Source: Halomonas sp. THAF5a (GTDB lineage: Bacteria; Pseudomonadota; Gammaproteobacteria; Pseudomonadales; Halomonadaceae). From it: a stretch of DNA of 64,000 bases. The DNA lies in NCBI RefSeq assembly GCF_009363755.1, contig NZ_CP045417.1, positions 1,674,001 through 1,738,000 on the forward strand. Direction: 5' to 3'. The position numbers and the translations under genes are program-made. Below, piece after piece: positions 1 through 64,000 of this stretch. The notes under the pieces are model-generated. The model was not told where the DNA came from, ran no database searches, and saw only the letters and a program-made list of their open reading frames with translations. Position 1 is the first letter of the stretch; every line of letters starts with the position of its first letter.

Positions 1-46
1 AAAGTGGCCAGCGTGTCTTTCCCGTCCTCTTCCGAAGGGGAAGCTG

Positions 47-1183
47 ATGCGTACCCTGGTGGTGGTGCGTTCCCTCAAGATGGGGGGGATGGAGCGTGTC
101 GCGGTGAACCTGGCCGATGCCTTCGCCGAGGCCGGCCATGAGAGCCACTTGCTCAGCCTGCGCCAGGTGGACAGGCCGCTGGCGCCGGAGCACCCGAAGG
201 TGCAGCAGCATGCCCTGGCCCTGCGCTGGTGGAGCCGGCTGACCGGGGTTGGGCTCGTGCTGGAGTTGCTGGCACGGCTGTTCTTGAACCCCCTGGTCAA
301 GCGTTCCCTGTTTCTCGGTACCGGTATCATGGGCGGCGTGGTCTTCCGACTCTGGCTCAAGGCCTTCGAGCGTCGCCACGGCCGAGTTGATCGCATCATC
401 TTTCGGGGTGTCGGCACCTTCGAACTGGTCTGGAGCTTTCGCGATGCGCGCGGGCGCTACGTGCTGGAAAACATCCTTCATGTGGATGAAGCCAACTGGC
501 GTCGTCGGCTCTTTGCGCATTGCCTCTACCATCGGCGCCATCTGGTGACCGTCTCCGAGGGCGTCGCCGATAGCACGCGTGAGGCCATGCAGGTCTGGCA
601 CTTCGAGCCGGCCTCGCTGAACGTGATTCCTAACCCCTGTCCGCTCGCGGGCATTCGCCGGCAGATGGTCGAGCCGGAGCCCGATCTCCCCGACGGGCCC
701 TATATCGTCAATGTGGCCCGGCTGGTGCCGGCCAAGGACCAGGCGCTGCTGCTCAGGGCCTATGCGCGCTCGCAAGTGACACTGCCGCTGGTACTGGTCG
801 GCGACGGGCAGGAGCGAGGTCGTTTAGAGGCGTTGGCGAAGGAGTTGGGTATCGCCGAGCGCGTGATCTTCGCCGGCCAGCGCAGCAACCCCTATCCCTG
901 GATGCGCCATGCGAGGCTCTTCGTGCTCAGTTCGCGCTTCGAGGGCATGGGCATCGTGCTGTTCGAGGCCATGGCCTGTGGCACGCCGGTGCTCAGCGTC
1001 GACTGCCCCGGGGGCATCCGCACGATCCTGAAGGGTGAGTTGGAGGAGTGCGTGGTACCCCATGACGAGGCCGGTCTGGCGGCGGGCATCCAGCAGGCCC
1101 TGGAGGGCGAGAAGCCGGCGGTGAAAGAAGCGTGGCTAGACGACTTCCGGCCGGAGGTGGTGGCGGCGCGATTCCTGCAGTGA
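47..1183 (+). CDS. Glycosyltransferase family 4 (GT-B fold)
   Basis: 378 aa. Predicted retaining GT4 enzyme that transfers a sugar from a nucleotide donor during surface-glycan assembly at the inner membrane. The N-terminal half begins with MRTLVVVRSLKMGGMERVAV, the usual glycine-rich opening of GT4 proteins. The C-terminal half has NVARLVPAKDQ (about 222-232), the VGDG loop (251-254) and an EX7E motif (EGMGIVLFE, 299-307) followed by ACGTPVLSVDCPGG, which bind the donor. An A/G-rich Shine-Dalgarno stretch (GAAGGGGAAG) precedes the ATG. It is the first of several glycosyltransferases in the locus; donor and acceptor cannot be told from sequence. Confidence 0.85.
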   Translation: MRTLVVVRSLKMGGMERVAVNLADAFAEAGHESHLLSLRQVDRPLAPEHPKVQQHALALRWWSRLTGVGLVLELLARLFLNPLVKRSLFLGTGIMGGVVFRLWLKAFERRHGRVDRIIFRGVGTFELVWSFRDARGRYVLENILHVDEANWRRRLFAHCLYHRRHLVTVSEGVADSTREAMQVWHFEPASLNVIPNPCPLAGIRRQMVEPEPDLPDGPYIVNVARLVPAKDQALLLRAYARSQVTLPLVLVGDGQERGRLEALAKELGIAERVIFAGQRSNPYPWMRHARLFVLSSRFEGMGIVLFEAMACGTPVLSVDCPGGIRTILKGELEECVVPHDEAGLAAGIQQALEGEKPAVKEAWLDDFRPEVVAARFLQ

Positions 1184-1300
1184 TTCGAGTGAGCGGGAGC
1201 GAAGGCTCGTCGGAATCAGCCTGTCGAGCTACCCGTGAGAGACGAATACGCGATGACGGCATGATGTTAGTTTGCTAATATCCTGCTCCTGTTCGAGAGA

Positions 1301-2197
1301 GTGGCCTTTTTCAGCATGCAGCGTGTATCCGACGCCGATAAGCGTGTTCCCGTCGCCCCCGCCGGCGATCCGGCCTTTGACCCGCTCTACGATCGGCGGA
1401 TGTTCTGGCCGGTACAGCGCGCCCGACTCCAGGTGGCACTGCGTGACGGTGCAATAGAAAACCTCGTGTTGCCGCTGGAGAGTGGGCTTTTCAGGCTGTG
1501 GCACCGTGAAATGCCCGGTGCGGATTGGGTGGAGCGAAAGGGCCTGCCTCGTCGCGTCGTGGAAGAACAGCTGGGAGATGGCCTGGTGCTGCACGTCGAT
1601 CCCCGGGCGCTGATTCGCAGTACGCACTGGCGCGGCTATGCCAAACGCTTGAGGCCTTCATCCTCGGCCTTCATCTGGGATGGGGAGTGGGATCTCAGGC
1701 GGGGCCACCTTCTCCACAGTTCCCGATATCGTTTCATCAGCGACCTCGACGACCATCGTGACGATCTGCGCGAGACCGAGCGCTTTCGTGAACTGAAAGC
1801 GCGCCTGGACGCCGGTCGGCCATGGTCGTCTCACCAACAGGGCATCCTGTTGGATTCCGAACACCGCATCCTCACCTACCTGCGCGTCTACCTGAGCTTT
1901 CTCGATGACATGGCGGCGCGCGGCTTCGATGCCGGTCGCGGCAAGGACCAGCTCGGGGTGGCGGTTAGTCGTGAAGGGCGACTGATCAAGATCAATCGTG
2001 GTCTGCATCGGCTGGCCATGGCGCAGCGGCTTGGCCTCCCCTCGGTGCCAGTGGTAGTCAAGGCGGTGCACCGGGAGTGGTGGGAAACCGTCACGAAGGG
2101 GGCTACTGGGAACAAGGCGCTGGCGCGTTTCAGGGCCGCCCTGGCCGAGTGTCTTCCCGAGACCGGGCCCGGGCCGCTGGATCCCGAGCCTCGCTGA
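1301..2197 (+). CDS. Hypothetical protein with a ParB-like C-terminal motif, polysaccharide-locus associated
   Basis: 298 aa from a GTG start; an in-frame ATG at 1316 is an alternative, and neither has a well-spaced ribosome binding site. No signal peptide or membrane segment is visible. Around residues 222-265 the pattern GRLIKINRGLHRLAMAQRLG followed by LPSVPV and a VHREWW tail resembles the ParB/sulfiredoxin-like G-x-HR-x-A core. The same arrangement occurs in the product of 22766-23626, so the two may be distant relatives kept in the same glycan locus. It lies between a GT4 gene and an insertion sequence. Function unknown; a role in polysaccharide synthesis is inferred only from position. 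Confidence 0.6.
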   Translation: MAFFSMQRVSDADKRVPVAPAGDPAFDPLYDRRMFWPVQRARLQVALRDGAIENLVLPLESGLFRLWHREMPGADWVERKGLPRRVVEEQLGDGLVLHVDPRALIRSTHWRGYAKRLRPSSSAFIWDGEWDLRRGHLLHSSRYRFISDLDDHRDDLRETERFRELKARLDAGRPWSSHQQGILLDSEHRILTYLRVYLSFLDDMAARGFDAGRGKDQLGVAVSREGRLIKINRGLHRLAMAQRLGLPSVPVVVKAVHREWWETVTKGATGNKALARFRAALAECLPETGPGPLDPEPR

Positions 2198-2244
2198 CGC
2201 TTCGTTGCCAGGTAGATCGTGTTTTGAAAGAAATGGCCTAGCGG

Positions 2245-2290
2245 AAGGAGAAGCCCAATTAACCTGCAAGACTTCAAGGCGATCATTCAG
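2245..2290 (+). pseudogene. Severed 5' end of the acetyltransferase gene, with an ATT start codon
   Basis: A strong Shine-Dalgarno AAGGAG (2245-2250) sits 7 nt before ATT at 2258, which opens the reading frame INLQDFKAIIQ and ends at 2290. The IS begins at 2291 with TGA, an immediate stop. Joining codon 2288-2290 (CAG, the duplicated target) to 3563 restores one continuous frame into the acetyltransferase (QDFKAIIQEEAFKPGQRW). There is no ATG, GTG or TTG in that frame between the stop at 2225 and 2258, so either ATT is the native initiator or an ATG has mutated. Confidence 0.7.
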
Positions 2291-2356
2291 TGAAGTGGAC
2301 CCCGGAATTCGGACCAGGCGCTAAGCTCTGATCAGACCGACCAGGAGAGCCTGATC

Positions 2357-2644
2357 ATGAGCAGGAAACGTCGACAGTACAGCAGTGAGTTCAAGGCCAA
2401 AGTAGCCCTCGCCGCCCTCAAGGGCGATCAGACCACGTCGGAGATCGCGGCCCGCTTCGAGATCCATCCGACCATGGTGAGCCAGTGGAAACGCGAGCTG
2501 CTGGACAATGCCACCGGCGTCTTCGAGAACAAGAGTGCCGGCAAGGCTGTCCAGAAGACCCAGGAGGAGATCGACACGCTCTACCGCGAGATCGGCAAGC
2601 TGACGGTGGAACGTGATTTTTTGTCACGCAGGCTCGATCGTTGA
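2357..2644 (+). CDS. IS3-family transposase OrfA (HTH protein)
   Basis: 95 aa. DNA-binding subunit of the element: a basic N-terminus (MSRKRRQYSSEFKAKVALAA) and a helix-turn-helix (TTSEIAARFEIHPTMVSQWK, about 27-46), followed by a heptad-rich leucine-zipper-like tail (EEIDTLYREIGKLTVERDFL). Its last codons contain the slippery sequence T-TTT-TTG (2617-2623), where -1 slippage would fuse it to OrfB and make the active OrfAB transposase. The stop codon (2642-2644) overlaps the OrfB start region. Confidence 0.92.
   Translation: MSRKRRQYSSEFKAKVALAALKGDQTTSEIAARFEIHPTMVSQWKRELLDNATGVFENKSAGKAVQKTQEEIDTLYREIGKLTVERDFLSRRLDR
2617..2623 (+). promoter_or_regulatory. Programmed -1 frameshift heptamer T TTT TTG
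   Basis: In the OrfA frame the codons read GAT-TTT-TTG, so the sequence has the canonical X-XXY-YYZ arrangement. OrfB lies in the -1 frame, and a ribosome slipping here would continue through V-T-Q-A-R-S-L-S-R into OrfB. IS3-family elements normally make the OrfAB transposase by this route, usually on an A-rich heptamer; a U-rich one is less common. Confidence 0.7.
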
Positions 2645-3492
2645 GCCGGGCCCAGCGCCTGGCACTGGTCGAGCCGCAGGCGCCCGACATCAGCCTCCGG
2701 CGTCAGTGCCAGCTGCTCGGTATCAGTCGTTCCTCGATGTACTACCAGCGCAAGGCGCTACGGGCCTATGACCTGGAGCTAATGCGCCTGATCGACGAGG
2801 AACACCTGCGCACACCGGTCTATGGATCACGACGGATGACGGCCTATCTCAATCGTTTGGGACACGCGGTGAACCGCAAGCGCGTTCAGCGACTGATGCG
2901 CCAGATGGGCCTACAGGCCGTCTATCCGAAGCCATGCACCAGCCGGCCGGGCGAGGGTCATCGGATCTATCCCTACCTACTGCGGGGCCGAGTCATCGAC
3001 CGCCCCAATCAAGTGTGGGCGACCGATGTAACCTACATCCCACTGGCACGCGGGTTCATGTACCTGGTGGCCATCATGGACTGGCACAGCCGCCGTGTGC
3101 TGGCCTGGCGAGTCTCCAACACCCTAGATGCGGACTTCTGCGTCGATGCCCTGGAGGAGGCCCTGGCGTGCCATGGAGCGCCGGAGATATTCAACACGGA
3201 TCAAGGCTGTCAGTTCACCAGCCATGCGTTCACCGAGGTGCTGGAAGCCCATGATGTCCGGATCAGCATGGACGGCAAGGGCTGTTACCAGGACAACATA
3301 TTCGTGGAACGGCTCTGGCGCAGCGTGAAGTATGAGTGCGTCTACCTGAAAGCCTTCAAGGACGGGGCTCAGCTGAAACAGGAGCTGGGCCGCTACTTCA
3401 CCTGGTACAACCAGGAGCGGCCTCACCAGGGACTGGACGATGCGACACCCGATGAGCTGTATTTCCCTCAACCACTGAACAAGGTGGCCTGA
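2641..3492 (+). CDS. IS3-family transposase OrfB (DDE integrase core)
   Basis: 283 aa counted from TTG at 2641, which overlaps the OrfA stop; in practice it is probably made mainly as an OrfAB fusion by -1 frameshifting. It contains the HTH_21 region (YGSRRMTAYLNRLGHAVNRK) and an rve-type catalytic core with the DDE triad in ATDVTYIP, NTDQGCQFTS and VERLWRSVKYE, ending in TWYNQERPHQGLDDATPDE. Full length with all three acidic residues, so probably functional. Confidence 0.92.
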   Translation: MSRAQRLALVEPQAPDISLRRQCQLLGISRSSMYYQRKALRAYDLELMRLIDEEHLRTPVYGSRRMTAYLNRLGHAVNRKRVQRLMRQMGLQAVYPKPCTSRPGEGHRIYPYLLRGRVIDRPNQVWATDVTYIPLARGFMYLVAIMDWHSRRVLAWRVSNTLDADFCVDALEEALACHGAPEIFNTDQGCQFTSHAFTEVLEAHDVRISMDGKGCYQDNIFVERLWRSVKYECVYLKAFKDGAQLKQELGRYFTWYNQERPHQGLDDATPDELYFPQPLNKVA

Positions 3493-3544
3493 CGCCGATG
3501 ATGACCCGATCCGAGCTTAGATAGCCTGTCAGGTGGTCCAAGGA

Positions 3545-4084
3545 ATGGGGTCCACTTCACAGGAAGAGGCCTTCAAGCCTGGTCAGCGCTGGTCCTGGTG
3601 GCGTCTCTTGCGGCATGTGTGCGCAGGCAAGCCAGCCGTTCGGGTCGCGACGCGTCTTCGCTTGGCGCAGTGGCTGCAGCATTCGGGGGCTCGAGGGGTG
3701 GCGCGGTGGATGTTCCAGGGGCTTGCCATGCGGTTCGGGGTCTACGTGGGGCCCAGGAGCGTCCTGGGAGCCGGAGTGCACTTTTCGCACCCGACGTCGG
3801 TGGTGATCGGTGACCGTCTGGTACTGGGCGAGCGCTGCCGGCTCTATCAGCAGGTAACCTTGGCCGGCGCCCCTGAGGGCGAAAAAGCGTTCCCGCGCCT
3901 GGGAAACGACGTTGTCGTTTATCCCGGTGCCAAGGTGATCGGCGAGGGGCGGGTCGGCAACAACGTGGTCATCGGTGCCAATGCCGTCGTGAATCGAGCT
4001 TTCGGCGACAATGTGGTGTTGGCCGGGGTGCCGGCACGTATCGTCAAGCGGCTCGACGCGGGAAGCGAGTCAGCTGCAACTTAG
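3545..4084 (+). CDS. Serine acetyltransferase-like hexapeptide O-acetyltransferase, N-terminus replaced by IS sequence
   Basis: About 179 aa from ATG 3545, which lies inside the right inverted repeat of the IS; a GTG at 3533 is also in frame. Left-handed beta-helix acetyltransferase of the CysE type found in exopolysaccharide loci: hexapeptide turns VYVGPRSVLGAGVHFSHPTS, VVIGDRLVLGERC, a catalytic-type H in GVHFSH, and a C-terminal NVVLAGVPARIVKRL. The likely role is acetyl transfer to a sugar, with acetyl-CoA as donor. The IS removed the native start and 11 codons, but the catalytic body is intact. Translation from within the IS end is possible, though ATG 3545 has a poorly spaced AAGGA directly against it. 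Confidence 0.75.
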   Translation: MGSTSQEEAFKPGQRWSWWRLLRHVCAGKPAVRVATRLRLAQWLQHSGARGVARWMFQGLAMRFGVYVGPRSVLGAGVHFSHPTSVVIGDRLVLGERCRLYQQVTLAGAPEGEKAFPRLGNDVVVYPGAKVIGEGRVGNNVVIGANAVVNRAFGDNVVLAGVPARIVKRLDAGSESAAT

Positions 4085-4788
4085 GCTATAGGCCATAGAT
4101 CGCGCAGCAGCGTTTCGGCCTGCCGCCGATAGGTTTCCCCCCTGAGCTTGTTCACCGTCAACGATCGCTGAAGCGCCGGCCACTGGTCGGCGCTTTTCGT
4201 TGGCAGCCGACGCACGTGGGCATCGATCCAGAGAATCCCGCCGTGCTCGTCGAGCAGCAGGTTGTTGTAGTGCAGGTCTCGGTGCACGTAGCCGGCGCGG
4301 GCGAGCCGGGCCACGTCCCGACACAAGCGCTCGAGGAAGGCGAGACGCCCCGGTTCGTCGAGTTCCTCGAAGACCTCGCCGCCGGGCCGCGCGGTCTGCA
4401 TATGCTCCATCAGCAACAACGAGCCGTTGCGGTTGCCGGGGTTGAGCGAGATTCCCCAGCCATGGCAGCGGGGCGTGGCGAGGCCGGCGCGGCGCAGGAC
4501 CTGCAGGCTGAGATACTCCTTGCGGGCGTCGGACTGGCCCAGCCAGCGCTTCTCGAGGTAATCCCTCAGGAGCCACTTGAAGGGTGCTTCTCGCTTGTTG
4601 AACTTGTCCGGCACCACCTTGGCGAGGATCCGCCGGTTCTGCGAGACGTAGAAGCGGCTGCTGCCCACAGCCTCGAAGGCCTGGGTGGTCGTGGTGCTGG
4701 AGAGGGCGAGCCTGTCCGGCAGGCCGTTCGGGTGGACGACCAGATAACGGCGGCGCCTGTCATTGAAGGGGATATCCAGCAGTTTCAC
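4081..4788 (-). CDS. Lipopolysaccharide kinase-like protein (WaaP/InaA-type kinase fold)
   Basis: 235 aa from a GTG at 4788. Protein-kinase-like fold as in Kdo/heptose kinases: a nucleotide-binding lobe with K57 (ILAKVV), LLLMEHM at the hinge (about 124-130), the catalytic loop HRDLHYNNLL (169-178) with D171 and N175, and the metal-binding LWIDA (D189). It probably phosphorylates a sugar of LPS core or another surface glycan on the cytoplasmic face. It lies 26 bp downstream of a GT4 gene on the same strand, so the two are likely co-transcribed. Its 3' end overlaps the acetyltransferase 3' end by 4 bp, tail to tail. Confidence 0.75.
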   Translation of the reverse strand: MKLLDIPFNDRRRRYLVVHPNGLPDRLALSSTTTTQAFEAVGSSRFYVSQNRRILAKVVPDKFNKREAPFKWLLRDYLEKRWLGQSDARKEYLSLQVLRRAGLATPRCHGWGISLNPGNRNGSLLLMEHMQTARPGGEVFEELDEPGRLAFLERLCRDVARLARAGYVHRDLHYNNLLLDEHGGILWIDAHVRRLPTKSADQWPALQRSLTVNKLRGETYRRQAETLLRDLWPIA

Positions 4789-4814
4789 GTCAGATCCCGA
4801 TGATGGGCTATTGA

Positions 4815-5882
4815 TCACAGCGCCTCGAACTGGGGCAGCACGCTTTCCTTGAGGAACTGCCGGTAGTGGCGCTCCTCGATCTCGACCGGGGCCTGGTTCA
4901 TGCGCGCGATCGCATCGGCCAGGCCCTTTTCGTTCTCGGGGGCGACAAGGAAATCGGCCAGCTCCTGGGTCAGGATCTCCCGCGGGCCGCTGGGGCAGTC
5001 CACGCTGATCACCGGGGTATGCAGCAGCAAGGCCTCGATGAGCACCCGGGGGAGCCCCTCGGCGTCGGAGGCGAGGAGCATCGCCTTGGCGCTCGAGATA
5101 CAGGGGTAGGGGTTGTGATGATAGCCGGCGAGGGTCACCCGGTCGGCCAGGCCGAGCTCGACGATCTGCTTTCGGATGGCGGCCTCGTGCTCCGGCTTGC
5201 CCTTGCCCATGATGATCAACGGCGTGGCGACGCCGCTCTCGGCGTAGGCGCGCAGCAGCCGGTCGTGTCGCTTGCGGGGCTCCAGGGCCGCCACGCAGAG
5301 GAAGAACTCGCCCTCGGGCAGGTCGGTGGGCTCGGCCGCCATTGCCACGAAGGGCTCGCGCTCGTAGGGGTTGTAGATGGGAATGATCCGTTTGGCCTCG
5401 AGGCCCACCACGGCTTCCAGGTTCTCCTTCACGCCCTGGGAGACGGCGATGACCTGTCGCCCGCCGTAGAAGCGGCGCATCTTCGCGAAGGCGCGCTCGC
5501 GCTGCGTCGGATCGCTGAACTTGGCCGACACGTCGGACTTCACCCAGAAATAGAGGTTGGGGTGGCGCAGATGACGGGTGATCTTGTCGCAGGAGCAGGA
5601 GATCACCACGTCGGGGCGCCAGGTCCTCAGGGCGCGGGCGATGCGCGAGGCCTGCCATTTCTCGGTCAGCACCGTGGACGTGGCCTTGGTGAAGGGGGTG
5701 ACCACGCCGAGGTTCTCGATCTCGAGGCCTTCGGGCAGGCGGTGCTCGATGCGCTCGCGCAGGGTGAAGACGATGACGTCGTGGCCGCGTTGGCGCAGCT
5801 GATCCGCCGTGTAGAGCAGCGACTTCTGGGCGCCGCCGCCGTAGAGGTCCTCGATGACGAAGGCGAAGCGTTTATGGGCCAT
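4815..5882 (-). CDS. Glycosyltransferase family 4
   Basis: 355 aa. N-terminal FVIEDLYGGGAQKSLLYTAD and a C-terminal donor-binding half with FLCVAALEPRKRHDRLLRAY, IIMGKGKPE and the EX7E motif (EGLPRVLIE), followed by LLHTPVISVDCPSGPREIL. It resembles GT4 enzymes of LPS core and capsule synthesis. It starts 116 bp from the divergent epimerase gene and is followed by the LPS-kinase-like gene, which suggests a two-gene LPS/EPS modification operon. Donor unknown. Confidence 0.85.
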   Translation of the reverse strand: MAHKRFAFVIEDLYGGGAQKSLLYTADQLRQRGHDVIVFTLRERIEHRLPEGLEIENLGVVTPFTKATSTVLTEKWQASRIARALRTWRPDVVISCSCDKITRHLRHPNLYFWVKSDVSAKFSDPTQRERAFAKMRRFYGGRQVIAVSQGVKENLEAVVGLEAKRIIPIYNPYEREPFVAMAAEPTDLPEGEFFLCVAALEPRKRHDRLLRAYAESGVATPLIIMGKGKPEHEAAIRKQIVELGLADRVTLAGYHHNPYPCISSAKAMLLASDAEGLPRVLIEALLLHTPVISVDCPSGPREILTQELADFLVAPENEKGLADAIARMNQAPVEIEERHYRQFLKESVLPQFEAL

Positions 5883-5998
5883 GGAGATCTCGTGGCAAAA
5901 AATCTGCGCAAGGCTACCACACTGTGCCTGAGAAGTGGCGGGACGCGGCCATGAGAGGATTGCGTTACAATCCCGCCCGGCGCCATCAAGGAATTACC

Positions 5999-7006
5999 AT
6001 GAAGCTCTTAATCACCGGCCTGGCCGGGTTCATCGGCCATGCCGTGGCCCGGCGGCTCTCCGGGCAGGGCCACGAGATCGTCGGGATCGACAATCTCAAC
6101 CCTTATTACGATGTCTCGCTCAAGCAGGCCCGCCTCGATGATCTGGCGGGCTGCGACGACGTGCGATTCATCACGCTGGACCTGGCCGATCGCGAGGGCA
6201 TGGCCGCGCTGTTCGCCGAGCACCGCTTCGACCGGGTGATCCACCTCGCAGCCCAGGCGGGTGTGCGCTACTCCCTGGAGAACCCCCACGTCTACGCCGA
6301 CAGCAATTTGATCGGGCACCTGAACGTGCTCGAGGGGTGTCGACACACCGGCGTGGGGCATCTGGTCTACGCCTCCTCGAGCTCGGTGTATGGCATGAAC
6401 GAGCAGGTGCCCTTCGCCACCGGGGACGGCGTGGACCATCCCATCAGCCTCTACGCGGCCACCAAGAAGGCCAACGAGCTGATGGCGCACACCTATTCCC
6501 ATCTCTATGGCCTGCCGACCACCGGGCTTCGCTTTTTCACGGTCTACGGGCCCTGGGGCCGACCCGACATGGCCATGTTCAAGTTCACCCGCGCGATCCT
6601 GGCCGGCGAGCCGATCCAGGTCTACAACCACGGCGACATGGAGCGCGACTTTACCTACATCGACGATATCGTCGAAGGGGTCGTGCGCGTGCTCGACGTC
6701 ATTCCCCAGGCCGACCCGCAGTGGCGGGCCAGCGACGACGGTCCGGACAGTTCCAGCGCGCCCTATGCGCTCTACAATATCGGTCATGGCAGTCCGGTGT
6801 CGCTGATGGCCTTCGTGCGCGCCGTGGAGGCCGCCACCGGCCGTGAGGCGATCTGCGACTTCCAGCCCATGCAGCCGGGCGACGTGCCGCGCACCTGGGC
6901 CGATACCGAGGCGCTCTTCCAGGCGACGGGGTACCGCCCGCGGGTCGGCGTTGAGGAGGGCGTCAGCAAGTTCGTGGCGTGGTATCGCGGGTTCTATGGG
7001 GTGTAG
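5999..7006 (+). CDS. UDP-glucuronate 4-epimerase-type NAD-dependent epimerase
   Basis: 335 aa. Extended SDR epimerase: the NAD motif is GLAGFIG (7-13), then GIDNLNPYYD (29-38) typical of UDP-GlcA C4-epimerases, a catalytic Ser in ASSSSVYG (125-132) and Y152xxxK156 (LYAATKKAN). The family interconverts UDP-glucuronate and UDP-galacturonate, which fits the ugd gene just downstream. The start at 5999 is preferred over an upstream in-frame start because CAAGGA precedes it by 6 nt and the Rossmann strand begins there. A possible -10 (TACAAT) lies just upstream near 5966. Confidence 0.88.
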   Translation: MKLLITGLAGFIGHAVARRLSGQGHEIVGIDNLNPYYDVSLKQARLDDLAGCDDVRFITLDLADREGMAALFAEHRFDRVIHLAAQAGVRYSLENPHVYADSNLIGHLNVLEGCRHTGVGHLVYASSSSVYGMNEQVPFATGDGVDHPISLYAATKKANELMAHTYSHLYGLPTTGLRFFTVYGPWGRPDMAMFKFTRAILAGEPIQVYNHGDMERDFTYIDDIVEGVVRVLDVIPQADPQWRASDDGPDSSSAPYALYNIGHGSPVSLMAFVRAVEAATGREAICDFQPMQPGDVPRTWADTEALFQATGYRPRVGVEEGVSKFVAWYRGFYGV

Positions 7007-7469
7007 GACCGGTGTGGGAGAATGTGGGGTTATCGCTGGAGTTGGGTGAGTCGGGGGTGAGGAGTTGGTCGCTTGTAAAAGGCCCCTGCCAACCCCACCG
7101 CCGCTGCGCGGCGGATCGCGGTGCAAGCACCGCTCCTACAATAGTTCGGTGCCCCCACAATGGTTCGGTGCACCCACAATAGTTTGGTGCCCCCACAATG
7201 GTTCGGTGCACCCACAATAGTTTGGTGCCCTTTGTGGGAGCGACGCTTGCGTCGCGATGGCGCCGGAGGCGCCCGGCCAACCCCACCGTCGCTGCGCGGC
7301 GGATCGCGGTGCGAGCACCGCTCCTACAGGGATGGTGCGGTGCCGGTTCGACCGCCGCTTCGCGGCGAATCGCGACGCGAGCGTCGCTCCTACAGGGGGT
7401 GAGTCCCACTGGATGCGGGCGTCGCTATGACAAGATTTGATGACATCAGGATAGGTCAGGAGACAGGGA
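7007..7469. repeat. Intergenic REP cluster with a 19-bp tandem repeat
   Basis: A 463-bp non-coding stretch. It holds several inverted GC-rich REP-type modules (GGTGCAAGCACCGCTCCTAC, GGAGCGACGCTTGCGTCGCG, GCGACGCGAGCGTCGCTCC) that can form hairpins. Between them is an array of five 19-bp units, consensus CACAATGGTTCGGTGCACC, at 7137-7231; alternate units differ in phase so that a 38-bp higher-order period is also visible. Similar modules recur at 34082-34560 and 38469-38537. No coding sequence is supported; open frames across it are repeat artefacts. The last part carries the leader of ugd. Confidence 0.8.
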
Positions 7470-8804
7470 ATGAAGATCACCATTTTTGGAACGGGGTACG
7501 TGGGCCTGGTGACCGGCACCTGCCTGGCCGACGTGGGTCATGACGTGCTCTGCGTGGATGTGGACGCGGACAAGATCGCTCGCCTGGAGGGCGGCGAGAT
7601 TCCCATCTACGAGCCTGGGCTCGAGGCCATGGTGCAGGCCAACGTGGCGGCGGGACGGCTGCGCTTCACCACCGATCCCGAGACGGCGGTGGCCTTCGGG
7701 ACCCTGCAGTTCATCGCCGTGGGCACGCCCCCTGACGAGGACGGCAGCGCCGATCTGAAGTACGTGCTGGCGGTGGCCGAGACCATCGGCCGCCACATGA
7801 ACGAGTACAAGGTGATCGTCGACAAGTCGACGGTGCCGGTCGGCACCGCCGATCGCGTGCGCGCGACGGTGGCGAGGACCCTCGAGGCTCGGGGCGAGCG
7901 CCTCGACTTCGACGTCTGCTCCAACCCGGAGTTTCTCAAGGAGGGGGCGGCCATCGAGGACTTCACCCACGGCGCGCGGATCGTCGTCGGGACCGAGTCC
8001 GAGCGGGTGAAGGGGCTGATGCGCGAGTGCTACGCCCCCTACATCCGCCAGCAGGAAAAGCTGATGTTCATGGACGTGCGGGCGGCCGAGCTGACCAAGT
8101 ACGCCGCCAACGCCATGCTGGCGACCAAGATCAGCTTCATGAACGAGATCGCCAACCTGGCCGAGCGGCTGGGCGCCGACGTGGAGCAGGTGCGCCGCGG
8201 GATCGGCTCGGATCCGCGCATCGGCTACCAGTTCATCTATCCGGGCTGCGGCTACGGCGGCTCCTGCTTCCCCAAGGACGTGCAGGCTCTGGCGCGCACC
8301 GCGGCCGACGTGGACTACCGGGCGGAGCTGCTGACTGCCGTGGAATCGGTGAACCGGCGCCAGAAGCAGACGCTGTTCGCCAAGCTCCAGCAGGCCTTCG
8401 ATGGCGACCTGGCCGGTAAGACCATCGCGCTGTGGGGCCTTGCCTTCAAGCCCAACACCGATGACATGCGCGACGCCCCGAGCCGCACCCTGATGGAGGC
8501 GCTCTGGGAGGCCGGTGGCCGCGTGCAGGCCTACGATCCGGAGGCGATGCGTGAGTGCCGCCGCCTCTACGGCGAGCGCGACGACCTGGTGCTGGTAGGC
8601 GATCGCATCCAGGCGGTGAAGGGCGCGGACGCCCTGGTGATCTGCACCGAGTGGAAAGAGTTCCGCACCCTGGACTTTGCCTGGTTGAAGCAGCAGTTGG
8701 CCATGCCGGTGGTGGTCGACGGCCGTAACCTCTTCGAACCCGAGGCGGTGAAGGCCGCCGGGCTGCTCTACTTCGCCGTGGGGCGGGGCGACTCGCTGAG
8801 CTAG
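7470..8804 (+). CDS. ugd: UDP-glucose 6-dehydrogenase
   Basis: 444 aa, the usual length for bacterial Ugd. It oxidises UDP-glucose to UDP-glucuronate with two NAD+, giving the acidic precursor used by the adjacent epimerase and for capsule or colanic-acid-like polymers. The NAD fold is [10 protein letters not shown] (7-16). [10 protein letters not shown] (118-126) and [10 protein letters not shown] (152-161) are conserved, and the catalytic Cys266 lies in [10 protein letters not shown]. The C-terminal domain has [24 protein letters not shown] about 9 nt upstream supports the ATG. Confidence 0.95.
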
Positions 8805-8835
8805 CGTTGTCGGGCTACGGCAGGACGGGACCCGC

Positions 8836-10104
8836 ATGCGCTTCTCGCGCCCCTCGGCCGGGCGTGTCAGCAGCGTCGGGGTTTTCCTGCTGACGGCCCT
8901 GCCGCTGGTGCTCCCTTGGGGCTGTTGGCTCAGCGTCGGCTGGCTGGCGGCGGCCGGGCTGGTGGGACTGGGGCATCGGCGCTGTCGTCTCGAGCAGCTG
9001 ACCCGGGCGGATCGCCTGCTGGCCTCTGCGCTCCTGTTGCTAGGGCTGGCCCAGCTCATCTCCTTGCTGATTGCATTCGACGCCGCCCGCGGCCTCCCCC
9101 CGGTGCTGGCGGTCTCCCTCGCCTTGCCGGCGCTGCTGCAGCTGCGCACAGCTCCTCCGTCGCCCGCCTCATGGTGGGGTGGCTTGGCGGTCGGTGGGCT
9201 GCTAACCGGGGCCTCGGCGCTGTGGCAGGTGCTGGTGGAAGGGCAGTCCCGTGCGCATGGCGTGGGACTCGATTCGATCCTCTATGGCAATCTCAGCCTG
9301 CTCACGGCTTTGCTATGCGTGGCCGGCCTGAGCGGGGCGCTGTGTCGGCACGACCGGATGTGGTGTGGGCTGCTGGTGCTGGGCGCCTGTGGCGGACTGG
9401 TCGCCTCGGGTTTCGCCGGTGCCCGCGGTGGCTGGGTCGCGCTGCCGCTGATGATGTGGGTCTTGCTGCGAGGCTGGCGACAGGGGCAGGGGCTTGCCCT
9501 ACGCCCCCCGGCCTGGCGATGGCTGCTGTGCCTGCTGCTGGTCGTGCCGCTGGCGCTCTACCTGATACCGGAGACCCGGGTGAAGGGGCGGCTCGACGAG
9601 GCGGTGGCCGAGTTCCAGGCGCATGTCGCGCATCCCGAGAGACCGAGCTCGGTCAGCAGCCGCATCGCCCTGTGGCAGGGTGCCGGGCAATTGATCTGCG
9701 ACAAGCCGGTGCTGGGGCATGGCCAGGCCGGTTTCCAGGACGGCATGGCCAGACTGATCACGAGGCCAGATTCTCGCTTCGGGACGCATCTACGGGAATT
9801 CTGGCATCCGCATCAGGACCTGTTGGATGCCTGGGTGCGGCGCGGCCTGCTTGGGCTCGTCGCCCTGCTGGCCCTCTACCTGCTGCCCTGGTGGCACTTC
9901 CGGGGCGGGCGTCGGAAAGATGCCTCAGGACATGCCGCCATGGCCATGTCCGGCGTGCTGGTGCCAGTGGCCTACCTGGGCTTCGGACTGAGCTATGGCT
10001 TTTTTGCCTATCCGGCCGGCGTCCTGATGTTCCTGGGATGGCTGATGGTGCCCTGGGTGCTGGTGGAGTCTCCCTCGCCGCATTCGTCCTCCCCGTCTGG
10101 CTGA
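8836..10104 (+). CDS. O-antigen ligase/polymerase-family membrane protein
   Basis: 422 aa with about ten to twelve hydrophobic segments. The long central periplasmic stretch (about 250-330) carries the Wzy_C/WaaL-type features: SSRIALWQGAGQLICDKPVL, GHGQAGFQDG and a FWHPHQDLLDAWVRRGLLGL motif, where a His-containing loop is typical of O-antigen ligases. It acts in the inner membrane on undecaprenyl-PP-linked glycans, either as ligase or polymerase. A second polymerase-like protein is encoded at 14024-15190, so the two may divide polymerase and ligase roles. It lies 31 bp after ugd and is probably co-transcribed with it. Confidence 0.75.
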   Translation: MRFSRPSAGRVSSVGVFLLTALPLVLPWGCWLSVGWLAAAGLVGLGHRRCRLEQLTRADRLLASALLLLGLAQLISLLIAFDAARGLPPVLAVSLALPALLQLRTAPPSPASWWGGLAVGGLLTGASALWQVLVEGQSRAHGVGLDSILYGNLSLLTALLCVAGLSGALCRHDRMWCGLLVLGACGGLVASGFAGARGGWVALPLMMWVLLRGWRQGQGLALRPPAWRWLLCLLLVVPLALYLIPETRVKGRLDEAVAEFQAHVAHPERPSSVSSRIALWQGAGQLICDKPVLGHGQAGFQDGMARLITRPDSRFGTHLREFWHPHQDLLDAWVRRGLLGLVALLALYLLPWWHFRGGRRKDASGHAAMAMSGVLVPVAYLGFGLSYGFFAYPAGVLMFLGWLMVPWVLVESPSPHSSSPSG

Positions 10105-10375
10105 GCAGACCCACCATCGTCGCGCTACCCACCGACGGCTCTTTCTGCATGCCGCTGGCAAGGTCTCATCTCCCGTCTGGCTGTCCTCCTGATTCTTTGG
10201 CATGGGCCTTCCCTGATACTTGATCAGCACCGTAACTGAGCGATGAAGGCGGTCTCGGTCATTCCTCACCTGTTGATCACTCTCCGCCATTCTTGAGCTT
10301 CAAGGCCGTCCCTGATCACCCGCGGTGGTTCAGGAAAACCGCAATGTGGCAGGTCTGTGAATTTGTAAGCTGAAG

Positions 10376-10403
10376 TTGTCTTTCTGAAAACACAAAGTAT
10401 CAA
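10376..10403 (+). promoter_or_regulatory. Possible sigma-70 promoter for the wza operon
   Basis: TTGTCT (10376-10381), a 16-bp spacer, then TATCAA (10398-10403), within the most AT-rich part of the 10105-10558 intergenic region. It would give a leader of roughly 150 nt containing the ops element before wza. Hexamers are imperfect, so this is a plausible rather than secure call. Nothing else recognisable lies between 10105 and 10370. Confidence 0.3.
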
Positions 10404-10521
10404 TTTGTATCCCGAAGTCTGGTGAGCAGAACGACGGGACGCGAAACCCGCCAGCGGCGGGTGGTGGTGACCTTGTGTCGGCGGAAAGGGGCTTCGGGGC
10501 GATGCCAGACGACATCCTCGG

Positions 10522-10533
10522 GGCGGTAGCGTG
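10522..10533 (+). promoter_or_regulatory. RfaH ops element (JUMPstart core)
   Basis: GGCGGTAGCGTG matches the ops consensus of JUMPstart leaders and lies 25 nt upstream of the wza ATG. In enterobacteria ops pauses RNA polymerase and recruits RfaH, which then suppresses Rho termination across long capsule, LPS and secretion operons. Its place in front of the longest co-oriented stretch of this locus is what that mechanism predicts. It also argues that wza starts at 10559 and not at the in-frame upstream ATG 10475, which would put ops inside the gene. Confidence 0.75.
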
Positions 10534-10558
10534 GCCGAACATAACGGGGGATGTCGTG

Positions 10559-11731
10559 ATGATCATGCAAGCGGTATACGCGGGTGACCAGTTCAGCACG
10601 GGGGCAGGAAAGCAGTTTCGCTGGCGGCTTCGGGTGAGGGGGATGGTCACGCTGGCAGTTCTGCTGCTGCTCGGCGGTTGTGCCATCGCCCCCGGGGGAC
10701 ATATCGACGAGGACGAGATCGGTGAGTCGATCGACGCGCGGGTCGACCTGGAACCGATCACGCCACAGCTGGTGGCGGCCATGGCCCCGGTTAGGGAGTC
10801 GCTGTCGCGACCGGCCTCGAGCGAGCTGCGCCGGGCGGTCGAGTCCTACGAATATCGCCTGGGGCCGGGCGATGTGCTGAGCATCATCGTCTATGACCAT
10901 CCCGAGCTGACCATTCCCGCGGGTGCCGAGCGTGAGGCCGCGGAGACGGGCAATCGTATCCGCCCCGACGGGACCATGTTCTATCCATACGTGGGCCGGG
11001 TAAAGGTGGCCGGCATGACGCTGGAACAGGTACGTCGTCTAATCACTCGGCGACTCTCCACGGTGATTACCGACCCTCAGGTCGAGGTGGGCGTGGCGGC
11101 CTTCCGCTCCCAGAAGGTCTATGTCAGCGGGGCGGTCGAGACTCCGGGGACCCTGCCGATCACCATCGTGCCGATGACCATTCTGGATGCCATCAGCGAA
11201 GTGGGCGGGGCCAACCCGAATGCCGACTGGCACAACATCCTGCTGGTGCGTGATGGACGCGAGCAGCGCCTGTCGCTCTACAGCCTGCTGCGCCAGGGCG
11301 ACCTGAGCCAGAACCAGCTGCTGCGTGATGGCGACATGCTGCACGTGCCGACCTCCGAGAACCAGAACGTGGTGGTGCTGGGACAGGTCCGTCGTCCCGG
11401 GGCGATCGCCCTGGGCAATGAGCGCATCACCCTGACCGATGCGCTGGCCCGTGCCGGAGGCGTCAACGAACTGCGCGCCGAGCCTTCCGGCATCTTCGTG
11501 GTGCGGGGCCATGCGATGGAGAGCGAAAAGCTGGCGACCGTCTACCAGCTCGATATCAGCGATGCGACCCGGCTGATGCTGGGCACCCGTTTCCCGCTTG
11601 AGCCCCAGGACGTGGTCTATGTGACCTCGGCGCCGCTGGCTCGCTGGAACAGCGTGATCAGCCTGCTGCTGCCGACCCTCACCTTCCCCGGCGATATCGC
11701 CAGCTCGGCCGACGAGGTCGGTCAGCTCTAG
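10559..11731 (+). CDS. wza: Outer-membrane polysaccharide export lipoprotein Wza
   Basis: 390 aa from ATG 10559, which has GGGGG 8 nt upstream and lies just after ops. Lipoprotein signal peptide: basic KQFRWRLRVRG, hydrophobic VTLAVLLLLGGC, lipidated Cys41. Then comes the PES domain (YRLGPGDVLSIIVYDHPELT; RIRPDGTMFYPYVGRVKVAG) and two SLBB domains (KVYVSGAVETPGTLPIT; VVVLGQVRRPGAIAL). It forms the octameric outer-membrane channel for group-1-type capsule or colanic-acid-like polymers, working with Wzc. No wzb phosphatase lies between wza and wzc, unlike the usual wza-wzb-wzc order. Confidence 0.92.
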   Translation: MIMQAVYAGDQFSTGAGKQFRWRLRVRGMVTLAVLLLLGGCAIAPGGHIDEDEIGESIDARVDLEPITPQLVAAMAPVRESLSRPASSELRRAVESYEYRLGPGDVLSIIVYDHPELTIPAGAEREAAETGNRIRPDGTMFYPYVGRVKVAGMTLEQVRRLITRRLSTVITDPQVEVGVAAFRSQKVYVSGAVETPGTLPITIVPMTILDAISEVGGANPNADWHNILLVRDGREQRLSLYSLLRQGDLSQNQLLRDGDMLHVPTSENQNVVVLGQVRRPGAIALGNERITLTDALARAGGVNELRAEPSGIFVVRGHAMESEKLATVYQLDISDATRLMLGTRFPLEPQDVVYVTSAPLARWNSVISLLLPTLTFPGDIASSADEVGQL

Positions 11732-11752
11732 CCCCTGCACGAGGCCATCGTC

Positions 11753-14008
11753 ATGTCCGTATTCCCGAGTCATCCGGGGGCGACGCCGCCCCCTCAGGAG
11801 AGCCCCGACATCAGCCTGGGCAAGCTGGTCTCGGCCATGCTGGATCACAAGTGGATGATCCTGCTGACGGCCCTGCTGTTCTTGCTTGGCGGCTATTTCT
11901 ATGCCAGCTCGCAGCCGAGAATCTATCAGGCCGATGCGCTGATCCAGATCGAGAACCGCGGTGCCGGGCTCGGGGTATTGGACAGCCTGGCCGTGGGCAA
12001 TCAGATGGCCAATCCGACCTCTGCCGAGATGGAGATCCTGCAGTCGCGGCTGGTCATGGGCGATACCGTCGATCGTCTCGATCTGGCGATCGAGGTCGAG
12101 CCGAGACGACTGCCCTGGGTAGGTGACTTTCTGGTTCATCATGGCATGACGCGGGCATGGGTCGAACGGTTGACGCCCAGCGCCTTGCTGGAGGAGTTGC
12201 CCTGGGTCGATGCCCGGCTGGTCGATGGATTCGTCTGGCACGATGAAACCCTGGAGGTCAGCCGTTTCGAGATTCCGCCGGCCATGGTTGGCCGAGAGCA
12301 CCTGCTGAGGGTGACCGGTCCCCGAAGTGTGGAGCTGTGGCAGGGGGGGCAACGCATCCTCGCCGGCGACATCGGCGATACCCTGCAGGATGACAGCGGC
12401 TACCGGCTGTTCATCGGGCGACTGGAGGCCCACCCCGGGGCGGAATTCACGGTTCGGCGCGTCTCCCGGCTGAGCGCCATCGGCAAGCTGCAGCAGCGTT
12501 TCACCATCGTGCCTCGGGGCAATGGCTCGGGGGTCTTCCAGCTGACCCTGAATGGCCCGGACCAGCAGCGCATCGACCGTATCCTGGCCACCATCACCGG
12601 TGTCTTCCTGACGCAGAACGTCCAGCGCCAGTCAGAAGAGGCGGAGAAGCAGCTGGCCTTCCTGGACGCCCAGATTCCTCAGGTCAACGAGCAGCTCACC
12701 GCCGCGGAGAACCGGCTCAACACCTATCGGGCGGAGCGGGACTCCGTGGACCTCAACTTCGAGACCCGCAACCTGCTCAACAGCCTGGTCGAGGTGGAGA
12801 ACCAGTTGACCGCGCTGTCCCTGACGGAGTCGGACCTGGCGGAGCGGTTTCGTCCCGGGCATCCCAACTACCAGGCACTGCTGCGCCAGCGGGCTCAGTT
12901 GATGCAGGAGAAAGCGCGTCTCGAGGCGCAGGTGAACCTGCTGCCGGAGACCCAGCAGGAAGTGCTGCGAATGACCCGCGACACCGAGGTGAATCAGCAG
13001 ATCTACGTGCAGCTGCTCAACCAGCGTCAGGAGATGCGACTGCTCAAGGCCGGTACGGTGGGCAATGTGCGTATCCTCGACGAGGCGGTCCTGCTCCGGG
13101 GCACCATTGCCCCGAAGGTGGCCCTGGTCTCCATTGCCAGCGCCCTGTTCGGAGCCCTGCTGGCCATGGTGGTCGTCGTATTGAAGTTGGTCTTGAGCCG
13201 TGCGGTGGAGTCACCCGATCAGTTGGAGGAGCTGGGGCTGCCGGTCTATGCGGTGGTACCGGCCTCCGACCAGCAGACGCGCCTGGCACGACGCATCCGT
13301 TCCCGTCAGGCCAGCCAGGGGCAGAACGTCTTTCGGGGCCTGCTGGCCGATCGCGATCCCAACGAGGTGGCGGTCGAGTCGCTGCGTGCCCTGCGCACCA
13401 GTCTCTACTTCGCCATGCTCGAGTCGGGCGACAACCGCCTGATGATTGCCGGCGCCAGTCCCGAGGTCGGCAAGAGCTTCGTCTCGGCGAACCTGGCAGC
13501 GGTATGTGCCCAGGCGGGGCAGCGGGTGCTGCTGGTGGATGCGGACATGCGCCGTGGCCACCTGCATCACGCCTTCCACGAGCGCGGGGACAACGGTCTC
13601 TCGGACCTCCTGGCCCAGCGCATCGGCATCGAGGATGCCATTCGCTCCACCGCGATCGAGGGCCTTGACTATATCGCCCGAGGCAGCGTGCCCCCCAATC
13701 CCTCTGAACTGCTCATGCAGCGGGGATTCCATGACTTCCTCGAGGCGATGAGCCGTCGCTACGAGCTGGTGGTACTGGACACACCGCCGGTGCTGGCCGT
13801 GACCGATGCCACCGTGGCGGGCAAGCTGGCGGGCACCAGCCTGCTGGTGGTGCGCTATGGCCGGAACAGCCTTAAGGAGGTGCGTGCCGCCAAGCGTCGC
13901 CTGGAGCACGGGGGGGTCAGTCTGAAGGGCACCATCCTCAACGGCATCGAGAAGACCGCCACGGGCCGCTACGGCTATGGCGACAGCTACCTCTATGCCT
14001 ATCGTTGA
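11753..14008 (+). CDS. wzc: Wzc-type polysaccharide co-polymerase / BY-kinase
   Basis: 751 aa. The N-terminal Wzz domain has a membrane segment near 37-55 (MILLTALLFLLGGYFYA); a long periplasmic coiled-coil region follows, then a GNVR motif (about 436-439) and a second membrane segment (about 455-480). The cytoplasmic kinase domain has Walker A GASPEVGKSF (about 565-574), Walker A' VLLVDADMRRGHL, and Walker B LVVLDTPPVL. It ends in a tyrosine cluster (RYGYGDSYLYAYR) for autophosphorylation, which controls oligomer state and chain length. Forms the trans-envelope export complex with Wza, 21 bp upstream. A cognate low-molecular-weight phosphatase is not in the window. Confidence 0.93.
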   Translation: MSVFPSHPGATPPPQESPDISLGKLVSAMLDHKWMILLTALLFLLGGYFYASSQPRIYQADALIQIENRGAGLGVLDSLAVGNQMANPTSAEMEILQSRLVMGDTVDRLDLAIEVEPRRLPWVGDFLVHHGMTRAWVERLTPSALLEELPWVDARLVDGFVWHDETLEVSRFEIPPAMVGREHLLRVTGPRSVELWQGGQRILAGDIGDTLQDDSGYRLFIGRLEAHPGAEFTVRRVSRLSAIGKLQQRFTIVPRGNGSGVFQLTLNGPDQQRIDRILATITGVFLTQNVQRQSEEAEKQLAFLDAQIPQVNEQLTAAENRLNTYRAERDSVDLNFETRNLLNSLVEVENQLTALSLTESDLAERFRPGHPNYQALLRQRAQLMQEKARLEAQVNLLPETQQEVLRMTRDTEVNQQIYVQLLNQRQEMRLLKAGTVGNVRILDEAVLLRGTIAPKVALVSIASALFGALLAMVVVVLKLVLSRAVESPDQLEELGLPVYAVVPASDQQTRLARRIRSRQASQGQNVFRGLLADRDPNEVAVESLRALRTSLYFAMLESGDNRLMIAGASPEVGKSFVSANLAAVCAQAGQRVLLVDADMRRGHLHHAFHERGDNGLSDLLAQRIGIEDAIRSTAIEGLDYIARGSVPPNPSELLMQRGFHDFLEAMSRRYELVVLDTPPVLAVTDATVAGKLAGTSLLVVRYGRNSLKEVRAAKRRLEHGGVSLKGTILNGIEKTATGRYGYGDSYLYAYR

Positions 14009-14023
14009 GGGGGAGGGCGTCGA

Positions 14024-15190
14024 ATGAATCCGCTCGGTGGGGTGTTCCTGTTCCTGGGGCTGTCACTGTCGTCGTTCTATCTGTTGCCTAGCGGCCTGCC
14101 CCAGCCGGGCGACATCCTCCTGCTGCCCTTCATCGCCATCATGCTGCTGATGTCGCTGAGAGACGACCGGGGCCTGATGCAGCACCCCTTCGTGCTGGCC
14201 TGGCTGGCCATGGTCGTCTGGGTCACCCTGGTCAGCCTGGGGTGGAGCGTGATCGACCAGGACGCGGGCTATCTGCGCTATCCGCTCTTCTTCCTCTTCA
14301 ACTTCCTGCTCGGGGCCGGACTGCTGCGCTTCCTGACCGCCGTGCCCGAGGGCATTCGGTGGGTTCGCCTGGCGGTGATGATCGCGCTGCTGGTGGCCTT
14401 CGGCGGTGTGGTGCTGGACCTGGCCCTGGGTCGGATCAGGGCCACCGGGACCTTGAACAATCCTAACCAGCTGGCCTACTTCTCGCTGTGTGCGCTGGTG
14501 ATGCTGCTGGCCAGTCACGGCTTTCGTCTGCCGCTGCGCCCGCTGCCCATGGCGGCCATGGGAGCCGCCGTGACGAACATCCTGGCGGCTTCATCGCTGG
14601 CGGCCATGGGGGGGCTCTGCCTGGTGATGCTGAGCTGGGCCCTGTTTCACCTTGGCCGGCTTCGCCATCTGCTGAGGCTGGTGCTGCTGGTGCCGCTGCT
14701 GGTGCTGGCGCTGGTGGGGTTCGATGCCTGGACCGGCGGGAGAGTGGAGCAGAACATCACTCAGCGCTTCGAGCGGGCGCCCGACAAGGTCGAGGGCATC
14801 TACGCCCACCGCAAGTATCAGCGCATGGTCGAGTTCCCGGGCTACAACCTTCTCGGGGCGGGGGAGGGCAACACGGAGCGCTTCCGGCCCTATCACGGCA
14901 ACGAGATCCACTCGTCGTTCGGCACCATGCTGTTTTCCTATGGAGTGCCGGGGCTGGCGCTGTTCCTGTCCGTCCTGCTGGCCGCGGTGTGGCGAACGCC
15001 TCCCCACGTCTGGCTGGCCCTCTCGGGACCGCTGCTCTATTCGGTCACCCACAACGGCCTGCGTACCACGCTCTTCTGGTTGGTGCTGGTGGTGCTGTGG
15101 CATAGCCAGCGTCACTTTCGCGAGCAACAGGCTGCGGCCCGTCCGGCCCCAAGCGCGAGCGTGAGTTTCCCCTGGTCGACGGAGTCCTGA
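14024..15190 (+). CDS. Wzy-like O-antigen/polysaccharide polymerase
   Basis: 388 aa integral membrane protein with about ten hydrophobic helices, beginning MNPLGGVFLFLGLSLSSFYL. A large periplasmic loop (about 240-300) contains ERAPDKVEGIYAHRKYQRM and NLLGAGEGNTERF, like the Wzy_C domain of polymerases. It probably polymerises undecaprenyl-PP-linked repeat units in the periplasm. It is located directly after wzc (15 bp) and 3 bp before the next glycosyltransferase gene, inside the same operon. A second member of the superfamily sits at 8836-10104. Confidence 0.78.
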   Translation: MNPLGGVFLFLGLSLSSFYLLPSGLPQPGDILLLPFIAIMLLMSLRDDRGLMQHPFVLAWLAMVVWVTLVSLGWSVIDQDAGYLRYPLFFLFNFLLGAGLLRFLTAVPEGIRWVRLAVMIALLVAFGGVVLDLALGRIRATGTLNNPNQLAYFSLCALVMLLASHGFRLPLRPLPMAAMGAAVTNILAASSLAAMGGLCLVMLSWALFHLGRLRHLLRLVLLVPLLVLALVGFDAWTGGRVEQNITQRFERAPDKVEGIYAHRKYQRMVEFPGYNLLGAGEGNTERFRPYHGNEIHSSFGTMLFSYGVPGLALFLSVLLAAVWRTPPHVWLALSGPLLYSVTHNGLRTTLFWLVLVVLWHSQRHFREQQAAARPAPSASVSFPWSTES

Positions 15191-15193
15191 CGA

Positions 15194-16378
15194 ATGGACA
15201 CGAAGCTCTTCGAGGAGGCGGCTGAGGGGCCGGTAGGCAAGCTCGCCACCGCAACGTCCCGGGTGGAGGTGCTGATCGTGGCGGGCAATGCGCGATCGCT
15301 GATCGCCAATCGGGGGGATCTGATTCGCGAGATGCGGGCCCGTGGGCATGCAGTGGCGGCCGCCGTGCCGAGGGCCGACTACCTGCCCGAAGTCGAGGAG
15401 TTGGGGATTCCGGTGATCCCGCTGTCCATGGCGCGCGCCTCGCTGGCGCCTTGGCAGGATCTGCGGACCCTGGCCGAGCTGTGGCGGCTGATGCAACGAC
15501 TTCGCCCTCGAGTGGTGCTCGGCTACACGGTCAAGCCGGTGGTCTACGGCAGCCTGGCCGCCCGGCTTGCCGGCGTGCCGCGGGCCTACTCGCTGATCAC
15601 CGGGCTCGGCCAGGCCTTTGGCGAGGCCCGAAACCGACGTGCCCGGCTGCTGTGCGCCCTGGTCTCGTCGCTCTATCGTGCGGGGCTGGCCGGCAATCGC
15701 GCCGTCTTCTTCCAGAATCCCGACGACCAGAACGAGTTCCTGTCGCGGCGTATCCTCACGCCGCGCTCGCGCACCGTGCGCGTCGACGGGTCGGGGGTGA
15801 ACCTTCTTGAGTATGCCCATTGTCCCTTGTCCGCGGGCCCCATGCAGTTCCTCTATGTGGGCCGGCTGCTTCGCGACAAGGGAGTGGATCAGTTCGTGGC
15901 GGCCGCCGAACGGCTCAAGCCTCTCTACCCGGAGGCACGTTTCGTGGTGGTCGGGCCTCATGATCCCGACCTGCCCCATGCCTGTGCGGCGCAGGAGGTG
16001 GCGGCCTGGAAGGCACGCGGGCATGTGGAGTTCGTCGGCGGGGTACGCGATGTCCGTCCCTGGCTCGCCTCCTGCCATGTCTTCGTCTTTCCCTCTACCT
16101 ACCGGGAAGGCATCCCGCGCTGTGTGCTGGAAGCCATGGCCACCGGGCGCGCCATCGTCACCACCGACGCGCCGGGCTGTCGCGAGACGGTCGTTCCCGG
16201 CGACAACGGGATCCTGGTGCCGCCCCGAGACGTCGAGGCCCTGGCGGGGGCGCTGCGGGCCTTCCTGGAAGCACCGGAACGGGCGGTCCATATGGGCAGG
16301 GCGTCGCGGCGACTGGCGGTCGAGCGCTTCGACGTCCGCCGCGTGAACCGGGCGATGCTGGAGGCCATGGAGCTATGA
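15194..16378 (+). CDS. Glycosyltransferase family 4, PglA-like
   Basis: 394 aa. GT4 enzyme with VEVLIVAGNARSLIANRGDL at the N-terminus, the acceptor-side VLGYTVKPVVYGSLAARLAG region (typical of PglA/WbpT/CapM-like transferases), YVGRLLRDKGVDQFVAAAER and the EX7E motif EGIPRCVLE followed by AMATGRAIVTTDAPGCRETV. Its stop overlaps the start of the phosphoglycosyltransferase gene by 4 bp (ATGA). This pairing suggests it adds the second sugar to the lipid-linked intermediate made by that enzyme. Confidence 0.83.
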   Translation: MDTKLFEEAAEGPVGKLATATSRVEVLIVAGNARSLIANRGDLIREMRARGHAVAAAVPRADYLPEVEELGIPVIPLSMARASLAPWQDLRTLAELWRLMQRLRPRVVLGYTVKPVVYGSLAARLAGVPRAYSLITGLGQAFGEARNRRARLLCALVSSLYRAGLAGNRAVFFQNPDDQNEFLSRRILTPRSRTVRVDGSGVNLLEYAHCPLSAGPMQFLYVGRLLRDKGVDQFVAAAERLKPLYPEARFVVVGPHDPDLPHACAAQEVAAWKARGHVEFVGGVRDVRPWLASCHVFVFPSTYREGIPRCVLEAMATGRAIVTTDAPGCRETVVPGDNGILVPPRDVEALAGALRAFLEAPERAVHMGRASRRLAVERFDVRRVNRAMLEAMEL

Positions 16379-17031
16379 GACCGCCCGCCGGCAAGCGTGC
16401 CCTGGACGTTACCGCCAGCCTGACCGCCCTGGTGCTGCTGGCCCCGCTGCTGGGTCTGCTGGCGCTCTGGGTGCGCCTGGACAGCCCGGGGCCGGTGCTT
16501 TTTTGCCAGACGCGGCTGGGCCGGAAGGGCGTGCCCTTCGCGCTCTACAAGTTTCGCAGCATGGTCGTGCGCGAGTCGATCGACCAGTACCGCGAGGCCG
16601 TGGTGGAGGCGGGGCGGGATCCCCGTATCACCCGGGCCGGACGTTGGTTGAGGGTCACCAGTCTCGATGAGTTGCCGCAGCTGTGGAACGTGCTGCGCGG
16701 TGAGATGAGTCTGGTAGGCCCGCGCCCGCTGCTGCCGGAGCAGCAGGCGGCGGTGCCAGTCCACCTGAACCGGCGCTTCATGGTCCTGCCGGGACTGACC
16801 GGGCTCGCCCAGGTGCGAGGGCGGCGCGGGTTGGCCTGGCCGGACCAGTTGGCCGCGGACTGCGACTATGTCGATGCCCAGAGCCTGTGGCGAGACCTCG
16901 TCATCCTGCTGGCCACGGTACGGGTGGTGTTCGCGGCGCAGGGGGTCTACGGCGGAGCGGGCAGCAACTGGCGCGCCTACCTTCCGGGGGAGGCCGCACG
17001 ACGGGATAACGAGGAGGTGCCGGACGCATGA
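16375..17031 (+). CDS. Monotopic phosphoglycosyltransferase (PglC/WcaJ C-terminal type)
   Basis: 218 aa small PGT, the length of PglC and not of the longer WbaP/WcaJ proteins. One N-terminal membrane segment ([20 protein letters not shown]), then [26 protein letters not shown], the catalytic-site [20 protein letters not shown] and GPRPLLPE. It transfers a sugar-1-phosphate from UDP-sugar to undecaprenyl phosphate and so starts repeat-unit assembly. With the PglF-type dehydratase, PglA-like GT4 and PglK-like flippase nearby, the donor may be a UDP-2-acetamido-trideoxy sugar. It overlaps its neighbours by 4 bp on both sides. Confidence 0.88.
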
Positions 17032-17888
17032 TGGCCTTGAAGCTGATGATGATCACCGCCTGCCCCGAGGTGGCGGTGCTGGCCGAGCAGAACGGCGTGG
17101 CGCGCATCTTCATGGATCAGGAGGTGCTGGGCAAGGCGGCGCGTCAGGGGCACCTGGACACCCACCAGGCCTGTCACAGCCTGGCGCAGATCGCGGCGGT
17201 GGCTGGACGGCTGGAGCATGCCGAGCTGATGGTGAGGATCAATCCCCTGAATGCTCACACCGCCGATGAGGTATCGGCGGCGATTGCCCACGGTGCTCAG
17301 CGGCTCATGCTGCCCATGTTCACCACTTCCAGTGAGGTCCAGCGCTTTCAGGCGCTGGTCGCGGGCCGCGTGCCGGTGACCTACCTGGCCGAGACACCGG
17401 CGGCCCTGATTCGCCTCGCACACTGGCTGCCGCTGCTGAGGCCGGGGCACGACGAGGTGCATATCGGCCTGAACGACCTGTCGCTCGGTCTCGGCGTGGG
17501 GTTTCTCTTCGAGCCTCTGGCCGGCGGCATGATCGATGGCGAGGCCCGGATGCTCAACGAGGCGGGGGTTCGCTGGGGGGTCGGCGGGATTGGTTGCCTG
17601 TCAGGGAATCTGCTCCCCGCGGACTGGATTCTGGGCGAGCACGTGCGCCTGGGATCCCACTGGGTGATCCTGAGCCGTGCCTTCCACGGCGGGGCCGAGT
17701 CCCTGGAGGAGCTGGAGCGCAGGGTGGATCTGCCGGTGGAGATTCGGGCCCTCCGCCTGGCCGAGTCGCGCTGGCGCCGCGCCGATGAGGCGCGTCTCGA
17801 AGCCAACCATCGGCGCCTCGCGGAGAAGGTCTTCGAGATGGCCGAACCGCTGCAGGCACCCATGCAGCAAGTACCGTTGCAGCTATGA
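17028..17888 (+). CDS. HpcH/HpaI aldolase/citrate lyase-family protein
   Basis: 286 aa; ATG 17028 overlaps the preceding stop (ATGA), and ATG 17031 is an equally good start. TIM-barrel family that makes or cleaves 2-oxo acids from pyruvate/PEP-type partners with a divalent metal. Family features: RINPLN (about 67-72), AHGAQRLMLPMFTTSSEVQ (about 87-105) and VHIGLNDLSLGLG (about 144-156, the DLS-x-x-LG metal region). It sits between a phosphoglycosyltransferase and a 2-hydroxyacid dehydrogenase with 4-bp overlaps at both ends, so the two enzymes are probably translated together. Substrate unknown; synthesis of an unusual acidic building block is an inference. Confidence 0.72.
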   Translation: MMALKLMMITACPEVAVLAEQNGVARIFMDQEVLGKAARQGHLDTHQACHSLAQIAAVAGRLEHAELMVRINPLNAHTADEVSAAIAHGAQRLMLPMFTTSSEVQRFQALVAGRVPVTYLAETPAALIRLAHWLPLLRPGHDEVHIGLNDLSLGLGVGFLFEPLAGGMIDGEARMLNEAGVRWGVGGIGCLSGNLLPADWILGEHVRLGSHWVILSRAFHGGAESLEELERRVDLPVEIRALRLAESRWRRADEARLEANHRRLAEKVFEMAEPLQAPMQQVPLQL

Positions 17889-18859
17889 GGATGCCCGTTG
17901 AGACGCTGCTGGTCCTGCAGCACGAAGCGGTGCTGGCGCGCCAGCGTGAGGCGCTGCTGTCGCAGCTCGCCAAGGGATTGCCGGGGGCGCGGGTGGTGCT
18001 GGCTTCCGGCCCCGCGCAGGTGCCCGAGGGCTTGGAGGTCGATGCGGTGATCACGCCGACCCTGCCGTGGCTGCCCGAGGCCCTGTCGCGACTGTCGCGC
18101 TATGACTGGATCCATTTTTTCTCATCGGGGATCGAGGCCATCTGGGCGATGCCCTTCGACAAGCGACGGGTGCTGATGACGCGAAGCGCCGGGGTGCATG
18201 CGCCGGCCATGAGCGAATTCGCGCTGGGGGCCATGCTCTACTTCGCCAAGCGCTTCGGTGACTGGACGCGGCGGGCCGCCTCGCCTCACTGGCAGCGAGC
18301 GTGGCTGGACGAATTGACGGACGCGCGGCTGACCATCCTCGGCATGGGGCGAGTCGGGGGCCTGCTGGCCGAGCGCGCTCGGCTCTTCGGCATGCGGGTC
18401 CACGGCCTGCGTCGACGCGTCGAGGCGTCTTCGGAGGAGGGGGTGTTCCTGACGCGTTCGGTGCTCCCCGAGGTGCTGGCCGATACCGACTATCTGGTGG
18501 TCTGCCTGCCGTTGACCGATGAGACGCGCGGCCTGGTCGACCATGCTCTGCTGTCCTCGCTGCGTCCCGGAGCCGTGCTGGTCGACATCTCGCGGAGTGG
18601 GGTGGTGTGCGAATCGGCGGTGATCGACGCCCTGGAGAGCGGGCGACTCGGCGGGGCCGCCCTGGACGTGTTCGAGCGGGAGCCCCTCCCGGCGAGTTCC
18701 CTGTTGTGGGGGCGCGAGGACGTGCTGCTGACTCCGCATATCTCCGGGACCACGCCCTTCTATCTGGAACGCGCCCTGGCGCTGTTTCTCGACAATCACA
18801 GAGCGCTGGCCGCCGGCCAGCCACCGCTCACGCCGGTCGATCTCGACGCAGGCTACTGA
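17885..18859 (+). CDS. D-isomer-specific 2-hydroxyacid dehydrogenase family protein
   Basis: 324 aa. NAD(P)-dependent 2-ketoacid/2-hydroxyacid oxidoreductase. The nucleotide motif is LTILGMGRVGGLLAERA (about 150-166). Catalytic-site signatures are VVCLPLTDETRGLVD, RPGAVLVDISRSGVV (Arg), an acidic residue in VFEREPLP and a His in LLTPHISG. The last two positions match the R-E-H triad of the family. Starts in an ATGA overlap with the aldolase gene. It may reduce the 2-oxo acid that the aldolase makes, which would be an uncommon two-enzyme module within a capsule locus. Confidence 0.8.
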   Translation: MRMPVETLLVLQHEAVLARQREALLSQLAKGLPGARVVLASGPAQVPEGLEVDAVITPTLPWLPEALSRLSRYDWIHFFSSGIEAIWAMPFDKRRVLMTRSAGVHAPAMSEFALGAMLYFAKRFGDWTRRAASPHWQRAWLDELTDARLTILGMGRVGGLLAERARLFGMRVHGLRRRVEASSEEGVFLTRSVLPEVLADTDYLVVCLPLTDETRGLVDHALLSSLRPGAVLVDISRSGVVCESAVIDALESGRLGGAALDVFEREPLPASSLLWGREDVLLTPHISGTTPFYLERALALFLDNHRALAAGQPPLTPVDLDAGY

Positions 18860-18869
18860 GGAGCAACTC

Positions 18870-20849
18870 ATGCGATGGCTAGTGGCGTTGGTGATGCTGC
18901 CCCGCTGGGTAAAGCGTTGGCTGTTGCGAGTAGCAGATGGACTGCTGGTCGCCGGATGCCTGCTGTTGGCCGTGATGCTGGTGGGCGAGCGAGAAGCGCT
19001 ACTGGAGGCGAAGGGCATCCTCCTGGTGGCCGTGATGGCCTTGGCCACGATCCTGCTTCTCGAGGTCATGGGCGTCTACCGGATCGTGCTGCGCTTCATG
19101 AATCAGCACATGGCGCTGATCCTGGTCACGGGGTTGCTGATCTCGGTGGTCAGTCTGCTGGCGCTGGACCTGTTGATCGGCTCTCCGATGTCGCTTCATG
19201 TCCTGCCGCTCTTCGCCCTGCTGGTGTTGTTTGCGGTGGGGGGGCTGCGCCTGCTGCTTCGCGAACTGTATCAGTTGAGCCGCTGTCCCCAGCGTCAGCC
19301 GGTCCTGATCTACGGTGCCGGAGTGGCAGGATGCGAGCTGGCGAGGGCGCTCCAGCATGGGGGGCGGTATTGGCCCCGGGCGTTTATCGATGACTGGCGT
19401 GGGCTGCAGGGGGCGCTGGTGGAAGGACTGCCGGTGCATCACCCGGACCAGCTGGAAACCTTGATGCAGCGTCTGGACCTCGAGCTGGTGCTGCTGGCCA
19501 TCCCCAGCGCGCCCCGCTGCCGCAGGCGGGAGATCCTCGAGCGACTCGCCCGGCTGTCGGTCCCGGTGCAGACCATCCCGGGCTCGGAGGACCTGGTATC
19601 TGGGCGAGCCAGGGTCAACGACACCTGTAACGTGGCGGTGGAAGACCTGCTGGGCAGGGAACCGGTGGCGGCCTTTGCAGAACTGACGGGCGCCGACATA
19701 CGCGACAAGGTCGTCATGGTGACGGGGGCCGGAGGATCCATCGGTTCCGAACTGTGCCGCCAGATCCTGCAGCACGGCCCCTCTCTGCTGGTGCTGGTCG
19801 ACAATGGCGAATATGCCCTCTACGCCATCGAGCAGGAGCTGCAGGGCCAGGTGCGATCCGATGCCCGCCAGACCCGCGTGGAGGCGCAGCTGGTCTCCAT
19901 ACAGCACGGCGACCGGATGCGCGAGATCATGGCCGGCTTCGGCGTGCAGACGCTCTACCATGCCGCTGCCTACAAGCATGTGCCCCTCGTGGAGGCCAAT
20001 CTGGTGGAGGGGATCCGCAATAACGTCTTCGGAACCCTTGGGCTTGCGCTTGCCGCCGTGGATCAGGGCGTCGAGACCTTCGTGATGGTCTCCACCGACA
20101 AGGCCGTGCGGCCGACCAATGTGATGGGGGCCACCAAGCGATTGACCGAGCTGATCTGCCAGGCCCTGGCGGCCCGAGAGGCTTGTCCGACGCGCTTTTG
20201 CATGGTGCGTTTCGGCAATGTCCTGGGGTCCAGCGGTTCCGTGGTGCCGTTGTTCCGGCGCCAGATCGAGCGCGGTGGGCCAGTCGAGGTGACGCATCCC
20301 GAGATAACGCGCTACTTCATGACCATCCCCGAGGCGGCCCAGCTGGTGCTCCAGGCCGGCGCGATGGCCAGCGGGGGCGAGGTGTTCGTGCTGGACATGG
20401 GCGAGCCGGTCCGCATTGCCGACCTGGCGGCCAGCATGATTCGACTCTCCGGACTGGAGGTGAAGGACGATGCCCATCCCGACGGTGATATCGAGATCGT
20501 CTATACCGGCCTGAGGCCGGGCGAGAAACTCTACGAAGAGCTGCTGATCGGCGCCGATGTCCTTGCCACGCGACACCCGCGCATCATGACCTCGCGGGAG
20601 GTGTCCTGGGAGTGGTCGGCCCTGGAGAGCTTCCTGGAGGAGCTCTACGAGGCCATGACGCATTCTCGCCACCTGCGCATCATCAAGCTCCTGCACGAGG
20701 CTCCCCTCGACTATCGCCCCGGTGACCGGTTGGTCGATCCGACCTGGCAGGCTCGGCATGACCGGATCGCCGGCACGGTGGTGCCGGTGGGAAGCGAGTC
20801 AGCGGGGGCGCCGCTGGCACCGCGACTCGGGTTGCAGGCCTCCAAGTAG
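18870..20849 (+). CDS. Membrane-bound UDP-GlcNAc 4,6-dehydratase (WbpM/PglF/CapD type)
   Basis: 659 aa. Four N-terminal membrane helices (about 20-125), a CoA-binding-like Rossmann region (VLIYGAGVAGCELARALQ) and a C-terminal SDR domain with VTGAGGSIGSELC (about 284-296). The SDR active site has Met in place of the usual Tyr (TNVMGATKR, about 413-421), as in WbpM and PglF. Further conserved parts are YHAAAYKHVP and VRFGNVLGSSGSV. It makes UDP-4-keto-6-deoxy-GlcNAc, precursor of bacillosamine, QuiNAc, FucNAc and similar sugars. The aminotransferase or reductase needed for the next step is not in the window. Confidence 0.9.
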   Translation: MRWLVALVMLPRWVKRWLLRVADGLLVAGCLLLAVMLVGEREALLEAKGILLVAVMALATILLLEVMGVYRIVLRFMNQHMALILVTGLLISVVSLLALDLLIGSPMSLHVLPLFALLVLFAVGGLRLLLRELYQLSRCPQRQPVLIYGAGVAGCELARALQHGGRYWPRAFIDDWRGLQGALVEGLPVHHPDQLETLMQRLDLELVLLAIPSAPRCRRREILERLARLSVPVQTIPGSEDLVSGRARVNDTCNVAVEDLLGREPVAAFAELTGADIRDKVVMVTGAGGSIGSELCRQILQHGPSLLVLVDNGEYALYAIEQELQGQVRSDARQTRVEAQLVSIQHGDRMREIMAGFGVQTLYHAAAYKHVPLVEANLVEGIRNNVFGTLGLALAAVDQGVETFVMVSTDKAVRPTNVMGATKRLTELICQALAAREACPTRFCMVRFGNVLGSSGSVVPLFRRQIERGGPVEVTHPEITRYFMTIPEAAQLVLQAGAMASGGEVFVLDMGEPVRIADLAASMIRLSGLEVKDDAHPDGDIEIVYTGLRPGEKLYEELLIGADVLATRHPRIMTSREVSWEWSALESFLEELYEAMTHSRHLRIIKLLHEAPLDYRPGDRLVDPTWQARHDRIAGTVVPVGSESAGAPLAPRLGLQASK

Positions 20850-20893
20850 ACCTGCTGACGGCTGTTCACGAATAGTTTCCACGGGATGATGAC

Positions 20894-22693
20894 ATGTTGA
20901 AGGACCTGCGCGAGCTCTATTCGCTGCTCTCACGCCAGCAGCGCCGACGCCTGATGCTCCTCCAGGGGCTGGTGGTGCTCATGGCCTTCGCCGAGTTGGC
21001 GAGCATCGTCGCCATTGGTCCCTTCATGGCGGTCGTCGGCGACATGGGGCGACTCGAGGGCGACGGGATGCTCGCCATGGTCTTCGAACGCAGCGGGATC
21101 GAGACTCCAACGGCCTTTCTCACCCTGCTGGGCGTTCTGGTGCTCGTCGTCCTGCTGGTGTCGTCCCTCGTCTCCATCTACACCACCTGGCGGCTGTCAC
21201 TCTATAGTGCCCAGGTCGGCGCGGAGCTCGCGAGCCGGCTCTATAGCCATTACCTGCACCAGCCCTGGCTCTTTCATGCCGGCGTGAACACCAGCCGGCT
21301 GATGAACAAGGTAGCGAGGGAAGTGCAGCGCACCACCACGAGGATCCTGCACCCCCTGATGCAGCTCAATGCCAGGCTGATCACGGTGTCGGTGATCGTC
21401 ATGGCGCTCTTCATCTACGATCCTTCCGTGGCGCTCACGGGGGTGGTGCTGTTTGGCAGCGCCTACCTCCTGCTCTACAAGACGGTGCGTCGCTTTCTGG
21501 TCGCCAACGGGCGTCGCGTCTCCCGGGCCCAGGCGAGTCAGTTCAGGCTGATGAATGAGGGCTTCGGTGGGATCAAGGATCTTCTGCTGATGCACCGCCA
21601 GGGAAACTTCACCTCGCGATTCGACACTGCCAGTCACCGCGTGGCCCGAGGGCAGGGCGTCAACCAGGGGCTGAGCGATGCACCGCGTTATGCCATCGAA
21701 CTCGTGGCTTTCGGTGCCGTGATCCTGCTGGTGCTTCATTTGCTCAATCACTACCAGGGAAACCTGGGGGCGATCCTGCCGGCCCTGTCGATCTATGCCC
21801 TGGCGGGCTTCAAGTTGCTGCCGGCCTTCCAGAAGATCTATGCCTGTGTCTCTCGGATACGTGGCAATCTGGCGGCTTACGAAAGCCTCCGAGGTGATCT
21901 CCTGGCCAGTCGTGACAATCTGCCTGTCCCGGGCACCCGGGAGGGTGAGCTCGCCCCCCTGGTGCCCCAACACGCCATCGTGCTGGACAAGGTGGCTTTC
22001 GATTATCCCGGCAAGAAGGAAGCTGCCCTGAACGGCCTGTCGCTGGTCATCCCGGCCAACTCGGTGATAGGGCTGGTCGGCGCGTCCGGTAGCGGCAAGA
22101 GTACCGCCGTGGACCTGCTGCTCGGGCTGGTCGAGGCGCAGCAGGGAAACGTAATCATCGATGGTGAGCCGCTGACCCCCGATAACCTGAGGCGGTGGCA
22201 GGCGAGCGTCGGCTTCGTCCCTCAGCAGATCTTCCTCGCCGATGCGAGCATTCTCGAGAACGTCGGTTTCGGGCTTTCACGAGAACAGATCGATGAGGGG
22301 CGCGTGCGGGAAGCGCTTCGCCTGGCGCAGCTCGAGGACCTGGTGGAAAAGTTGCCCGAAGGCATCGAAACGCGTATCGGTGAGCGCGGCGTTCGCCTCT
22401 CGGGCGGTCAACGTCAGCGGATCGGTATCGCTCGGGCGCTCTACCAGCAGGCCAGCGTGCTGGTCCTGGACGAGGCCACCAGCGCTCTGGATGGCATCAC
22501 CGAGCGGCGTGTCATGAACGATATCCACCGGTTGGCAGGAGATCGAACCATCGTGCTGGTGGCCCACCGACTCACCACCGTGAAGGACTGTGACATCATC
22601 TACATGCTCGAGGCGGGCAGGGTGACCGATTCGGGTACCTATGAGGAACTGGCGAGTCGCAACACCACCTTCCAGATGATGGCCAACCTGTAG
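20894..22693 (+). CDS. ABC-type lipid-linked glycan flippase, PglK/MsbA-like
   Basis: 599 aa half-transporter with a fused permease (six helices, about 20-320) and ATPase domain. Walker A GASGSGKST (about 396-404), Q-loop VGFVPQQIFLADASI, signature LSGGQRQRIGIARAL (about 502-516), Walker B VLVLDEATSALD (about 522-533), H-loop VLVAHRLTT. It follows genes resembling Campylobacter pglF, pglC and pglA and no Wzx is present, so it probably flips the undecaprenyl-PP-linked repeat unit to the periplasm. An MsbA-like lipid A role is less likely in this setting. Confidence 0.82.
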   Translation: MLKDLRELYSLLSRQQRRRLMLLQGLVVLMAFAELASIVAIGPFMAVVGDMGRLEGDGMLAMVFERSGIETPTAFLTLLGVLVLVVLLVSSLVSIYTTWRLSLYSAQVGAELASRLYSHYLHQPWLFHAGVNTSRLMNKVAREVQRTTTRILHPLMQLNARLITVSVIVMALFIYDPSVALTGVVLFGSAYLLLYKTVRRFLVANGRRVSRAQASQFRLMNEGFGGIKDLLLMHRQGNFTSRFDTASHRVARGQGVNQGLSDAPRYAIELVAFGAVILLVLHLLNHYQGNLGAILPALSIYALAGFKLLPAFQKIYACVSRIRGNLAAYESLRGDLLASRDNLPVPGTREGELAPLVPQHAIVLDKVAFDYPGKKEAALNGLSLVIPANSVIGLVGASGSGKSTAVDLLLGLVEAQQGNVIIDGEPLTPDNLRRWQASVGFVPQQIFLADASILENVGFGLSREQIDEGRVREALRLAQLEDLVEKLPEGIETRIGERGVRLSGGQRQRIGIARALYQQASVLVLDEATSALDGITERRVMNDIHRLAGDRTIVLVAHRLTTVKDCDIIYMLEAGRVTDSGTYEELASRNTTFQMMANL

Positions 22694-22765
22694 ACAAGCG
22701 GCCCCATCGAGGCCCGATAGATTTCGGCGGCGTCACCTGCCCCTTTCCGACCTCGGGAGATTCCC

Positions 22766-23626
22766 ATGCTGAAGCAATGCCTTGGCAGGATGATCGGGAT
22801 ATCCGGTTATGAGCTCAGACGCCGTCCTGTGTCCGCCGTGGCGGATCTCAGGAGTGCCGAGTTCCCTTACACCCCGATGGAGGCGTTGTATGCATGCACG
22901 TCGGATCGGTTTGTCGTGGATGTTCCGGTCGACATGATCGTCCCGACACGCATGATGCTGGCCTGGATCACGGCGTTAAGAGCGTACGAGAACCGGGGCG
23001 AGGAGGCGGCCCGAACCCTTCTTCAGGAGTATTTCCGCTACCTGCAGCCCGTCAATGTCGCTCAGTACCTGAAGTTGCCGGCTCGCCAGGAGTGGCACCT
23101 GGGACCTCCACTCTCCTATGTGTATCCGTGGGAGGACATGTTGCCACAGGTCAAGATGGATTTTCGGCTCCACCTCATGCGCGATGAGGCCATTAGAAAT
23201 GGTCTTGACTGGCAGGAGTCGGATGGCTGGAAAGGGTTTGGTCCGGTCTCGGAACGCCTGATCGATATGGAGCTGGGCCGACTCACGAGGACCTACGATT
23301 CCATCAAGCGCCACGGGATAGACGAGCGACATGGCCATGTCGTTGGCACTCTCTTCTGTGCGGGGAACGTTCAGATGGTGCAGCCAAGGCGTGGATGGCA
23401 TCGAGTGGCGGTCTGTCTGGCAATCGGGTTGACATCGATTCCTGTCATGTTCGATAGACGCCACGTGGTGATCCGGCTCGAAGAGGCCGAGTCCTGGCCG
23501 AATGTCAGGCGAGGACTGTTCTCGCTGGATGAGGCCGTCAGGGTATTCGATGAACGGTTCGGCACCCACCTAAGAAGGGCGTCGAGCAACGAGTCGCCTC
23601 CCATTTCGAGCGTCATGCCAACGTGA
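22766..23626 (+). CDS. Hypothetical protein with ParB-like motif, glycan-locus associated
   Basis: 286 aa, GGGAG 6-8 nt before ATG. No signal peptide or clear membrane helix. Residues about 210-250 (GWHRVAVCLAIGLTSIPVMF followed by VIRLEEAESWPNV) resemble the HR-x-A...A-x-GL-x-S-x-PV core also seen in the product of 1301-2197. Thus the locus may carry two distantly related members of one uncharacterised family. It is the first gene of the poorly characterised cassette after the flippase. Function unknown. Confidence 0.6.
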   Translation: MLKQCLGRMIGISGYELRRRPVSAVADLRSAEFPYTPMEALYACTSDRFVVDVPVDMIVPTRMMLAWITALRAYENRGEEAARTLLQEYFRYLQPVNVAQYLKLPARQEWHLGPPLSYVYPWEDMLPQVKMDFRLHLMRDEAIRNGLDWQESDGWKGFGPVSERLIDMELGRLTRTYDSIKRHGIDERHGHVVGTLFCAGNVQMVQPRRGWHRVAVCLAIGLTSIPVMFDRRHVVIRLEEAESWPNVRRGLFSLDEAVRVFDERFGTHLRRASSNESPPISSVMPT

Positions 23627-23679
23627 ATACGATGCGCACCGGATGGTGAAGCCTGCCAATATTTGAAGAGGTTCTGGCG

Positions 23680-24957
23680 ATGAATGTTTCTTTCGAGCAT
23701 GACGTCCTTGTTCGGCAGCCGATTGACTATCAGCTTCAGGAGGTGGGCAGGGCGTCCGATGATGAGGAGTCCTCTATTCGGCTGCGACCCGATGTCGGGG
23801 AGGAGTACGCCTGTTTCGCCATCTGGGAAGGGGGAAGAGGTCGTGAGGACGATATCGTCGCTGAGCTCGGCGAGCGATTCACCATCGTGGCCGACTTCCT
23901 GATTTACTGGAGTGATCAGCACTACAGAAGAAATGTCCGTCGCCTCTACTTGCGTCCAGGAGAATCGGCAGGGAAGGGATATGACAAGAAGATCGGCAAG
24001 CCTCCCTTCCGTTTTATCATCGTGGAGGATGCGGCGCCTTCCTACACGTGGTGGAAAAGCGTATCGGGCCATATTGAGCCGACTAATCGTAATGTAGTGC
24101 GTGAAAAATACCGTTTCCGATCGTGGTTCGATGAACCCTATCAGGTGCATTCCAGTAACAATATATCCGAGTTCTATTTTCAGGCCGTGCTGGTGCTGGG
24201 GAAGCCTCTTCTCAACCAGGCACTCTCTCGGAGATCTCCCGAGACGGTGGAGCTCCATCGGGACCTGGAAGGCGCCAACGGTTGGGAGAGTTGGAAGCAG
24301 CTTTTTTCGGTGTTGAATGTCTGCAGCGACTATCTCGTGCTGAGGAAGTACGACGACCTGCCCCTGCACGCCGGTGAGGGTGATGTCGACTTCCTGTGCG
24401 GGGATATTCAGTGGCTCGCATCAGCGGCTAACGTGCACCAGAACAACGATCGGACCTACAAGGGTCACGTCGATGTGGCGGGCCAAAGAATACCGGTAGA
24501 CATCCGATTCGTTGGCGATGGATATTACAGTGCTTCGTGGGAGAAGGACGTGCTCAAGCGGAAGGTCTTTCACGACGGCAAGTACGTGCCTCGACTCGAT
24601 GATTACTTCTTTACACTCCTTTATCACTGCAAGGTCCATAAGGAATCTGTCGACAAGAGTTACGAGGATCTTCTCAAGTGTCTTGCGGATCGCATGGGGT
24701 TTGATTGGTTTGAAAGTGTCGATGTGAATGATGATGATACGATCGGAAACCTGCTGAAAGGTTATATGGTGTCGAATAGTTATTGTTATGAACGGCCGAT
24801 TGACTTTGGGGTGAAGGCAAACAAGGAGGTGATAAAGATCATCTCCAGAGTGTCCTATAATAATCGTAAACGGTCTTCTTTGGTGAGGTCTGTCAAGAAG
24901 CGTGTAAAGAAGTATGTTTCTATTGGTAGGTCGTGGCAACGTTTTTCCATGAAGTGA
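23680..24957 (+). CDS. Nucleotidyltransferase-fold protein with an extra N-terminal domain
   Basis: 425 aa. The C-terminal half (about 215-345) looks like an MNT-type nucleotidyltransferase: LVLRKYDDLP, then GEGDVDFLC (about 231-239) with the two acidic metal ligands, and VDIRFVGDGYY (about 271-281) with the third. The N-terminal half has RFIIVEDAAPSYTWWKS, NRNVVREKYRFRSW and QVHSSNNISE, a separate domain I cannot assign with confidence. The tail is basic (KRVKKYVSIGRSWQRF). The 3' third is clearly richer in A/T than the neighbours, pointing to horizontal acquisition. A nucleotidyl or phosphoglycosyl transfer in glycan decoration is inferred. Confidence 0.6.
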   Translation: MNVSFEHDVLVRQPIDYQLQEVGRASDDEESSIRLRPDVGEEYACFAIWEGGRGREDDIVAELGERFTIVADFLIYWSDQHYRRNVRRLYLRPGESAGKGYDKKIGKPPFRFIIVEDAAPSYTWWKSVSGHIEPTNRNVVREKYRFRSWFDEPYQVHSSNNISEFYFQAVLVLGKPLLNQALSRRSPETVELHRDLEGANGWESWKQLFSVLNVCSDYLVLRKYDDLPLHAGEGDVDFLCGDIQWLASAANVHQNNDRTYKGHVDVAGQRIPVDIRFVGDGYYSASWEKDVLKRKVFHDGKYVPRLDDYFFTLLYHCKVHKESVDKSYEDLLKCLADRMGFDWFESVDVNDDDTIGNLLKGYMVSNSYCYERPIDFGVKANKEVIKIISRVSYNNRKRSSLVRSVKKRVKKYVSIGRSWQRFSMK

Positions 24958-25005
24958 ATGCCCGGTGTTATGGGATTCAATGCATCGGTGTAGAGGGAGG
25001 GGGAG

Positions 25006-25494
25006 ATGGCGATATTCTCTGGTGTTGTCGTTTCCGGTAGAGAGATGGCACAACGCCATGTTTCCCTTGCCATGGATGAGTTATCCACTATTAGTGGCCA
25101 GGACCTATTTCCTGGCTCGATGAACGTGGTGCTGGACAAGCCATTGAAACTGGAGTCGCGATACTCAGCGATATTCGACCATGGAAAGCGTTTCATCTGG
25201 AGAGCCAGAATCGGGTGCCGACAGGTATGGATCTACCGGTGGAAGGGCACTCCATTCACCATCGTGGAGATCCTGGCTGACTGCCGGTTGAAAGACGCCC
25301 TTGGCCTCTTGGACGGCAGCTGTATCGATATCGAGATCGACGATGCATTGGTGGCGCCGCTGGATTGGCGAGACCGCCTGTCCTCCTTCCTGATTTGGGG
25401 GATGGGGCGGAAATATCTGTATTACTCGAAGCCATATCCTAGCAGAAGATATGTCATGCGGATCCGAAATGGGTTGGGCGATGGGCAAAGGTAA
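25006..25494 (+). CDS. DUF120-like protein (similar to archaeal CTP-dependent riboflavin kinase)
   Basis: 162 aa with a strong GGGAGGGGGAG leader. The pattern follows the RibK (DUF120) barrel: SGVVVSG (5-11), then LFPGSMNVVLDKP (34-46), matching the family's P-x-GTLN-x-x-L with Ser38 and Asn40 where Thr and Asn bind Mg2+, and TIVEILADCRLKDALGLLDG (85-104), matching its IEIIAP-x-x-LRE-x-x-x-LKDGD segment. In archaea this fold phosphorylates riboflavin with CTP. No riboflavin genes are near; its neighbours are a nucleotidyltransferase-like gene and CDP-glycerol genes. A CTP-using kinase acting on a glycan precursor is a hypothesis. The glycine-rich loop is altered (GREMA), so activity is uncertain. 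Confidence 0.6.
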   Translation: MAIFSGVVVSGREMAQRHVSLAMDELSTISGQDLFPGSMNVVLDKPLKLESRYSAIFDHGKRFIWRARIGCRQVWIYRWKGTPFTIVEILADCRLKDALGLLDGSCIDIEIDDALVAPLDWRDRLSSFLIWGMGRKYLYYSKPYPSRRYVMRIRNGLGDGQR

Positions 25495-25620
25495 CGCTCC
25501 TGGGTGTTTTCAGCGCTTGATCTGGCAGGGGCAAGCTGGATGGAAGCTGGTGTTCAGTGGAGAGCAAGTGACTGCCAGTACATGTCTTCGGCCTATCCGA
25601 GTGATCACGAGAGGCACACC

Positions 25621-26592
25621 ATGAAAAGCCCTACCATCAGTGTGATCGTTCCTGCGTATAACGTCGCCGCCTATGTTCGGGAGTCCCTGCAATCCCTGGC
25701 CGGACAGACCGTCCTCCCGGATGAGGTGATCATCATCGACGACGGGAGTCTCGATGAAACATTGGATGTGATCAAGGCGTTTCCCCATCCATACCCTGTC
25801 AGGATCCTGTCGACCGAAAATCGAGGACAGGGGCCCGCGCGCAACATGGGGATCTCCTTGTCACGTGGTGACTACGTTTACTTTTTTGATGCCGATGACA
25901 TCCTGTCGCCGGAGTTTGTGGGAGCGATGAAGGATATCGTCGAGAAGAGCGCCTTCCCGGATATCGTCTTCTTCTCCGGAGATAGCTTCCGTGACCATGT
26001 GGCCGTACCACATGCGGTGGTGGACTACCGAAGGGGGTTCAGTGGCGCCTTTCATGCTCCACTGGATCTGCTTCGGGCCTTCGATGCGGTCAAGCGGATC
26101 TCGTGCAGCCCTTGCCTGTATCTTTCGAGGCGCAGCCTGTGGGTGGAGACCCCGCTGGCGTTTATCGAGCATTACCATGAGGACGAGCATATCCTCTATC
26201 CTTTGATCCTCTCCGCCGCTTCTTACCTCGTCGCCGACGACTGCTATTTCTCGCGCCGAGTGCGACACGGCTCCACGATGATGCTGACCAAGAGTGCCCG
26301 ACACCTTCTGGGATACCGCGAGACCATCCGCTCGCTTCTCCAGCTTCATCGAGACCCGGTGGCTCCTGAGGTCAAACCGTTCATCCGCTCCCGTGCGGTG
26401 CATTTCATGAAGAAATACATCTTTCATGCCACGCGAAACGGTATCGCCATGGATGTCGGGTTCCTGGTGTCAACCATCCTGGGGTTGCGAAGTGTCGAAT
26501 TGCTCGCCTATGTGATCTATCGCGGCGGTGAGGCCCTTCCGCGAGCCATGATCCGAAGGGTCCTCGGCGCTCCTTCAGGCGTCCAGGCCTAA
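25621..26592 (+). CDS. Glycosyltransferase family 2
   Basis: 323 aa from ATG 25621 (GAGAGG upstream); the frame extends further 5' but the GT-A fold starts here with ISVIVPAYNVAAYVRESLQS. Donor-binding features are EVIIIDDGSLDET, ENRGQGPARNMGISLSRGDY and the DxD motif FFDADD (about 83-88). A His/Glu-rich EHYHEDEHIL segment lies in the acceptor half (about 182-191). Cytoplasmic inverting transferase adding a sugar to a lipid-linked intermediate. It follows the DUF120-like gene by 126 bp of non-coding sequence. Confidence 0.83.
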   Translation: MKSPTISVIVPAYNVAAYVRESLQSLAGQTVLPDEVIIIDDGSLDETLDVIKAFPHPYPVRILSTENRGQGPARNMGISLSRGDYVYFFDADDILSPEFVGAMKDIVEKSAFPDIVFFSGDSFRDHVAVPHAVVDYRRGFSGAFHAPLDLLRAFDAVKRISCSPCLYLSRRSLWVETPLAFIEHYHEDEHILYPLILSAASYLVADDCYFSRRVRHGSTMMLTKSARHLLGYRETIRSLLQLHRDPVAPEVKPFIRSRAVHFMKKYIFHATRNGIAMDVGFLVSTILGLRSVELLAYVIYRGGEALPRAMIRRVLGAPSGVQA

Positions 26593-26769
26593 GGGGTCCC
26601 CACTCGCATGACAGGCGGTGGCAACGGTGTCGCCTGACCCGGGGTGGCCCACACCATGGGGCCCAGCGGGGGGCTGGTGCTTACGAGATGGCATCCTCCT
26701 CATCTGCCTTCATGTCGCGAGTCATGCCTTGGTGCCTCGTCCTTCGCTTCCGAGTCAGGAGACACGGTC

Positions 26770-27723
26770 ATGCCGCTGTTTTCCCTTGTCATGCCCGTCT
26801 ACAACAAGGCGGCGACACTGACCTCTTCCCTGGCGTGCCTCTACGGGCAGACGTGCCGCCTCTTCGAGATCATCGCCGTCGACGACGGCTCTACCGATGG
26901 CTCGCTCGAGATCCTGCGTGATGCCGAGAGCCGGGGGGGGCTGCGGTTACTGCAGCGTCATGAACCGGGCCCTGGGGGATATGCCGCTCGCAACTACGGG
27001 GCCGAGCATGCCAGAGGCGAGTGGCTGGTGTTCTTCGATGCCGATGACCTCGTCGTGTTCGATCATCTTTCACGATTTGCCCACGCCATCAAGGCTAACC
27101 CCGGGATAGACCTGTTCGTGAACGGATACCAGAAGCTCGAGGGGGACAAGCGGCTGCCACGGGTGGGGCTGCGCTTCGAGGGGGTCATGTCGCGCCGTGA
27201 CGCCCTTAGTGCGTTCGCGCGCTGTGATTTCATCCACATGAACGGGGCGTGCCTGCGTCGTGATCGCTTCCTGAGGTTGGGAGGATTTCCCGCCGGTTGT
27301 TACCGGCGGGGAGGGGACGTCTACTTCTGGCTGAAGGCGCTGTGCGAACTCGATGCCATCCATTATGACCCCGCGGTGACCAGCCTGTGGCAGCTTCAGT
27401 ACAGCGGCGTCACGCGAAACCCTGACAACCTGCGGGCTATCCATCCGGCGGCCGGCCTGCCGGTGGAATACGCCGGGCGGCTTCGCTGGAACGAGAGGCG
27501 CCAACTGCATGCCGCGGTTAACCGCAAGGTGCTCTCCTGGGCCGTGGAGAAGAAGCGCCAGGGCCGGTCCGTGACGGCGGATCTTGGTGCCCTGAGGTGG
27601 GACGGTATGAGCCTGCGTGCCTTCTACCATCTGATCTCACTGATGTTGCCCGATACCTTCTTTACCCACATGCATCCCCCTACGCGGCGAGTCGCCTCGC
27701 AGGCGGGAAAGGAGGAGCGATGA
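26770..27723 (+). CDS. Glycosyltransferase family 2
   Basis: 317 aa from ATG 26770, with AGGAG 8 nt upstream; longer in-frame starts lack a ribosome site. GT-A fold: FSLVMPVYNKAATLTSSLAC, EIIAVDDGSTDGSLEIL, GPGGYAARNYGAEHARGEW and the metal-binding FFDADD. A probable catalytic acidic segment is RRGGDVYFWLKAL. Its stop overlaps the cytidylyltransferase start by 4 bp (ATGA), so the two are translationally coupled, placing this transferase in the glycerol-phosphate module. Confidence 0.83.
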   Translation: MPLFSLVMPVYNKAATLTSSLACLYGQTCRLFEIIAVDDGSTDGSLEILRDAESRGGLRLLQRHEPGPGGYAARNYGAEHARGEWLVFFDADDLVVFDHLSRFAHAIKANPGIDLFVNGYQKLEGDKRLPRVGLRFEGVMSRRDALSAFARCDFIHMNGACLRRDRFLRLGGFPAGCYRRGGDVYFWLKALCELDAIHYDPAVTSLWQLQYSGVTRNPDNLRAIHPAAGLPVEYAGRLRWNERRQLHAAVNRKVLSWAVEKKRQGRSVTADLGALRWDGMSLRAFYHLISLMLPDTFFTHMHPPTRRVASQAGKEER

Positions 27724-28184
27724 TGAGTCGACCAGTGATTACCTATGGCACCTTCGACATGTTTCATATCGGTCACCTGAACCTGCTGCGCCGCATCGCG
27801 GCGCTGGGCGACCGACTGATCGTGGCCGTGTCCTCGGATGAGTTCAATGCCGGTAAGGGAAAACGGACCTTGATTCCGTTCGAGCAGCGTGCCGAGATCG
27901 TGCGATCGATCCGCTTCGTCGACGAGGTCATTCCCGAGACGAGCTGGGAGCAGAAACTCGACGACGTGAAGCGCTATGGGGTGAGCACCTTTGCCATCGG
28001 TGACGATTGGCAGGGGCACTTCGACTTTCTCGCTCCGCATTGCCGGGTGGTCTACCTGCCGCGCACCGAGGGGGTGTCGACCACCGAGCTGAAGCGCTCG
28101 TTGAACCGTTTCTGCAGCGTATCCCGCGAGGATGTCCTGCATGCCTTCGATGTCCTGGAGCAGTTGCGCAAGGACTTCGGGTGA
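27720..28184 (+). CDS. tagD: Glycerol-3-phosphate cytidylyltransferase (TagD-like)
   Basis: 154 aa. It joins CTP and a small phosphate substrate, most likely sn-glycerol-3-phosphate, to give CDP-glycerol and PPi. The N-terminus has TYGTFDMFHIGHLNLLRR with the nucleotidyltransferase HIGH motif (16-19), and the C-terminal part has RTEGVSTTELKRS, matching the family's RTEGISTT-x-x-K signature. GGAGG precedes the ATG, which overlaps the upstream stop. The CDP-glycerol glycerophosphotransferase two genes downstream is the expected user of its product. Homologues acting on other polyol phosphates exist, so glycerol specificity is inferred. Confidence 0.85.
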   Translation: MMSRPVITYGTFDMFHIGHLNLLRRIAALGDRLIVAVSSDEFNAGKGKRTLIPFEQRAEIVRSIRFVDEVIPETSWEQKLDDVKRYGVSTFAIGDDWQGHFDFLAPHCRVVYLPRTEGVSTTELKRSLNRFCSVSREDVLHAFDVLEQLRKDFG

Positions 28185-28226
28185 AGAGCGTGTTCAAACC
28201 CTTCCTTCCCCTCGAGGAATCGATCG

Positions 28227-29774
28227 ATGAATGGCAGTGAACCCGCCTATCGGCCCGTGAGCAGCGACCTTCCGAGGAATGCCTACCTGATCGTGGCAGG
28301 GGGCGCGGACCAGCCCTCTGGACAGGGCCCTGACGAACGGTTCGAGCATGTCCTTTCCCTTCCCGGTGTCCAGATCTGGCACACGCTCGACGACTGTGAC
28401 GTGGTGCCGGTGCCCGGGGGCGAGGCGAGCATGATCGCCCTCGGGCACCTCTACAATCCGTTCAATGGACACCTGGGAAGAGAGGCCCTGAAGGACCTGG
28501 CGGCCAGTTGGGCGCGGGGGCTCGATGCCTTCTTCACGGCCGCCGGCGAGCTCAGCGGGCGTTTCGTGCTGCTGGTGAGCGAGGAGGGAAAGGGGCTGCG
28601 CGTCGTGCCGGATGCCTGCGCCTCCCTGCCGATCGCCTACGCCCTGGATGACAGGCAGTTGGTGCTCAGCTCCCATGCCGAGCTCATCAGGACCCGGCTG
28701 TCCCTGCCAGGAGATGCCACGGTAACGCGGCTTCTCGGGTCGCGGTTCTACCGCATGGGCATCCGGCATTGCCCCGCCGACCTGACGGAAGTCGAGGGTG
28801 TCAGGCTGCTGACCCCCAACATCAGCCTTCATCATGACGCCGGCGGTCTGGCCCTTCAGCGTTTCTATCCGACACGCGAGAGGGTCGAGCGACCCGTTGA
28901 GGAGGTCGTCGATGCCGTGGCGTCAGCCCTGGGTGCGTCCTTTGACTGCCTGGTCCGCTACCGGCGGCCCATGACCTGCGCGCTGAGTGGCGGCGTCGAC
29001 AGTCGCGTCAGTCTCGCGGCGACGGTGGGGAATCGGGAGGCGATCCGCTTCTTCACGTTCTCGGGCGATCACAAGAGGGAGCGTGACGCGGTCTGTACGC
29101 GCGCCCTCGCTGACCGGCTATCCCTGAACTTCGAGGATATCGAACTGTTACGTCCGTCCCCCGATGATGCCTTTCGGCAACGGTATCGTCGGCTTCAGGG
29201 GAAGACCCGTGCGCCGAACGCCGATACCGTGCTCTTCAGGACCCATCACTTCGGGACCTTCAAGGGGTTCGAGATACGTTCCTGCATTTCCGAGATCGCC
29301 AGAAACTTCATGAGGAGAAAATTTCATATACGCCATCTTCCGATGACGGCACATGCCATGGTGCCGCTCTACAAGCGGGTGCCCTTCATGGCGTCCTGGC
29401 ATCGCCTGATAGCCGGGGCGTTCGATGACTGGTTCCGTCGCACCGAGTTCGAGCGGGTCGAGCGGTGCGGGTACGACTGGCTGGACTTCTACTACTGGGA
29501 AGTGCGTGTCGGAACCTGGCAGTCACAGGTCCTGCAGGACTCGGACTACTACTGCAGTCCCACGGTCATCTTCAATAACAGGACACTGCTCGACATGATG
29601 CTGTCCGTGCCGGAAGTGTATCGCTCGACCGACGAGCTTCAGCGGATGATCATCGAGCGGTTGGATCCGGCCGTCATGCAGTTGCCCATGGTCAAGAACT
29701 TCGGGAGGAAGGCCGCGATACGGGAGTTCCTGGAATCCTCCTACCTGAAGGCCTATATGCCGATATTCGGCTGA
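28227..29774 (+). CDS. Asparagine synthase-like PP-loop protein
   Basis: 515 aa. The C-terminal half is an asparagine-synthase-type ATP-pyrophosphatase domain with the PP-loop ALSGGVDSRVSLAA (about 251-264), FFTFSGDHKRERDA and a C-terminal VKNFGRKAAIRE. The N-terminal half resembles the glutaminase/Ntn region (LSGRFVLLVSEEGKGLRVVP, YALDDRQLVLSSHAELI), but the protein does not begin with the catalytic Met-Cys of AsnB; the start is MNGSEP. Ammonia is therefore probably not drawn from glutamine. Adenylation of a carboxylate followed by amide formation on a glycan component is the likely chemistry. Substrate unknown. Confidence 0.7.
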   Translation: MNGSEPAYRPVSSDLPRNAYLIVAGGADQPSGQGPDERFEHVLSLPGVQIWHTLDDCDVVPVPGGEASMIALGHLYNPFNGHLGREALKDLAASWARGLDAFFTAAGELSGRFVLLVSEEGKGLRVVPDACASLPIAYALDDRQLVLSSHAELIRTRLSLPGDATVTRLLGSRFYRMGIRHCPADLTEVEGVRLLTPNISLHHDAGGLALQRFYPTRERVERPVEEVVDAVASALGASFDCLVRYRRPMTCALSGGVDSRVSLAATVGNREAIRFFTFSGDHKRERDAVCTRALADRLSLNFEDIELLRPSPDDAFRQRYRRLQGKTRAPNADTVLFRTHHFGTFKGFEIRSCISEIARNFMRRKFHIRHLPMTAHAMVPLYKRVPFMASWHRLIAGAFDDWFRRTEFERVERCGYDWLDFYYWEVRVGTWQSQVLQDSDYYCSPTVIFNNRTLLDMMLSVPEVYRSTDELQRMIIERLDPAVMQLPMVKNFGRKAAIREFLESSYLKAYMPIFG

Positions 29775-29854
29775 TGCCGCCTGGTATCCGCGGCCTCCCC
29801 CCTGTGGGGCCATGCCTGGTCCCGGACGATGCGAGCCCTGCCGAGAGTTGCCCC

Positions 29855-31066
29855 ATGAGATCCTATCTGTTGCGTCTGATGCACCAGGTCGCCTGGTTGC
29901 CCATGTGCCTGCCGGCGCTGTTATGGCCCCGTGACCCACGTCTCTGGGTCTTCGGCGCCTGGCACGGCAGGCAGTATGCCGACAACACCGGCCACCTCTA
30001 CCGCCATGTGCGGGACCATGAGCCAGCCCTGCGTGGCGTGTGGCTGACCCATGATGCCGAAGTGGTGCGCCAGGTGCGCCAGGAAGGCGGCGAAGCGGCC
30101 ATGGCTTACTCGCTGCAGGGGATCCTGTTGTCGCTGAGGGCCGGGCGGGTGCTCGTCACCCACTCGGCCGAAGACGTCAATTCCCATGCGTCTCTGGGCG
30201 CAGAGCTTGTCAACCTGACCCATGGGACACCGCTCAAGCGCATGGGGCGCGATGCACGATCTCGACGCATCGGCCACCTGACGGCCTGTTTCGATCGTTA
30301 CCTCAAGCGCCTGCTGCCCGGCAAGCGACGTGCCAATCGTGTGCTGGTCGCCTCGGCCGTGGGGCGGGAGCGGATGGCCTCGGCATACGGCCTGGACCCT
30401 GCACGGGTGATGGCCTTGGGCTATCCCCGCTGGGATGCCTTTCGCACCGATGCCAGGGCACTGCTTGCACGGCATGGCATAGAGACACGCTCCTGTGCCG
30501 GTATCCTGCTGTACGCCCCGACCGTCCGGATGCAGGGGCAGGGCGTGCTCGATCTGGCTCAGGGCGGCGCGCTGGCGGCATTGCGGTCCTGGCTGGAGCG
30601 AGAGCGTCTGCTTCTCTTGATACGCGGGCACGCCTCCTTGTGCATGCGAGGCCTCGATGAACTGATACGGGAGGGGCGCTGCATCCGAGAGGTTCCGGTG
30701 ACCCAGTTCCCGGATGTCAACGCACTGCTGCCGGCCGTCGACATGCTGATCACCGACTATTCGAGCGTGATGTATGACTACGCCTGCCTGGAGCGACCGA
30801 TCGTGCTGATGGCGCCGGATCTCGAGACCTACCTGGATCAAGACGTGGGCATCTACGGAGATTACACCGAGGACGCGCCTGGCCCTGTGATTACCCGCTG
30901 GACACAGTTGCCGGTGGCCTGGGCCGAGCTCCAGTCAGGCCTCCATGCGGACAGGCTGAAGGCCTTTGTCGATCGGCATGCGGCGCTCTACGATACCGAA
31001 GTCTGCAGCCGAGTCGTCGCGTGCCTGAACGAGCGAGATACGAGACTGGCATCTGAAGTGACCTGA
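29855..31066 (+). CDS. CDP-glycerol glycerophosphotransferase family protein (TagB/TagF-like)
   Basis: 403 aa from ATG 29855; an in-frame ATG at 29774 overlaps the previous stop, but CGAGAG about 8 nt upstream and the start of conserved sequence favour 29855. Family features: WVFGAWHGRQYADNTGHLYR, VNLTHGTPLKRMG (active-site His), LGYPRWDAFRTD, ILLYAPTVR, and LITDYSSVMYDYACLERPIV near the C-terminus. It transfers glycerol-phosphate from CDP-glycerol to a glycan, either as one decoration or a chain. A hydrophobic N-terminus (AWLPMCLPALLW) suggests membrane association. Together with TagD this makes a complete minimal glycerol-phosphate addition pathway. Confidence 0.85.
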   Translation: MRSYLLRLMHQVAWLPMCLPALLWPRDPRLWVFGAWHGRQYADNTGHLYRHVRDHEPALRGVWLTHDAEVVRQVRQEGGEAAMAYSLQGILLSLRAGRVLVTHSAEDVNSHASLGAELVNLTHGTPLKRMGRDARSRRIGHLTACFDRYLKRLLPGKRRANRVLVASAVGRERMASAYGLDPARVMALGYPRWDAFRTDARALLARHGIETRSCAGILLYAPTVRMQGQGVLDLAQGGALAALRSWLERERLLLLIRGHASLCMRGLDELIREGRCIREVPVTQFPDVNALLPAVDMLITDYSSVMYDYACLERPIVLMAPDLETYLDQDVGIYGDYTEDAPGPVITRWTQLPVAWAELQSGLHADRLKAFVDRHAALYDTEVCSRVVACLNERDTRLASEVT

Positions 31067-31070
31067 AGTG

Positions 31071-31081
31071 CCCCCCCCCCC
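31071..31081 (+). repeat. 11-bp poly-C tract
   Basis: A run of 11 consecutive C residues, 5 bp after the glycerophosphotransferase stop and about 100 bp before the ATP-grasp start. It lies outside both reading frames as called. Such tracts can change length by slipped-strand mispairing and so alter expression of a downstream gene, but a sequencing or assembly length error is also possible. Confidence 0.9.
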
Positions 31082-31179
31082 GGCTGTGCGTGGGAACGGG
31101 TGTGTCATCAGGCCGGTCGACTTCCGGGTGGTCTGGCAGCGAGCTACCAGGCGCCATGGTTTCTTTCGGGAGAATTTTC

Positions 31180-32094
31180 GTGTTGCTATCCACATATCGA
31201 AGATGGTTGGAAAAGAAACAGATGGGGCTCCTCCCGGCCTTCACACCGTCCGGCGTGTATGACTATGTCAGGATGTACCGCCTCCGCGTGAGCGACTGCA
31301 GGAGGGTGCTGGTGAAGGGGAAGACCTATGACGCCACCCTGGTGTTTCGCAACAAGCTGTACGTGAACTCGTTGCTCGCCTATTCCGGCCTGCCCGTCTG
31401 TGAAGACCTGGGGATCATCGAAGCGGGTCAGGTGCGGCGACTGGATGGGCAGGCTGTGGCATTCGCGGATCGCTTGCGGGCAGGAGGGGGAGGCCTGTTC
31501 GTCAAGCCCGTGATGGGGACTGGAGGAAGGCGGTGCGCGCTGATCCGCAGCGTGGACGACCCGAGGATATCCGATTACCTGACCTCCACCGGTCCCTACC
31601 TGTTGCAAAGACCTCTGACGCAGCACCCGGCGATGAGTGCCCTGTATCCCGGGTCGATCAATACGGTCAGGATCGTCACCGTATCGCGTGCTCAGGGTGA
31701 ACCGGTTCCGTATTGTGCCGTCCTGCGTATCGGTTGTAAGGGTTCCCTGGTCGATAACTGGACGTCGGGCGGCCTGGTGGCCAACCTCGATGTCGAGTCC
31801 GGCCGGGTGGTATCGCCCGGTTTCAGGAAGAAGCCCTTCGCCGCCATCCAGTATCATCCGGATACCGGTACCAGCATCGAAGGTTTCGAAGTGCCTCACC
31901 TGCAACGGATGGCCGAGGTGGCGACCCGGGCACACCGCCTGTTTCCTTTCGCCTCATCGCTCGGCTGGGACCTCGCCTGCGTGGACTCTGGCGCGGTGAT
32001 CCTCGAGGTGAATCACGACTGGGGAGCGAATCTCCATCGTCTCTTCGATAGGTCATTCGATCGACATTTCCTGTCTGCTGCCGTGGGGGCATGA
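31180..32094 (+). CDS. ATP-grasp protein, sugar-transfer-associated type
   Basis: 304 aa from GTG 31180, which has GGGAGAA 5 nt upstream; in-frame alternatives at 31090 and 31156 lack this. ATP-grasp features: LFVKPVMGTGGRRCALI (ATP-binding Lys and glycine loop), YLLQRPLTQHPAMSAL, INTVRIVTV, LDVESGRVV, and VILEVNHDWGANLH with the Glu and Asn metal ligands. It resembles the ATP-grasp family linked to polysaccharide clusters, thought to join a carboxylate to an amine or hydroxyl. It is the last gene of the cassette and may add an amino-acid or acyl substituent to the glycan. Confidence 0.75.
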   Translation: MLLSTYRRWLEKKQMGLLPAFTPSGVYDYVRMYRLRVSDCRRVLVKGKTYDATLVFRNKLYVNSLLAYSGLPVCEDLGIIEAGQVRRLDGQAVAFADRLRAGGGGLFVKPVMGTGGRRCALIRSVDDPRISDYLTSTGPYLLQRPLTQHPAMSALYPGSINTVRIVTVSRAQGEPVPYCAVLRIGCKGSLVDNWTSGGLVANLDVESGRVVSPGFRKKPFAAIQYHPDTGTSIEGFEVPHLQRMAEVATRAHRLFPFASSLGWDLACVDSGAVILEVNHDWGANLHRLFDRSFDRHFLSAAVGA

Positions 32095-32196
32095 GCTCGA
32101 TTCGCACCATGTCCTCGTGGACGAGCCGCCGGGTCCCCGTGACAGTGAGGTGGACCGACGCAAGGCGATCCGCCAACGTTTCCACTGGAGTCCGGC

Positions 32197-32655
32197 ATGC
32201 TCGATTCAATACAGCGCTTCTTCAACGACATGATGACGGCCGGCGATCGTCCCGGTGAGCCGGCGATCTCGCTGGAGCTGGCCACGGCGGCCCTGCTCTT
32301 CGAGGTAGTGCTGGCCGACTACCGTCTCGATGACAGCGAGGTCGACCTGCTGCGTGAGCTGCTGCAGCGGCGCTTCGCGCTGGAAGACGCCGAGCTCGAG
32401 GAGCTGCTGCACCTCGCGCGCCGGGAGGCCGAATCCGCCGTGGACCACTACCGCTTCGTCAGCCTGGTCAAGGAGCACTGCGATTACGGGCAGCGCTGCG
32501 AGCTGGTGCGCATGATGTGGTCGTTGTCGCTGGCCGATGGGGAGCGGCACCACCTGGAGGAGCATCGCATCCGCCGCCTGAGCGATCTGCTGCATGTCGG
32601 CCACGCCGACTACATTCACGCCAAGCTCAGGGTTCAGGAGGAGGGCTCGCGCTGA
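32197..32655 (+). CDS. TerB-like (tellurite-resistance/DjlA N-terminal type) protein
   Basis: 152 aa, all-helical and acidic, with no signal peptide. The pattern LATAALLFEVVLADYRLDDSEVDLL followed later by RMMWSLSLADGERHHLEEHRIRRLSDLL is the duplicated acidic-loop TerB/DjlA metal-binding arrangement (segments about 28-52 and 105-132). The family is linked to envelope stress and metal binding, but this stand-alone form has no assigned role. It lies 100 bp after the polysaccharide cassette in the same direction and may be separate from it. Confidence 0.75.
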   Translation: MLDSIQRFFNDMMTAGDRPGEPAISLELATAALLFEVVLADYRLDDSEVDLLRELLQRRFALEDAELEELLHLARREAESAVDHYRFVSLVKEHCDYGQRCELVRMMWSLSLADGERHHLEEHRIRRLSDLLHVGHADYIHAKLRVQEEGSR

Positions 32656-32839
32656 TCGCCCCATCGTCGCTTTCCCTCATCTCATGGAAGGGGCATGCTG
32701 TAGGGAGAGCTCTACATCGGGAAACCCTTATGGGACAATCTTTTATGGGCAGACCGCGGATGGCGGCCCCCAACGTGATGGCCCCTGAGAGCTCGCCCCT
32801 GTAGGAAGAGTCCCCTGAGAGCAGACAAGGAGTCGAGCG

Positions 32840-34081
32840 ATGGCGCGTGAGATAGCGGTGGTGGGAGCCGGAATGGTCGGGGTGTCGGTGGCCTGGCACC
32901 TCGCCCGGCGAGGGCGTTCGGTGACCCTGGTCGATCGGCGGGCGCCGGGACGCGAGACCTCGTTCGGCAACGCCGGCATCATCCAGCGCGAGGCGGTGCG
33001 CCCCTACGCTTTCCCGCGCGATCTCGCCACCCTGTTGCGCGTGCTGCCCAATCGCCAGGTGGACATCCGCTATCGCCCCGGCGGCATGCTGCAAGCGGCT
33101 GGGCCGCTGCTGCGCTACTGGCACAACTCCGCCAAGGCCCGCTACCAGCAGATCGTCCCGGAGTACGCCTCGCTGATCGGGCTGTCGCTGGAGGCCCACG
33201 TCCCGATGATCGAGGCCGCCGGTGCCGAGCGCCTGGTGCGTCGAGAAGGCTGGCTGGAGGTCTATCGCACCGCGGCCGGCCTGGAGGCGCGCGCCGCCGC
33301 CGCGCGCGAAGACGAGCAGCGCTTCGGCATCCGCCATCGCGTACTCGACGCCGCCGAACTGGCCGCCTTTGAGCCTTGCCTGGCCGAGGGCCTCGCCGGG
33401 GCCATCCACTGGCAGGATCCCTGGACGGTCGCCGACCCTGGCGCCCTAGTCCAGGCCTATGCCGAAAGCGTCGAAGCAGAGGGGGGGCACATACTGCAAG
33501 CCGAGGTGACGGGTATCGAACGCCACGGCAGCGGCTGGCGCCTCGCGACCGACCAGGGGGCGCTCGACGCCGATGAGCTGGTGATGGCGATGGGCCCCTG
33601 GTCGCGCGACTGGCTGGGCAGGCTGGGGATCGAGATCCCGCTGTTCGTCAAGCGCGGCTACCACATGCACTACGCCGACGCGGGGGGGGCGACGCTTCGC
33701 CACTGGGTCATGGATGCCGAGGTCGGCTATGTGCTGGCGCCGATGCAGGCGGGTGTCCGGTTGACCACCGGGGCAGAGCTGGAGCGGCTCGATGCGCCAC
33801 CGCACCTGGCGCAGCTGGACGCGGCGGAACAGGCCGCCCGGGGGCTGGTGCCGCTGGGCGAGCGCGTGGAGGCCGAGCCCTGGAAGGGCGCGCGCCCCTG
33901 CACGTCCGACATGAAGCCGGTGATCGGCCCGGCGCCTGGGCAGCCAGGGCTCTGGCTGGCCCTCGGCCACGGCCACCAGGGCTTTACCCTGGGGCCGGCG
34001 ACCGGGCGGCTGCTCGGCCAGATGATGGATGGCGAGACCCCGGAGATCGACATGGCGCCGTTCCGGGTCGATCGGTTCTGA
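32840..34081 (+). CDS. FAD-dependent oxidoreductase, D-amino-acid dehydrogenase (DadA)-like
   Basis: 413 aa. DAO-superfamily flavoenzyme: the FAD motif is IAVVGAGMVGVSVAWHLARR (5-24), followed by VTLVDRRAPGRETSFGNAG, a substrate-domain stretch VKRGYHMHYADAG and the C-terminal FAD loop DMKPVIGPAPGQPGLWLALG...HGHQGFTLGPATGRLL. It probably oxidises a D-amino acid or secondary amine to a 2-oxo acid, passing electrons to the respiratory chain as in DadA. The start at 32840 is preceded by AAGGAG. The gene stands alone, immediately followed by the 76-bp repeat array. Confidence 0.85.
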   Translation: MAREIAVVGAGMVGVSVAWHLARRGRSVTLVDRRAPGRETSFGNAGIIQREAVRPYAFPRDLATLLRVLPNRQVDIRYRPGGMLQAAGPLLRYWHNSAKARYQQIVPEYASLIGLSLEAHVPMIEAAGAERLVRREGWLEVYRTAAGLEARAAAAREDEQRFGIRHRVLDAAELAAFEPCLAEGLAGAIHWQDPWTVADPGALVQAYAESVEAEGGHILQAEVTGIERHGSGWRLATDQGALDADELVMAMGPWSRDWLGRLGIEIPLFVKRGYHMHYADAGGATLRHWVMDAEVGYVLAPMQAGVRLTTGAELERLDAPPHLAQLDAAEQAARGLVPLGERVEAEPWKGARPCTSDMKPVIGPAPGQPGLWLALGHGHQGFTLGPATGRLLGQMMDGETPEIDMAPFRVDRF

Positions 34082-34560
34082 TGCTCGCACCGCGAGCCGT
34101 CGCGCAGCGGCGGTGGGGTTGACCGGGCGCCTGACAGCGCCATCTATGAGGTGCGGCGCTTGCGTCGCGATCCGTCGCGCAGCGGCGGTGGGGTTGGCCG
34201 GGTGCCTGACGGCGCCATCCCTGTAGGAGCGACGCTTGCGTCGCGATCCGTCGCGAAGCGGCGGTGGAGTTGGCCGGGCGCCTGACGGTGCCATCTATGT
34301 AGGAGCGACGCTTGCGTCGCGATCCGTCGCGAAGCGGCGGTGGGGTTGGCCGGGTGCCTGACGGCGCCATCTATGTAGGAGCGACGCTTGCGTCGCGATC
34401 CGTCGCGAAGCGGCGGTGGAGTTGGCCGGGCGCCTGACGGCGCCATCTATGTAGGAGCGACGCTTGCGTCGCGATCCGTCGCGAAGCGGCGGTGGGGTTG
34501 GCTGGGCGCCTGACGGCGCCATCGCGGTGCAAGCACCGCTCCCACAATGGCCCCGTGCCT
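34082..34560. repeat. Tandem array of 76-bp REP-containing units
   Basis: A 76-bp unit beginning GTAGGAGCGACGCTTGCG starts at 34223, 34299, 34375 and 34451, exactly 76 bp apart. Two diverged units lie to the left (about 34082 and 34147), and a shorter inverted module with roughly 20-bp sub-repeats to the right (about 34520-34600). Each unit contains the palindromic cores CGACGCTTGCGTCG and CCGTCGCGAAGCGGCGG. Units differ at only a few sites, indicating recent amplification. Open frames through the array are artefacts. From 34600 to 34653 nothing is recognisable. Confidence 0.92.
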
Positions 34561-34653
34561 CCCACAATGGTCCCGTGCTTCCCGCGACGGTCCCATGCCT
34601 ACCACAGCGCTATCGTCGAGGCACCCGGTAGCTCCCCGAGGGCCTTCAGGGCA

Positions 34654-35079
34654 TCAGCACTTGGTCTTGCGCTTCTGCTGGATCAGGTGGATCAGCAGCT
34701 TGACCAGCAGGGTGACGACGAACACCAGCCAGCCCGCCGTGGCCAATGCGTTGAACAGCAGCATCTTCTGCTCGCCGTTCATCGGCGTGATCAGGTGATC
34801 GATGACGATGGCCAGCAGGAAGGCCAGGGTGAGGGGCAGGGCGAGGATGTGCATCCACATCTCCGTGCGCCGCTTGCGCACGTGGTAGCGCCCCAGCAGC
34901 ACGCGGATCGGGCGATGCACGAAGCTGATCAGGATCAGGCTGCCCACGATCAGCAGCGCGGCCAGCGACGGCTCGATGCTGCCCAGGTAGGCCGAGATGC
35001 TGACCGACCAGTAGAGCACCAGCCACATGAGACCGGCCAGGATGGCGACGATGTCGGCGTAGTGTCTTACTTTGGGCAT
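34654..35079 (-). CDS. Small inner-membrane protein of unknown function
   Basis: 141 aa from ATG 35079 with GAGGA upstream. About four hydrophobic helices: IVAILAGLMWLVLYWSVSI (about 9-27), SLAALLIVGSLILISFV (about 38-54), WMHILALPLTLAFLLAIVI (about 75-93) and ATAGWLVFVVTLLVKLLIHL (about 112-131). A basic loop (HRPIRVLLGRYHVRKRR) and a basic C-terminus (QQKRKTKC) suggest cytoplasmic ends. I do not recognise the family. It is divergent from pyrC. Confidence 0.7.
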   Translation of the reverse strand: MPKVRHYADIVAILAGLMWLVLYWSVSISAYLGSIEPSLAALLIVGSLILISFVHRPIRVLLGRYHVRKRRTEMWMHILALPLTLAFLLAIVIDHLITPMNGEQKMLLFNALATAGWLVFVVTLLVKLLIHLIQQKRKTKC

Positions 35080-35447
35080 GCTGTCCTCATGCAGGAGTGT
35101 AGCGGCCTCTCGGGCTGGCGCCATGATACGGCATTCGGCGCCGCTTGCGGAGACGAGATGGCCGTCGGTCGCAGGTCACCGTCGGCATGCGAGGCCTGGC
35201 GGCGGGCGCCGTCGAACGGGCCCCATGCGGTCATCCTGATCCAGCGGTCGCTGATCGAAAGGCGCATGGTAGCAGACCCGATGCGGCCTTGGCCTCGGGA
35301 ACGGGCGGCGGTTGCGATATACTGGCCTTCGCGTGTCTTGCCGCGCGACGCCGCGCGCATGGCAGAGGCGTGACCGCTCTCCCTGCTGCCCCCTGCCGCC
35401 GTGCGCGACAGGCGCCCTCGATACCGACATTCGCCACAGGACCTGCC
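35080..35447. other. Intergenic region upstream of pyrC
   Basis: 368 bp between the divergent membrane-protein gene and pyrC. Several frames stay open because of the high GC content, but none has conserved sequence. A possible -10 (TATACT, 35318-35323) lacks a good -35 at the right distance. I see no hairpin, riboswitch or repeat here that I can support. Confidence 0.5.
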
Positions 35448-36485
35448 GTGAATTCGATTACCCTGACCCGCCCGGACGACTGGCACCTTCACCTGCGAGA
35501 TGACGACGTGCTCTCGGCCGTGGTGGCCGCCACTGCGCGCCAGATGGGCCGTGCGATCATCATGCCCAACCTCAAGCCGCCGGTGACCACCACCGAGCAG
35601 GCGCTGGCCTACCGGGAGCGGATCCTGGCGGCCCTGCCCGCCGGGGCGAGCTTCGAGCCGCTGATGACCCTCTACCTGACCGACAACACCCCGGCCGAGG
35701 AGATCGAGCGGGCCCACGCCAGCGGCCTGGTGCATGGCGTGAAGCTCTATCCGGCCGGGGCGACCACCAACTCCGCCTCGGGCGTGACCGATCTCGCCCA
35801 CTGTGACGCGGCCATCGCCGCCATGGCGAGGCTGGGCATGCCGCTGCTGGTGCATGGCGAGGTCACCGATGCCGACATCGACATCTTCGATCGCGAGGCG
35901 GTGTTCATCGAGCGGGTCATGAAGCCGCTGCTCGAGCGCCATCCGACCCTCAAGGTGGTGTTCGAGCACATCACCACCGCCGAGGCGGCGGCCTTCGTCT
36001 CCGGCGCGCCGGTCAACGTGGCCGCCACCATCACCGTCCACCACCTGCTGTTCAACCGCAACCACATGCTGGTGGGCGGCATTCGTCCGCACTACTACTG
36101 CCTGCCGATCCTCAAGCGCGAGCGCCATCGCCAGGCGCTGCTGGAGGCCGCGACCTCGGGCAGCCCCAGGTTCTTCCTGGGCACCGACAGCGCCCCCCAC
36201 GCCCAGGGTGACAAGGAGAGCGCCTGCGGCTGCGCCGGCGTCTACAGCGCCCCGGCGGCCCTGGAGCTCTATGCCACCGCCTTCGAGCAGGCCGGCGCCC
36301 TGGACCGCCTGGAAGGCTTCGCCAGCCATCATGGCCCCGACTTCTACGGCCTGGCGCGCAACGCCGAGACCGTGACTCTGACGCGGGATGCCTGGCAGAT
36401 GCCCGAGACGCTGCCCTATGCCGGCGGGCGGACCATCGTGCCCCTCGCCGCCGGCGAGACGCTCACCTGGAAGCTCGTCGACTGA
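35448..36485 (+). CDS. pyrC: Dihydroorotase
   Basis: 345 aa from GTG 35448 with AGGA upstream, the standard length of the class II homodimeric enzyme; the longer in-frame extension has no similarity to the family. It closes carbamoyl-aspartate to dihydroorotate in pyrimidine synthesis. Zinc-site features: [11 protein letters not shown] (His-x-His, about 12-18), the bridging Lys in [35 protein letters not shown], and the C-terminal [14 protein letters not shown] with the catalytic Asp. It is a stand-alone gene followed by a hairpin. Confidence 0.95.
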
Positions 36486-36513
36486 GGGCAAGCGCCCGAC
36501 GGGAGACAGACCG

Positions 36514-36545
36514 GCGGCCGCCCCTTGGGGCGGTCGCTTGTCGTT
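36514..36545 (+). terminator. Probable Rho-independent terminator after pyrC
   Basis: GCGGCCGCCCC (36514-36524) pairs with GGGGCGGTCGC (36527-36537) with one mismatch, giving an 11-bp GC-rich stem with a tiny loop, followed by TTGTCGTT. The T-tract is poor. It is placed between the convergent pyrC and esterase genes and could serve both. Confidence 0.5.
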
Positions 36546-36577
36546 GGAACCGCTGTTGGGAGTGGCGAGGAGGGCGT

Positions 36578-37459
36578 TCAGTTGTCGCCCAGCTGGCGCT
36601 CCAGGAAGGCGAGCCCGGCCTCGATGGCGCCGTCGCGCAGCAGGAAGCTGGTAAAGTGGCCGCGGTAGTGCTGCAGGTAGAGCTCGCTCTCCACGCCGTG
36701 CGCCTCGAGGGCCGCATGGAAGTCGGTGGCGTGATCCACCGGCACCAGGGTGTCCCAGCGGCCGTGGAAGAGGAAGTGGGGCGGGGCGTCGGCGTCGACG
36801 TGGGTGATCGGTGAGGCCTGTCGATAGGCCTCTGGCTGCTCGGCGCGGGTGCCGCCGATGAATTCGACCACCAGGCGCCCGTCGTCGAACTTCATGAGAT
36901 CGCTCGGCAGGCCGCCGGCCACCACGGCGGCCAGGCGATCCGGCTCGCCGGTCAGGGCCAGCAGGCTGACCAGGTGCGCGCCGCTGGAGTAGCCGACGCC
37001 GGCGAGGCATGCGGGATCGATGCGCCAGGCCTCGGCCCGCTCGTGGATCCAGGCCACGGCCTGCTCGAGGTCCTCCAGCTGGGCGGGGAAGCGGTATTCG
37101 GGGGCGAAGCGGTAGGCGACGTTGACCGTGACATAGCCGCGGCGGGCGAGCCGCTCGGCGATGTCGGTCATGTCGTCGGGGCCGCGCCGCTGCCAGCCGC
37201 CGCCGTGCACCAGCAGGGCGGCGGGGCGCAGCGCCCCGGACGGCGTGTCGGGCAGCAGTACTCGCGCCTCGAGAGACTCGGGCCAGTCGGGGGGCGTGTA
37301 GGGGCGAGGCGCGAGGCGCCGGAAGTCGACGTCGGGGCGGGACTCCGGCGGGGCGATGGCGGGCGCGTCGCTGGTGGTGAGGTGGGTAGCGCAGCCCGCC
37401 AGCAGCAGCGGCAGGCCCAGGGCGAGACCTCGCCACCCGCCTGCCGCCGTGCGAGGCAT
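36578..37459 (-). CDS. Alpha/beta-hydrolase lipoprotein (carboxylesterase-like)
   Basis: 293 aa. Lipoprotein signal LALGLPLLLAGCATHL with the lipidated Cys at about 23, so it probably sits in the outer or inner membrane facing the periplasm. Hydrolase features of the BD-FAE/esterase group: LLVHGGGWQRRG (HGGG oxyanion motif), nucleophile Ser in GVGYSSGAH, Asp in HGRWDTLVPVDHA and His in YRGHFTSF. Substrate unknown. It starts 3 bp after the mtnN stop on the same strand, so the two are co-transcribed. Confidence 0.82.
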   Translation of the reverse strand: MPRTAAGGWRGLALGLPLLLAGCATHLTTSDAPAIAPPESRPDVDFRRLAPRPYTPPDWPESLEARVLLPDTPSGALRPAALLVHGGGWQRRGPDDMTDIAERLARRGYVTVNVAYRFAPEYRFPAQLEDLEQAVAWIHERAEAWRIDPACLAGVGYSSGAHLVSLLALTGEPDRLAAVVAGGLPSDLMKFDDGRLVVEFIGGTRAEQPEAYRQASPITHVDADAPPHFLFHGRWDTLVPVDHATDFHAALEAHGVESELYLQHYRGHFTSFLLRDGAIEAGLAFLERQLGDN

Positions 37460-37462
37460 GGC

Positions 37463-38197
37463 TCAGCCCTCGACCGGCTCGGCCTGGGGGCAGGGCTGGC
37501 CCAGACGGTCGACCATGGCCGTGACCATGCGGGTCGAGTGGTCGGCGGCCTTCTCCAGGAACTCCTCGAAGGAGAGGTGGTTGTCGCCGCCGCCGGCGAT
37601 GTCGGAGAGGGCGCGAATCACCACGAAGGGACAGCCGTAGAGGTGGCAGGTCTGGGCGATCGCCGCGGCCTCCATCTCGGCGGCCAGCATGGTGGGGAAG
37701 CGCGAGCGCGTGGTGGCGACGAGCTCCGGGCAGGCCATGAAGACGTCCCCGGTGGCGATCAGCCCCTCGACCACGTTGACTTCGCCCAGCGACTCGACGC
37801 ACTCCCGAGCCACCTTGACGAGCCGCTCGTCCGGCAGGTAGGCGGCGGGCATGTTCGGCACCTGGCCGTGCTCGTAGCCGAACACCACGGCGTCCACGTC
37901 GTGGTGGCGCACCTCGCTGGAGATCACCACGTCGCCGATCTCGAGCCCTTCGCCGAAGCCGCCGGCGGAGCCGGTGTTGATGATCGCCTCGGGCTGGTAG
38001 ACGTCCAGCAGCAGGGTGGTGCCGACGGCGGCGTTCACCTTGCCGATGCCGGACTGCAGGATCACCACCTCTACGCCGTGCAGCCGGCCGAGGTGGAAGG
38101 TGCAGCCGACGTGGTGGCGGGTGCGGCGCTCCTCGAGCTGGGCGGCGAGCTGTGCGACCTCCTGGGCCATGGCGCCGATGATGCCGATGCGCTTCAT
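37463..38197 (-). CDS. mtnN: 5'-methylthioadenosine/S-adenosylhomocysteine nucleosidase
   Basis: 244 aa from ATG 38197. It hydrolyses MTA and SAH to adenine and the thioribose products, the first step in clearing SAH. Family features: [57 protein letters not shown], the substrate-binding [13 protein letters not shown] (Glu) and [11 protein letters not shown] (catalytic Asp). Its start overlaps the stop of the luxS remnant by 3 nt (ATGA), so it was and still may be translationally coupled to luxS. Confidence 0.93.
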
Positions 38198-38319
38198 GCG
38201 AAGATCTCCTTCCACTCGTCGCGGTCGCCGGTCTTGATGTCGGCCAGGCGGATATAGGGCGCCTTCACCTTGGTGTGGTCGAGATTGAAGCTCTCGACGT
38301 TCATCTGCTTGTCGCTCAT
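38194..38319 (-). pseudogene. luxS: luxS remnant (5' end of S-ribosylhomocysteine lyase with an internal deletion)
   Basis: 41 codons, ATG 38319 to TGA 38194. The first 31 residues include [19 protein letters not shown], a very close match to the LuxS N-terminus, and then break after DIKTG into [10 protein letters not shown]. The zinc ligands (HTLEH and the later Cys) that make up the active site are absent. LuxS is normally about 155-170 aa, so roughly three quarters is gone while start, frame and stop remain. It directly precedes mtnN, the enzyme that makes the LuxS substrate. AI-2 synthesis from this copy is impossible; a full copy elsewhere cannot be excluded. Confidence 0.82.
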
Positions 38320-38468
38320 CTGACGATCTCGCGAATCGGAGAAAAAAGATGCCGAATTTTAACGGAGTTCGCGGCAGGCTGCATGCGGCCCCGGTGGGGG
38401 CGTTGTTAGGCGCCTCGGCTTGCGCCGCGATGTGGTGTTTCCGCTTTCGCTGCCAGCTACCGGAGGTG

Positions 38469-38537
38469 TTGTGGGAGCCGTGCTTGCACGGCGATGGGGT
38501 GGCTCCGCTCTTCGCGGTGCAAGCACCGCTCCCACAA
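38469..38537. repeat. Inverted pair of REP modules (BIME-like)
   Basis: TTGTGGGAGC at 38469 is mirrored by GCTCCCACAA ending at 38537, and inside them GTGCTTGCAC is mirrored by GTGCAAGCAC. The whole forms a long imperfect hairpin between folD and the luxS remnant, both on the minus strand. A further diverged module (GGCGCCTCGGCTTGCGCCGCG) lies near 38409. They belong to the same family as the repeats at 7.1 and 34.1 kb. Confidence 0.8.
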
Positions 38538-38565
38538 TGACGGTGCTCCCCGTCCTGCTGGCCGC

Positions 38566-39426
38566 TTACCCTTCGGCGTCGTGGAGGTCGGCAGCCTGCA
38601 GGGTGTTCTCCAGCAGGGTGGCCACGGTCATCGGGCCCACGCCGCCGGGCACCGGGGTGATCCAGCTGGCGCGCTCGGCGGCGGCCTCGAAGTCGATGTC
38701 GCCGATCAGGCGCCCGTCCTCCTGGCGATTGATGCCCACGTCGATGACGATGGCGCCGGGCTTGATCCACTCGCCCTTGACCAGGCCCGGCTTGCCGACG
38801 GCCACCACCAACAGGTCGGCGCGGCGCACGTGCTCCTCGAGGTTCTGGGTGAAGCGGTGGCAGACCGTGGTGGTGCAGCCGGCCAGCATCAGCTCCAGCG
38901 ACATGGGGCGTCCGACGATGTTGGAGGCGCCGACCACGGTGGCATCCAGTCCGCGCACCGAGAGCTCGCTCTGCTGGAGTAAGGTCATCACGCCCTTGGG
39001 CGTGCAGGGGCGCAGCAGCGGCAGGCGCTGCGCCAGGCGGCCTAGGTTGTAGGGATGGAAGCCGTCGACGTCCTTGTTCGGCAGGATGCGCTCGAGGATC
39101 GGGCGGGCGTCCAGGTGCTCGGGCAGCGGGAGCTGGACCAGGATGCCGTCGATGCGCGGGTCGTCATTGAGCTGGTCGACCAGCTGCTCGAGGGCCTGCT
39201 GGCTGGTATCGGCCGGCAGCTGGTGCTTGAACGAGAGGATGCCGGCCTCCTCGCAGGCGCGGTGCTTGTTGCGCACGTAGACGGCGGAGGCGGGGTCCTC
39301 GCCCACCAGGACCACGGCAAGCCCCGGGATGCGCCCGCCGGCCTCGCGGCGCGCCTGGACCTGGCGGGCGACCTGCTGGCGGACTCGGGCGGCAATGGAC
39401 TTGCCATCGATCAGTTGGGCGGTCAT
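38566..39426 (-). CDS. folD: Bifunctional methylenetetrahydrofolate dehydrogenase/cyclohydrolase
   Basis: 286 aa, the standard FolD length. It interconverts 5,10-methylene-THF and 10-formyl-THF with NADP+. Conserved features: [14 protein letters not shown] with the catalytic Tyr and Lys, [38 protein letters not shown], the NADP site [12 protein letters not shown], and the C-terminal [19 protein letters not shown]. Transcribed away from the tRNA cluster, with 193 bp between. Confidence 0.95.
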
Positions 39427-39538
39427 CGAGCTTCCCTCTGGTGGTCGGGTGATGGATAAGGTGATGGATAAGAGGAGGGGATTTTCGCATGCCGGGACCC
39501 GCAGGCAAAGCGCGAGGCCCCGGTGGGGCGGTTGGCGC

Positions 39539-39566
39539 TTGACCCCGCAGTAAAGTTACGTAGAAT
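39539..39566 (+). promoter_or_regulatory. Probable sigma-70 promoter of the tRNA cluster
   Basis: TTGACC (39539-39544), 16-bp spacer, TAGAAT (39561-39566), about 47 bp before tRNA-Pro. A good match to the vegetative consensus, in the expected place for a stable-RNA operon. Confidence 0.5.
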
Positions 39567-39619
39567 ACGCAGCGCTTGACGAGGCCCCTGCGGCGACGTC
39601 GAGGCCGTGCAAGAGCCGG

Positions 39620-39696
39620 CGGGGTGTAGCGCAGTCTGGTAGCGCGCCTGCTTTGGGAGCAGGATGTCGGGGGTTCGAATCCCTCCACCCCGACCA
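39620..39696 (+). tRNA. tRNA-Pro (TGG)
   Basis: 77 nt including an encoded CCA. Acceptor CGGGGTG pairs with CACCCCG; the anticodon arm CCTGC-TTTGGGA-GCAGG gives anticodon TGG; T arm GGGGG-TTCGAAT-CCCTC. First gene of the cluster. Confidence 0.95.
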
Positions 39697-39764
39697 CAAC
39701 CTGTTGATTGGGAAGTTTTATTTTCTTATCAGGGGTTGCGGTCAGGCGCCCGGAGACGTATCAT

Positions 39765-39841
39765 GCGCCCATAGCTCAACCGGATAGAGCAACGGCCTTC
39801 TAAGCCGTAGGTTGCAGGTTCGAGTCCTGCTGGGCGCGCCA
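39765..39841 (+). tRNA. tRNA-Arg (TCT)
   Basis: 77 nt including an encoded CCA. Acceptor GCGCCCA pairs with TGGGCGC; anticodon arm ACGGC-CTTCTAA-GCCGT gives anticodon TCT, reading AGA/AGG; T loop TTCGAGT. Confidence 0.95.
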
Positions 39842-39930
39842 TGTGATGCATGGGAGTGTCGGCAGCGGTCCGAAGCTCGCATCCGAAGTCCGCAAGAGCT
39901 TGAAGCAAGTAGCAAGACCTGTGTCGTAGT

Positions 39931-40006
39931 GGTGGATGTAGCTCAGTGGTAGAGCCCCGGATTGTGGCTCCGGTGGTCGTGGGTTCGATCCCCATCATCC
40001 ACCCCA
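39931..40006 (+). tRNA. tRNA-His (GTG), copy 1
   Basis: 76 nt counting the extra 5' G (G-1, 39931) that pairs with discriminator C73, the identity mark of tRNA-His. Acceptor GTGGATG/CATCCAC, anticodon loop TTGTGGC with anticodon GTG, and encoded CCA. Identical to the copy 100 bp downstream. Confidence 0.95.
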
Positions 40007-40030
40007 TCTCGACATGTTTCCCCAGGCAGT

Positions 40031-40106
40031 GGTGGATGTAGCTCAGTGGTAGAGCCCCGGATTGTGGCTCCGGTGGTCGTGGGTTCGATCCCCATCATCC
40101 ACCCCA
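40031..40106 (+). tRNA. tRNA-His (GTG), copy 2
   Basis: Identical to the first copy and exactly 100 bp further on, with a few matching flanking bases (AGT before, CCCAT after). This is a tandem duplication. The sequence from 40107 to 40273 contains no further tRNA and no convincing terminator hairpin that I can see. Confidence 0.95.
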
Positions 40107-40273
40107 TTGCCTCCCTCAGCGTGACCCCGTCCTTTCGCAGCGCTCCCTTCATTTTTATTTGCCATGGCTAGTACCGCGCGCAAGCCCGTGCTCGCCCGTC
40201 GTGGTAACCCGTGGCGCGTAGCGCACCGTTTCGCGTGCCGTCGTGGCCGGAGCAGAAAATCTCCATGACGCCC

Positions 40274-40301
40274 CTTGTAATGCGTCGTCGGGCCCCCATC
40301 T
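40274..40301 (+). promoter_or_regulatory. Sigma-32 (heat-shock)-like promoter upstream of tig
   Basis: CTTGTAA (40274-40280), 13-bp spacer, CCCCATCT (40294-40301). This is one base from the CTTGAAA-N13-CCCCATNT heat-shock consensus, placed about 100 bp before tig. It would bring trigger factor, and by read-through clpP and clpX, under RpoH control. Confidence 0.6.
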
Positions 40302-40316
40302 GATCAGGCACGGCGC

Positions 40317-40345
40317 TTGCCAGTCACGGGCGGGATTCTTAGAAT
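40317..40345 (+). promoter_or_regulatory. Sigma-70 promoter upstream of tig
   Basis: TTGCCA (40317-40322), 17-bp spacer, TAGAAT (40340-40345). A good vegetative promoter about 55 bp before the tig ATG and just downstream of the heat-shock-like promoter, so tig probably has two start sites. Confidence 0.55.
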
Positions 40346-40400
40346 CAGCCCTTTGAACGTTTCACGCTTTAAGAACGCACCAGTCGGTAGAGGACATTTC

Positions 40401-41765
40401 ATGCAAGTTTCCGTCGATACGACCTCCCAGATTGAACGCCGCATCACGGTTCAGGTGCCGGCCGCCGAGGTCGACGAGGCCGTTGCCGCTCGTCTCAAGG
40501 ATGCCGCCAAGAACGTGCGTCTGGACGGGTTCCGCAAGGGCAAGGTGCCGATGTCGGTGATCCGCCAGCGCTATGGCGCCGGCGTGCGTGACGAGGTGGT
40601 CGGCGAGGTGATGCGTGAGCGCTATGTGCGCGCCATTTCCGAGCACGAGCTCAACCCGGCGGGCTACCCGCAGATCGAGGCCACCACCAACGAGACCGGC
40701 AAGGACCTGGAGTTCACCGCCACCCTCGAGATCTACCCCGAGATCGAGCTCTCCTCCATCGAGGGCACCGAGGTCGAGCGCCCGGTGGTCGAGGTGACCG
40801 AGGCCGACGTCGACGAGATGATCGACACCCTGCGCAAGCAGAACGCTGCCTGGGAAGAGGTCGAGCGCGCCGCCGAGGATGGCGACCAGGTCAAGATCGA
40901 CTTCCAGGGCTTCCTGGGCGACGAGCCCTTCGAGGGCGGCAGCGCCGAGGGCCACGAGCTGGTGATCGGCTCCGGCAGCTTCATCCCCGGCTTCGAGGAG
41001 CAGCTGATCGGTGCCAAGGCCGGTGAGGAGAAGGAGCTCAAGGTCACCTTCCCCGAGGACTACCAGGCCGAGCAGCTGGCCGGCCAGGACGCGACCTTCA
41101 AGGTCAAGGTTCACGCCGTGAAGGCCCAGGCCCTGCCCGAGGTCGATGCCGACTTCATCGCCAACTTCGGCGTCGAGGACGGTGATCTGGAGAAGTTCCG
41201 CAGCGAGGTCAAGCAGAACATGACCCGTGAGGCGGGCCAGGCCGTCGACAACCGCGTCAAGCAGCAGGTGCTCGAGGCCCTCAAGAAGGCCAACGACATC
41301 CCGGTGCCCCAGGCGCTGGTGAAGCAGGAGACCGACGGTCTCAAGCGCCAGGCGGCCCAGCAGTTCGGTCTCGGCGAGGACTTCGATGTCTCCCAGCTGC
41401 CCGACGAGCTGTTCAGCGAGCAGGCAAAGAGCCGCGTCCAGGTCGGCCTGCTGCTGGCCGAGGTGATCAAGAGCAACGCGCTCGAGGCCACCGACGACGA
41501 GATCAAGGCCAAGGTCGAGGAGCTGGCCCAACAGTACCAGGACCCCGAGCAGGTCGTCGCGCACTACATGGGCAACGATCAGCTGAAGACCCAGGTCCAG
41601 TCCGCGCTCCTCGAGGAGAAGGCCGTCGACGCGCTGCTCGCGCAGGCCACCGTCAAGGACGTGGAAATGGGCTATCAGGAGGCGCTCGCCGCGGCCCAGC
41701 AGCAGGGCGAGGCGGCCGAGGAAGCTGAAGAGGCTGAAGAGGCCGAAGGCGACGCCAAGGCCTGA
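40401..41765 (+). CDS. tig: Trigger factor, ribosome-bound chaperone and peptidyl-prolyl isomerase
   Basis: 454 aa from ATG 40401 (AGAGGA upstream); an in-frame extension to 40317 lacks family similarity. The ribosome-binding N-domain has the signature GFRKGKVP (about 43-50). The FKBP-type PPIase domain lies about 160-245 ([40 protein letters not shown]). The C-terminal helical chaperone domain ends in a strongly acidic tail ([15 protein letters not shown]). It binds nascent chains at the exit tunnel. First gene of the tig-clpP-clpX run. Confidence 0.97.
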
Positions 41766-41853
41766 TCCTCGTTTCGCGCCATCCCGTCCGGCCCGCGGCC
41801 GGGCGGGGGTCGCATCCGCCGCATCCATTCATCGGATCCAAGGACATCACCAG

Positions 41854-42474
41854 ATGAGCAACCCGTTCGAACCCCAATCCGCCGGCGGCCTGGTGCCCAT
41901 GGTGGTCGAGCAGAGCGCGCGCGGCGAGCGGGCCTACGACATCTACTCCCGCCTGCTCAAGGAGCGCGTGATCTTCCTGATCGGGCCGGTGGAAGATTAC
42001 ATGGCCAACCTGCTGGTGGCGCAGATGCTGTTCCTGGAGTCCGAGAACCCGGACAAGGACATCCACCTGTACATCAACTCCCCGGGTGGTGGCGTGACCG
42101 CCGGCATGTCGATCTACGACACCATGCAGTTCATCAAGCCCGACGTCTCCACCGTGTGCATCGGCCAGGCGGCGAGCATGGGCGCGCTGCTGCTGGCCGG
42201 CGGCGCCGCGGGCAAGCGCTACTGCCTGCCCAACTCGCGGATGATGATCCACCAGCCGCTGGGCGGCTACCAGGGTCAGGCCTCGGACATCGAGATCCAC
42301 ACCCGCGAGATCCTCGGCATCCGCGACCGGCTCAATCAGATCCTGGCGCACCACACGGGCCAGGCGATCGAGACCATCGCCAAGGATACCGATCGCGACA
42401 ACTTCATGAATGGCCCGCAGGCCGCCGAGTACGGCCTGATCGATGCGGTGCTGGAACAGCGTCCGACATCCTGA
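41854..42474 (+). CDS. clpP: ATP-dependent Clp protease proteolytic subunit
   Basis: 206 aa. Serine protease tetradecamer in the cytosol. Catalytic Ser in [12 protein letters not shown] (about 104-115), His in [10 protein letters not shown] (about 129-138) and Asp in [11 protein letters not shown] (about 176-186); [11 protein letters not shown] forms the oxyanion/strand region. The N-terminal [20 protein letters not shown] includes the usual short propeptide. A GC-rich hairpin-forming stretch lies in the 88 bp after tig. Works with ClpX, encoded next. Confidence 0.97.
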
Positions 42475-42600
42475 TAGCGTGAAAAACACCCGAGTGCCCT
42501 TCATGCACTGAGACGTTTCCCGGTGGCTCCGGCCACCGTGGTGAACCCGGCGTCCCGTGAGCCATACTGTACGGGGCGCCACCAAGAAAGAGGTACGCGA

Positions 42601-43881
42601 ATGGCCGACGGCAAAGGCAAGGACGAAGGCGGCAAGCTGCTCTACTGCTCGTTCTGCGGCAAGAATCAGAACGAGGTGCGCAAGCTGATTGCCGGCCCAT
42701 CCGTCTATATCTGCGATGAGTGTGTCGACCTCTGCAACGACATCATTCGCGAGGAGGTGCTCGATGCCGATGCCGAGACCGACGAGGAGCGGCTGCCCGC
42801 TCCCCGCGAGATCCGCCACACCCTCGACGACTATGTGATCGGCCAGGACCGCGCCAAGATGGTGCTGTCGGTGGCGGTCTACAACCACTACAAGCGCCTG
42901 CGCTTCGGCGGCAAGGAAGACGATGTCGAGCTCGGCAAGTCCAATATCCTGCTGATCGGTCCCACCGGCAGCGGCAAGACCCTGCTCGCCGAGACCCTGG
43001 CACGCCTGCTCAACGTGCCCTTCACCATCGCCGACGCCACGACCCTCACCGAGGCGGGCTACGTCGGCGAGGATGTCGAGAACATCATCCAGAAGCTGCT
43101 GCAGAAGTGCGACTACGACGTGGACAAGGCCCAGCGCGGCATCGTCTACATCGACGAGATCGACAAGATCTCGCGCAAGTCGGACAACCCCTCCATCACC
43201 CGCGATGTCTCGGGGGAGGGCGTGCAGCAGGCGCTGCTCAAGCTGATCGAGGGCACCACCGCCTCGGTGCCGCCCCAGGGCGGGCGCAAGCATCCCCAGC
43301 AGGAGTTCCTGCAGGTCGATACCGGCAACATCCTGTTCATCGTCGGTGGCGCCTTCGCCGGCCTCGACAAGGTGATCCGCGATCGTGCCGAGACGAGCGG
43401 CATCGGCTTCAATGCCGAAGTCAAGAGCAAGGACGAGTCCAAGGGCATCGGCGACCTGCTGCTCGACGTCGAGCCTGAGGACCTGGTCAAGTTCGGCCTG
43501 ATCCCCGAGTTCGTCGGTCGCCTGCCGGTGATCGCGACCCTCACCGAGCTCACCGAGGACGCCCTGATCCAGATTCTCACCGAGCCGAAGAACTCGCTGA
43601 TCAAGCAGTACGCCCGGCTGTTCGAGATGGAGGGCGTGGAGCTCGACTTCCGCGAGGACGCCCTGCGCGCGGTGGCCGGCAAGGCCATGGCCCGCAAGAC
43701 CGGTGCCCGCGGGCTGCGCTCGATCCTCGAGTCGGTGCTGCTCGACACCATGTACGAGATTCCGTCCCTCGAGGGCGTCTCCAAGGTGGTGATCGATGCC
43801 TCGGTCATCGCCGGCGAGAGCGAGCCGCTGCTGATCTACACCCAGCAGGAAGCGGCGCGGGTCGACGGCACCGACGGCTGA
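42601..43881 (+). CDS. clpX: ATP-dependent Clp protease ATP-binding subunit ClpX
   Basis: 426 aa from ATG 42601, preceded by AAAGAGG; the longer in-frame start is unsupported. Zinc-binding N-domain with Cys16, Cys19, Cys38 and Cys41 (CSFC...CDEC). AAA+ core: Walker A GPTGSGKT (about 120-127), pore loop [11 protein letters not shown], Walker [15 protein letters not shown] loop for ClpP docking ([10 protein letters not shown]), sensor 2 ARGLRSI. Unfolds substrates and feeds them to ClpP. Confidence 0.97.
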
Positions 43882-43910
43882 CGCGCACCGGGCGCGCGTC
43901 GCCCTGATGA

Positions 43911-43972
43911 GGGAGCGGCTTCATTCCCGGCGTGCCCTACGGGCACCCCGGGGGAGGTCGCTCCCCTTCTTG
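43911..43972 (+). terminator. Branched hairpin, probable terminator after clpX
   Basis: Outer stem GGGAGCG (43911-43917) with CGCTCCC (43960-43966), enclosing CCCGG/CCGGG and GTGCCC-TAC-GGGCAC stems, followed by CTTCTTGTG. It is located between clpX and the lon promoter, where a stop or attenuator is expected. The T-tract is short, so termination strength is uncertain. Confidence 0.45.
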
Positions 43973-43993
43973 TGTGTGGCCGCCTGCCCGTGA

Positions 43994-44021
43994 CTTGCAA
44001 TGCCGCCTCGTCGCCCCCACT
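43994..44021 (+). promoter_or_regulatory. Sigma-32-like promoter upstream of lon
   Basis: CTTGCAA (43994-44000), 13-bp spacer, CCCCCACT (44014-44021), about 40 bp before the lon ATG. Similar to the element upstream of tig with the same spacing. lon is an RpoH-regulated gene in most gammaproteobacteria, which supports the call. Confidence 0.5.
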
Positions 44022-44061
44022 CCCTGAGTATCCATCCGATTTCGTGTGAGGAACGTCTGCG

Positions 44062-46470
<2,409 letters not shown>

Positions 46471-46536
46471 CGGTAATTTTCCTTGCCATGCCGGAGTGAA
46501 AAGCCCGGTATGGCGGGGTTTGGCTGCTAAGGTTGC

Positions 46537-46566
46537 TTGACAGGGCTTTCGCCGCATTGCTATAAA
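46537..46566 (+). promoter_or_regulatory. hupB: Sigma-70 promoter of hupB
   Basis: TTGACA (46537-46542, perfect -35), 18-bp spacer, TATAAA (46561-46566). About 80 bp before the hupB start. An imperfect hairpin (CCATGCCGG with CCGGTATGG, about 46486-46515) just upstream may end lon transcripts. Confidence 0.65.
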
Positions 46567-46648
46567 CTATCGCCATGCTGTGATCGCGTCAGTCAGCCAA
46601 AAGTCTCGCCGATTAGAGCCAATTTACGAAATAGTCAAGGGGTGAAGT

Positions 46649-46921
46649 GTGAACAAATCCGAGCTGATCGAAGCCATTGCCGCGTCTGCCGACATTCCCA
46701 AGGCAGCCGCTTCCCGCGCACTGGATGCCATGGTCGACACCGTGTCAGAGAGCCTGAAGAAGGGCGACAGCGTGTCCCTGGTGGGGTTTGGTACCTTCAC
46801 CGTCAAGGAGCGTGCCGCTCGCACTGGCCGTAACCCGCAGACCGGCCAGCCGATCGAGATCAGCGCTGCCAAGGTGCCGAGCTTCAAGGCCGGCAAGGCG
46901 CTCAAGGACTCCGTCAACTGA
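46649..46921 (+). CDS. hupB: Nucleoid DNA-binding protein HU-beta
   Basis: 90 aa from GTG 46649, with AAGGGG upstream. Histone-like dimer that bends DNA and shapes the nucleoid. [20 protein letters not shown] is the helical dimer core; [20 protein letters not shown] and [20 protein letters not shown] form the beta arm, with the intercalating Pro in RNPQTG. Its position after lon is the conserved gammaproteobacterial order. Confidence 0.97.
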
Positions 46922-47042
46922 GGCAACGGCGCCTGCCGTAGCCTTGACGGTGGTTTCTTCCAACAGGCGCATCGCCCCGGCGGTGCGCCTGTTCGCGTTC
47001 ATGGGCATCGATCCCGCGCGTCGCGAGGCGCGCGGCGATGCG

Positions 47043-47048
47043 TATAAT
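47043..47048 (+). promoter_or_regulatory. Possible -10 box for ppiD
   Basis: A perfect TATAAT 37 bp before the ppiD ATG. The -35 region at the matching distance is poor, so the promoter, if real, may need an activator. Confidence 0.35.
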
Positions 47049-47085
47049 GGGCGCGACCCGACTCATTTGATCCGCAGAGGCCTGC

Positions 47086-48909
47086 ATGCTGCAAAGTATT
47101 CGTGACCGCTCCAGGAGCTGGGGCGCCAAGATCATCATCGGTGCCGTGGTCGTGACCATGGCGCTGTTCGGCGTGGAATCGCTGGTCGGATTGCTGGGCA
47201 ACAGCGGCGATGAGGTCGCCCAGGTCAACGATGAGCCGATCACCCGACAGCAGCTCGAGATCGAGGTGCAGCGCGCCATCCGCAGCGGCCAGGTGCCGCC
47301 GGACCAGGAGCGCGCCCTGCGCGCCGAGATGCTCGACATGCTGATCACCGAGCGGCTGCTGACCCAGTACGCCGAGGAGGGCGGCCTCTATGTCTCCGAG
47401 CAGCAGCTCGATCAGCTGATCGTGACCCTGCCGGAGTTCCAGGACGCCCAGGGGCGCTTCGACCGCGACCTGTTTCGCAATCGCCTGGCGAGCGCCGGCT
47501 TCACGCCGCTGTCGTTCCGCCAGCAGCTCGCCGTCGACCTCAAGCGCCAGCAGGTCCAGCAGGGCCTGGCCGCCAGCGGCTTTACCCTGGAGGAGGAGCG
47601 CGAGCGCCTCGCCGAACTGCAGCGCCAGACGCGCAGCTTCCGCCACCATGCCCTGACGCGAGATGACCTCGCCGCCGCGCCCGAGGTCACCGAGCAGGAC
47701 CTCCAGGCCTATTACGACGCCCACCGGGACGACTACCGTCGCCCCGAGCAGGTGAAGGTCAACTACGTGGTGCTCGATCGCCAGCAGATGGCCGACGAGG
47801 CCGAGGTGAGCGAGGAGGCGGTGCGCGAGGCGTGGCTGGCCGGGGCCGCCGAGGCCGACCGGCGCGTCTCGCACATCATGGTCGCCGTGGACGGCGAGGA
47901 CGGCAGCCGCGAGGCGGCGCGCGAGCGCCTCGAGGAGGTCCAGGCGCGTCTCGCCGAGGGCGAGGCGTTCGCCGAGCTGGCCGCCGAGGTCTCCGATGAC
48001 ACCTCGACCAGCGACGCCGGCGGCGACCTGGGCGTGATCTCCCGCGGCTTCTTCGGCGAGGCCTTCGAGGAGGCCGCCTTCGCCCTGGGCGAGGGGGAGG
48101 TCTCCGGGATCGTCGAGACCGACAACGGCCTGCACCTGATCAAGGTCACCGAGCTCGATCGTCCGCCCTTTGAGGAGCGCCGAGATGCGCTGCGCGCCGA
48201 GCTCGCCCTCGAGCAGGTCGACGACGCCTTCAACGAGCGCGCCCAGCGCCTGATCGATGACAGCTTCGCCGCCGACGACCTGGCCAGTGTCGCCGACGCG
48301 CTGGGGCTGACCCTGCAGCAGAGCGACTGGATCGGTCGTGACGTCGGCGAGGGCGTGCTCTCAGAGCCCGGCGTGATGGCACAGGCCTTCGGCGAGGACG
48401 TGCTCGAGAACGGCTACAACAGCGAGGTGATCGAGCTCGACGAGGATCGCCGCCTGGTGCTGCGCGTGGCCGACCATCGCGAGGCCACCACGCTGCCGCT
48501 GGCCGAGGTCGAGGGCGACGTCGAGGCGGCCGTGCGCGAGGCCAAGACCCGCGAGGCCCTGGTGGCCCTGGCGGCACGGCAGGTCGAGAGCCTGCGGGCC
48601 GGCGAGCCCCTCGAGCTCGACTGGCAGCGCGCCGATGCGGTCAGCCGCCAGGGCGGCAGCGCGCTTCCCGAGGCGCTGGTGCAGGCCGCCTTCCGCCTGC
48701 CGCACCCCGAGGGCGAGCAGCCGGTCTACGGCCATGCCGTCGACGGCGAGCGGGTGGTGCTGATCGCCCTGGAGCGCGTCCAGGACGGTGAGCCCAACGC
48801 CCAGATGGAGACCTTCGTCGCCGACATGGCGGAGCGCCTGCGGGCCCAGGCCGCCATCCAGGGGCTGCTCGACGACCTGCGCGAGAAGGCGAGCATCGAG
48901 CGGCTCTGA
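47086..48909 (+). CDS. ppiD: Periplasmic folding chaperone PpiD (SurA-like, membrane anchored)
   Basis: 607 aa. One N-terminal membrane anchor (IIIGAVVVTMALFGVESLVG, about 13-32) with the rest in the periplasm. SurA_N-like chaperone region (QVNDEPITRQQLEIEVQRAI), then a parvulin domain about 260-360 (VSHIMVAVDGEDG; LGVISRGFFGEAFEEAAFAL; ETDNGLHLIKVTE). PpiD binds unfolded proteins leaving the Sec translocon. Its place after hupB is conserved. A strong terminator follows. Confidence 0.93.
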   Translation: MLQSIRDRSRSWGAKIIIGAVVVTMALFGVESLVGLLGNSGDEVAQVNDEPITRQQLEIEVQRAIRSGQVPPDQERALRAEMLDMLITERLLTQYAEEGGLYVSEQQLDQLIVTLPEFQDAQGRFDRDLFRNRLASAGFTPLSFRQQLAVDLKRQQVQQGLAASGFTLEEERERLAELQRQTRSFRHHALTRDDLAAAPEVTEQDLQAYYDAHRDDYRRPEQVKVNYVVLDRQQMADEAEVSEEAVREAWLAGAAEADRRVSHIMVAVDGEDGSREAARERLEEVQARLAEGEAFAELAAEVSDDTSTSDAGGDLGVISRGFFGEAFEEAAFALGEGEVSGIVETDNGLHLIKVTELDRPPFEERRDALRAELALEQVDDAFNERAQRLIDDSFAADDLASVADALGLTLQQSDWIGRDVGEGVLSEPGVMAQAFGEDVLENGYNSEVIELDEDRRLVLRVADHREATTLPLAEVEGDVEAAVREAKTREALVALAARQVESLRAGEPLELDWQRADAVSRQGGSALPEALVQAAFRLPHPEGEQPVYGHAVDGERVVLIALERVQDGEPNAQMETFVADMAERLRAQAAIQGLLDDLREKASIERL

Positions 48910-48930
48910 CCGATCCAGGCGCCGAGCTAC

Positions 48931-48970
48931 AAGCAAACCCCAAGGCCGTGGCCTTGGGGTTTGCTTTTTC
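48931..48970 (+). terminator. Strong Rho-independent terminator after ppiD
   Basis: A perfect 17-bp stem: AAGCAAACCCCAAGGCC (48931-48947), loop GT, and its exact complement (48950-48966), followed by TTTCTT. It lies 22 bp after the ppiD stop. The stem's A-rich 5' arm would also serve as a terminator on the other strand. Confidence 0.88.
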
Positions 48971-48992
48971 TTGCGAGCAAGACACCCTTTTT

Positions 48993-49088
48993 GGCCGCTT
49001 GGCCGCTTGGCCGCTTGGCCGCTTGGCCGCTTGGCCGCTTGGCCGCTTGGCCGCTTAGCCGCTTAGCCGCTTAGCCGCCTGGCCGCTT
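48993..49088. repeat. 8-bp tandem repeat, 12 units
   Basis: Eight perfect GGCCGCTT units (48993-49056), then AGCCGCTT twice, AGCCGCCT once and a final GGCCGCTT, 96 bp in all. It lies between the ppiD terminator and the Zur-like operator of the CobW gene, 50 bp before that gene's start. Because the unit is not a multiple of three and lies outside any real gene, length changes would alter promoter spacing and not protein sequence. Confidence 0.95.
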
Positions 49089-49095
49089 GTCTATA

Positions 49096-49110
49096 TGTTA
49101 TCTTGTAACA
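49096..49110. promoter_or_regulatory. Zur-like operator
   Basis: TGTTATCTTGTAACA, an inverted repeat (TGTTA...TAACA) close to the TGTTAT-N-x-ATAACA core of gammaproteobacterial Zur boxes, in the only AT-rich stretch here and 29 bp before the CobW-type GTPase. Genes of that family are common Zur targets. This suggests induction under zinc shortage. Confidence 0.5.
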
Positions 49111-49138
49111 CCTTTCGCTATACCCGCCAGGAGGCCCC

Positions 49139-50170
49139 ATGACCGCGCCGCGCCCCGCCATTCCCGTCCACCTGATCACCGGTTTCCTCGGCAGCGGCAA
49201 GAGCTCGCTGATCCGGCGCCTGATCGACCAGAAGCCCGCCGACGAGCGCTGGGCGGTGGTGATCAACGAGTTCGGCCGGGTGGGGATCGACCAGGCGATG
49301 TTCGAGGCGCGCGACGACCTGGTGGTCAAGGGGTTGCCCGGCGGCTGCCTCTGCTGCCAGCTGGCCTTCGTGCTGCAGGCCTCGCTGGTGAACCTGCTGC
49401 ATCGCCATCGACCGGATCGGCTGATCATCGAGCCCTCGGGGCTCGGCCATCCGGCCGGTCTAATAGAGGTGCTGCGCGGCGAGGGCCTGGCCGATGCGCT
49501 GGCGGTGCGTGACGTGATCGCGCTGCTCGACCCGCGACGGCTGGATGACCCGCGTGCCCGGTCCCACGAGACCTTTCGCGACCAGCTGGTGATGGCCGAC
49601 GGCGTGGCGCTGACCATGACCGACCTGGCCACCCCCGAGCAGGTGCGGGCGGCGAACGCGTGGCTCGGCGAGTTCTGGCCGCGAAAGCAGTGGGTCCGCG
49701 AGGCGCCCCATGGCGAGCTGCCCCTCGCGCTGCTGGCGGCGGGCGGGGGACACGCCGATGGCGACGACGCGCCCACCTCGGCCCTCCATCGCGCGGCCCG
49801 GGAGGGCGCGTCACGCCCGCCGGAGGATGCGGCGCCTGCCGAGCGTGAGCCGGCGCCGGGCCGGCCGGTGCGCGAGACGGGCGCGGCACTCGGCCACGCG
49901 AGTCTGGGCTGGCGCTGGCACGCCGCGGAGCGCTTCGACCTCGATCGCCTCGCGGCCCGCCTCGGCGAGCTGCCCGTCGGTCTCAGGGTGAAGGGCGTGC
50001 TGCATACGAGCGAGGGCTGGCGGCTCTATAACCGGGCCGAGGGCCTGGTCAGCCTCGGCGATACCGCCTGGCGGCGCGACTCCCGCCTGGAGCTGATCGG
50101 CGAGGCGGGGGCGTTGCCGGACGCCGAGGCGCTGGAGGCCCTGCTCGAGGCGTGTCGCGTCAGGGGGTGA
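49139..50170 (+). CDS. CobW/COG0523-type G3E GTPase (probable zinc metallochaperone)
   Basis: 343 aa. Walker A GFLGSGKSSL (15-24), the metal-binding CxCC motif GGCLCCQ (Cys70, Cys72, Cys73), Walker B-like LIIEPSGLGHP (about 99-109), and a C-terminal CobW_C domain (RLGELPVGLRVKGVLHTSEG). GTP hydrolysis is thought to drive metal delivery to client proteins. The Zur-like operator points to zinc and not cobalt. The linker (about 205-255) is rich in His, Asp, Ala and Pro, so it may bind metal or be disordered. Convergent with lpxH, 37 bp away. Confidence 0.85.
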   Translation: MTAPRPAIPVHLITGFLGSGKSSLIRRLIDQKPADERWAVVINEFGRVGIDQAMFEARDDLVVKGLPGGCLCCQLAFVLQASLVNLLHRHRPDRLIIEPSGLGHPAGLIEVLRGEGLADALAVRDVIALLDPRRLDDPRARSHETFRDQLVMADGVALTMTDLATPEQVRAANAWLGEFWPRKQWVREAPHGELPLALLAAGGGHADGDDAPTSALHRAAREGASRPPEDAAPAEREPAPGRPVRETGAALGHASLGWRWHAAERFDLDRLAARLGELPVGLRVKGVLHTSEGWRLYNRAEGLVSLGDTAWRRDSRLELIGEAGALPDAEALEALLEACRVRG

Positions 50171-50207
50171 AGCGCCCCGGCGCCCTGAAGAGAGGCGGTG
50201 GCGCTCC

Positions 50208-50969
50208 TCAGGTGAGGGGGAACGCCTGGAGGCGCGGCGCGGCGCCGTCCTCGATGACGATCTCCCAGCCCTTCTCCGGCTGCCAGTCGCCCAGCACCAG
50301 GCGCCTGGCCGGAGCGCCGTCCACCTCGAGGTCGTGCACCGCCGGGCGATGGGTGTGGCCGTGGATCAGGGTGTCGACCCCGTGCTCGCGCAATGCCGCG
50401 ACCACCTCGTCGGGAGTGACGTCCATGATGTCCTCGGCCTTGTTGGAGTTGGCCTCCCCGGACTGGTCGCGCAGCTGTTTCGCCAGCTGGAGCCGCTCGG
50501 CGATGGGCATGGCGAGGATCTGCGCCTGCCACTGCGGGTCCCGGGCCTGACGGCGAAAGGCCATGTAGGCCTCGTCCCGGGTGCACAGGCTGTCGCCATG
50601 CATCAGCAGCGTCGGGCGCCCGCCCAGGGTCACCACGCTGGGATCCGGCAGCAGGCGGGCGCCGGCGGCCGCGGCGAAGCGCTCGCCGAGCAGGAAGTCG
50701 CGGTTGCCGTGCATCAGGTAGATGGCGGTGCCGCCCTCGGCGAGGAGCTTCAGCGCGGCCGCGACCCGGGCGGCCAGCGTGGCGGTGCCGGTCGGGTCGC
50801 CGGCGCCGAGGTCGAGCAGGTCGTCGCCGATCCACGCCTCGAAGAAGTCGCCGAGGATGTAGAGGGCCTCGGCGCCGGCGGCACGGGCGTCGAGCCATCG
50901 AAGGAAGCCCTCGGTGAGCTCGGGGGTGGCGGGCTGCAGGTGCAGGTCGGATATCAGCAGGGTGGTCAT
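50208..50969 (-). CDS. lpxH: UDP-2,3-diacylglucosamine diphosphatase
   Basis: 253 aa from ATG 50969. Calcineurin-like phosphoesterase of lipid A synthesis, acting at the inner face of the membrane to make lipid X. Metal ligands: ISDLHL (D8, H10), LGDFFEAWIGDD (D41), HGNRDFLLG (Asn/Arg/Asp), LMHGDSLCT and IHGHTHRPAVH. Between them is the cap helix region with AFRRQARDPQWQAQIL. It follows ppiB in the same direction, the conserved ppiB-lpxH pair next to cysS. Confidence 0.93.
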   Translation of the reverse strand: MTTLLISDLHLQPATPELTEGFLRWLDARAAGAEALYILGDFFEAWIGDDLLDLGAGDPTGTATLAARVAAALKLLAEGGTAIYLMHGNRDFLLGERFAAAAGARLLPDPSVVTLGGRPTLLMHGDSLCTRDEAYMAFRRQARDPQWQAQILAMPIAERLQLAKQLRDQSGEANSNKAEDIMDVTPDEVVAALREHGVDTLIHGHTHRPAVHDLEVDGAPARRLVLGDWQPEKGWEIVIEDGAAPRLQAFPLT

Positions 50970-51084
50970 GGTCGGCCCGGTTGGCAGGGGAGGGGAGCGT
51001 CGGTCAGGCGTGTCGCAAGGTGACACGCATCACGCCCGCCGGCTTGAGTGAGCCAGGCGGGCGCGGGAGCGAGCGGGACGAGGA

Positions 51085-51591
51085 TCAGGCCTCGGCGTCG
51101 TCCTTCACGAAGGCCTTCTGGATGACCACGTCCTCGGCGGGCACGTCGGCGTGCATCCCGCGACGGGTGGTGGGCACCTCCTTGATCTTCTCCACCACGT
51201 CCATGCCCTCGACGACCTCGCCGAACACGCAGTAGCCCCAGCCCTGGATGTTCTTGCCGCTGTGGTTGAGGAAGTCGTTGTCGGCCACGTTGATGAAGAA
51301 CTGCGCGGTGGCCGAGTGGGGATCCTGGGTGCGCGCCATGGCCAGGGTGCCGCGGGTGTTCTTCAGGCCGTTGTCGGCCTCGTTGTCGATGGGCTCGCGG
51401 GTCGGCTTCTGGTTGAAGTCGCTGTCGAAGCCGCCGCCCTGGACCATGAAGCCCGGGATCACGCGGTGGAAGAGGGTGCCGTCGTAGAAGCCGTCGCGCA
51501 CGTACTGCTCGAAGTTGGCGGCGGTCTTCGGGGCCTGGTCGTGGTGGAGGGCGATGGTGATATCGCCGAAGTTGGTCTGCAGTACGATCAT
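51085..51591 (-). CDS. ppiB: Peptidyl-prolyl cis-trans isomerase B (cyclophilin)
   Basis: 168 aa from ATG 51591; the longer frame upstream has no similarity and crosses the glnS promoter. No signal peptide, so cytoplasmic like PpiB. Active-site features: [20 protein letters not shown] (catalytic Arg), [20 protein letters not shown] and [19 protein letters not shown]. Divergent from glnS. Confidence 0.95.
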
Positions 51592-51662
51592 CGATGCCGT
51601 TCCTGTGTGCGGTGTAGGGAGCAATGGGGGATGCGCCTTGGCGCTGCCCATGGGCGTGGCGC

Positions 51663-51668
51663 TATAAT
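51663..51668 (+). promoter_or_regulatory. Possible -10 box for glnS
   Basis: Perfect TATAAT about 100 bp before the glnS start, in the divergent ppiB/glnS region. A weak -35 (TTGGCG, 51638-51643) would leave a 19-bp spacer. Confidence 0.35.
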
Positions 51669-51769
51669 AGCGGTTTTGCCTCGATGCGCGAAGGCGGGGG
51701 CGTGTCCTCCACGTCCTGCGCGGCGCATCGAGCCAGGCCCGCGATTCAACCAGAGGTTGCCCCACCGAC

Positions 51770-53479
51770 ATGACCACCGACACCACCAGCGCGCCGAACT
51801 TCATCCGCAACCAGATCCGCGAGGAGATCGAGGCCGGGCGGACCGGGAAGATCGTGACGCGCTTCCCGCCGGAGCCCAACGGCTTCCTGCACATCGGCCA
51901 CGCCAAGTCGATCTGTCTGAACTTCGGGCTTGCCGAACACTTCGGTGGCGACTGTCATCTGCGCTTCGACGACACCAATCCGGCCAAGGAAGAGCAGGCC
52001 TACATCGATGCCATCAAGGAGGACGTGAGCTGGTTGGGCTTCGAGTGGGCGGGTTCGGTGCGCTTCGCCTCGGACTACTTCGACCAGCTCTATGCCTGGG
52101 CCCAGCACCTGGTGCGCGAGGGCAAGGCCTACGTCGACGACCTCTCGCCGGAGGAGATCCGCGAGTACCGCGGCACCCTGACCGAGGCGGGCAAGCCGAG
52201 CCCCTACCGCGAGCGCAGTGCCGAGGAGAACCTCGACCTGCTGGAGCGCATGCGCGTGGGCGAGTTCGCCGAGGGCGAGAAGGTGCTGCGGGCGAAGATC
52301 GACATGGCCTCGCCCAACATCAACCTGCGCGACCCGATCCTCTATCGCATCCGCCACGCCAGCCACCACCAGACCGGCGACAAGTGGAAGATCTACCCCT
52401 CCTACGACTTCACCCACGGGCAGTCCGATGCCCTCGAGGGCGTGACCCACTCCGTCTGCACCTTGGAGTTCGAGGATCATCGTCCGCTCTATGAGTGGTT
52501 CCTCGACAACCTGCCGGTGCCGGTGGTCCCGCGCCAGATCGAGTTCGCGCGGCTCAACCTCAACTACACCCTGACCTCCAAGCGCAAGCTCAAGCTGCTG
52601 GTGGACGAGCAGATCGTCGACGGCTGGGACGACCCGCGCCTGCCGACCCTCTCCGGGATGCGCCGCCGCGGCTACACGCCGGCCTCGATCCGCAAGTTCT
52701 GCGACATGATCGGCGTGACCCGCGCCGACGGCGGCCTTGTGGACATCGCCATGCTCTACCACGCCATCCGCTCGGACCTCGAGGACAACGCCCCGCGGGC
52801 CATGGCCGTGCTCAAGCCGCTCAAGGTGGTGCTGACCAACGTGGCCGAGGATCACGAGGAGGTCTACGAGGTGCCCGGGCATCCGGCCCGGGAGGACATG
52901 GGCGTGCGCAAGATCCCGTTCACCCGGGAGCTCTATATCGACGCCGATGACTTCATGGAGGAGCCGCCCAAGAAGTTCTTCCGCCTGGCGCCGGGCAAGG
53001 AGGTGCGCCTGCGCAACAGCTACGTGATCCGCTGCGACGAGGTGGTGAAGAGTGAATCCGGCGAGATCGCCGAGCTGCGCTGCTCCGTGGACTTCGACAC
53101 CCTCGGCAAGAACCCCGAGGGCCGCAAGGTCAAGGGCGTGATCCACTGGGTCAGCGCCGAGCACGGCGTGCCCATGGAGGTGCGGCTCTACGATAACCTC
53201 TTCCAGGTCGAGCAGCCCGACAAGGACAAGGATGCCGACTTCCTCGACCACCTGAATCCCGAGTCGCTGGTCACCGTGCAGGCGATCGGCGAGCCGAGCC
53301 TCGCCGAGGCGACGCCCGAGAGCCGCTTCCAGTTCGAGCGCGTGGGCTACTTCTGCGCCGATCGCCACGCCTGCCACGACGGCACGCTGGTGTTCAACCG
53401 CACCGTGGGGCTCAAGGACGGCTGGGCCAAGGTGAAGAAGCAGGAAGGTCAGAAGACCGCGCAGGCCAACAAGGGGTGA
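51770..53479 (+). CDS. glnS: Glutaminyl-tRNA synthetase
   Basis: 569 aa, class I synthetase that charges tRNA-Gln. The HIGH motif is [15 protein letters not shown] (33-47); the KMSKS-equivalent loop is TLTSKRKLK (about 263-271). Also conserved are [13 protein letters not shown], the QRC-type [20 protein letters not shown] and [15 protein letters not shown]. Two C-terminal anticodon-binding beta-barrels. GTG of the cysS frame overlaps its stop. Confidence 0.97.
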
Positions 53480-53481
53480 GC

Positions 53482-54927
53482 ATGAGCGCCGAGATGCAGA
53501 TCTACAACACGCTGACGCGTCGCAAGGAACCGCTCGTGCCGCTCGAGCCCGGTAAGGTGCGCATGTACGTCTGCGGCATGACGGTCTACGACTACTGCCA
53601 CCTGGGCCACGCCCGGGTGATGGTGGCCTTCGACGTCATCACCCGCTACCTGCGCGCCCGGGGGTATGATGTCACCTACGTGCGCAACGTCACCGACATC
53701 GACGACAAGATCCTCAAGCGGGCCGACGAGAACGGCGAGAGCATCGCCGCGCTCACCGAACGCATGATCGAGGCCATGCATGAGGACGAGGCGCGCCTCG
53801 CCGTGCTGCCGCCGGACCAGGAGCCCCGCGCCACCGGTCATATCGGCGAGATCCTCGCCATGATCGAGACGCTGATCGACAAGGGTTTCGCCTACGCCGC
53901 CGACAACGGCGACGTCTACTACCGGGTGCGTCGTTTCGACACCTACGGCGCGCTGAGCAACCGCGACCCCGACGAGATGCGCTCCGGCGCCCGCATCGAG
54001 GTGGACGAGCACAAGGAGGATCCGCTGGACTTCGTGCTCTGGAAGGCGGCCAAGCCCGGCGAGGCGAGCTGGCCCTCGCCCTGGGGCGAGGGGCGCCCCG
54101 GCTGGCACATCGAGTGCTCGGCGATGTCCACCTGCTGCCTGGGCGAGACCTTCGACATCCACGGCGGCGGGCCGGACCTGATGTTCCCGCACCATGAGAA
54201 CGAGATCGCCCAGAGCGAGGCGGCCACCGGCCATCGCTACGTCAACACCTGGATGCATGCCGGGGCGGTGCGGGTGAACCAGGAGAAGATGTCCAAGTCG
54301 CTGGGCAACTTCTTCACCATCCGCGACGTGCTCGAGCATCACGACCCGGAGGTGGTGCGCTACCTGCTGGTGTCGAGCCACTACCGCAGCCCGATCAACT
54401 ACGCCCCCGAGTCGCTGGCCGAGGCCCGCAAGTCCCTGGAGCGCTTCTACAACGCTCTGGAAGGGCTGGCGCTCGAAGGACCGGCCCTCGAGGACGCGGA
54501 CGAGTCGGCGGCCCTCCTTGACTCGTCGGACGACGGCGGCCCTGCGGCGCGCTTCGTCGCCGCCATGGACGACGACTTCAACACCCCTGAGGCGCTCTCG
54601 GTGCTCTTCGAGCTGGCGCGCGAGCTCAATCGTGCCCGCAAGGAGGCGCCGGAGCGGGCCCCGGCGCTGGCCGCCGAGCTCAAGCGCCTGGGCGGGGTGC
54701 TGGGGCTCCTCCAGCAGGATCCGGCGAGCTTCCTCAAGGCCGGCGCCGCCGACCTGCCGCTCGCCGAAGGCGAGATCCAGGCGCAGATCGAGGCGCGCGC
54801 CGCGGCCAAGAAGGCCAGGGACTTCGCCCAGGCCGATGCCATCCGCGATGAGCTCGCCGCGCTCGGGATCATCCTCAAGGATTCCCGCGAGGGCACCACC
54901 TGGGTCTTCGAGGCTCCCGGCGACTGA
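53482..54927 (+). CDS. cysS: Cysteinyl-tRNA synthetase
   Basis: 481 aa from ATG 53482, which has AAGGGG 5 nt upstream; GTG 53476 and ATG 53494 are alternatives. Class I enzyme with zinc ligand Cys31 in [12 protein letters not shown] motif HLGH (40-43), further zinc ligands in ECSAMS and HHENE, and KMSKS (about 270) in [11 protein letters not shown]. It is 2 bp after glnS and co-transcribed with it. The C-terminal domain has [20 protein letters not shown]. Confidence 0.97.
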
Positions 54928-55042
54928 GAGCTGAGCCTGAAGCCGGCGGTCGTTCTGGCGGCCAGAGAGACCTGATACGCTCGGCCGACGCGTGAGGATG
55001 GCCGGGCGTACGTTGCGCCCACTCGTATTCTCGGGAGGCCGT

Positions 55043-56593
55043 TTGAGCTATTCGCCCTTCAGCTATGTCACTGCCGACAAGGCCGACCTCTATCGCGAGG
55101 TGATGCGGGCTTTCGTCGAGGCCAAGTCACACTTCCTCGTGCACCTGCGCCCGGAAGATGTCCGGCAGCAGCTCGGCGAGCCGGAGCTGGCCCCGGTGCA
55201 GGCGGCGCTGACTCAGCTGGTGAACTGGGGCAACCTGGACGCCGAGCGCGACAGCGCCCGGGTCACCAGCGTTGAGGACTACTACCGCGCCCTCTACGTC
55301 TATCAGATCACCCGCCAGGGCGAGGCAGTGGAAGCGGCGCTGGCCACCTACGATCAGGAGCTGGGCCGCCGTGGCGCCCTGCAGACCGTCGCGCTGGAGG
55401 ACATTCGCTCCCGCCTGCGAGCGCTGCTGGCGCTATCACAAAGCGAGGCGCCGGACGCGACGGAGAGCCAGCTGCTGCTGCGCGATCTCGCCGGTGTCTT
55501 TTCCGACCTTGCCGAGAATGCCCGCGCCTTCATGACCGGCCTGAATCGCTCCCTGGAGAGTCAGGACAGCGATGCTGATGCTTTCCTGCTCTACAAGGAG
55601 CGGGTGATCGGCTATATCGAGCGCTTTCTGGGCGATCTGACCACGGCCTCCGGCGAGATCGCCGGCCTCATCCGCGCCCTGGATGGCGACGCCGGGCGTA
55701 GCGAAGCGCCGGTGGACCGACTGCTGCACCATGCCGCTGCACGCGAGCTGGCCGACCTGGCCCCCGGCGAGTCGCCGGACGACGTCGAGGAGCGCGAGCG
55801 CGCTTTCACCGAGGCCTGGCGGCACTGGCGCGGCCACTGGGACGGGCTGCGCGCCTGGTTTCTCGATCAGCCGGGGCGCCAGGCTCAGGCCAGGCTGCTG
55901 CGCAGCAGTGCGCGGCGAGCGGTGACCCAGCTGCTCGAGATGGTCGCGAGACTCAACGAGCGGCGCATGGCGCGCAGCGACCGCTCGGCGGATTTTCGCA
56001 CCCTGGCGCGCTGGTTCCTGGAGTGCCAGGACGACGGCGAGGCCCATCGCCTGTGGCGCACGGCCTTCGGCCTGACGCCGGCGCGCCACCTGGTCACCGA
56101 TCACGACACCCATGAGCGGGGGCAGGCGGAGCCGGTGCCGGCCAGTACGCCCTGGAGCGAGGGGCCGGGGATGCAGGTTCAGGCCCGGCTGCGTGCCACC
56201 GGCAGCTACCAGAAGACCGGCGCACCCCCCAAGCTGCGCAGCCGGGCGCGGGAGCGTGAGCTATTGGCCCGCCAGCTGGCCGAGGAGGCCCATGTTGCCC
56301 GAGCCGCTCGACGGCAGCTCGTGGAGCGCGGCGCCGAGCGCCTCTCCGAGCTAGGCGAACTGGAGGAGGGTGCCTTCCGCCTGCTGCTCAACCTGCTGGG
56401 GGACGCGCTGGCGGCCAGTCGGGGGGATGGTGCGCCGGTGACCACGACGACGGGAGACGGTAGCCTGCGCATCACCCTGCACCCCCTGGGGCCAGAGACC
56501 AGCGCGACGATCCGAACCGCCGCCGGTGACCTGAGCGGTCGCGACTACCGGCTCGAGATCGTCGATCTGGAGGAGACTGCATGGACGCGCTGA
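55043..56593 (+). CDS. jetA: Wadjet defence protein JetA (DUF2397, kleisin-like)
   Basis: 516 aa from TTG 55043, with GGGAGG 4 nt upstream; the in-frame ATG further upstream (54992) has no family similarity. The N-terminus SYSPFSYVTADKADLYREVM and AFVEAKSHFLVHLRPEDV match the DUF2397/TIGR02677 opening, and the middle is helical and rich in Arg and Asp. In Wadjet, JetA is the kleisin linking the JetC SMC heads and JetB. It overlaps jetB by 13 bp. It is the first gene of a four-gene operon 115 bp after cysS. Confidence 0.85.
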   Translation: MSYSPFSYVTADKADLYREVMRAFVEAKSHFLVHLRPEDVRQQLGEPELAPVQAALTQLVNWGNLDAERDSARVTSVEDYYRALYVYQITRQGEAVEAALATYDQELGRRGALQTVALEDIRSRLRALLALSQSEAPDATESQLLLRDLAGVFSDLAENARAFMTGLNRSLESQDSDADAFLLYKERVIGYIERFLGDLTTASGEIAGLIRALDGDAGRSEAPVDRLLHHAAARELADLAPGESPDDVEERERAFTEAWRHWRGHWDGLRAWFLDQPGRQAQARLLRSSARRAVTQLLEMVARLNERRMARSDRSADFRTLARWFLECQDDGEAHRLWRTAFGLTPARHLVTDHDTHERGQAEPVPASTPWSEGPGMQVQARLRATGSYQKTGAPPKLRSRARERELLARQLAEEAHVARAARRQLVERGAERLSELGELEEGAFRLLLNLLGDALAASRGDGAPVTTTTGDGSLRITLHPLGPETSATIRTAAGDLSGRDYRLEIVDLEETAWTR

Positions 56594-57858
56594 GCGATAC
56601 CTTGGAGCGCCAGCGCCTGGAGGAGCAGCGTCTTGCCCTGCGCGCCCTGCTGGCCAGGCCGCTGCTGCGCGGCGACGATACGGCCTTCCCCCTGGTGCGC
56701 CGCCATGCGGCGCCGCTGCGTGACTGGCTGGCCCGCGAGGTCGGCTGGCACCTTCAGTGCGAGCGCGACTTCGTGCGTCTGCACAAGCGTCCCGCCGACA
56801 GCCACGATGCGACGCGACCCGCTCGAGTCGGCCGCGGCGCCCAGCGCAAGACCTTCAATCGCCGCCGCTATGCCCTGTTCTGCCTGCTGCTGGCCGACCT
56901 CGAGCGCGGCGATTCCCAGATCACCCTGGGCCGGCTGGGCGAAGGACTGGGGCAGGCGGTGGCCGACCCGGCGCTCGCGGAGCCTGGCCTGGCCTTTACC
57001 CTGGACCATCAGGAGGCGCGCCGGGACCTGGTGGTGGTGGTGCGGCTGTTGATGGAGCTCGGCGTGCTGGTCCGGGTGGCCGGCGACGAGGAGCAGTTTC
57101 TGCGCCGGGGCCTGGAGGGCGACGTGCTCTACGACGTCGACCGTCGCGTCATGTCGGCGCTGCTGGTCACCGCGCGAGGCCCCTCCCTGCTGGCCCTGGA
57201 AGGGGGCGATAGGGGAGGAGGGCTGGAGGCGCGGCTGCATGCCCTGGCCGAGACCTTCGTGCCCGATACGCCGGAGGGGCGCAATCGCGAGCTGCGTCAC
57301 CGCCTGGCGCGCCGGTTGCTGGATGACCCCGTGGTCTACTGGCAGGAGCTCGACGAGCACGAGGCGGCCTACCTGACCAATCAGCGTGGCGTCATGCTGC
57401 GCCGCCTCCAGCAGGCCACCGGCCTGGTGCCCGAGGTGCGAGCCGAGGGCGTGGCGCTGGTAGACCCCGACGGTGAGCTCACCGACGAGAAGATCCCGGC
57501 CGAGGGCACCGAGGGGCATCTGGCGCTGCTGATGGCCGAACGGCTCGCGTCGGTCGGCGCCGAGGGCGTGAGTCTCGACGAGGCGGAAACCTGGGTCCAG
57601 GGCTGGCAGCACGACTTTCGCCGCTACTGGCGCAAGGCGGCCTGTGAACCGGGCGCCGCTTACGGCCTCTGCCGTCAGGCCATCTCGCGCCTGGCGGCGC
57701 TTCGCCTGGTGTCACGCCGCGACAATCGGGTCGTCCCGCTGCCGGCCCTGGGGCGCTTTCGCGTCCAGTCGGCACGCACCCCCGACGATCACGGCGCGCA
57801 TGATGCCGGGCCATCCCACCGACAACCCGACCTGGCGGATCCCTTGAGCGATGAGTGA
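56581..57858 (+). CDS. jetB: Wadjet defence protein JetB (DUF2398, MukE/KITE-like)
   Basis: 425 aa. N-terminal LERQRLEEQRLALRALLARP, WHLQCERDFVRLHKRPA and LVVVVRLLMELGVLVRVAGD are DUF2398/TIGR02678 features, with winged-helix-type character. In the complex JetB dimers bind the JetA kleisin. Starts 13 bp inside jetA and ends 8 bp inside jetC, so the operon is tightly coupled in translation. Confidence 0.85.
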   Translation: MDALSDTLERQRLEEQRLALRALLARPLLRGDDTAFPLVRRHAAPLRDWLAREVGWHLQCERDFVRLHKRPADSHDATRPARVGRGAQRKTFNRRRYALFCLLLADLERGDSQITLGRLGEGLGQAVADPALAEPGLAFTLDHQEARRDLVVVVRLLMELGVLVRVAGDEEQFLRRGLEGDVLYDVDRRVMSALLVTARGPSLLALEGGDRGGGLEARLHALAETFVPDTPEGRNRELRHRLARRLLDDPVVYWQELDEHEAAYLTNQRGVMLRRLQQATGLVPEVRAEGVALVDPDGELTDEKIPAEGTEGHLALLMAERLASVGAEGVSLDEAETWVQGWQHDFRRYWRKAACEPGAAYGLCRQAISRLAALRLVSRRDNRVVPLPALGRFRVQSARTPDDHGAHDAGPSHRQPDLADPLSDE

Positions 57859-60800
57859 ACTTCCCGAACCAAGCAGTCGGCGCTGGCAGCCCCTGCGCTG
57901 TGGCCTGGTGGAGATCTTCTACTACGACGAGGAGACCTTCCACTTCCACGACGGCCGCCTGCTGCTGCGCGGCAACAACGGTACCGGCAAGTCCAAGGTG
58001 ATGGCGCTGACGCTGCCGTTCCTGCTCGACGGCAAGCTGCTTCCCTCCCGGGTGGAGCCCGACGGCGACAGCGCCAAGCGCATGGAGTGGAACCTGCTGG
58101 TGGGCGAGTACCAGGAGCGGCTGGGCTATACCTGGCTGGAGTTCGGCCGTCAGGGAGAGGCGGGGCCCGAGACTTTCACCCTGGGCTGCGGTCTCAAGGC
58201 GGTCGCGGGACGCTCGGTGCGCTCCTGGTTCTTCACCACCCCGCAGCGCGTGGGTCGCGACCTCTTCCTGGTCGAGAACGGGCGCAGCCTGAACCGCGAC
58301 CGCTTGATCCAGGCGCTGGGCAGCGAGGGGCAGTTCTTCGATCATGCCGTCGACTATCGGCGGGCCATCGACGAGGCCTTGTTCCACCTGGGGGAGCAGC
58401 GCTACGAGGCCCTGCTCGACCTGCTGCTGCAGCTGCGCCAGCCGCAGCTGGCCAAGAAGCCCGACCCCAACCGTCTCTCCCAGGCGCTGAGCGATGCCCT
58501 GCCGCCGCTGGGGCGCGGCCTGCTCGGCGAGGTCGCCGAGGCCTATCGCAGCCTGGACGCCTATCGCGAGGAGATTCAGGGCCTGGAGGAGACCGCCCGC
58601 GCCGTGGAGGCCTTCCTGGGCCATTACCGCCACTATGCCGGTATCGCCGTGCGTCGTCGCGCCGATGCCCTGACCGGCGCCCACGCCGAGCATGAGCGCA
58701 ACCGCGTGCAGCTGGGCAGGGATCGTCAGGAGCTGGAAACCGCCGAGGCGGAGCGCGATACCCTGGCCGAGAGCCGCCAGGCCCAGACGGACAAGCAGTT
58801 GGAGCTGGCCGCGCGGCAGCGGACCCTGGAGGCCAGCGAGGCCATGCGCTCCGCCGAGGCGCTGCACAATGCCGATGAGCAGGCCCGACAGCGCACCCGG
58901 CACGCCGAGACGCAGGCGACCCTGCTGGAAAGAGCGCGGCGTGACAGCCAGCGGGCCGAGGCCCGACGACTCGAGGCCGAGCAGGCGCGGCGGCAGACCG
59001 CCGAGACCCTGCGCCGGCGGTGCGAGGAGAGTACCGGGATAGCCGAACTCGCCGGGTTGGCTGCCGAGCATCGCCGTCATGTCGGCGAACTCGAGGAGCC
59101 GTCATCGGTCGATCGCGAGGCGCTGCAGCAGGCGCTGCGGGAACACCGCCGCCGACGCCTGGAGGGCGTTCAGCATCTCAAGGGACGGCTCGCCGCGGTG
59201 GAGCAGGCCGAGGGGCGCTTTCACCAGGCCGAGCATGAAGCGCGTTGTGAAGAGGAGACCCTGGCCAACCGCGAGGATGACCTGCAGGAGGCCGCCGTGG
59301 CCCGGGGCGAGGCGGCCGAGTCGCTGCAGTCGGCCTGGCGCGCTCATCTGGCGCAGCTGAGCGAGCTGGCGCCGGAGGACACGGAGGCGCTGCTGGCCGA
59401 CCTCGAGGCCTGGTGTGACCACCTGGGCGGCGAAGAGCCCGTCGAGGCGGGCCTTGCCGTGGCGCGGGACAGGTGCCGAGATGCCCTGGGGCGGGAGCGC
59501 CTCAACCTCCAGCAGTCGGCCGATGAGAACGAGGCGACCCGTCGCGAACTCGAGGAGGAGCGCGCCAGGCTGGACGCCGGTGGCGAGTCCGCTCCGCCGG
59601 CGCCCTACACCCGTGACGAGGCGGCCCGTGAGGGGCGGCGGGGCGCGCCGCTGTGGCAGCTGGTGGACTTCAAGGCCGAGCTGGCCGACGCGGACCGGGC
59701 CGGCCTGGAGGCCGCCCTGGAGGCGGCCGGACTGCTGGACGCCTGGCTGATGCCCGACGGCCAGCTGCTCGCGGCGGATACCTGGGACACCCTGCTGGTG
59801 CCGGAGGCCGACGTGCCGGGCGCCAGCCTGGCGGATCTGCTCTGCCCCGACCTGCCTTGTCTCGACCCGCGTGGCGAACCGCCGGTGGCGCGGGAGGTGG
59901 TCGAGCGGGTGCTGGGGAGCATCGGAAGGGGCGACTCCGAGGCCCTGGCCTGGGTCAGCGAGACCGGCCAGTGGCGCCTCGGGCCACTGCATGGCCAGTG
60001 GGGCAAGCCCACGGCGATGCATATCGGTCATGCGGCGCGGGAGGCCGCGCGACAGCGGCGCCTGATGGCCATCGAGGACGAGCTGTCCGCGCTGGCCCGC
60101 CGGCGGGCAGAGATCGACGCCGCCCACGAGGCCCTGACGGCTCGCCTGGCAGTGGCCGAACAGGAGTGGCGGCAGCGCCCCACCGACCAGGCGCTTCGCG
60201 ACGCCCATGCCGGTGAGGCGGCGGCGCGTCGTGCTCGAGACCTGCAGGCCGAACGCCTGGAACGGGCCCGGGAGGCACTGGAGGCCGCCCGCGAAGCCTG
60301 GGAGGCGCTGCGCGGCGAGCTGTATCAGGCCGCCGAGGATCTGCGTTTGCCCGCCGAGCGCGAGGCGCTGGCGGGGATCGAGACGGCTCTGGGCGACTAC
60401 CGCCTGGCCATCGGAGAGCTGTTTCAGGCCGTCTTGGCGAGCGATGAGGCCCGGCGCCACCATGGCGAGCGAGACGAAGAGGCCGAGGTCGCCCGGGAGG
60501 CGGAGCAGCGGGCAGCGCGGGAGCACGCCGAGGCCGACGAGCAGGCCAGGGAAGCCGCGGTGCGCCGGGACACGCTACGCGAGACCATGGGGGCCGAGGT
60601 GCAGGCCCTGGAACGCCAGCTGGAGACGGTTCGCCTGGAGCGCGAGCGGCTGGCCCATGAGCAGCGTGAGCTCGAGCAGCGCCACGGTGAGCTGCTTGGC
60701 AAGGTGGCGCGCTTCGAGGAGAAGGTCGCTAACGCCGAGCAGCGCCTGACGGAGCTTGACGGGCGGCGCCTCGAGGCCATCGAGGCCTTTCGCGCCCTGG

Positions 60801-61984
60801 CCGAGGAGGGGCTGTTGCGCGTTGCTGCCCCCGAGACCTTCGCCGAACGCGAGCCGCCCGCCTCTTGGGCACCGGATCCCGCCGTTCGCCTGGCGCGACG
60901 TGCCGCCAAGGCCACCGCCCGCCTGGAGGCCGACGATGACAGCTGGCATGCCCATCAGAGCCGGCTGCATGAACATATCAAGCTGCTGACCGATGTCCTC
61001 TCCCGGGGCGGCCACGACTGCCAGGCCGAGGCCCGCGACGATCTGCTGCTGGTGCGCATCGTCTTCCAGGGAAGGCGTCAGAATCCCGATGCGCTTCAGC
61101 GCCAGCTGAGCGAGGAGATCGCGCAGCGTCAGGCGCTGCTGAATGCCCGCGAGCGCGAGCTGCTGGAGAACTACCTGATCGACGAGGTGGCCAGCCATAT
61201 CCAGGAGCGCATCATGGCCACCGAGCAGGATGTTCAGCGCATGAACGGGGAGCTGGAGCGTCGGCCGACCAGCACCGGCATGCGGCTGCGTATTCGCTGG
61301 CAGCCGCTGAGCGAGGGGCAGGTCGCCGGTGGCCTGACGGCGCCGGCGGGGCTGGCCGATGTCTGCCAGCGGCTGCGCCGCCAGGCCCTGGATGCCTGGT
61401 CTTCCGAGGATCGCGAGGTGGTGGGCGATTTCCTGCGCCAGCGCATCGACGAGGCCCGGGCTAGCGACGAGGGCGGTGCCCTGCAGGAGATCCTCGAACG
61501 TGCTCTGGACTACCGCTTCTGGCACCGCTTCGTGGTCGACCGCCATCAGAACGGCCAGTGGCGCCCGGCCTATGGGCCGGCCTCCGGCGGCGAGCGCGCC
61601 CTGGTGATCACCCTGCCGCTGTTTGCCGCCGCGGCCAGCCACTACGGCAGCGCCCATTCTCTGGCGCCGCGTCTGGTGATGCTCGACGAGGTCTTCGCCG
61701 GCATCGACGACGACGCCCGAGCCAAGAGCATGGGGCTGCTGGCCCAGTTCGATCTGGACGCCATCATGACATCGGAGCGCGAGTGGGGCTGCTACCCGGA
61801 CGTGCCGGGCCTGGCCATCGCCCAGCTGGTGCGCCGTGAGGGGGTCGATGCCATTCACGTCTCTCGCTGGCAGTGGGACGGTCGGCGCCGGGTGCGCGAT
61901 GAGGCGCCGGTCTCGCCGAGACGCGAGTCGGCGCCTCTCGCCGAGGGTGAGAGGGAAGAGGGCGGCATGGACAGCCTGTTTTGA
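57851..61984 (+). CDS. jetC: Wadjet defence protein JetC (SMC/MukB-like ATPase)
   Basis: 1377 aa. Condensin-like SMC protein: Walker A GNNGTGKS (41-48), long Glu/Arg/Ala-rich coiled coils about 230-1100 with a hinge-like globular break about 580-720, then the C-terminal ABC signature ASGGERALVI (about 1243) and Walker B RLVMLDEVFAGIDDD (about 1274-1288). ATP-driven loop extrusion by JetABC senses small circular DNA, which JetD then cuts. The MLDE Walker B and SGGE signature are both intact, so it is probably active. Alanine/glutamate content is typical of coiled coils in high-GC genomes. Confidence 0.9.
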   Translation: MSELPEPSSRRWQPLRCGLVEIFYYDEETFHFHDGRLLLRGNNGTGKSKVMALTLPFLLDGKLLPSRVEPDGDSAKRMEWNLLVGEYQERLGYTWLEFGRQGEAGPETFTLGCGLKAVAGRSVRSWFFTTPQRVGRDLFLVENGRSLNRDRLIQALGSEGQFFDHAVDYRRAIDEALFHLGEQRYEALLDLLLQLRQPQLAKKPDPNRLSQALSDALPPLGRGLLGEVAEAYRSLDAYREEIQGLEETARAVEAFLGHYRHYAGIAVRRRADALTGAHAEHERNRVQLGRDRQELETAEAERDTLAESRQAQTDKQLELAARQRTLEASEAMRSAEALHNADEQARQRTRHAETQATLLERARRDSQRAEARRLEAEQARRQTAETLRRRCEESTGIAELAGLAAEHRRHVGELEEPSSVDREALQQALREHRRRRLEGVQHLKGRLAAVEQAEGRFHQAEHEARCEEETLANREDDLQEAAVARGEAAESLQSAWRAHLAQLSELAPEDTEALLADLEAWCDHLGGEEPVEAGLAVARDRCRDALGRERLNLQQSADENEATRRELEEERARLDAGGESAPPAPYTRDEAAREGRRGAPLWQLVDFKAELADADRAGLEAALEAAGLLDAWLMPDGQLLAADTWDTLLVPEADVPGASLADLLCPDLPCLDPRGEPPVAREVVERVLGSIGRGDSEALAWVSETGQWRLGPLHGQWGKPTAMHIGHAAREAARQRRLMAIEDELSALARRRAEIDAAHEALTARLAVAEQEWRQRPTDQALRDAHAGEAAARRARDLQAERLERAREALEAAREAWEALRGELYQAAEDLRLPAEREALAGIETALGDYRLAIGELFQAVLASDEARRHHGERDEEAEVAREAEQRAAREHAEADEQAREAAVRRDTLRETMGAEVQALERQLETVRLERERLAHEQRELEQRHGELLGKVARFEEKVANAEQRLTELDGRRLEAIEAFRALAEEGLLRVAAPETFAEREPPASWAPDPAVRLARRAAKATARLEADDDSWHAHQSRLHEHIKLLTDVLSRGGHDCQAEARDDLLLVRIVFQGRRQNPDALQRQLSEEIAQRQALLNARERELLENYLIDEVASHIQERIMATEQDVQRMNGELERRPTSTGMRLRIRWQPLSEGQVAGGLTAPAGLADVCQRLRRQALDAWSSEDREVVGDFLRQRIDEARASDEGGALQEILERALDYRFWHRFVVDRHQNGQWRPAYGPASGGERALVITLPLFAAAASHYGSAHSLAPRLVMLDEVFAGIDDDARAKSMGLLAQFDLDAIMTSEREWGCYPDVPGLAIAQLVRREGVDAIHVSRWQWDGRRRVRDEAPVSPRRESAPLAEGEREEGGMDSLF

Positions 61985-63213
61985 AGGATATCGAACGCCT
62001 GCAGCGTCTGCTGGGCGGTGCCGAATTGGCCCGCCTGCGTCAACGCCTGGCGCGCAAGCTGCTGCGTGAGGGGGGCGGGCGCCTCGCGCTCGGTGACGTC
62101 AGCGAGGCCGAGCGGTTTGCCGTGGAGCGTCTGCTCGGACGATCTCCCCGCCGAGGCAAATCGCTGAGCGTGGAGCTCGAGGCGCTGTCCGCGGCGTTGG
62201 CCAGGGCCGGCGTGGCTGCCGATCTGCGCGCGGCGCTGGAGGCGCTCGATGGCCCCTTGGTCGATGAGCGTGCCGAGCGCGAGGCGCAGCGACGACGCTG
62301 GGCCACGCTCATCGCCGGCTATCGTCCTCGGGCCGAGAGCCTCGGTCTGAGGGAGTGGCTCGAGGCGCTGCAGGCCGGCGGTCTGCTCAAGCGCCTGGCG
62401 AGGCGCAGCGAACGCCGGGGGCACTCGCTCCTGGAGCAGGCGCTGGACGTGCTGGAGCGGTTGCCGGTCCAGGGCCTGAGCCTGAGTGCCCTGGCCGCCG
62501 AATGCCTGGACGATGCCCACGGCCTGGATGCCGGCAGGCCGGTGGCTGCCCTGGTGCGTCGGGCACTGGCACGCCACTGGCATGGCGGTGTCGCGCTCGA
62601 CGACCCCGATGAGCGCAGCATCTGGGCCCACGCCGGTGTCCTCTTGGGCGGTGATATCACCAGCGCGGTGCTGACCCTGCGCTTGCCCGTGGGGGCCGAG
62701 CGGACGCTGGACAGGGCGCTCTCCTGTTACGGCCGCGCGGCCGAGCCCGCCTGGCTGACCCTGCGGCAACTACTGCGGCATCCGCCGGCATGGGACTGCG
62801 CAGGCCGGGAGGTCTTCGTCTGCGAGAACCCCGCCGTGCTGGCCGAGGCCGCGGAGCGACTGGGTGGCGATTGCGCGCCGCTGATCGCCACCTGGGGTCG
62901 GCCCGGCGCCGCCGTCCTCACCCTGCTCGAACAGCTGGAGGCTGCCGGCGCAGTGCTTAACTATCATGGCGATTTCGACTGGGCGGGCATCGGCATCGCC
63001 AATGCCTTGATGGCCCGCTTCGAGATGCGGCCGTGGCGGATGGGGGGCGATGATCTGCAGGAGTACGGGCACCTTGGTGGCAAGCCCTTGTCGGGGCGTC
63101 CGCTCGATGCGGTGTGGGATCCCGAGCTGCGGGCGATTCTGGACAGGCGAGGAAGAGCAGTTCATGAAGAACAACTGATCGATATCCTGCTGGAAGATCT
63201 TTTCGTCGGATAA
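61981..63213 (+). CDS. jetD: Wadjet defence nuclease JetD (DUF3323/DUF2399, Toprim-like)
   Basis: 410 aa from TTG 61981, overlapping the jetC stop by 4 bp (TTGA). The C-terminal DUF2399 region has the Toprim-type acidic residues: VFVCENPAVLAEAA (Glu, about 282), LIATWGRPGAAVLTLLEQL and NYHGDFDWAGIGIANALM (the Asp-x-Asp pair, about 330-332), as in topoisomerase VI A-type nucleases. The N-terminal part (about 1-230) is the DUF3323-like arm. It makes the double-strand cut in plasmid DNA. All expected catalytic residues are present. Confidence 0.88.
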   Translation: MKDIERLQRLLGGAELARLRQRLARKLLREGGGRLALGDVSEAERFAVERLLGRSPRRGKSLSVELEALSAALARAGVAADLRAALEALDGPLVDERAEREAQRRRWATLIAGYRPRAESLGLREWLEALQAGGLLKRLARRSERRGHSLLEQALDVLERLPVQGLSLSALAAECLDDAHGLDAGRPVAALVRRALARHWHGGVALDDPDERSIWAHAGVLLGGDITSAVLTLRLPVGAERTLDRALSCYGRAAEPAWLTLRQLLRHPPAWDCAGREVFVCENPAVLAEAAERLGGDCAPLIATWGRPGAAVLTLLEQLEAAGAVLNYHGDFDWAGIGIANALMARFEMRPWRMGGDDLQEYGHLGGKPLSGRPLDAVWDPELRAILDRRGRAVHEEQLIDILLEDLFVG

Positions 63214-63240
63214 CCCAGCCCCGTGCCTGAGACGGAGCGC

Positions 63241-64000
63241 TTATGGTGGCGGCAGTGGGATCTGGTGCGGCCAGTCGTCGGGAACCAGCATCAGGCGTCG
63301 CTCGCCGGTCTCGGGGTGGCCCAGCGCCAGCTGCAGCGGCGCCCCGCCGGCCTGGAAGTGCGCCGCGATCCTCGCGTGCAGGGTCGGCAGGGGCGCCAGC
63401 GCCTCGCGGCGGGGCAGGGCGAGCCAGTGCGGCTTGTGCAGCCAGGCCCCGCGGGTGCCAGGCGGCAGCCCGGCGCGCAGCCGGGGCCAGTCCCGGGCAT
63501 GGAGCCAGTGGCCGCGCAGGTGGTCGGGGGTGGCGTCGTGCGGGGCCGGCAGGGGCGCGTGCCAGGGGTAGAAGAGCACTCCCGGCATCGCGAGCCGCAC
63601 GGTCGTCGCCGGTGCGAGCTCTGGGGCGGGCGTCGCTGAGGCTCGCGCGGATGACAGCAGCGGCCCAAGCGCCTCGATGGCCTCCGGGGTACGGGTGAGG
63701 CACAGCTGGTGATGGAAGAGGTGGTCGCGCTTGGCGAGCAGGCTGTCGGCCCCGCCCGGGCCGATCCAGCGCGCCTGGCTGTCTGGTGCGCCCGGCCCCT
63801 CGTCGAGGCCCAGGTAGAACTTGATCGCTACCTCCAGATGCACCGGGCATGGGTCGTCGCGCCGGGCGTAGAGCAGATCCAGCTCGCCCAGGGTGCGTTT
63901 GCCCTGGTGGATGCGCAGGTTGTGGGCCAGCAGTCGCGTGCCGGGCGCCTCCTCGAGCAGGAACTGCCAGAGCCGCTCGTGATAGAGCCCCATCCGCCCG
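63241..64000 (-). CDS. DUF1853 family protein (5' end beyond the window)
   Basis: At least 250 aa; the reading frame stays open to the right edge, so the start lies outside. An internal Met at 63993 is not the likely start, because family members have an extra N-terminal stretch before GLYHERLWQFLLEEAP. Family features: RTLGELDLLY, VHLEVAIKFYLGL (with the ExK pattern of PD-(D/E)xK-like folds) and LLAKRDHLFHHQLCL. Function unknown; a restriction-endonuclease-like fold is an inference from these motifs. It is tail-to-tail with jetD, 27 bp apart. Confidence 0.8.
   Translation of the reverse strand, partial: GRMGLYHERLWQFLLEEAPGTRLLAHNLRIHQGKRTLGELDLLYARRDDPCPVHLEVAIKFYLGLDEGPGAPDSQARWIGPGGADSLLAKRDHLFHHQLCLTRTPEAIEALGPLLSSARASATPAPELAPATTVRLAMPGVLFYPWHAPLPAPHDATPDHLRGHWLHARDWPRLRAGLPPGTRGAWLHKPHWLALPRREALAPLPTLHARIAAHFQAGGAPLQLALGHPETGERRLMLVPDDWPHQIPLPPP

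Follow-up and report, generated by a model that had tools for sequence, protein, structure and literature searches.

Do the nine genes at 22766–32094 of the window (the whole 64,000-nucleotide stretch of Halomonas sp. THAF5a DNA analyzed here) form one new glycan-decorating system? The preliminary description proposed as much, joining a CDP-glycerol pathway to a set of nucleotide-dependent activating enzymes. The nine genes are two layers and not a single nine-part system: an export operon with TagD, TagF-like, AsnB-like and ATP-grasp genes, and a four-gene cassette set within it.

The export operon and its CDP-glycerol genes

Inspection of the open reading frames agrees with the first account of the locus, as all nine are present, intact and in one orientation (forward strand). 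They continue a Wza/Wzc operon that, by Pfam, begins at 10475. The upstream part of the same operon (10475–22693, forward strand) encodes Wza, Wzc, a membrane protein, a GT4 glycosyltransferase, a Bac_transf priming transferase, an HpcH/HpaI aldolase-like protein, a D-2-hydroxyacid dehydrogenase, a CapD/FlaA1-like dehydratase and an ABC exporter. The membrane protein, which is without a Pfam match, is a possible Wzy. Gene order identical to that of the window's locus is seen in genome G478.

The families named preliminarily are mostly right by their Pfam and TIGR scores. TagD (27720–28184), a probable glycerol-3-phosphate cytidylyltransferase, matches TIGR01518 (E 2e-47) with 160.4 bits, 5 below the equivalog cut-off of 165.4, and PF01467 above its cut-off; although below the curated TIGR01518 line, it is very likely a CDP-glycerol synthase. 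The TagF-like CDP-glycerol glycerophosphotransferase (29774–31066) matches the polyol-phosphate transferase family PF04464 (E 5e-53) and, among solved structures, TagF (3l7i, E 5e-24) and the capsule polymerase Cps3D (E 6e-12). Together with the Wza/Wzc context, these two matches uphold the claim of a CDP-glycerol pathway inside a polysaccharide export operon. The GT2 glycosyltransferase GT2b (26770–27723; PF00535, E 4e-27) has relatives within several TagD/TagF clusters. Judged by similarity and start codon, the true starts are likely 25621 for the cassette glycosyltransferase GT2a, 26770 for GT2b and 27720 or 27723 for TagD.

Two ligases complete this layer. The asparagine-synthetase-like (AsnB-like) protein (28227–29774) scores 20.4 bits with PF00733 (cut-off 21) and carries the ATP motif SGGxDS as SGGVDS; its N-terminus reads Met-Asn-Gly and the glutaminase Cys after Met1 is absent, just as had been described. 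The sugar-transfer-associated ATP-grasp protein (31090–32094) matches PF14397 (E 2e-38, 132.9 bits against a cut-off of 31.4). PDB sequence searches with these two proteins gave no matches. The co-occurrence check, which asked whether the DUF120, Asn-synthase-like and ATP-grasp genes travel together, gave a negative answer: what recurs is another unit. Among 89 genus genomes other than the window's, G478 alone holds a close AsnB-like relative (79%), hence 2 of 90 in all, and distant relatives at 22–29% identity occur in three more. PF14397 is uninformative as a family, because 88 of the 90 genus genomes have a match, in almost every case owing to another, strongly matching copy. A single module of the AsnB-like, ATP-grasp and DUF120 proteins was rejected on the rarity of the close AsnB-like protein and on the Billgrantia cassette described below.

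A four-gene cassette in two contexts

The cassette (22766–26592) differs in composition from its surroundings, with GC of 0.51–0.59 against 0.60–0.70 in the remaining operon genes. It consists of a ParB/sulfiredoxin (Srx)-like gene, a gene for an NDP-kinase-like (NDPK-like)/nucleotidyltransferase protein, a DUF120-like gene and GT2a (25621–26592; PF00535, E 6e-30). In Billgrantia the same four-gene set stands alone, without TagD, TagF, AsnB or ATP-grasp in the retrieved stretch. The cassette is a unit that occurs in two contexts, the window's operon and the Billgrantia stand-alone set, and was apparently imported into the present locus.

Among the loci fetched, DUF120-like genes adjoin the NDPK-like/nucleotidyltransferase gene in the window and in L004/L048, L045, L047, L008 and L021, with L033 as the sole exception; in Halomonadaceae they also adjoin the ParB/Srx-like gene. 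Outside the cassette, the NDPK-like and nucleotidyltransferase parts pair with a protein-kinase-like domain, neighboring or fused, in several orders, and in two distant genomes the three are fused to glycosyltransferases (GT2/GT4). DUF120 may replace the protein-kinase-like domain, judging from few loci; against this, Billgrantia has both, at separate loci. The NDPK–nucleotidyltransferase core is thinly spread over Proteobacteria, Bacteroidota, Verrucomicrobia, Actinobacteria and Firmicutes, while the fuller set, with a kinase or DUF120 and the ParB/Srx-like protein added, was seen in Halomonadaceae. Relatives of the operon genes (E<1e-5) accompany 18 of 29 NDPK–nucleotidyltransferase loci. 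A search of viral contigs for relatives of the NDPK–nucleotidyltransferase profile A1, built from 48 of 62 collected proteins, found none.

The preliminary description had also expected an uncharacterized nucleotide-dependent set. Such a set exists and is tied statistically to TagF within the family, with members other than the DUF120, AsnB-like and ATP-grasp proteins first put forward. Profile A1 matches 11 genomes, of which 10 have TagF; of the 79 genus genomes that it does not match, 9 do (p=1.6e-7, uncorrected for phylogeny). The same test on control families gave p=0.05 and 0.8. With four look-alike genome pairs, picked by eye, counted once, the figures become 6/7 and 9/79 (p 7e-5). Seven of the 11 are type B genomes, which matched A1 weakly (E 1e-6 to 2e-10) and through the nucleotidyltransferase domain only; their NDPK-like domain was found subsequently, and four of the seven type B regions contain TagD and TagF. 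The TagF link is seen in Halomonadaceae only, because in the flanks retrieved for the 29 wider loci no more than two TagF relatives turned up, each a weak match. Of 24 family genomes with the NDPK–kinase combination, 10 are without TagF.

Predicted folds and conserved sites

The two-domain protein (23680–24957) had been described as a nucleotidyltransferase-fold protein, which probably holds for its C-terminal half alone (residues ~190–390, putatively Pol-beta type); the N-terminal half (residues ~38–186) is NDP-kinase-like by predicted fold. A Pfam scan of the whole protein gave nothing useful, none of the 48 A1 members matches the Pfam NDK model at E<=1, and a PDB sequence search with A1 had no matches. 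The equivalent of His157 is invariant in 79/79 sequences, as are N136, K143 and R147. (This alignment includes the 48 A1 members and close relatives; it omits three short fragments, mostly of the broken L021 gene, the window's locus-set copy and the L004 copy.) Profile comparison with the few Halomonas NDKs alone reached no significance; a later comparison, enlarged by type B proteins, further relatives and four NDKs from viruses, aligned this His with the NDK catalytic His at P 9e-4, with a probability of just 23%. The NDK signature is NxxHGSD, which is seen in the Halomonas NDKs, and the domain departs from it, with YQVHSSNN in the window and NxxHS[SAT]D in type B. Trp (72 sequences) or Arg (7) stands where NDK appears, by eye, to have a Lys that we take to be a nucleotide-site residue. 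The domain thus resembles nucleoside diphosphate kinase (PF00334) in predicted fold and invariant His, and differs from it in lacking a sequence-family match, in its altered motif and in being joined to a nucleotidyltransferase.

For the nucleotidyltransferase half, the nearest solved folds in Foldseek include JHP933 and the Rv1045 toxin; JHP933 ranks first, weakly (E 0.004; TM-score 0.22/0.36 for a domain within a longer model). Three acidic residues, D235 (80/87 sequences), D237 (84/87) and D274 (82/87), are the putative catalytic acids, assigned by eye. (The 87 sequences include the 48 A1 members and close relatives; three short fragments, again mostly of the broken L021 gene, and the window's locus-set copy are omitted.) Neither this domain nor any A1 member matches LicD (PF04991) in Pfam.

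The first cassette protein (22766–23626) appears ParB/Srx-like by predicted fold, at low Z, and by motif. In 18 sequences the H and R of a G-x-H-R motif (G210, H212, R213) are invariant and the G nearly so; G-x-H-R is the phosphate-binding motif of the ParB/Srx superfamily, which includes sulfiredoxin and the serine kinases SbnI and SerK. Unlike those members, the window protein has a large helical insertion and no convincing match in a Pfam scan, and a PDB sequence search with its profile A5 yielded no persuasive hit (SbnI, E 0.4). The same search with profile A4 returned kinases, through its kinase domain, among the matches listed.

The DUF120-like protein (25006–25494) appears to be a distant relative of the archaeal CTP-dependent riboflavin kinase (MJ0056, PF01982). 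The original DUF120-like call is probably right, with CTP use putative: PF01982 matches at E 2.8e-5 and 24.5 bits, 0.5 below the cut-off of 25. Precomputed annotation places PF01982 on three of four related proteins, the window's own among them, and one relative (L003) reaches 30.2 bits with its neighbors in frame. Profile A2 matches MJ0056 (E 0.0097), and the similarity includes a GSLN/GTLN segment; the window protein differs in being bacterial, in lying in a glycan operon and in its C-terminal extension of ~50 residues. Among 58 genomes of relatives, only the window's own has the protein; PF01982 run over 398 phylum genomes at E<=0.001 picked up a single further genome, and the window's own escaped it.

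Possible roles of the cassette and known systems

The reading we prefer, with a little less than even confidence, is an exported Wza/Wzc-type polysaccharide with CDP-glycerol-derived phosphoglycerol, to which the apparently imported cassette would add a second phosphoryl- or nucleotidyl-transfer step. TagD would make CDP-glycerol and the TagF-like enzyme would transfer glycerol phosphate. For the cassette we infer substrates, reaction order and action on a glycan as follows. With CTP as donor, the DUF120-like protein would phosphorylate a polyol or a sugar. The nucleotidyltransferase domain, like LicD-family CpsC, would move a phospho-group from a CDP-conjugate, or would itself make that conjugate. 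By means of its invariant His, the NDPK-like domain fused to it might regenerate CTP from released CDP or pass phosphate to the acceptor. The ParB/Srx-like protein would be a nucleotide-dependent partner and GT2a would add a sugar; in other lineages the protein-kinase-like domain may take the kinase role. More tentatively, bacterial glycan assembly could include a so far undescribed pathway of phosphate relay made up of the NDPK-like, nucleotidyltransferase, kinase or DUF120, and ParB/Srx-like proteins, in which a phospho-His NDP-kinase-fold enzyme feeds a nucleotidyltransferase-fold transferase to give a phosphate- or nucleotide-linked substituent. Among open-licence papers we found no description of this gene combination or of a function for the cassette unit.

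An ordinary CDP-glycerol exopolysaccharide, with glycerol phosphate added by TagD/TagF, an amide by the AsnB-like and ATP-grasp proteins, and the cassette as unrelated cargo in a variable locus, is unlikely but has points in its favor: TagF-like polymers are already known in Gram-negatives (PMC5974469), the TagF end of the locus reappears with differing middles (L077–L079), and a pyruvyltransferase control family is weakly associated too (p 0.045). Against mere cargo stand the far stronger TagF link, the type B regions with TagD and TagF, and the kinase-bearing glycosyltransferase fusions.

The predicted fold, the invariant His and the nearness of two predicted CTP users, TagD and DUF120, would also suit an NDPK-like domain that merely recycles CTP for them, with no new linkage. 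This we consider improbable, since a PF00334 NDK is already present in 12/12 genomes searched, the window's included, and recycling needs no fusion to a nucleotidyltransferase; moreover, the apparent nucleotide-site Lys is replaced while N136, K143 and R147 are kept. Least credible is a toxin or defense module lodged in polysaccharide loci. The JHP933 and Rv1045 folds fit it, and PADLOC models of kinase type (PD-T4-6, mad6) hit the kinase domains in L029 and L066 (up to E 7e-9 and 4e-5), but any protein kinase would give such matches. PADLOC found nothing in the three window proteins tested, in the ParB/Srx-like protein of L066 or in the L029 proteins of NDPK-like and nucleotidyltransferase type, and the operon-gene relatives and GT2/GT4 fusions likewise speak against defense.

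If our preferred reading is right, the TagF-linked cassette would bring an enzymatic logic that is new to phosphorylated surface polymers, and NDPK-fold domains acting on glycans outside nucleotide metabolism would be a surprise. The locus also flags protein families of polysaccharide loci that have no Pfam name. The lic locus comprises the kinase LicA, the cytidylyltransferase LicC and LicD, a transferase of nucleotidyltransferase fold. By prediction, the window shares with it a kinase, nucleotide activation and a nucleotidyltransferase-fold protein in a glycan-decorating set, and differs in the kinase family (DUF120), the NDPK-like domain and the ParB/Srx-like protein. The CpsA/CpsC/CpsD TagF-like capsule of A. 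pleuropneumoniae (PMC5974469, PMC11666461) likewise has a CDP-glycerol supply enzyme, a PF04464 transferase and a second nucleotidyltransferase-superfamily protein. Systems of that type are ABC-transporter/Kdo-type group 2 capsules with a LicD-family CpsC, whereas the window combines Wza/Wzc export genes and a nucleotidyltransferase without a LicD match with NDPK-like, ParB/Srx-like and DUF120-like partners.

The operon and its four-gene cassette

The contig that carries the window is a single 3.8 Mb piece, and all nine genes at 22766..32094 are unbroken and on the same strand. They extend an operon that starts with Wza at 10475 and continues, by Pfam, with Wzc, a membrane protein with no Pfam match, a GT4, a priming transferase, an aldolase-like protein, a 2-hydroxyacid dehydrogenase, a CapD-like dehydratase and an ABC exporter. 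Family-model matches agree with the names given to the nine genes in the preliminary description, those to DUF120, Asn_synthase and the TagD equivalog model each falling marginally under the curated cut-off. The Halomonadaceae genome G478 holds an operon of identical gene order.

The cassette (22766-26592) has a lower GC content (ParB/Srx-like 0.587, NDPK-NTase 0.513, DUF120-like 0.532, GT2a 0.574) compared with 0.60-0.70 for the remaining operon genes, Wza to ATP-grasp. The same four genes, in identical order and with no other operon relatives in ~20 kb, are found in Billgrantia antri (L004/L048, apparently one record) and in genome G525 (L047). From this base composition and the stand-alone second context we infer that the cassette was imported into the operon.

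Across the 90 genomes of the genus, five gave a match to the AsnB-like gene; besides the window's genome these were G478 (79%) and three with distant relatives (22-29%). PF14397 as a family occurs in 88/90, and the ATP-grasp of the window type is a second copy of it. The earlier proposal that DUF120, AsnB-like and ATP-grasp genes form one unit is therefore not borne out.

Two features of the surrounding locus recur elsewhere. HpcH/HpaI aldolase-like and D-2-hydroxyacid dehydrogenase-like genes (17028-18859) have counterparts in the TagF clusters of two further genomes (L075:2784-7614 and L076:3047-8004); their products might provide a hydroxy-acid substituent. A TerB gene (32197-32655) follows the locus. 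In three other genomes, whose loci differ in the middle (L077, L078, L079), TerB also comes after TagF, no more than ~4 kb downstream, which suggests that the chromosomal site is constant and its contents can be exchanged.

Recurrence of the NDPK-NTase genes

The NDPK-NTase profile (A1) matched 11 of 275 family genomes. In four of these (type A: the window, G478, G483 and G525) the match spans most of A1 and a DUF120-like gene adjoins; in seven (type B) it is weak and limited to the nucleotidyltransferase domain, and the loci carry NTase, NDPK-like and kinase-like domains fused in differing ways. A ParB/Srx-like gene adjoins the set in all type A regions and in five of the seven type B regions (stop-interrupted in L063). 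TagD and TagF are present in four type B regions (L061, L064, L066, L067). Further divergent ParB/Srx-like paralogues occur in the same clusters or genomes (L066:7819-8781 and 11118-12263; L067:5146-6174 and 9629-10606; L073:15648-16652), and two type B clusters have genes of ~340-350 aa, with no Pfam match, adjoining the nucleotidyltransferase (L064:7837-8859, L062:9489-10547).

A pattern-based scan over 84,980 species genomes yielded 29 loci. All hold the nucleotidyltransferase domain and 23 an NDPK-like domain (in L025 only a weak fragment); DUF120-like genes (L004, L008, L021) and ParB/Srx-like genes (L004, L009, L031) occur in three each. Protein-kinase-type domains were found in seven of nine proteins scanned (Pfam, E<=0.01; four above the curated cut-off), five being distant fusions (L011, L015, L018, L023, L031), of which L011 and L015 also contain glycosyltransferase domains. 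At L029 the NDPK-like, kinase and NTase are three separate adjoining genes. Relatives of the window operon genes, chiefly GT2s, were present in 18/29 loci (E<1e-5).

Individual loci vary. A Gemmatimonas MAG has a single 2332-aa open frame (L015:3-7001) fusing glycosyltransferase, NDPK-like, nucleotidyltransferase, kinase-like and additional GT2/GT4 domains, and an alphaproteobacterial MAG has two NDPK-NTase genes inside 6 kb (L016:5328-6617 and 9986-11251). At L021:9706-10954 the NDPK-NTase gene is frame-broken, with the DUF120-like gene downstream. The DUF120-like gene of another proteobacterium (L033:9761-10315) has no NDPK-NTase or ParB/Srx-like neighbours in the fetched 20 kb.

Association with TagF

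PF04464, found in 43/275 family genomes, occurs in 10/11 A1-matched genomes vs 33/264 others (p 3e-8) and, within the genus (n=90), vs 9/79 (p 1.6e-7), both tests ignoring phylogeny; merging four look-alike genome pairs by eye gave p 7e-5. The control families gave 8/11 vs 32/79 (PF04230, p 0.045) and 4/11 vs 36/79 (PF13469, p 0.8). PF04464 is also present in 14/24 genomes with NDPK-kinase relatives (A4) vs 29/251 without, and in 17/31 with ParB/Srx-like relatives (A5) vs 26/244. TagF lies away from the A1-matched genes in G483, G525, G010 and G032; two of these TagF clusters (L073, L074) hold their own NDPK-kinase and ParB/Srx-like genes, and the other two (L075, L076) have neither, their TagF being more distantly related. 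Outside Halomonadaceae the fetched flanks did not show the link: TagF relatives, both weak, turned up in 2 of the 29 scan loci.

Proposed role of the cassette

Three window cassette proteins had no matches among defence-system models. In the pathway that we propose, whose substrates and reaction order are inferential, the DUF120-like protein (or kinase domain) would supply a phosphorylated substrate, the NTase domain would carry out phosphotransfer from a CDP-conjugate, and the NDPK-like domain would handle phosphate via its His. By Pfam, the window NTase is not a LicD member. TagF-like polymers are established among Gram-negatives (PMC5974469). CpsC of A. pleuropneumoniae, a LicD-family enzyme of the nucleotidyltransferase superfamily, uses CDP-glycerol with a PF04464 partner alongside (PMC11666461); by analogy with CpsC, our best guess for the NTase domain is a role in CDP-conjugate phosphotransfer.
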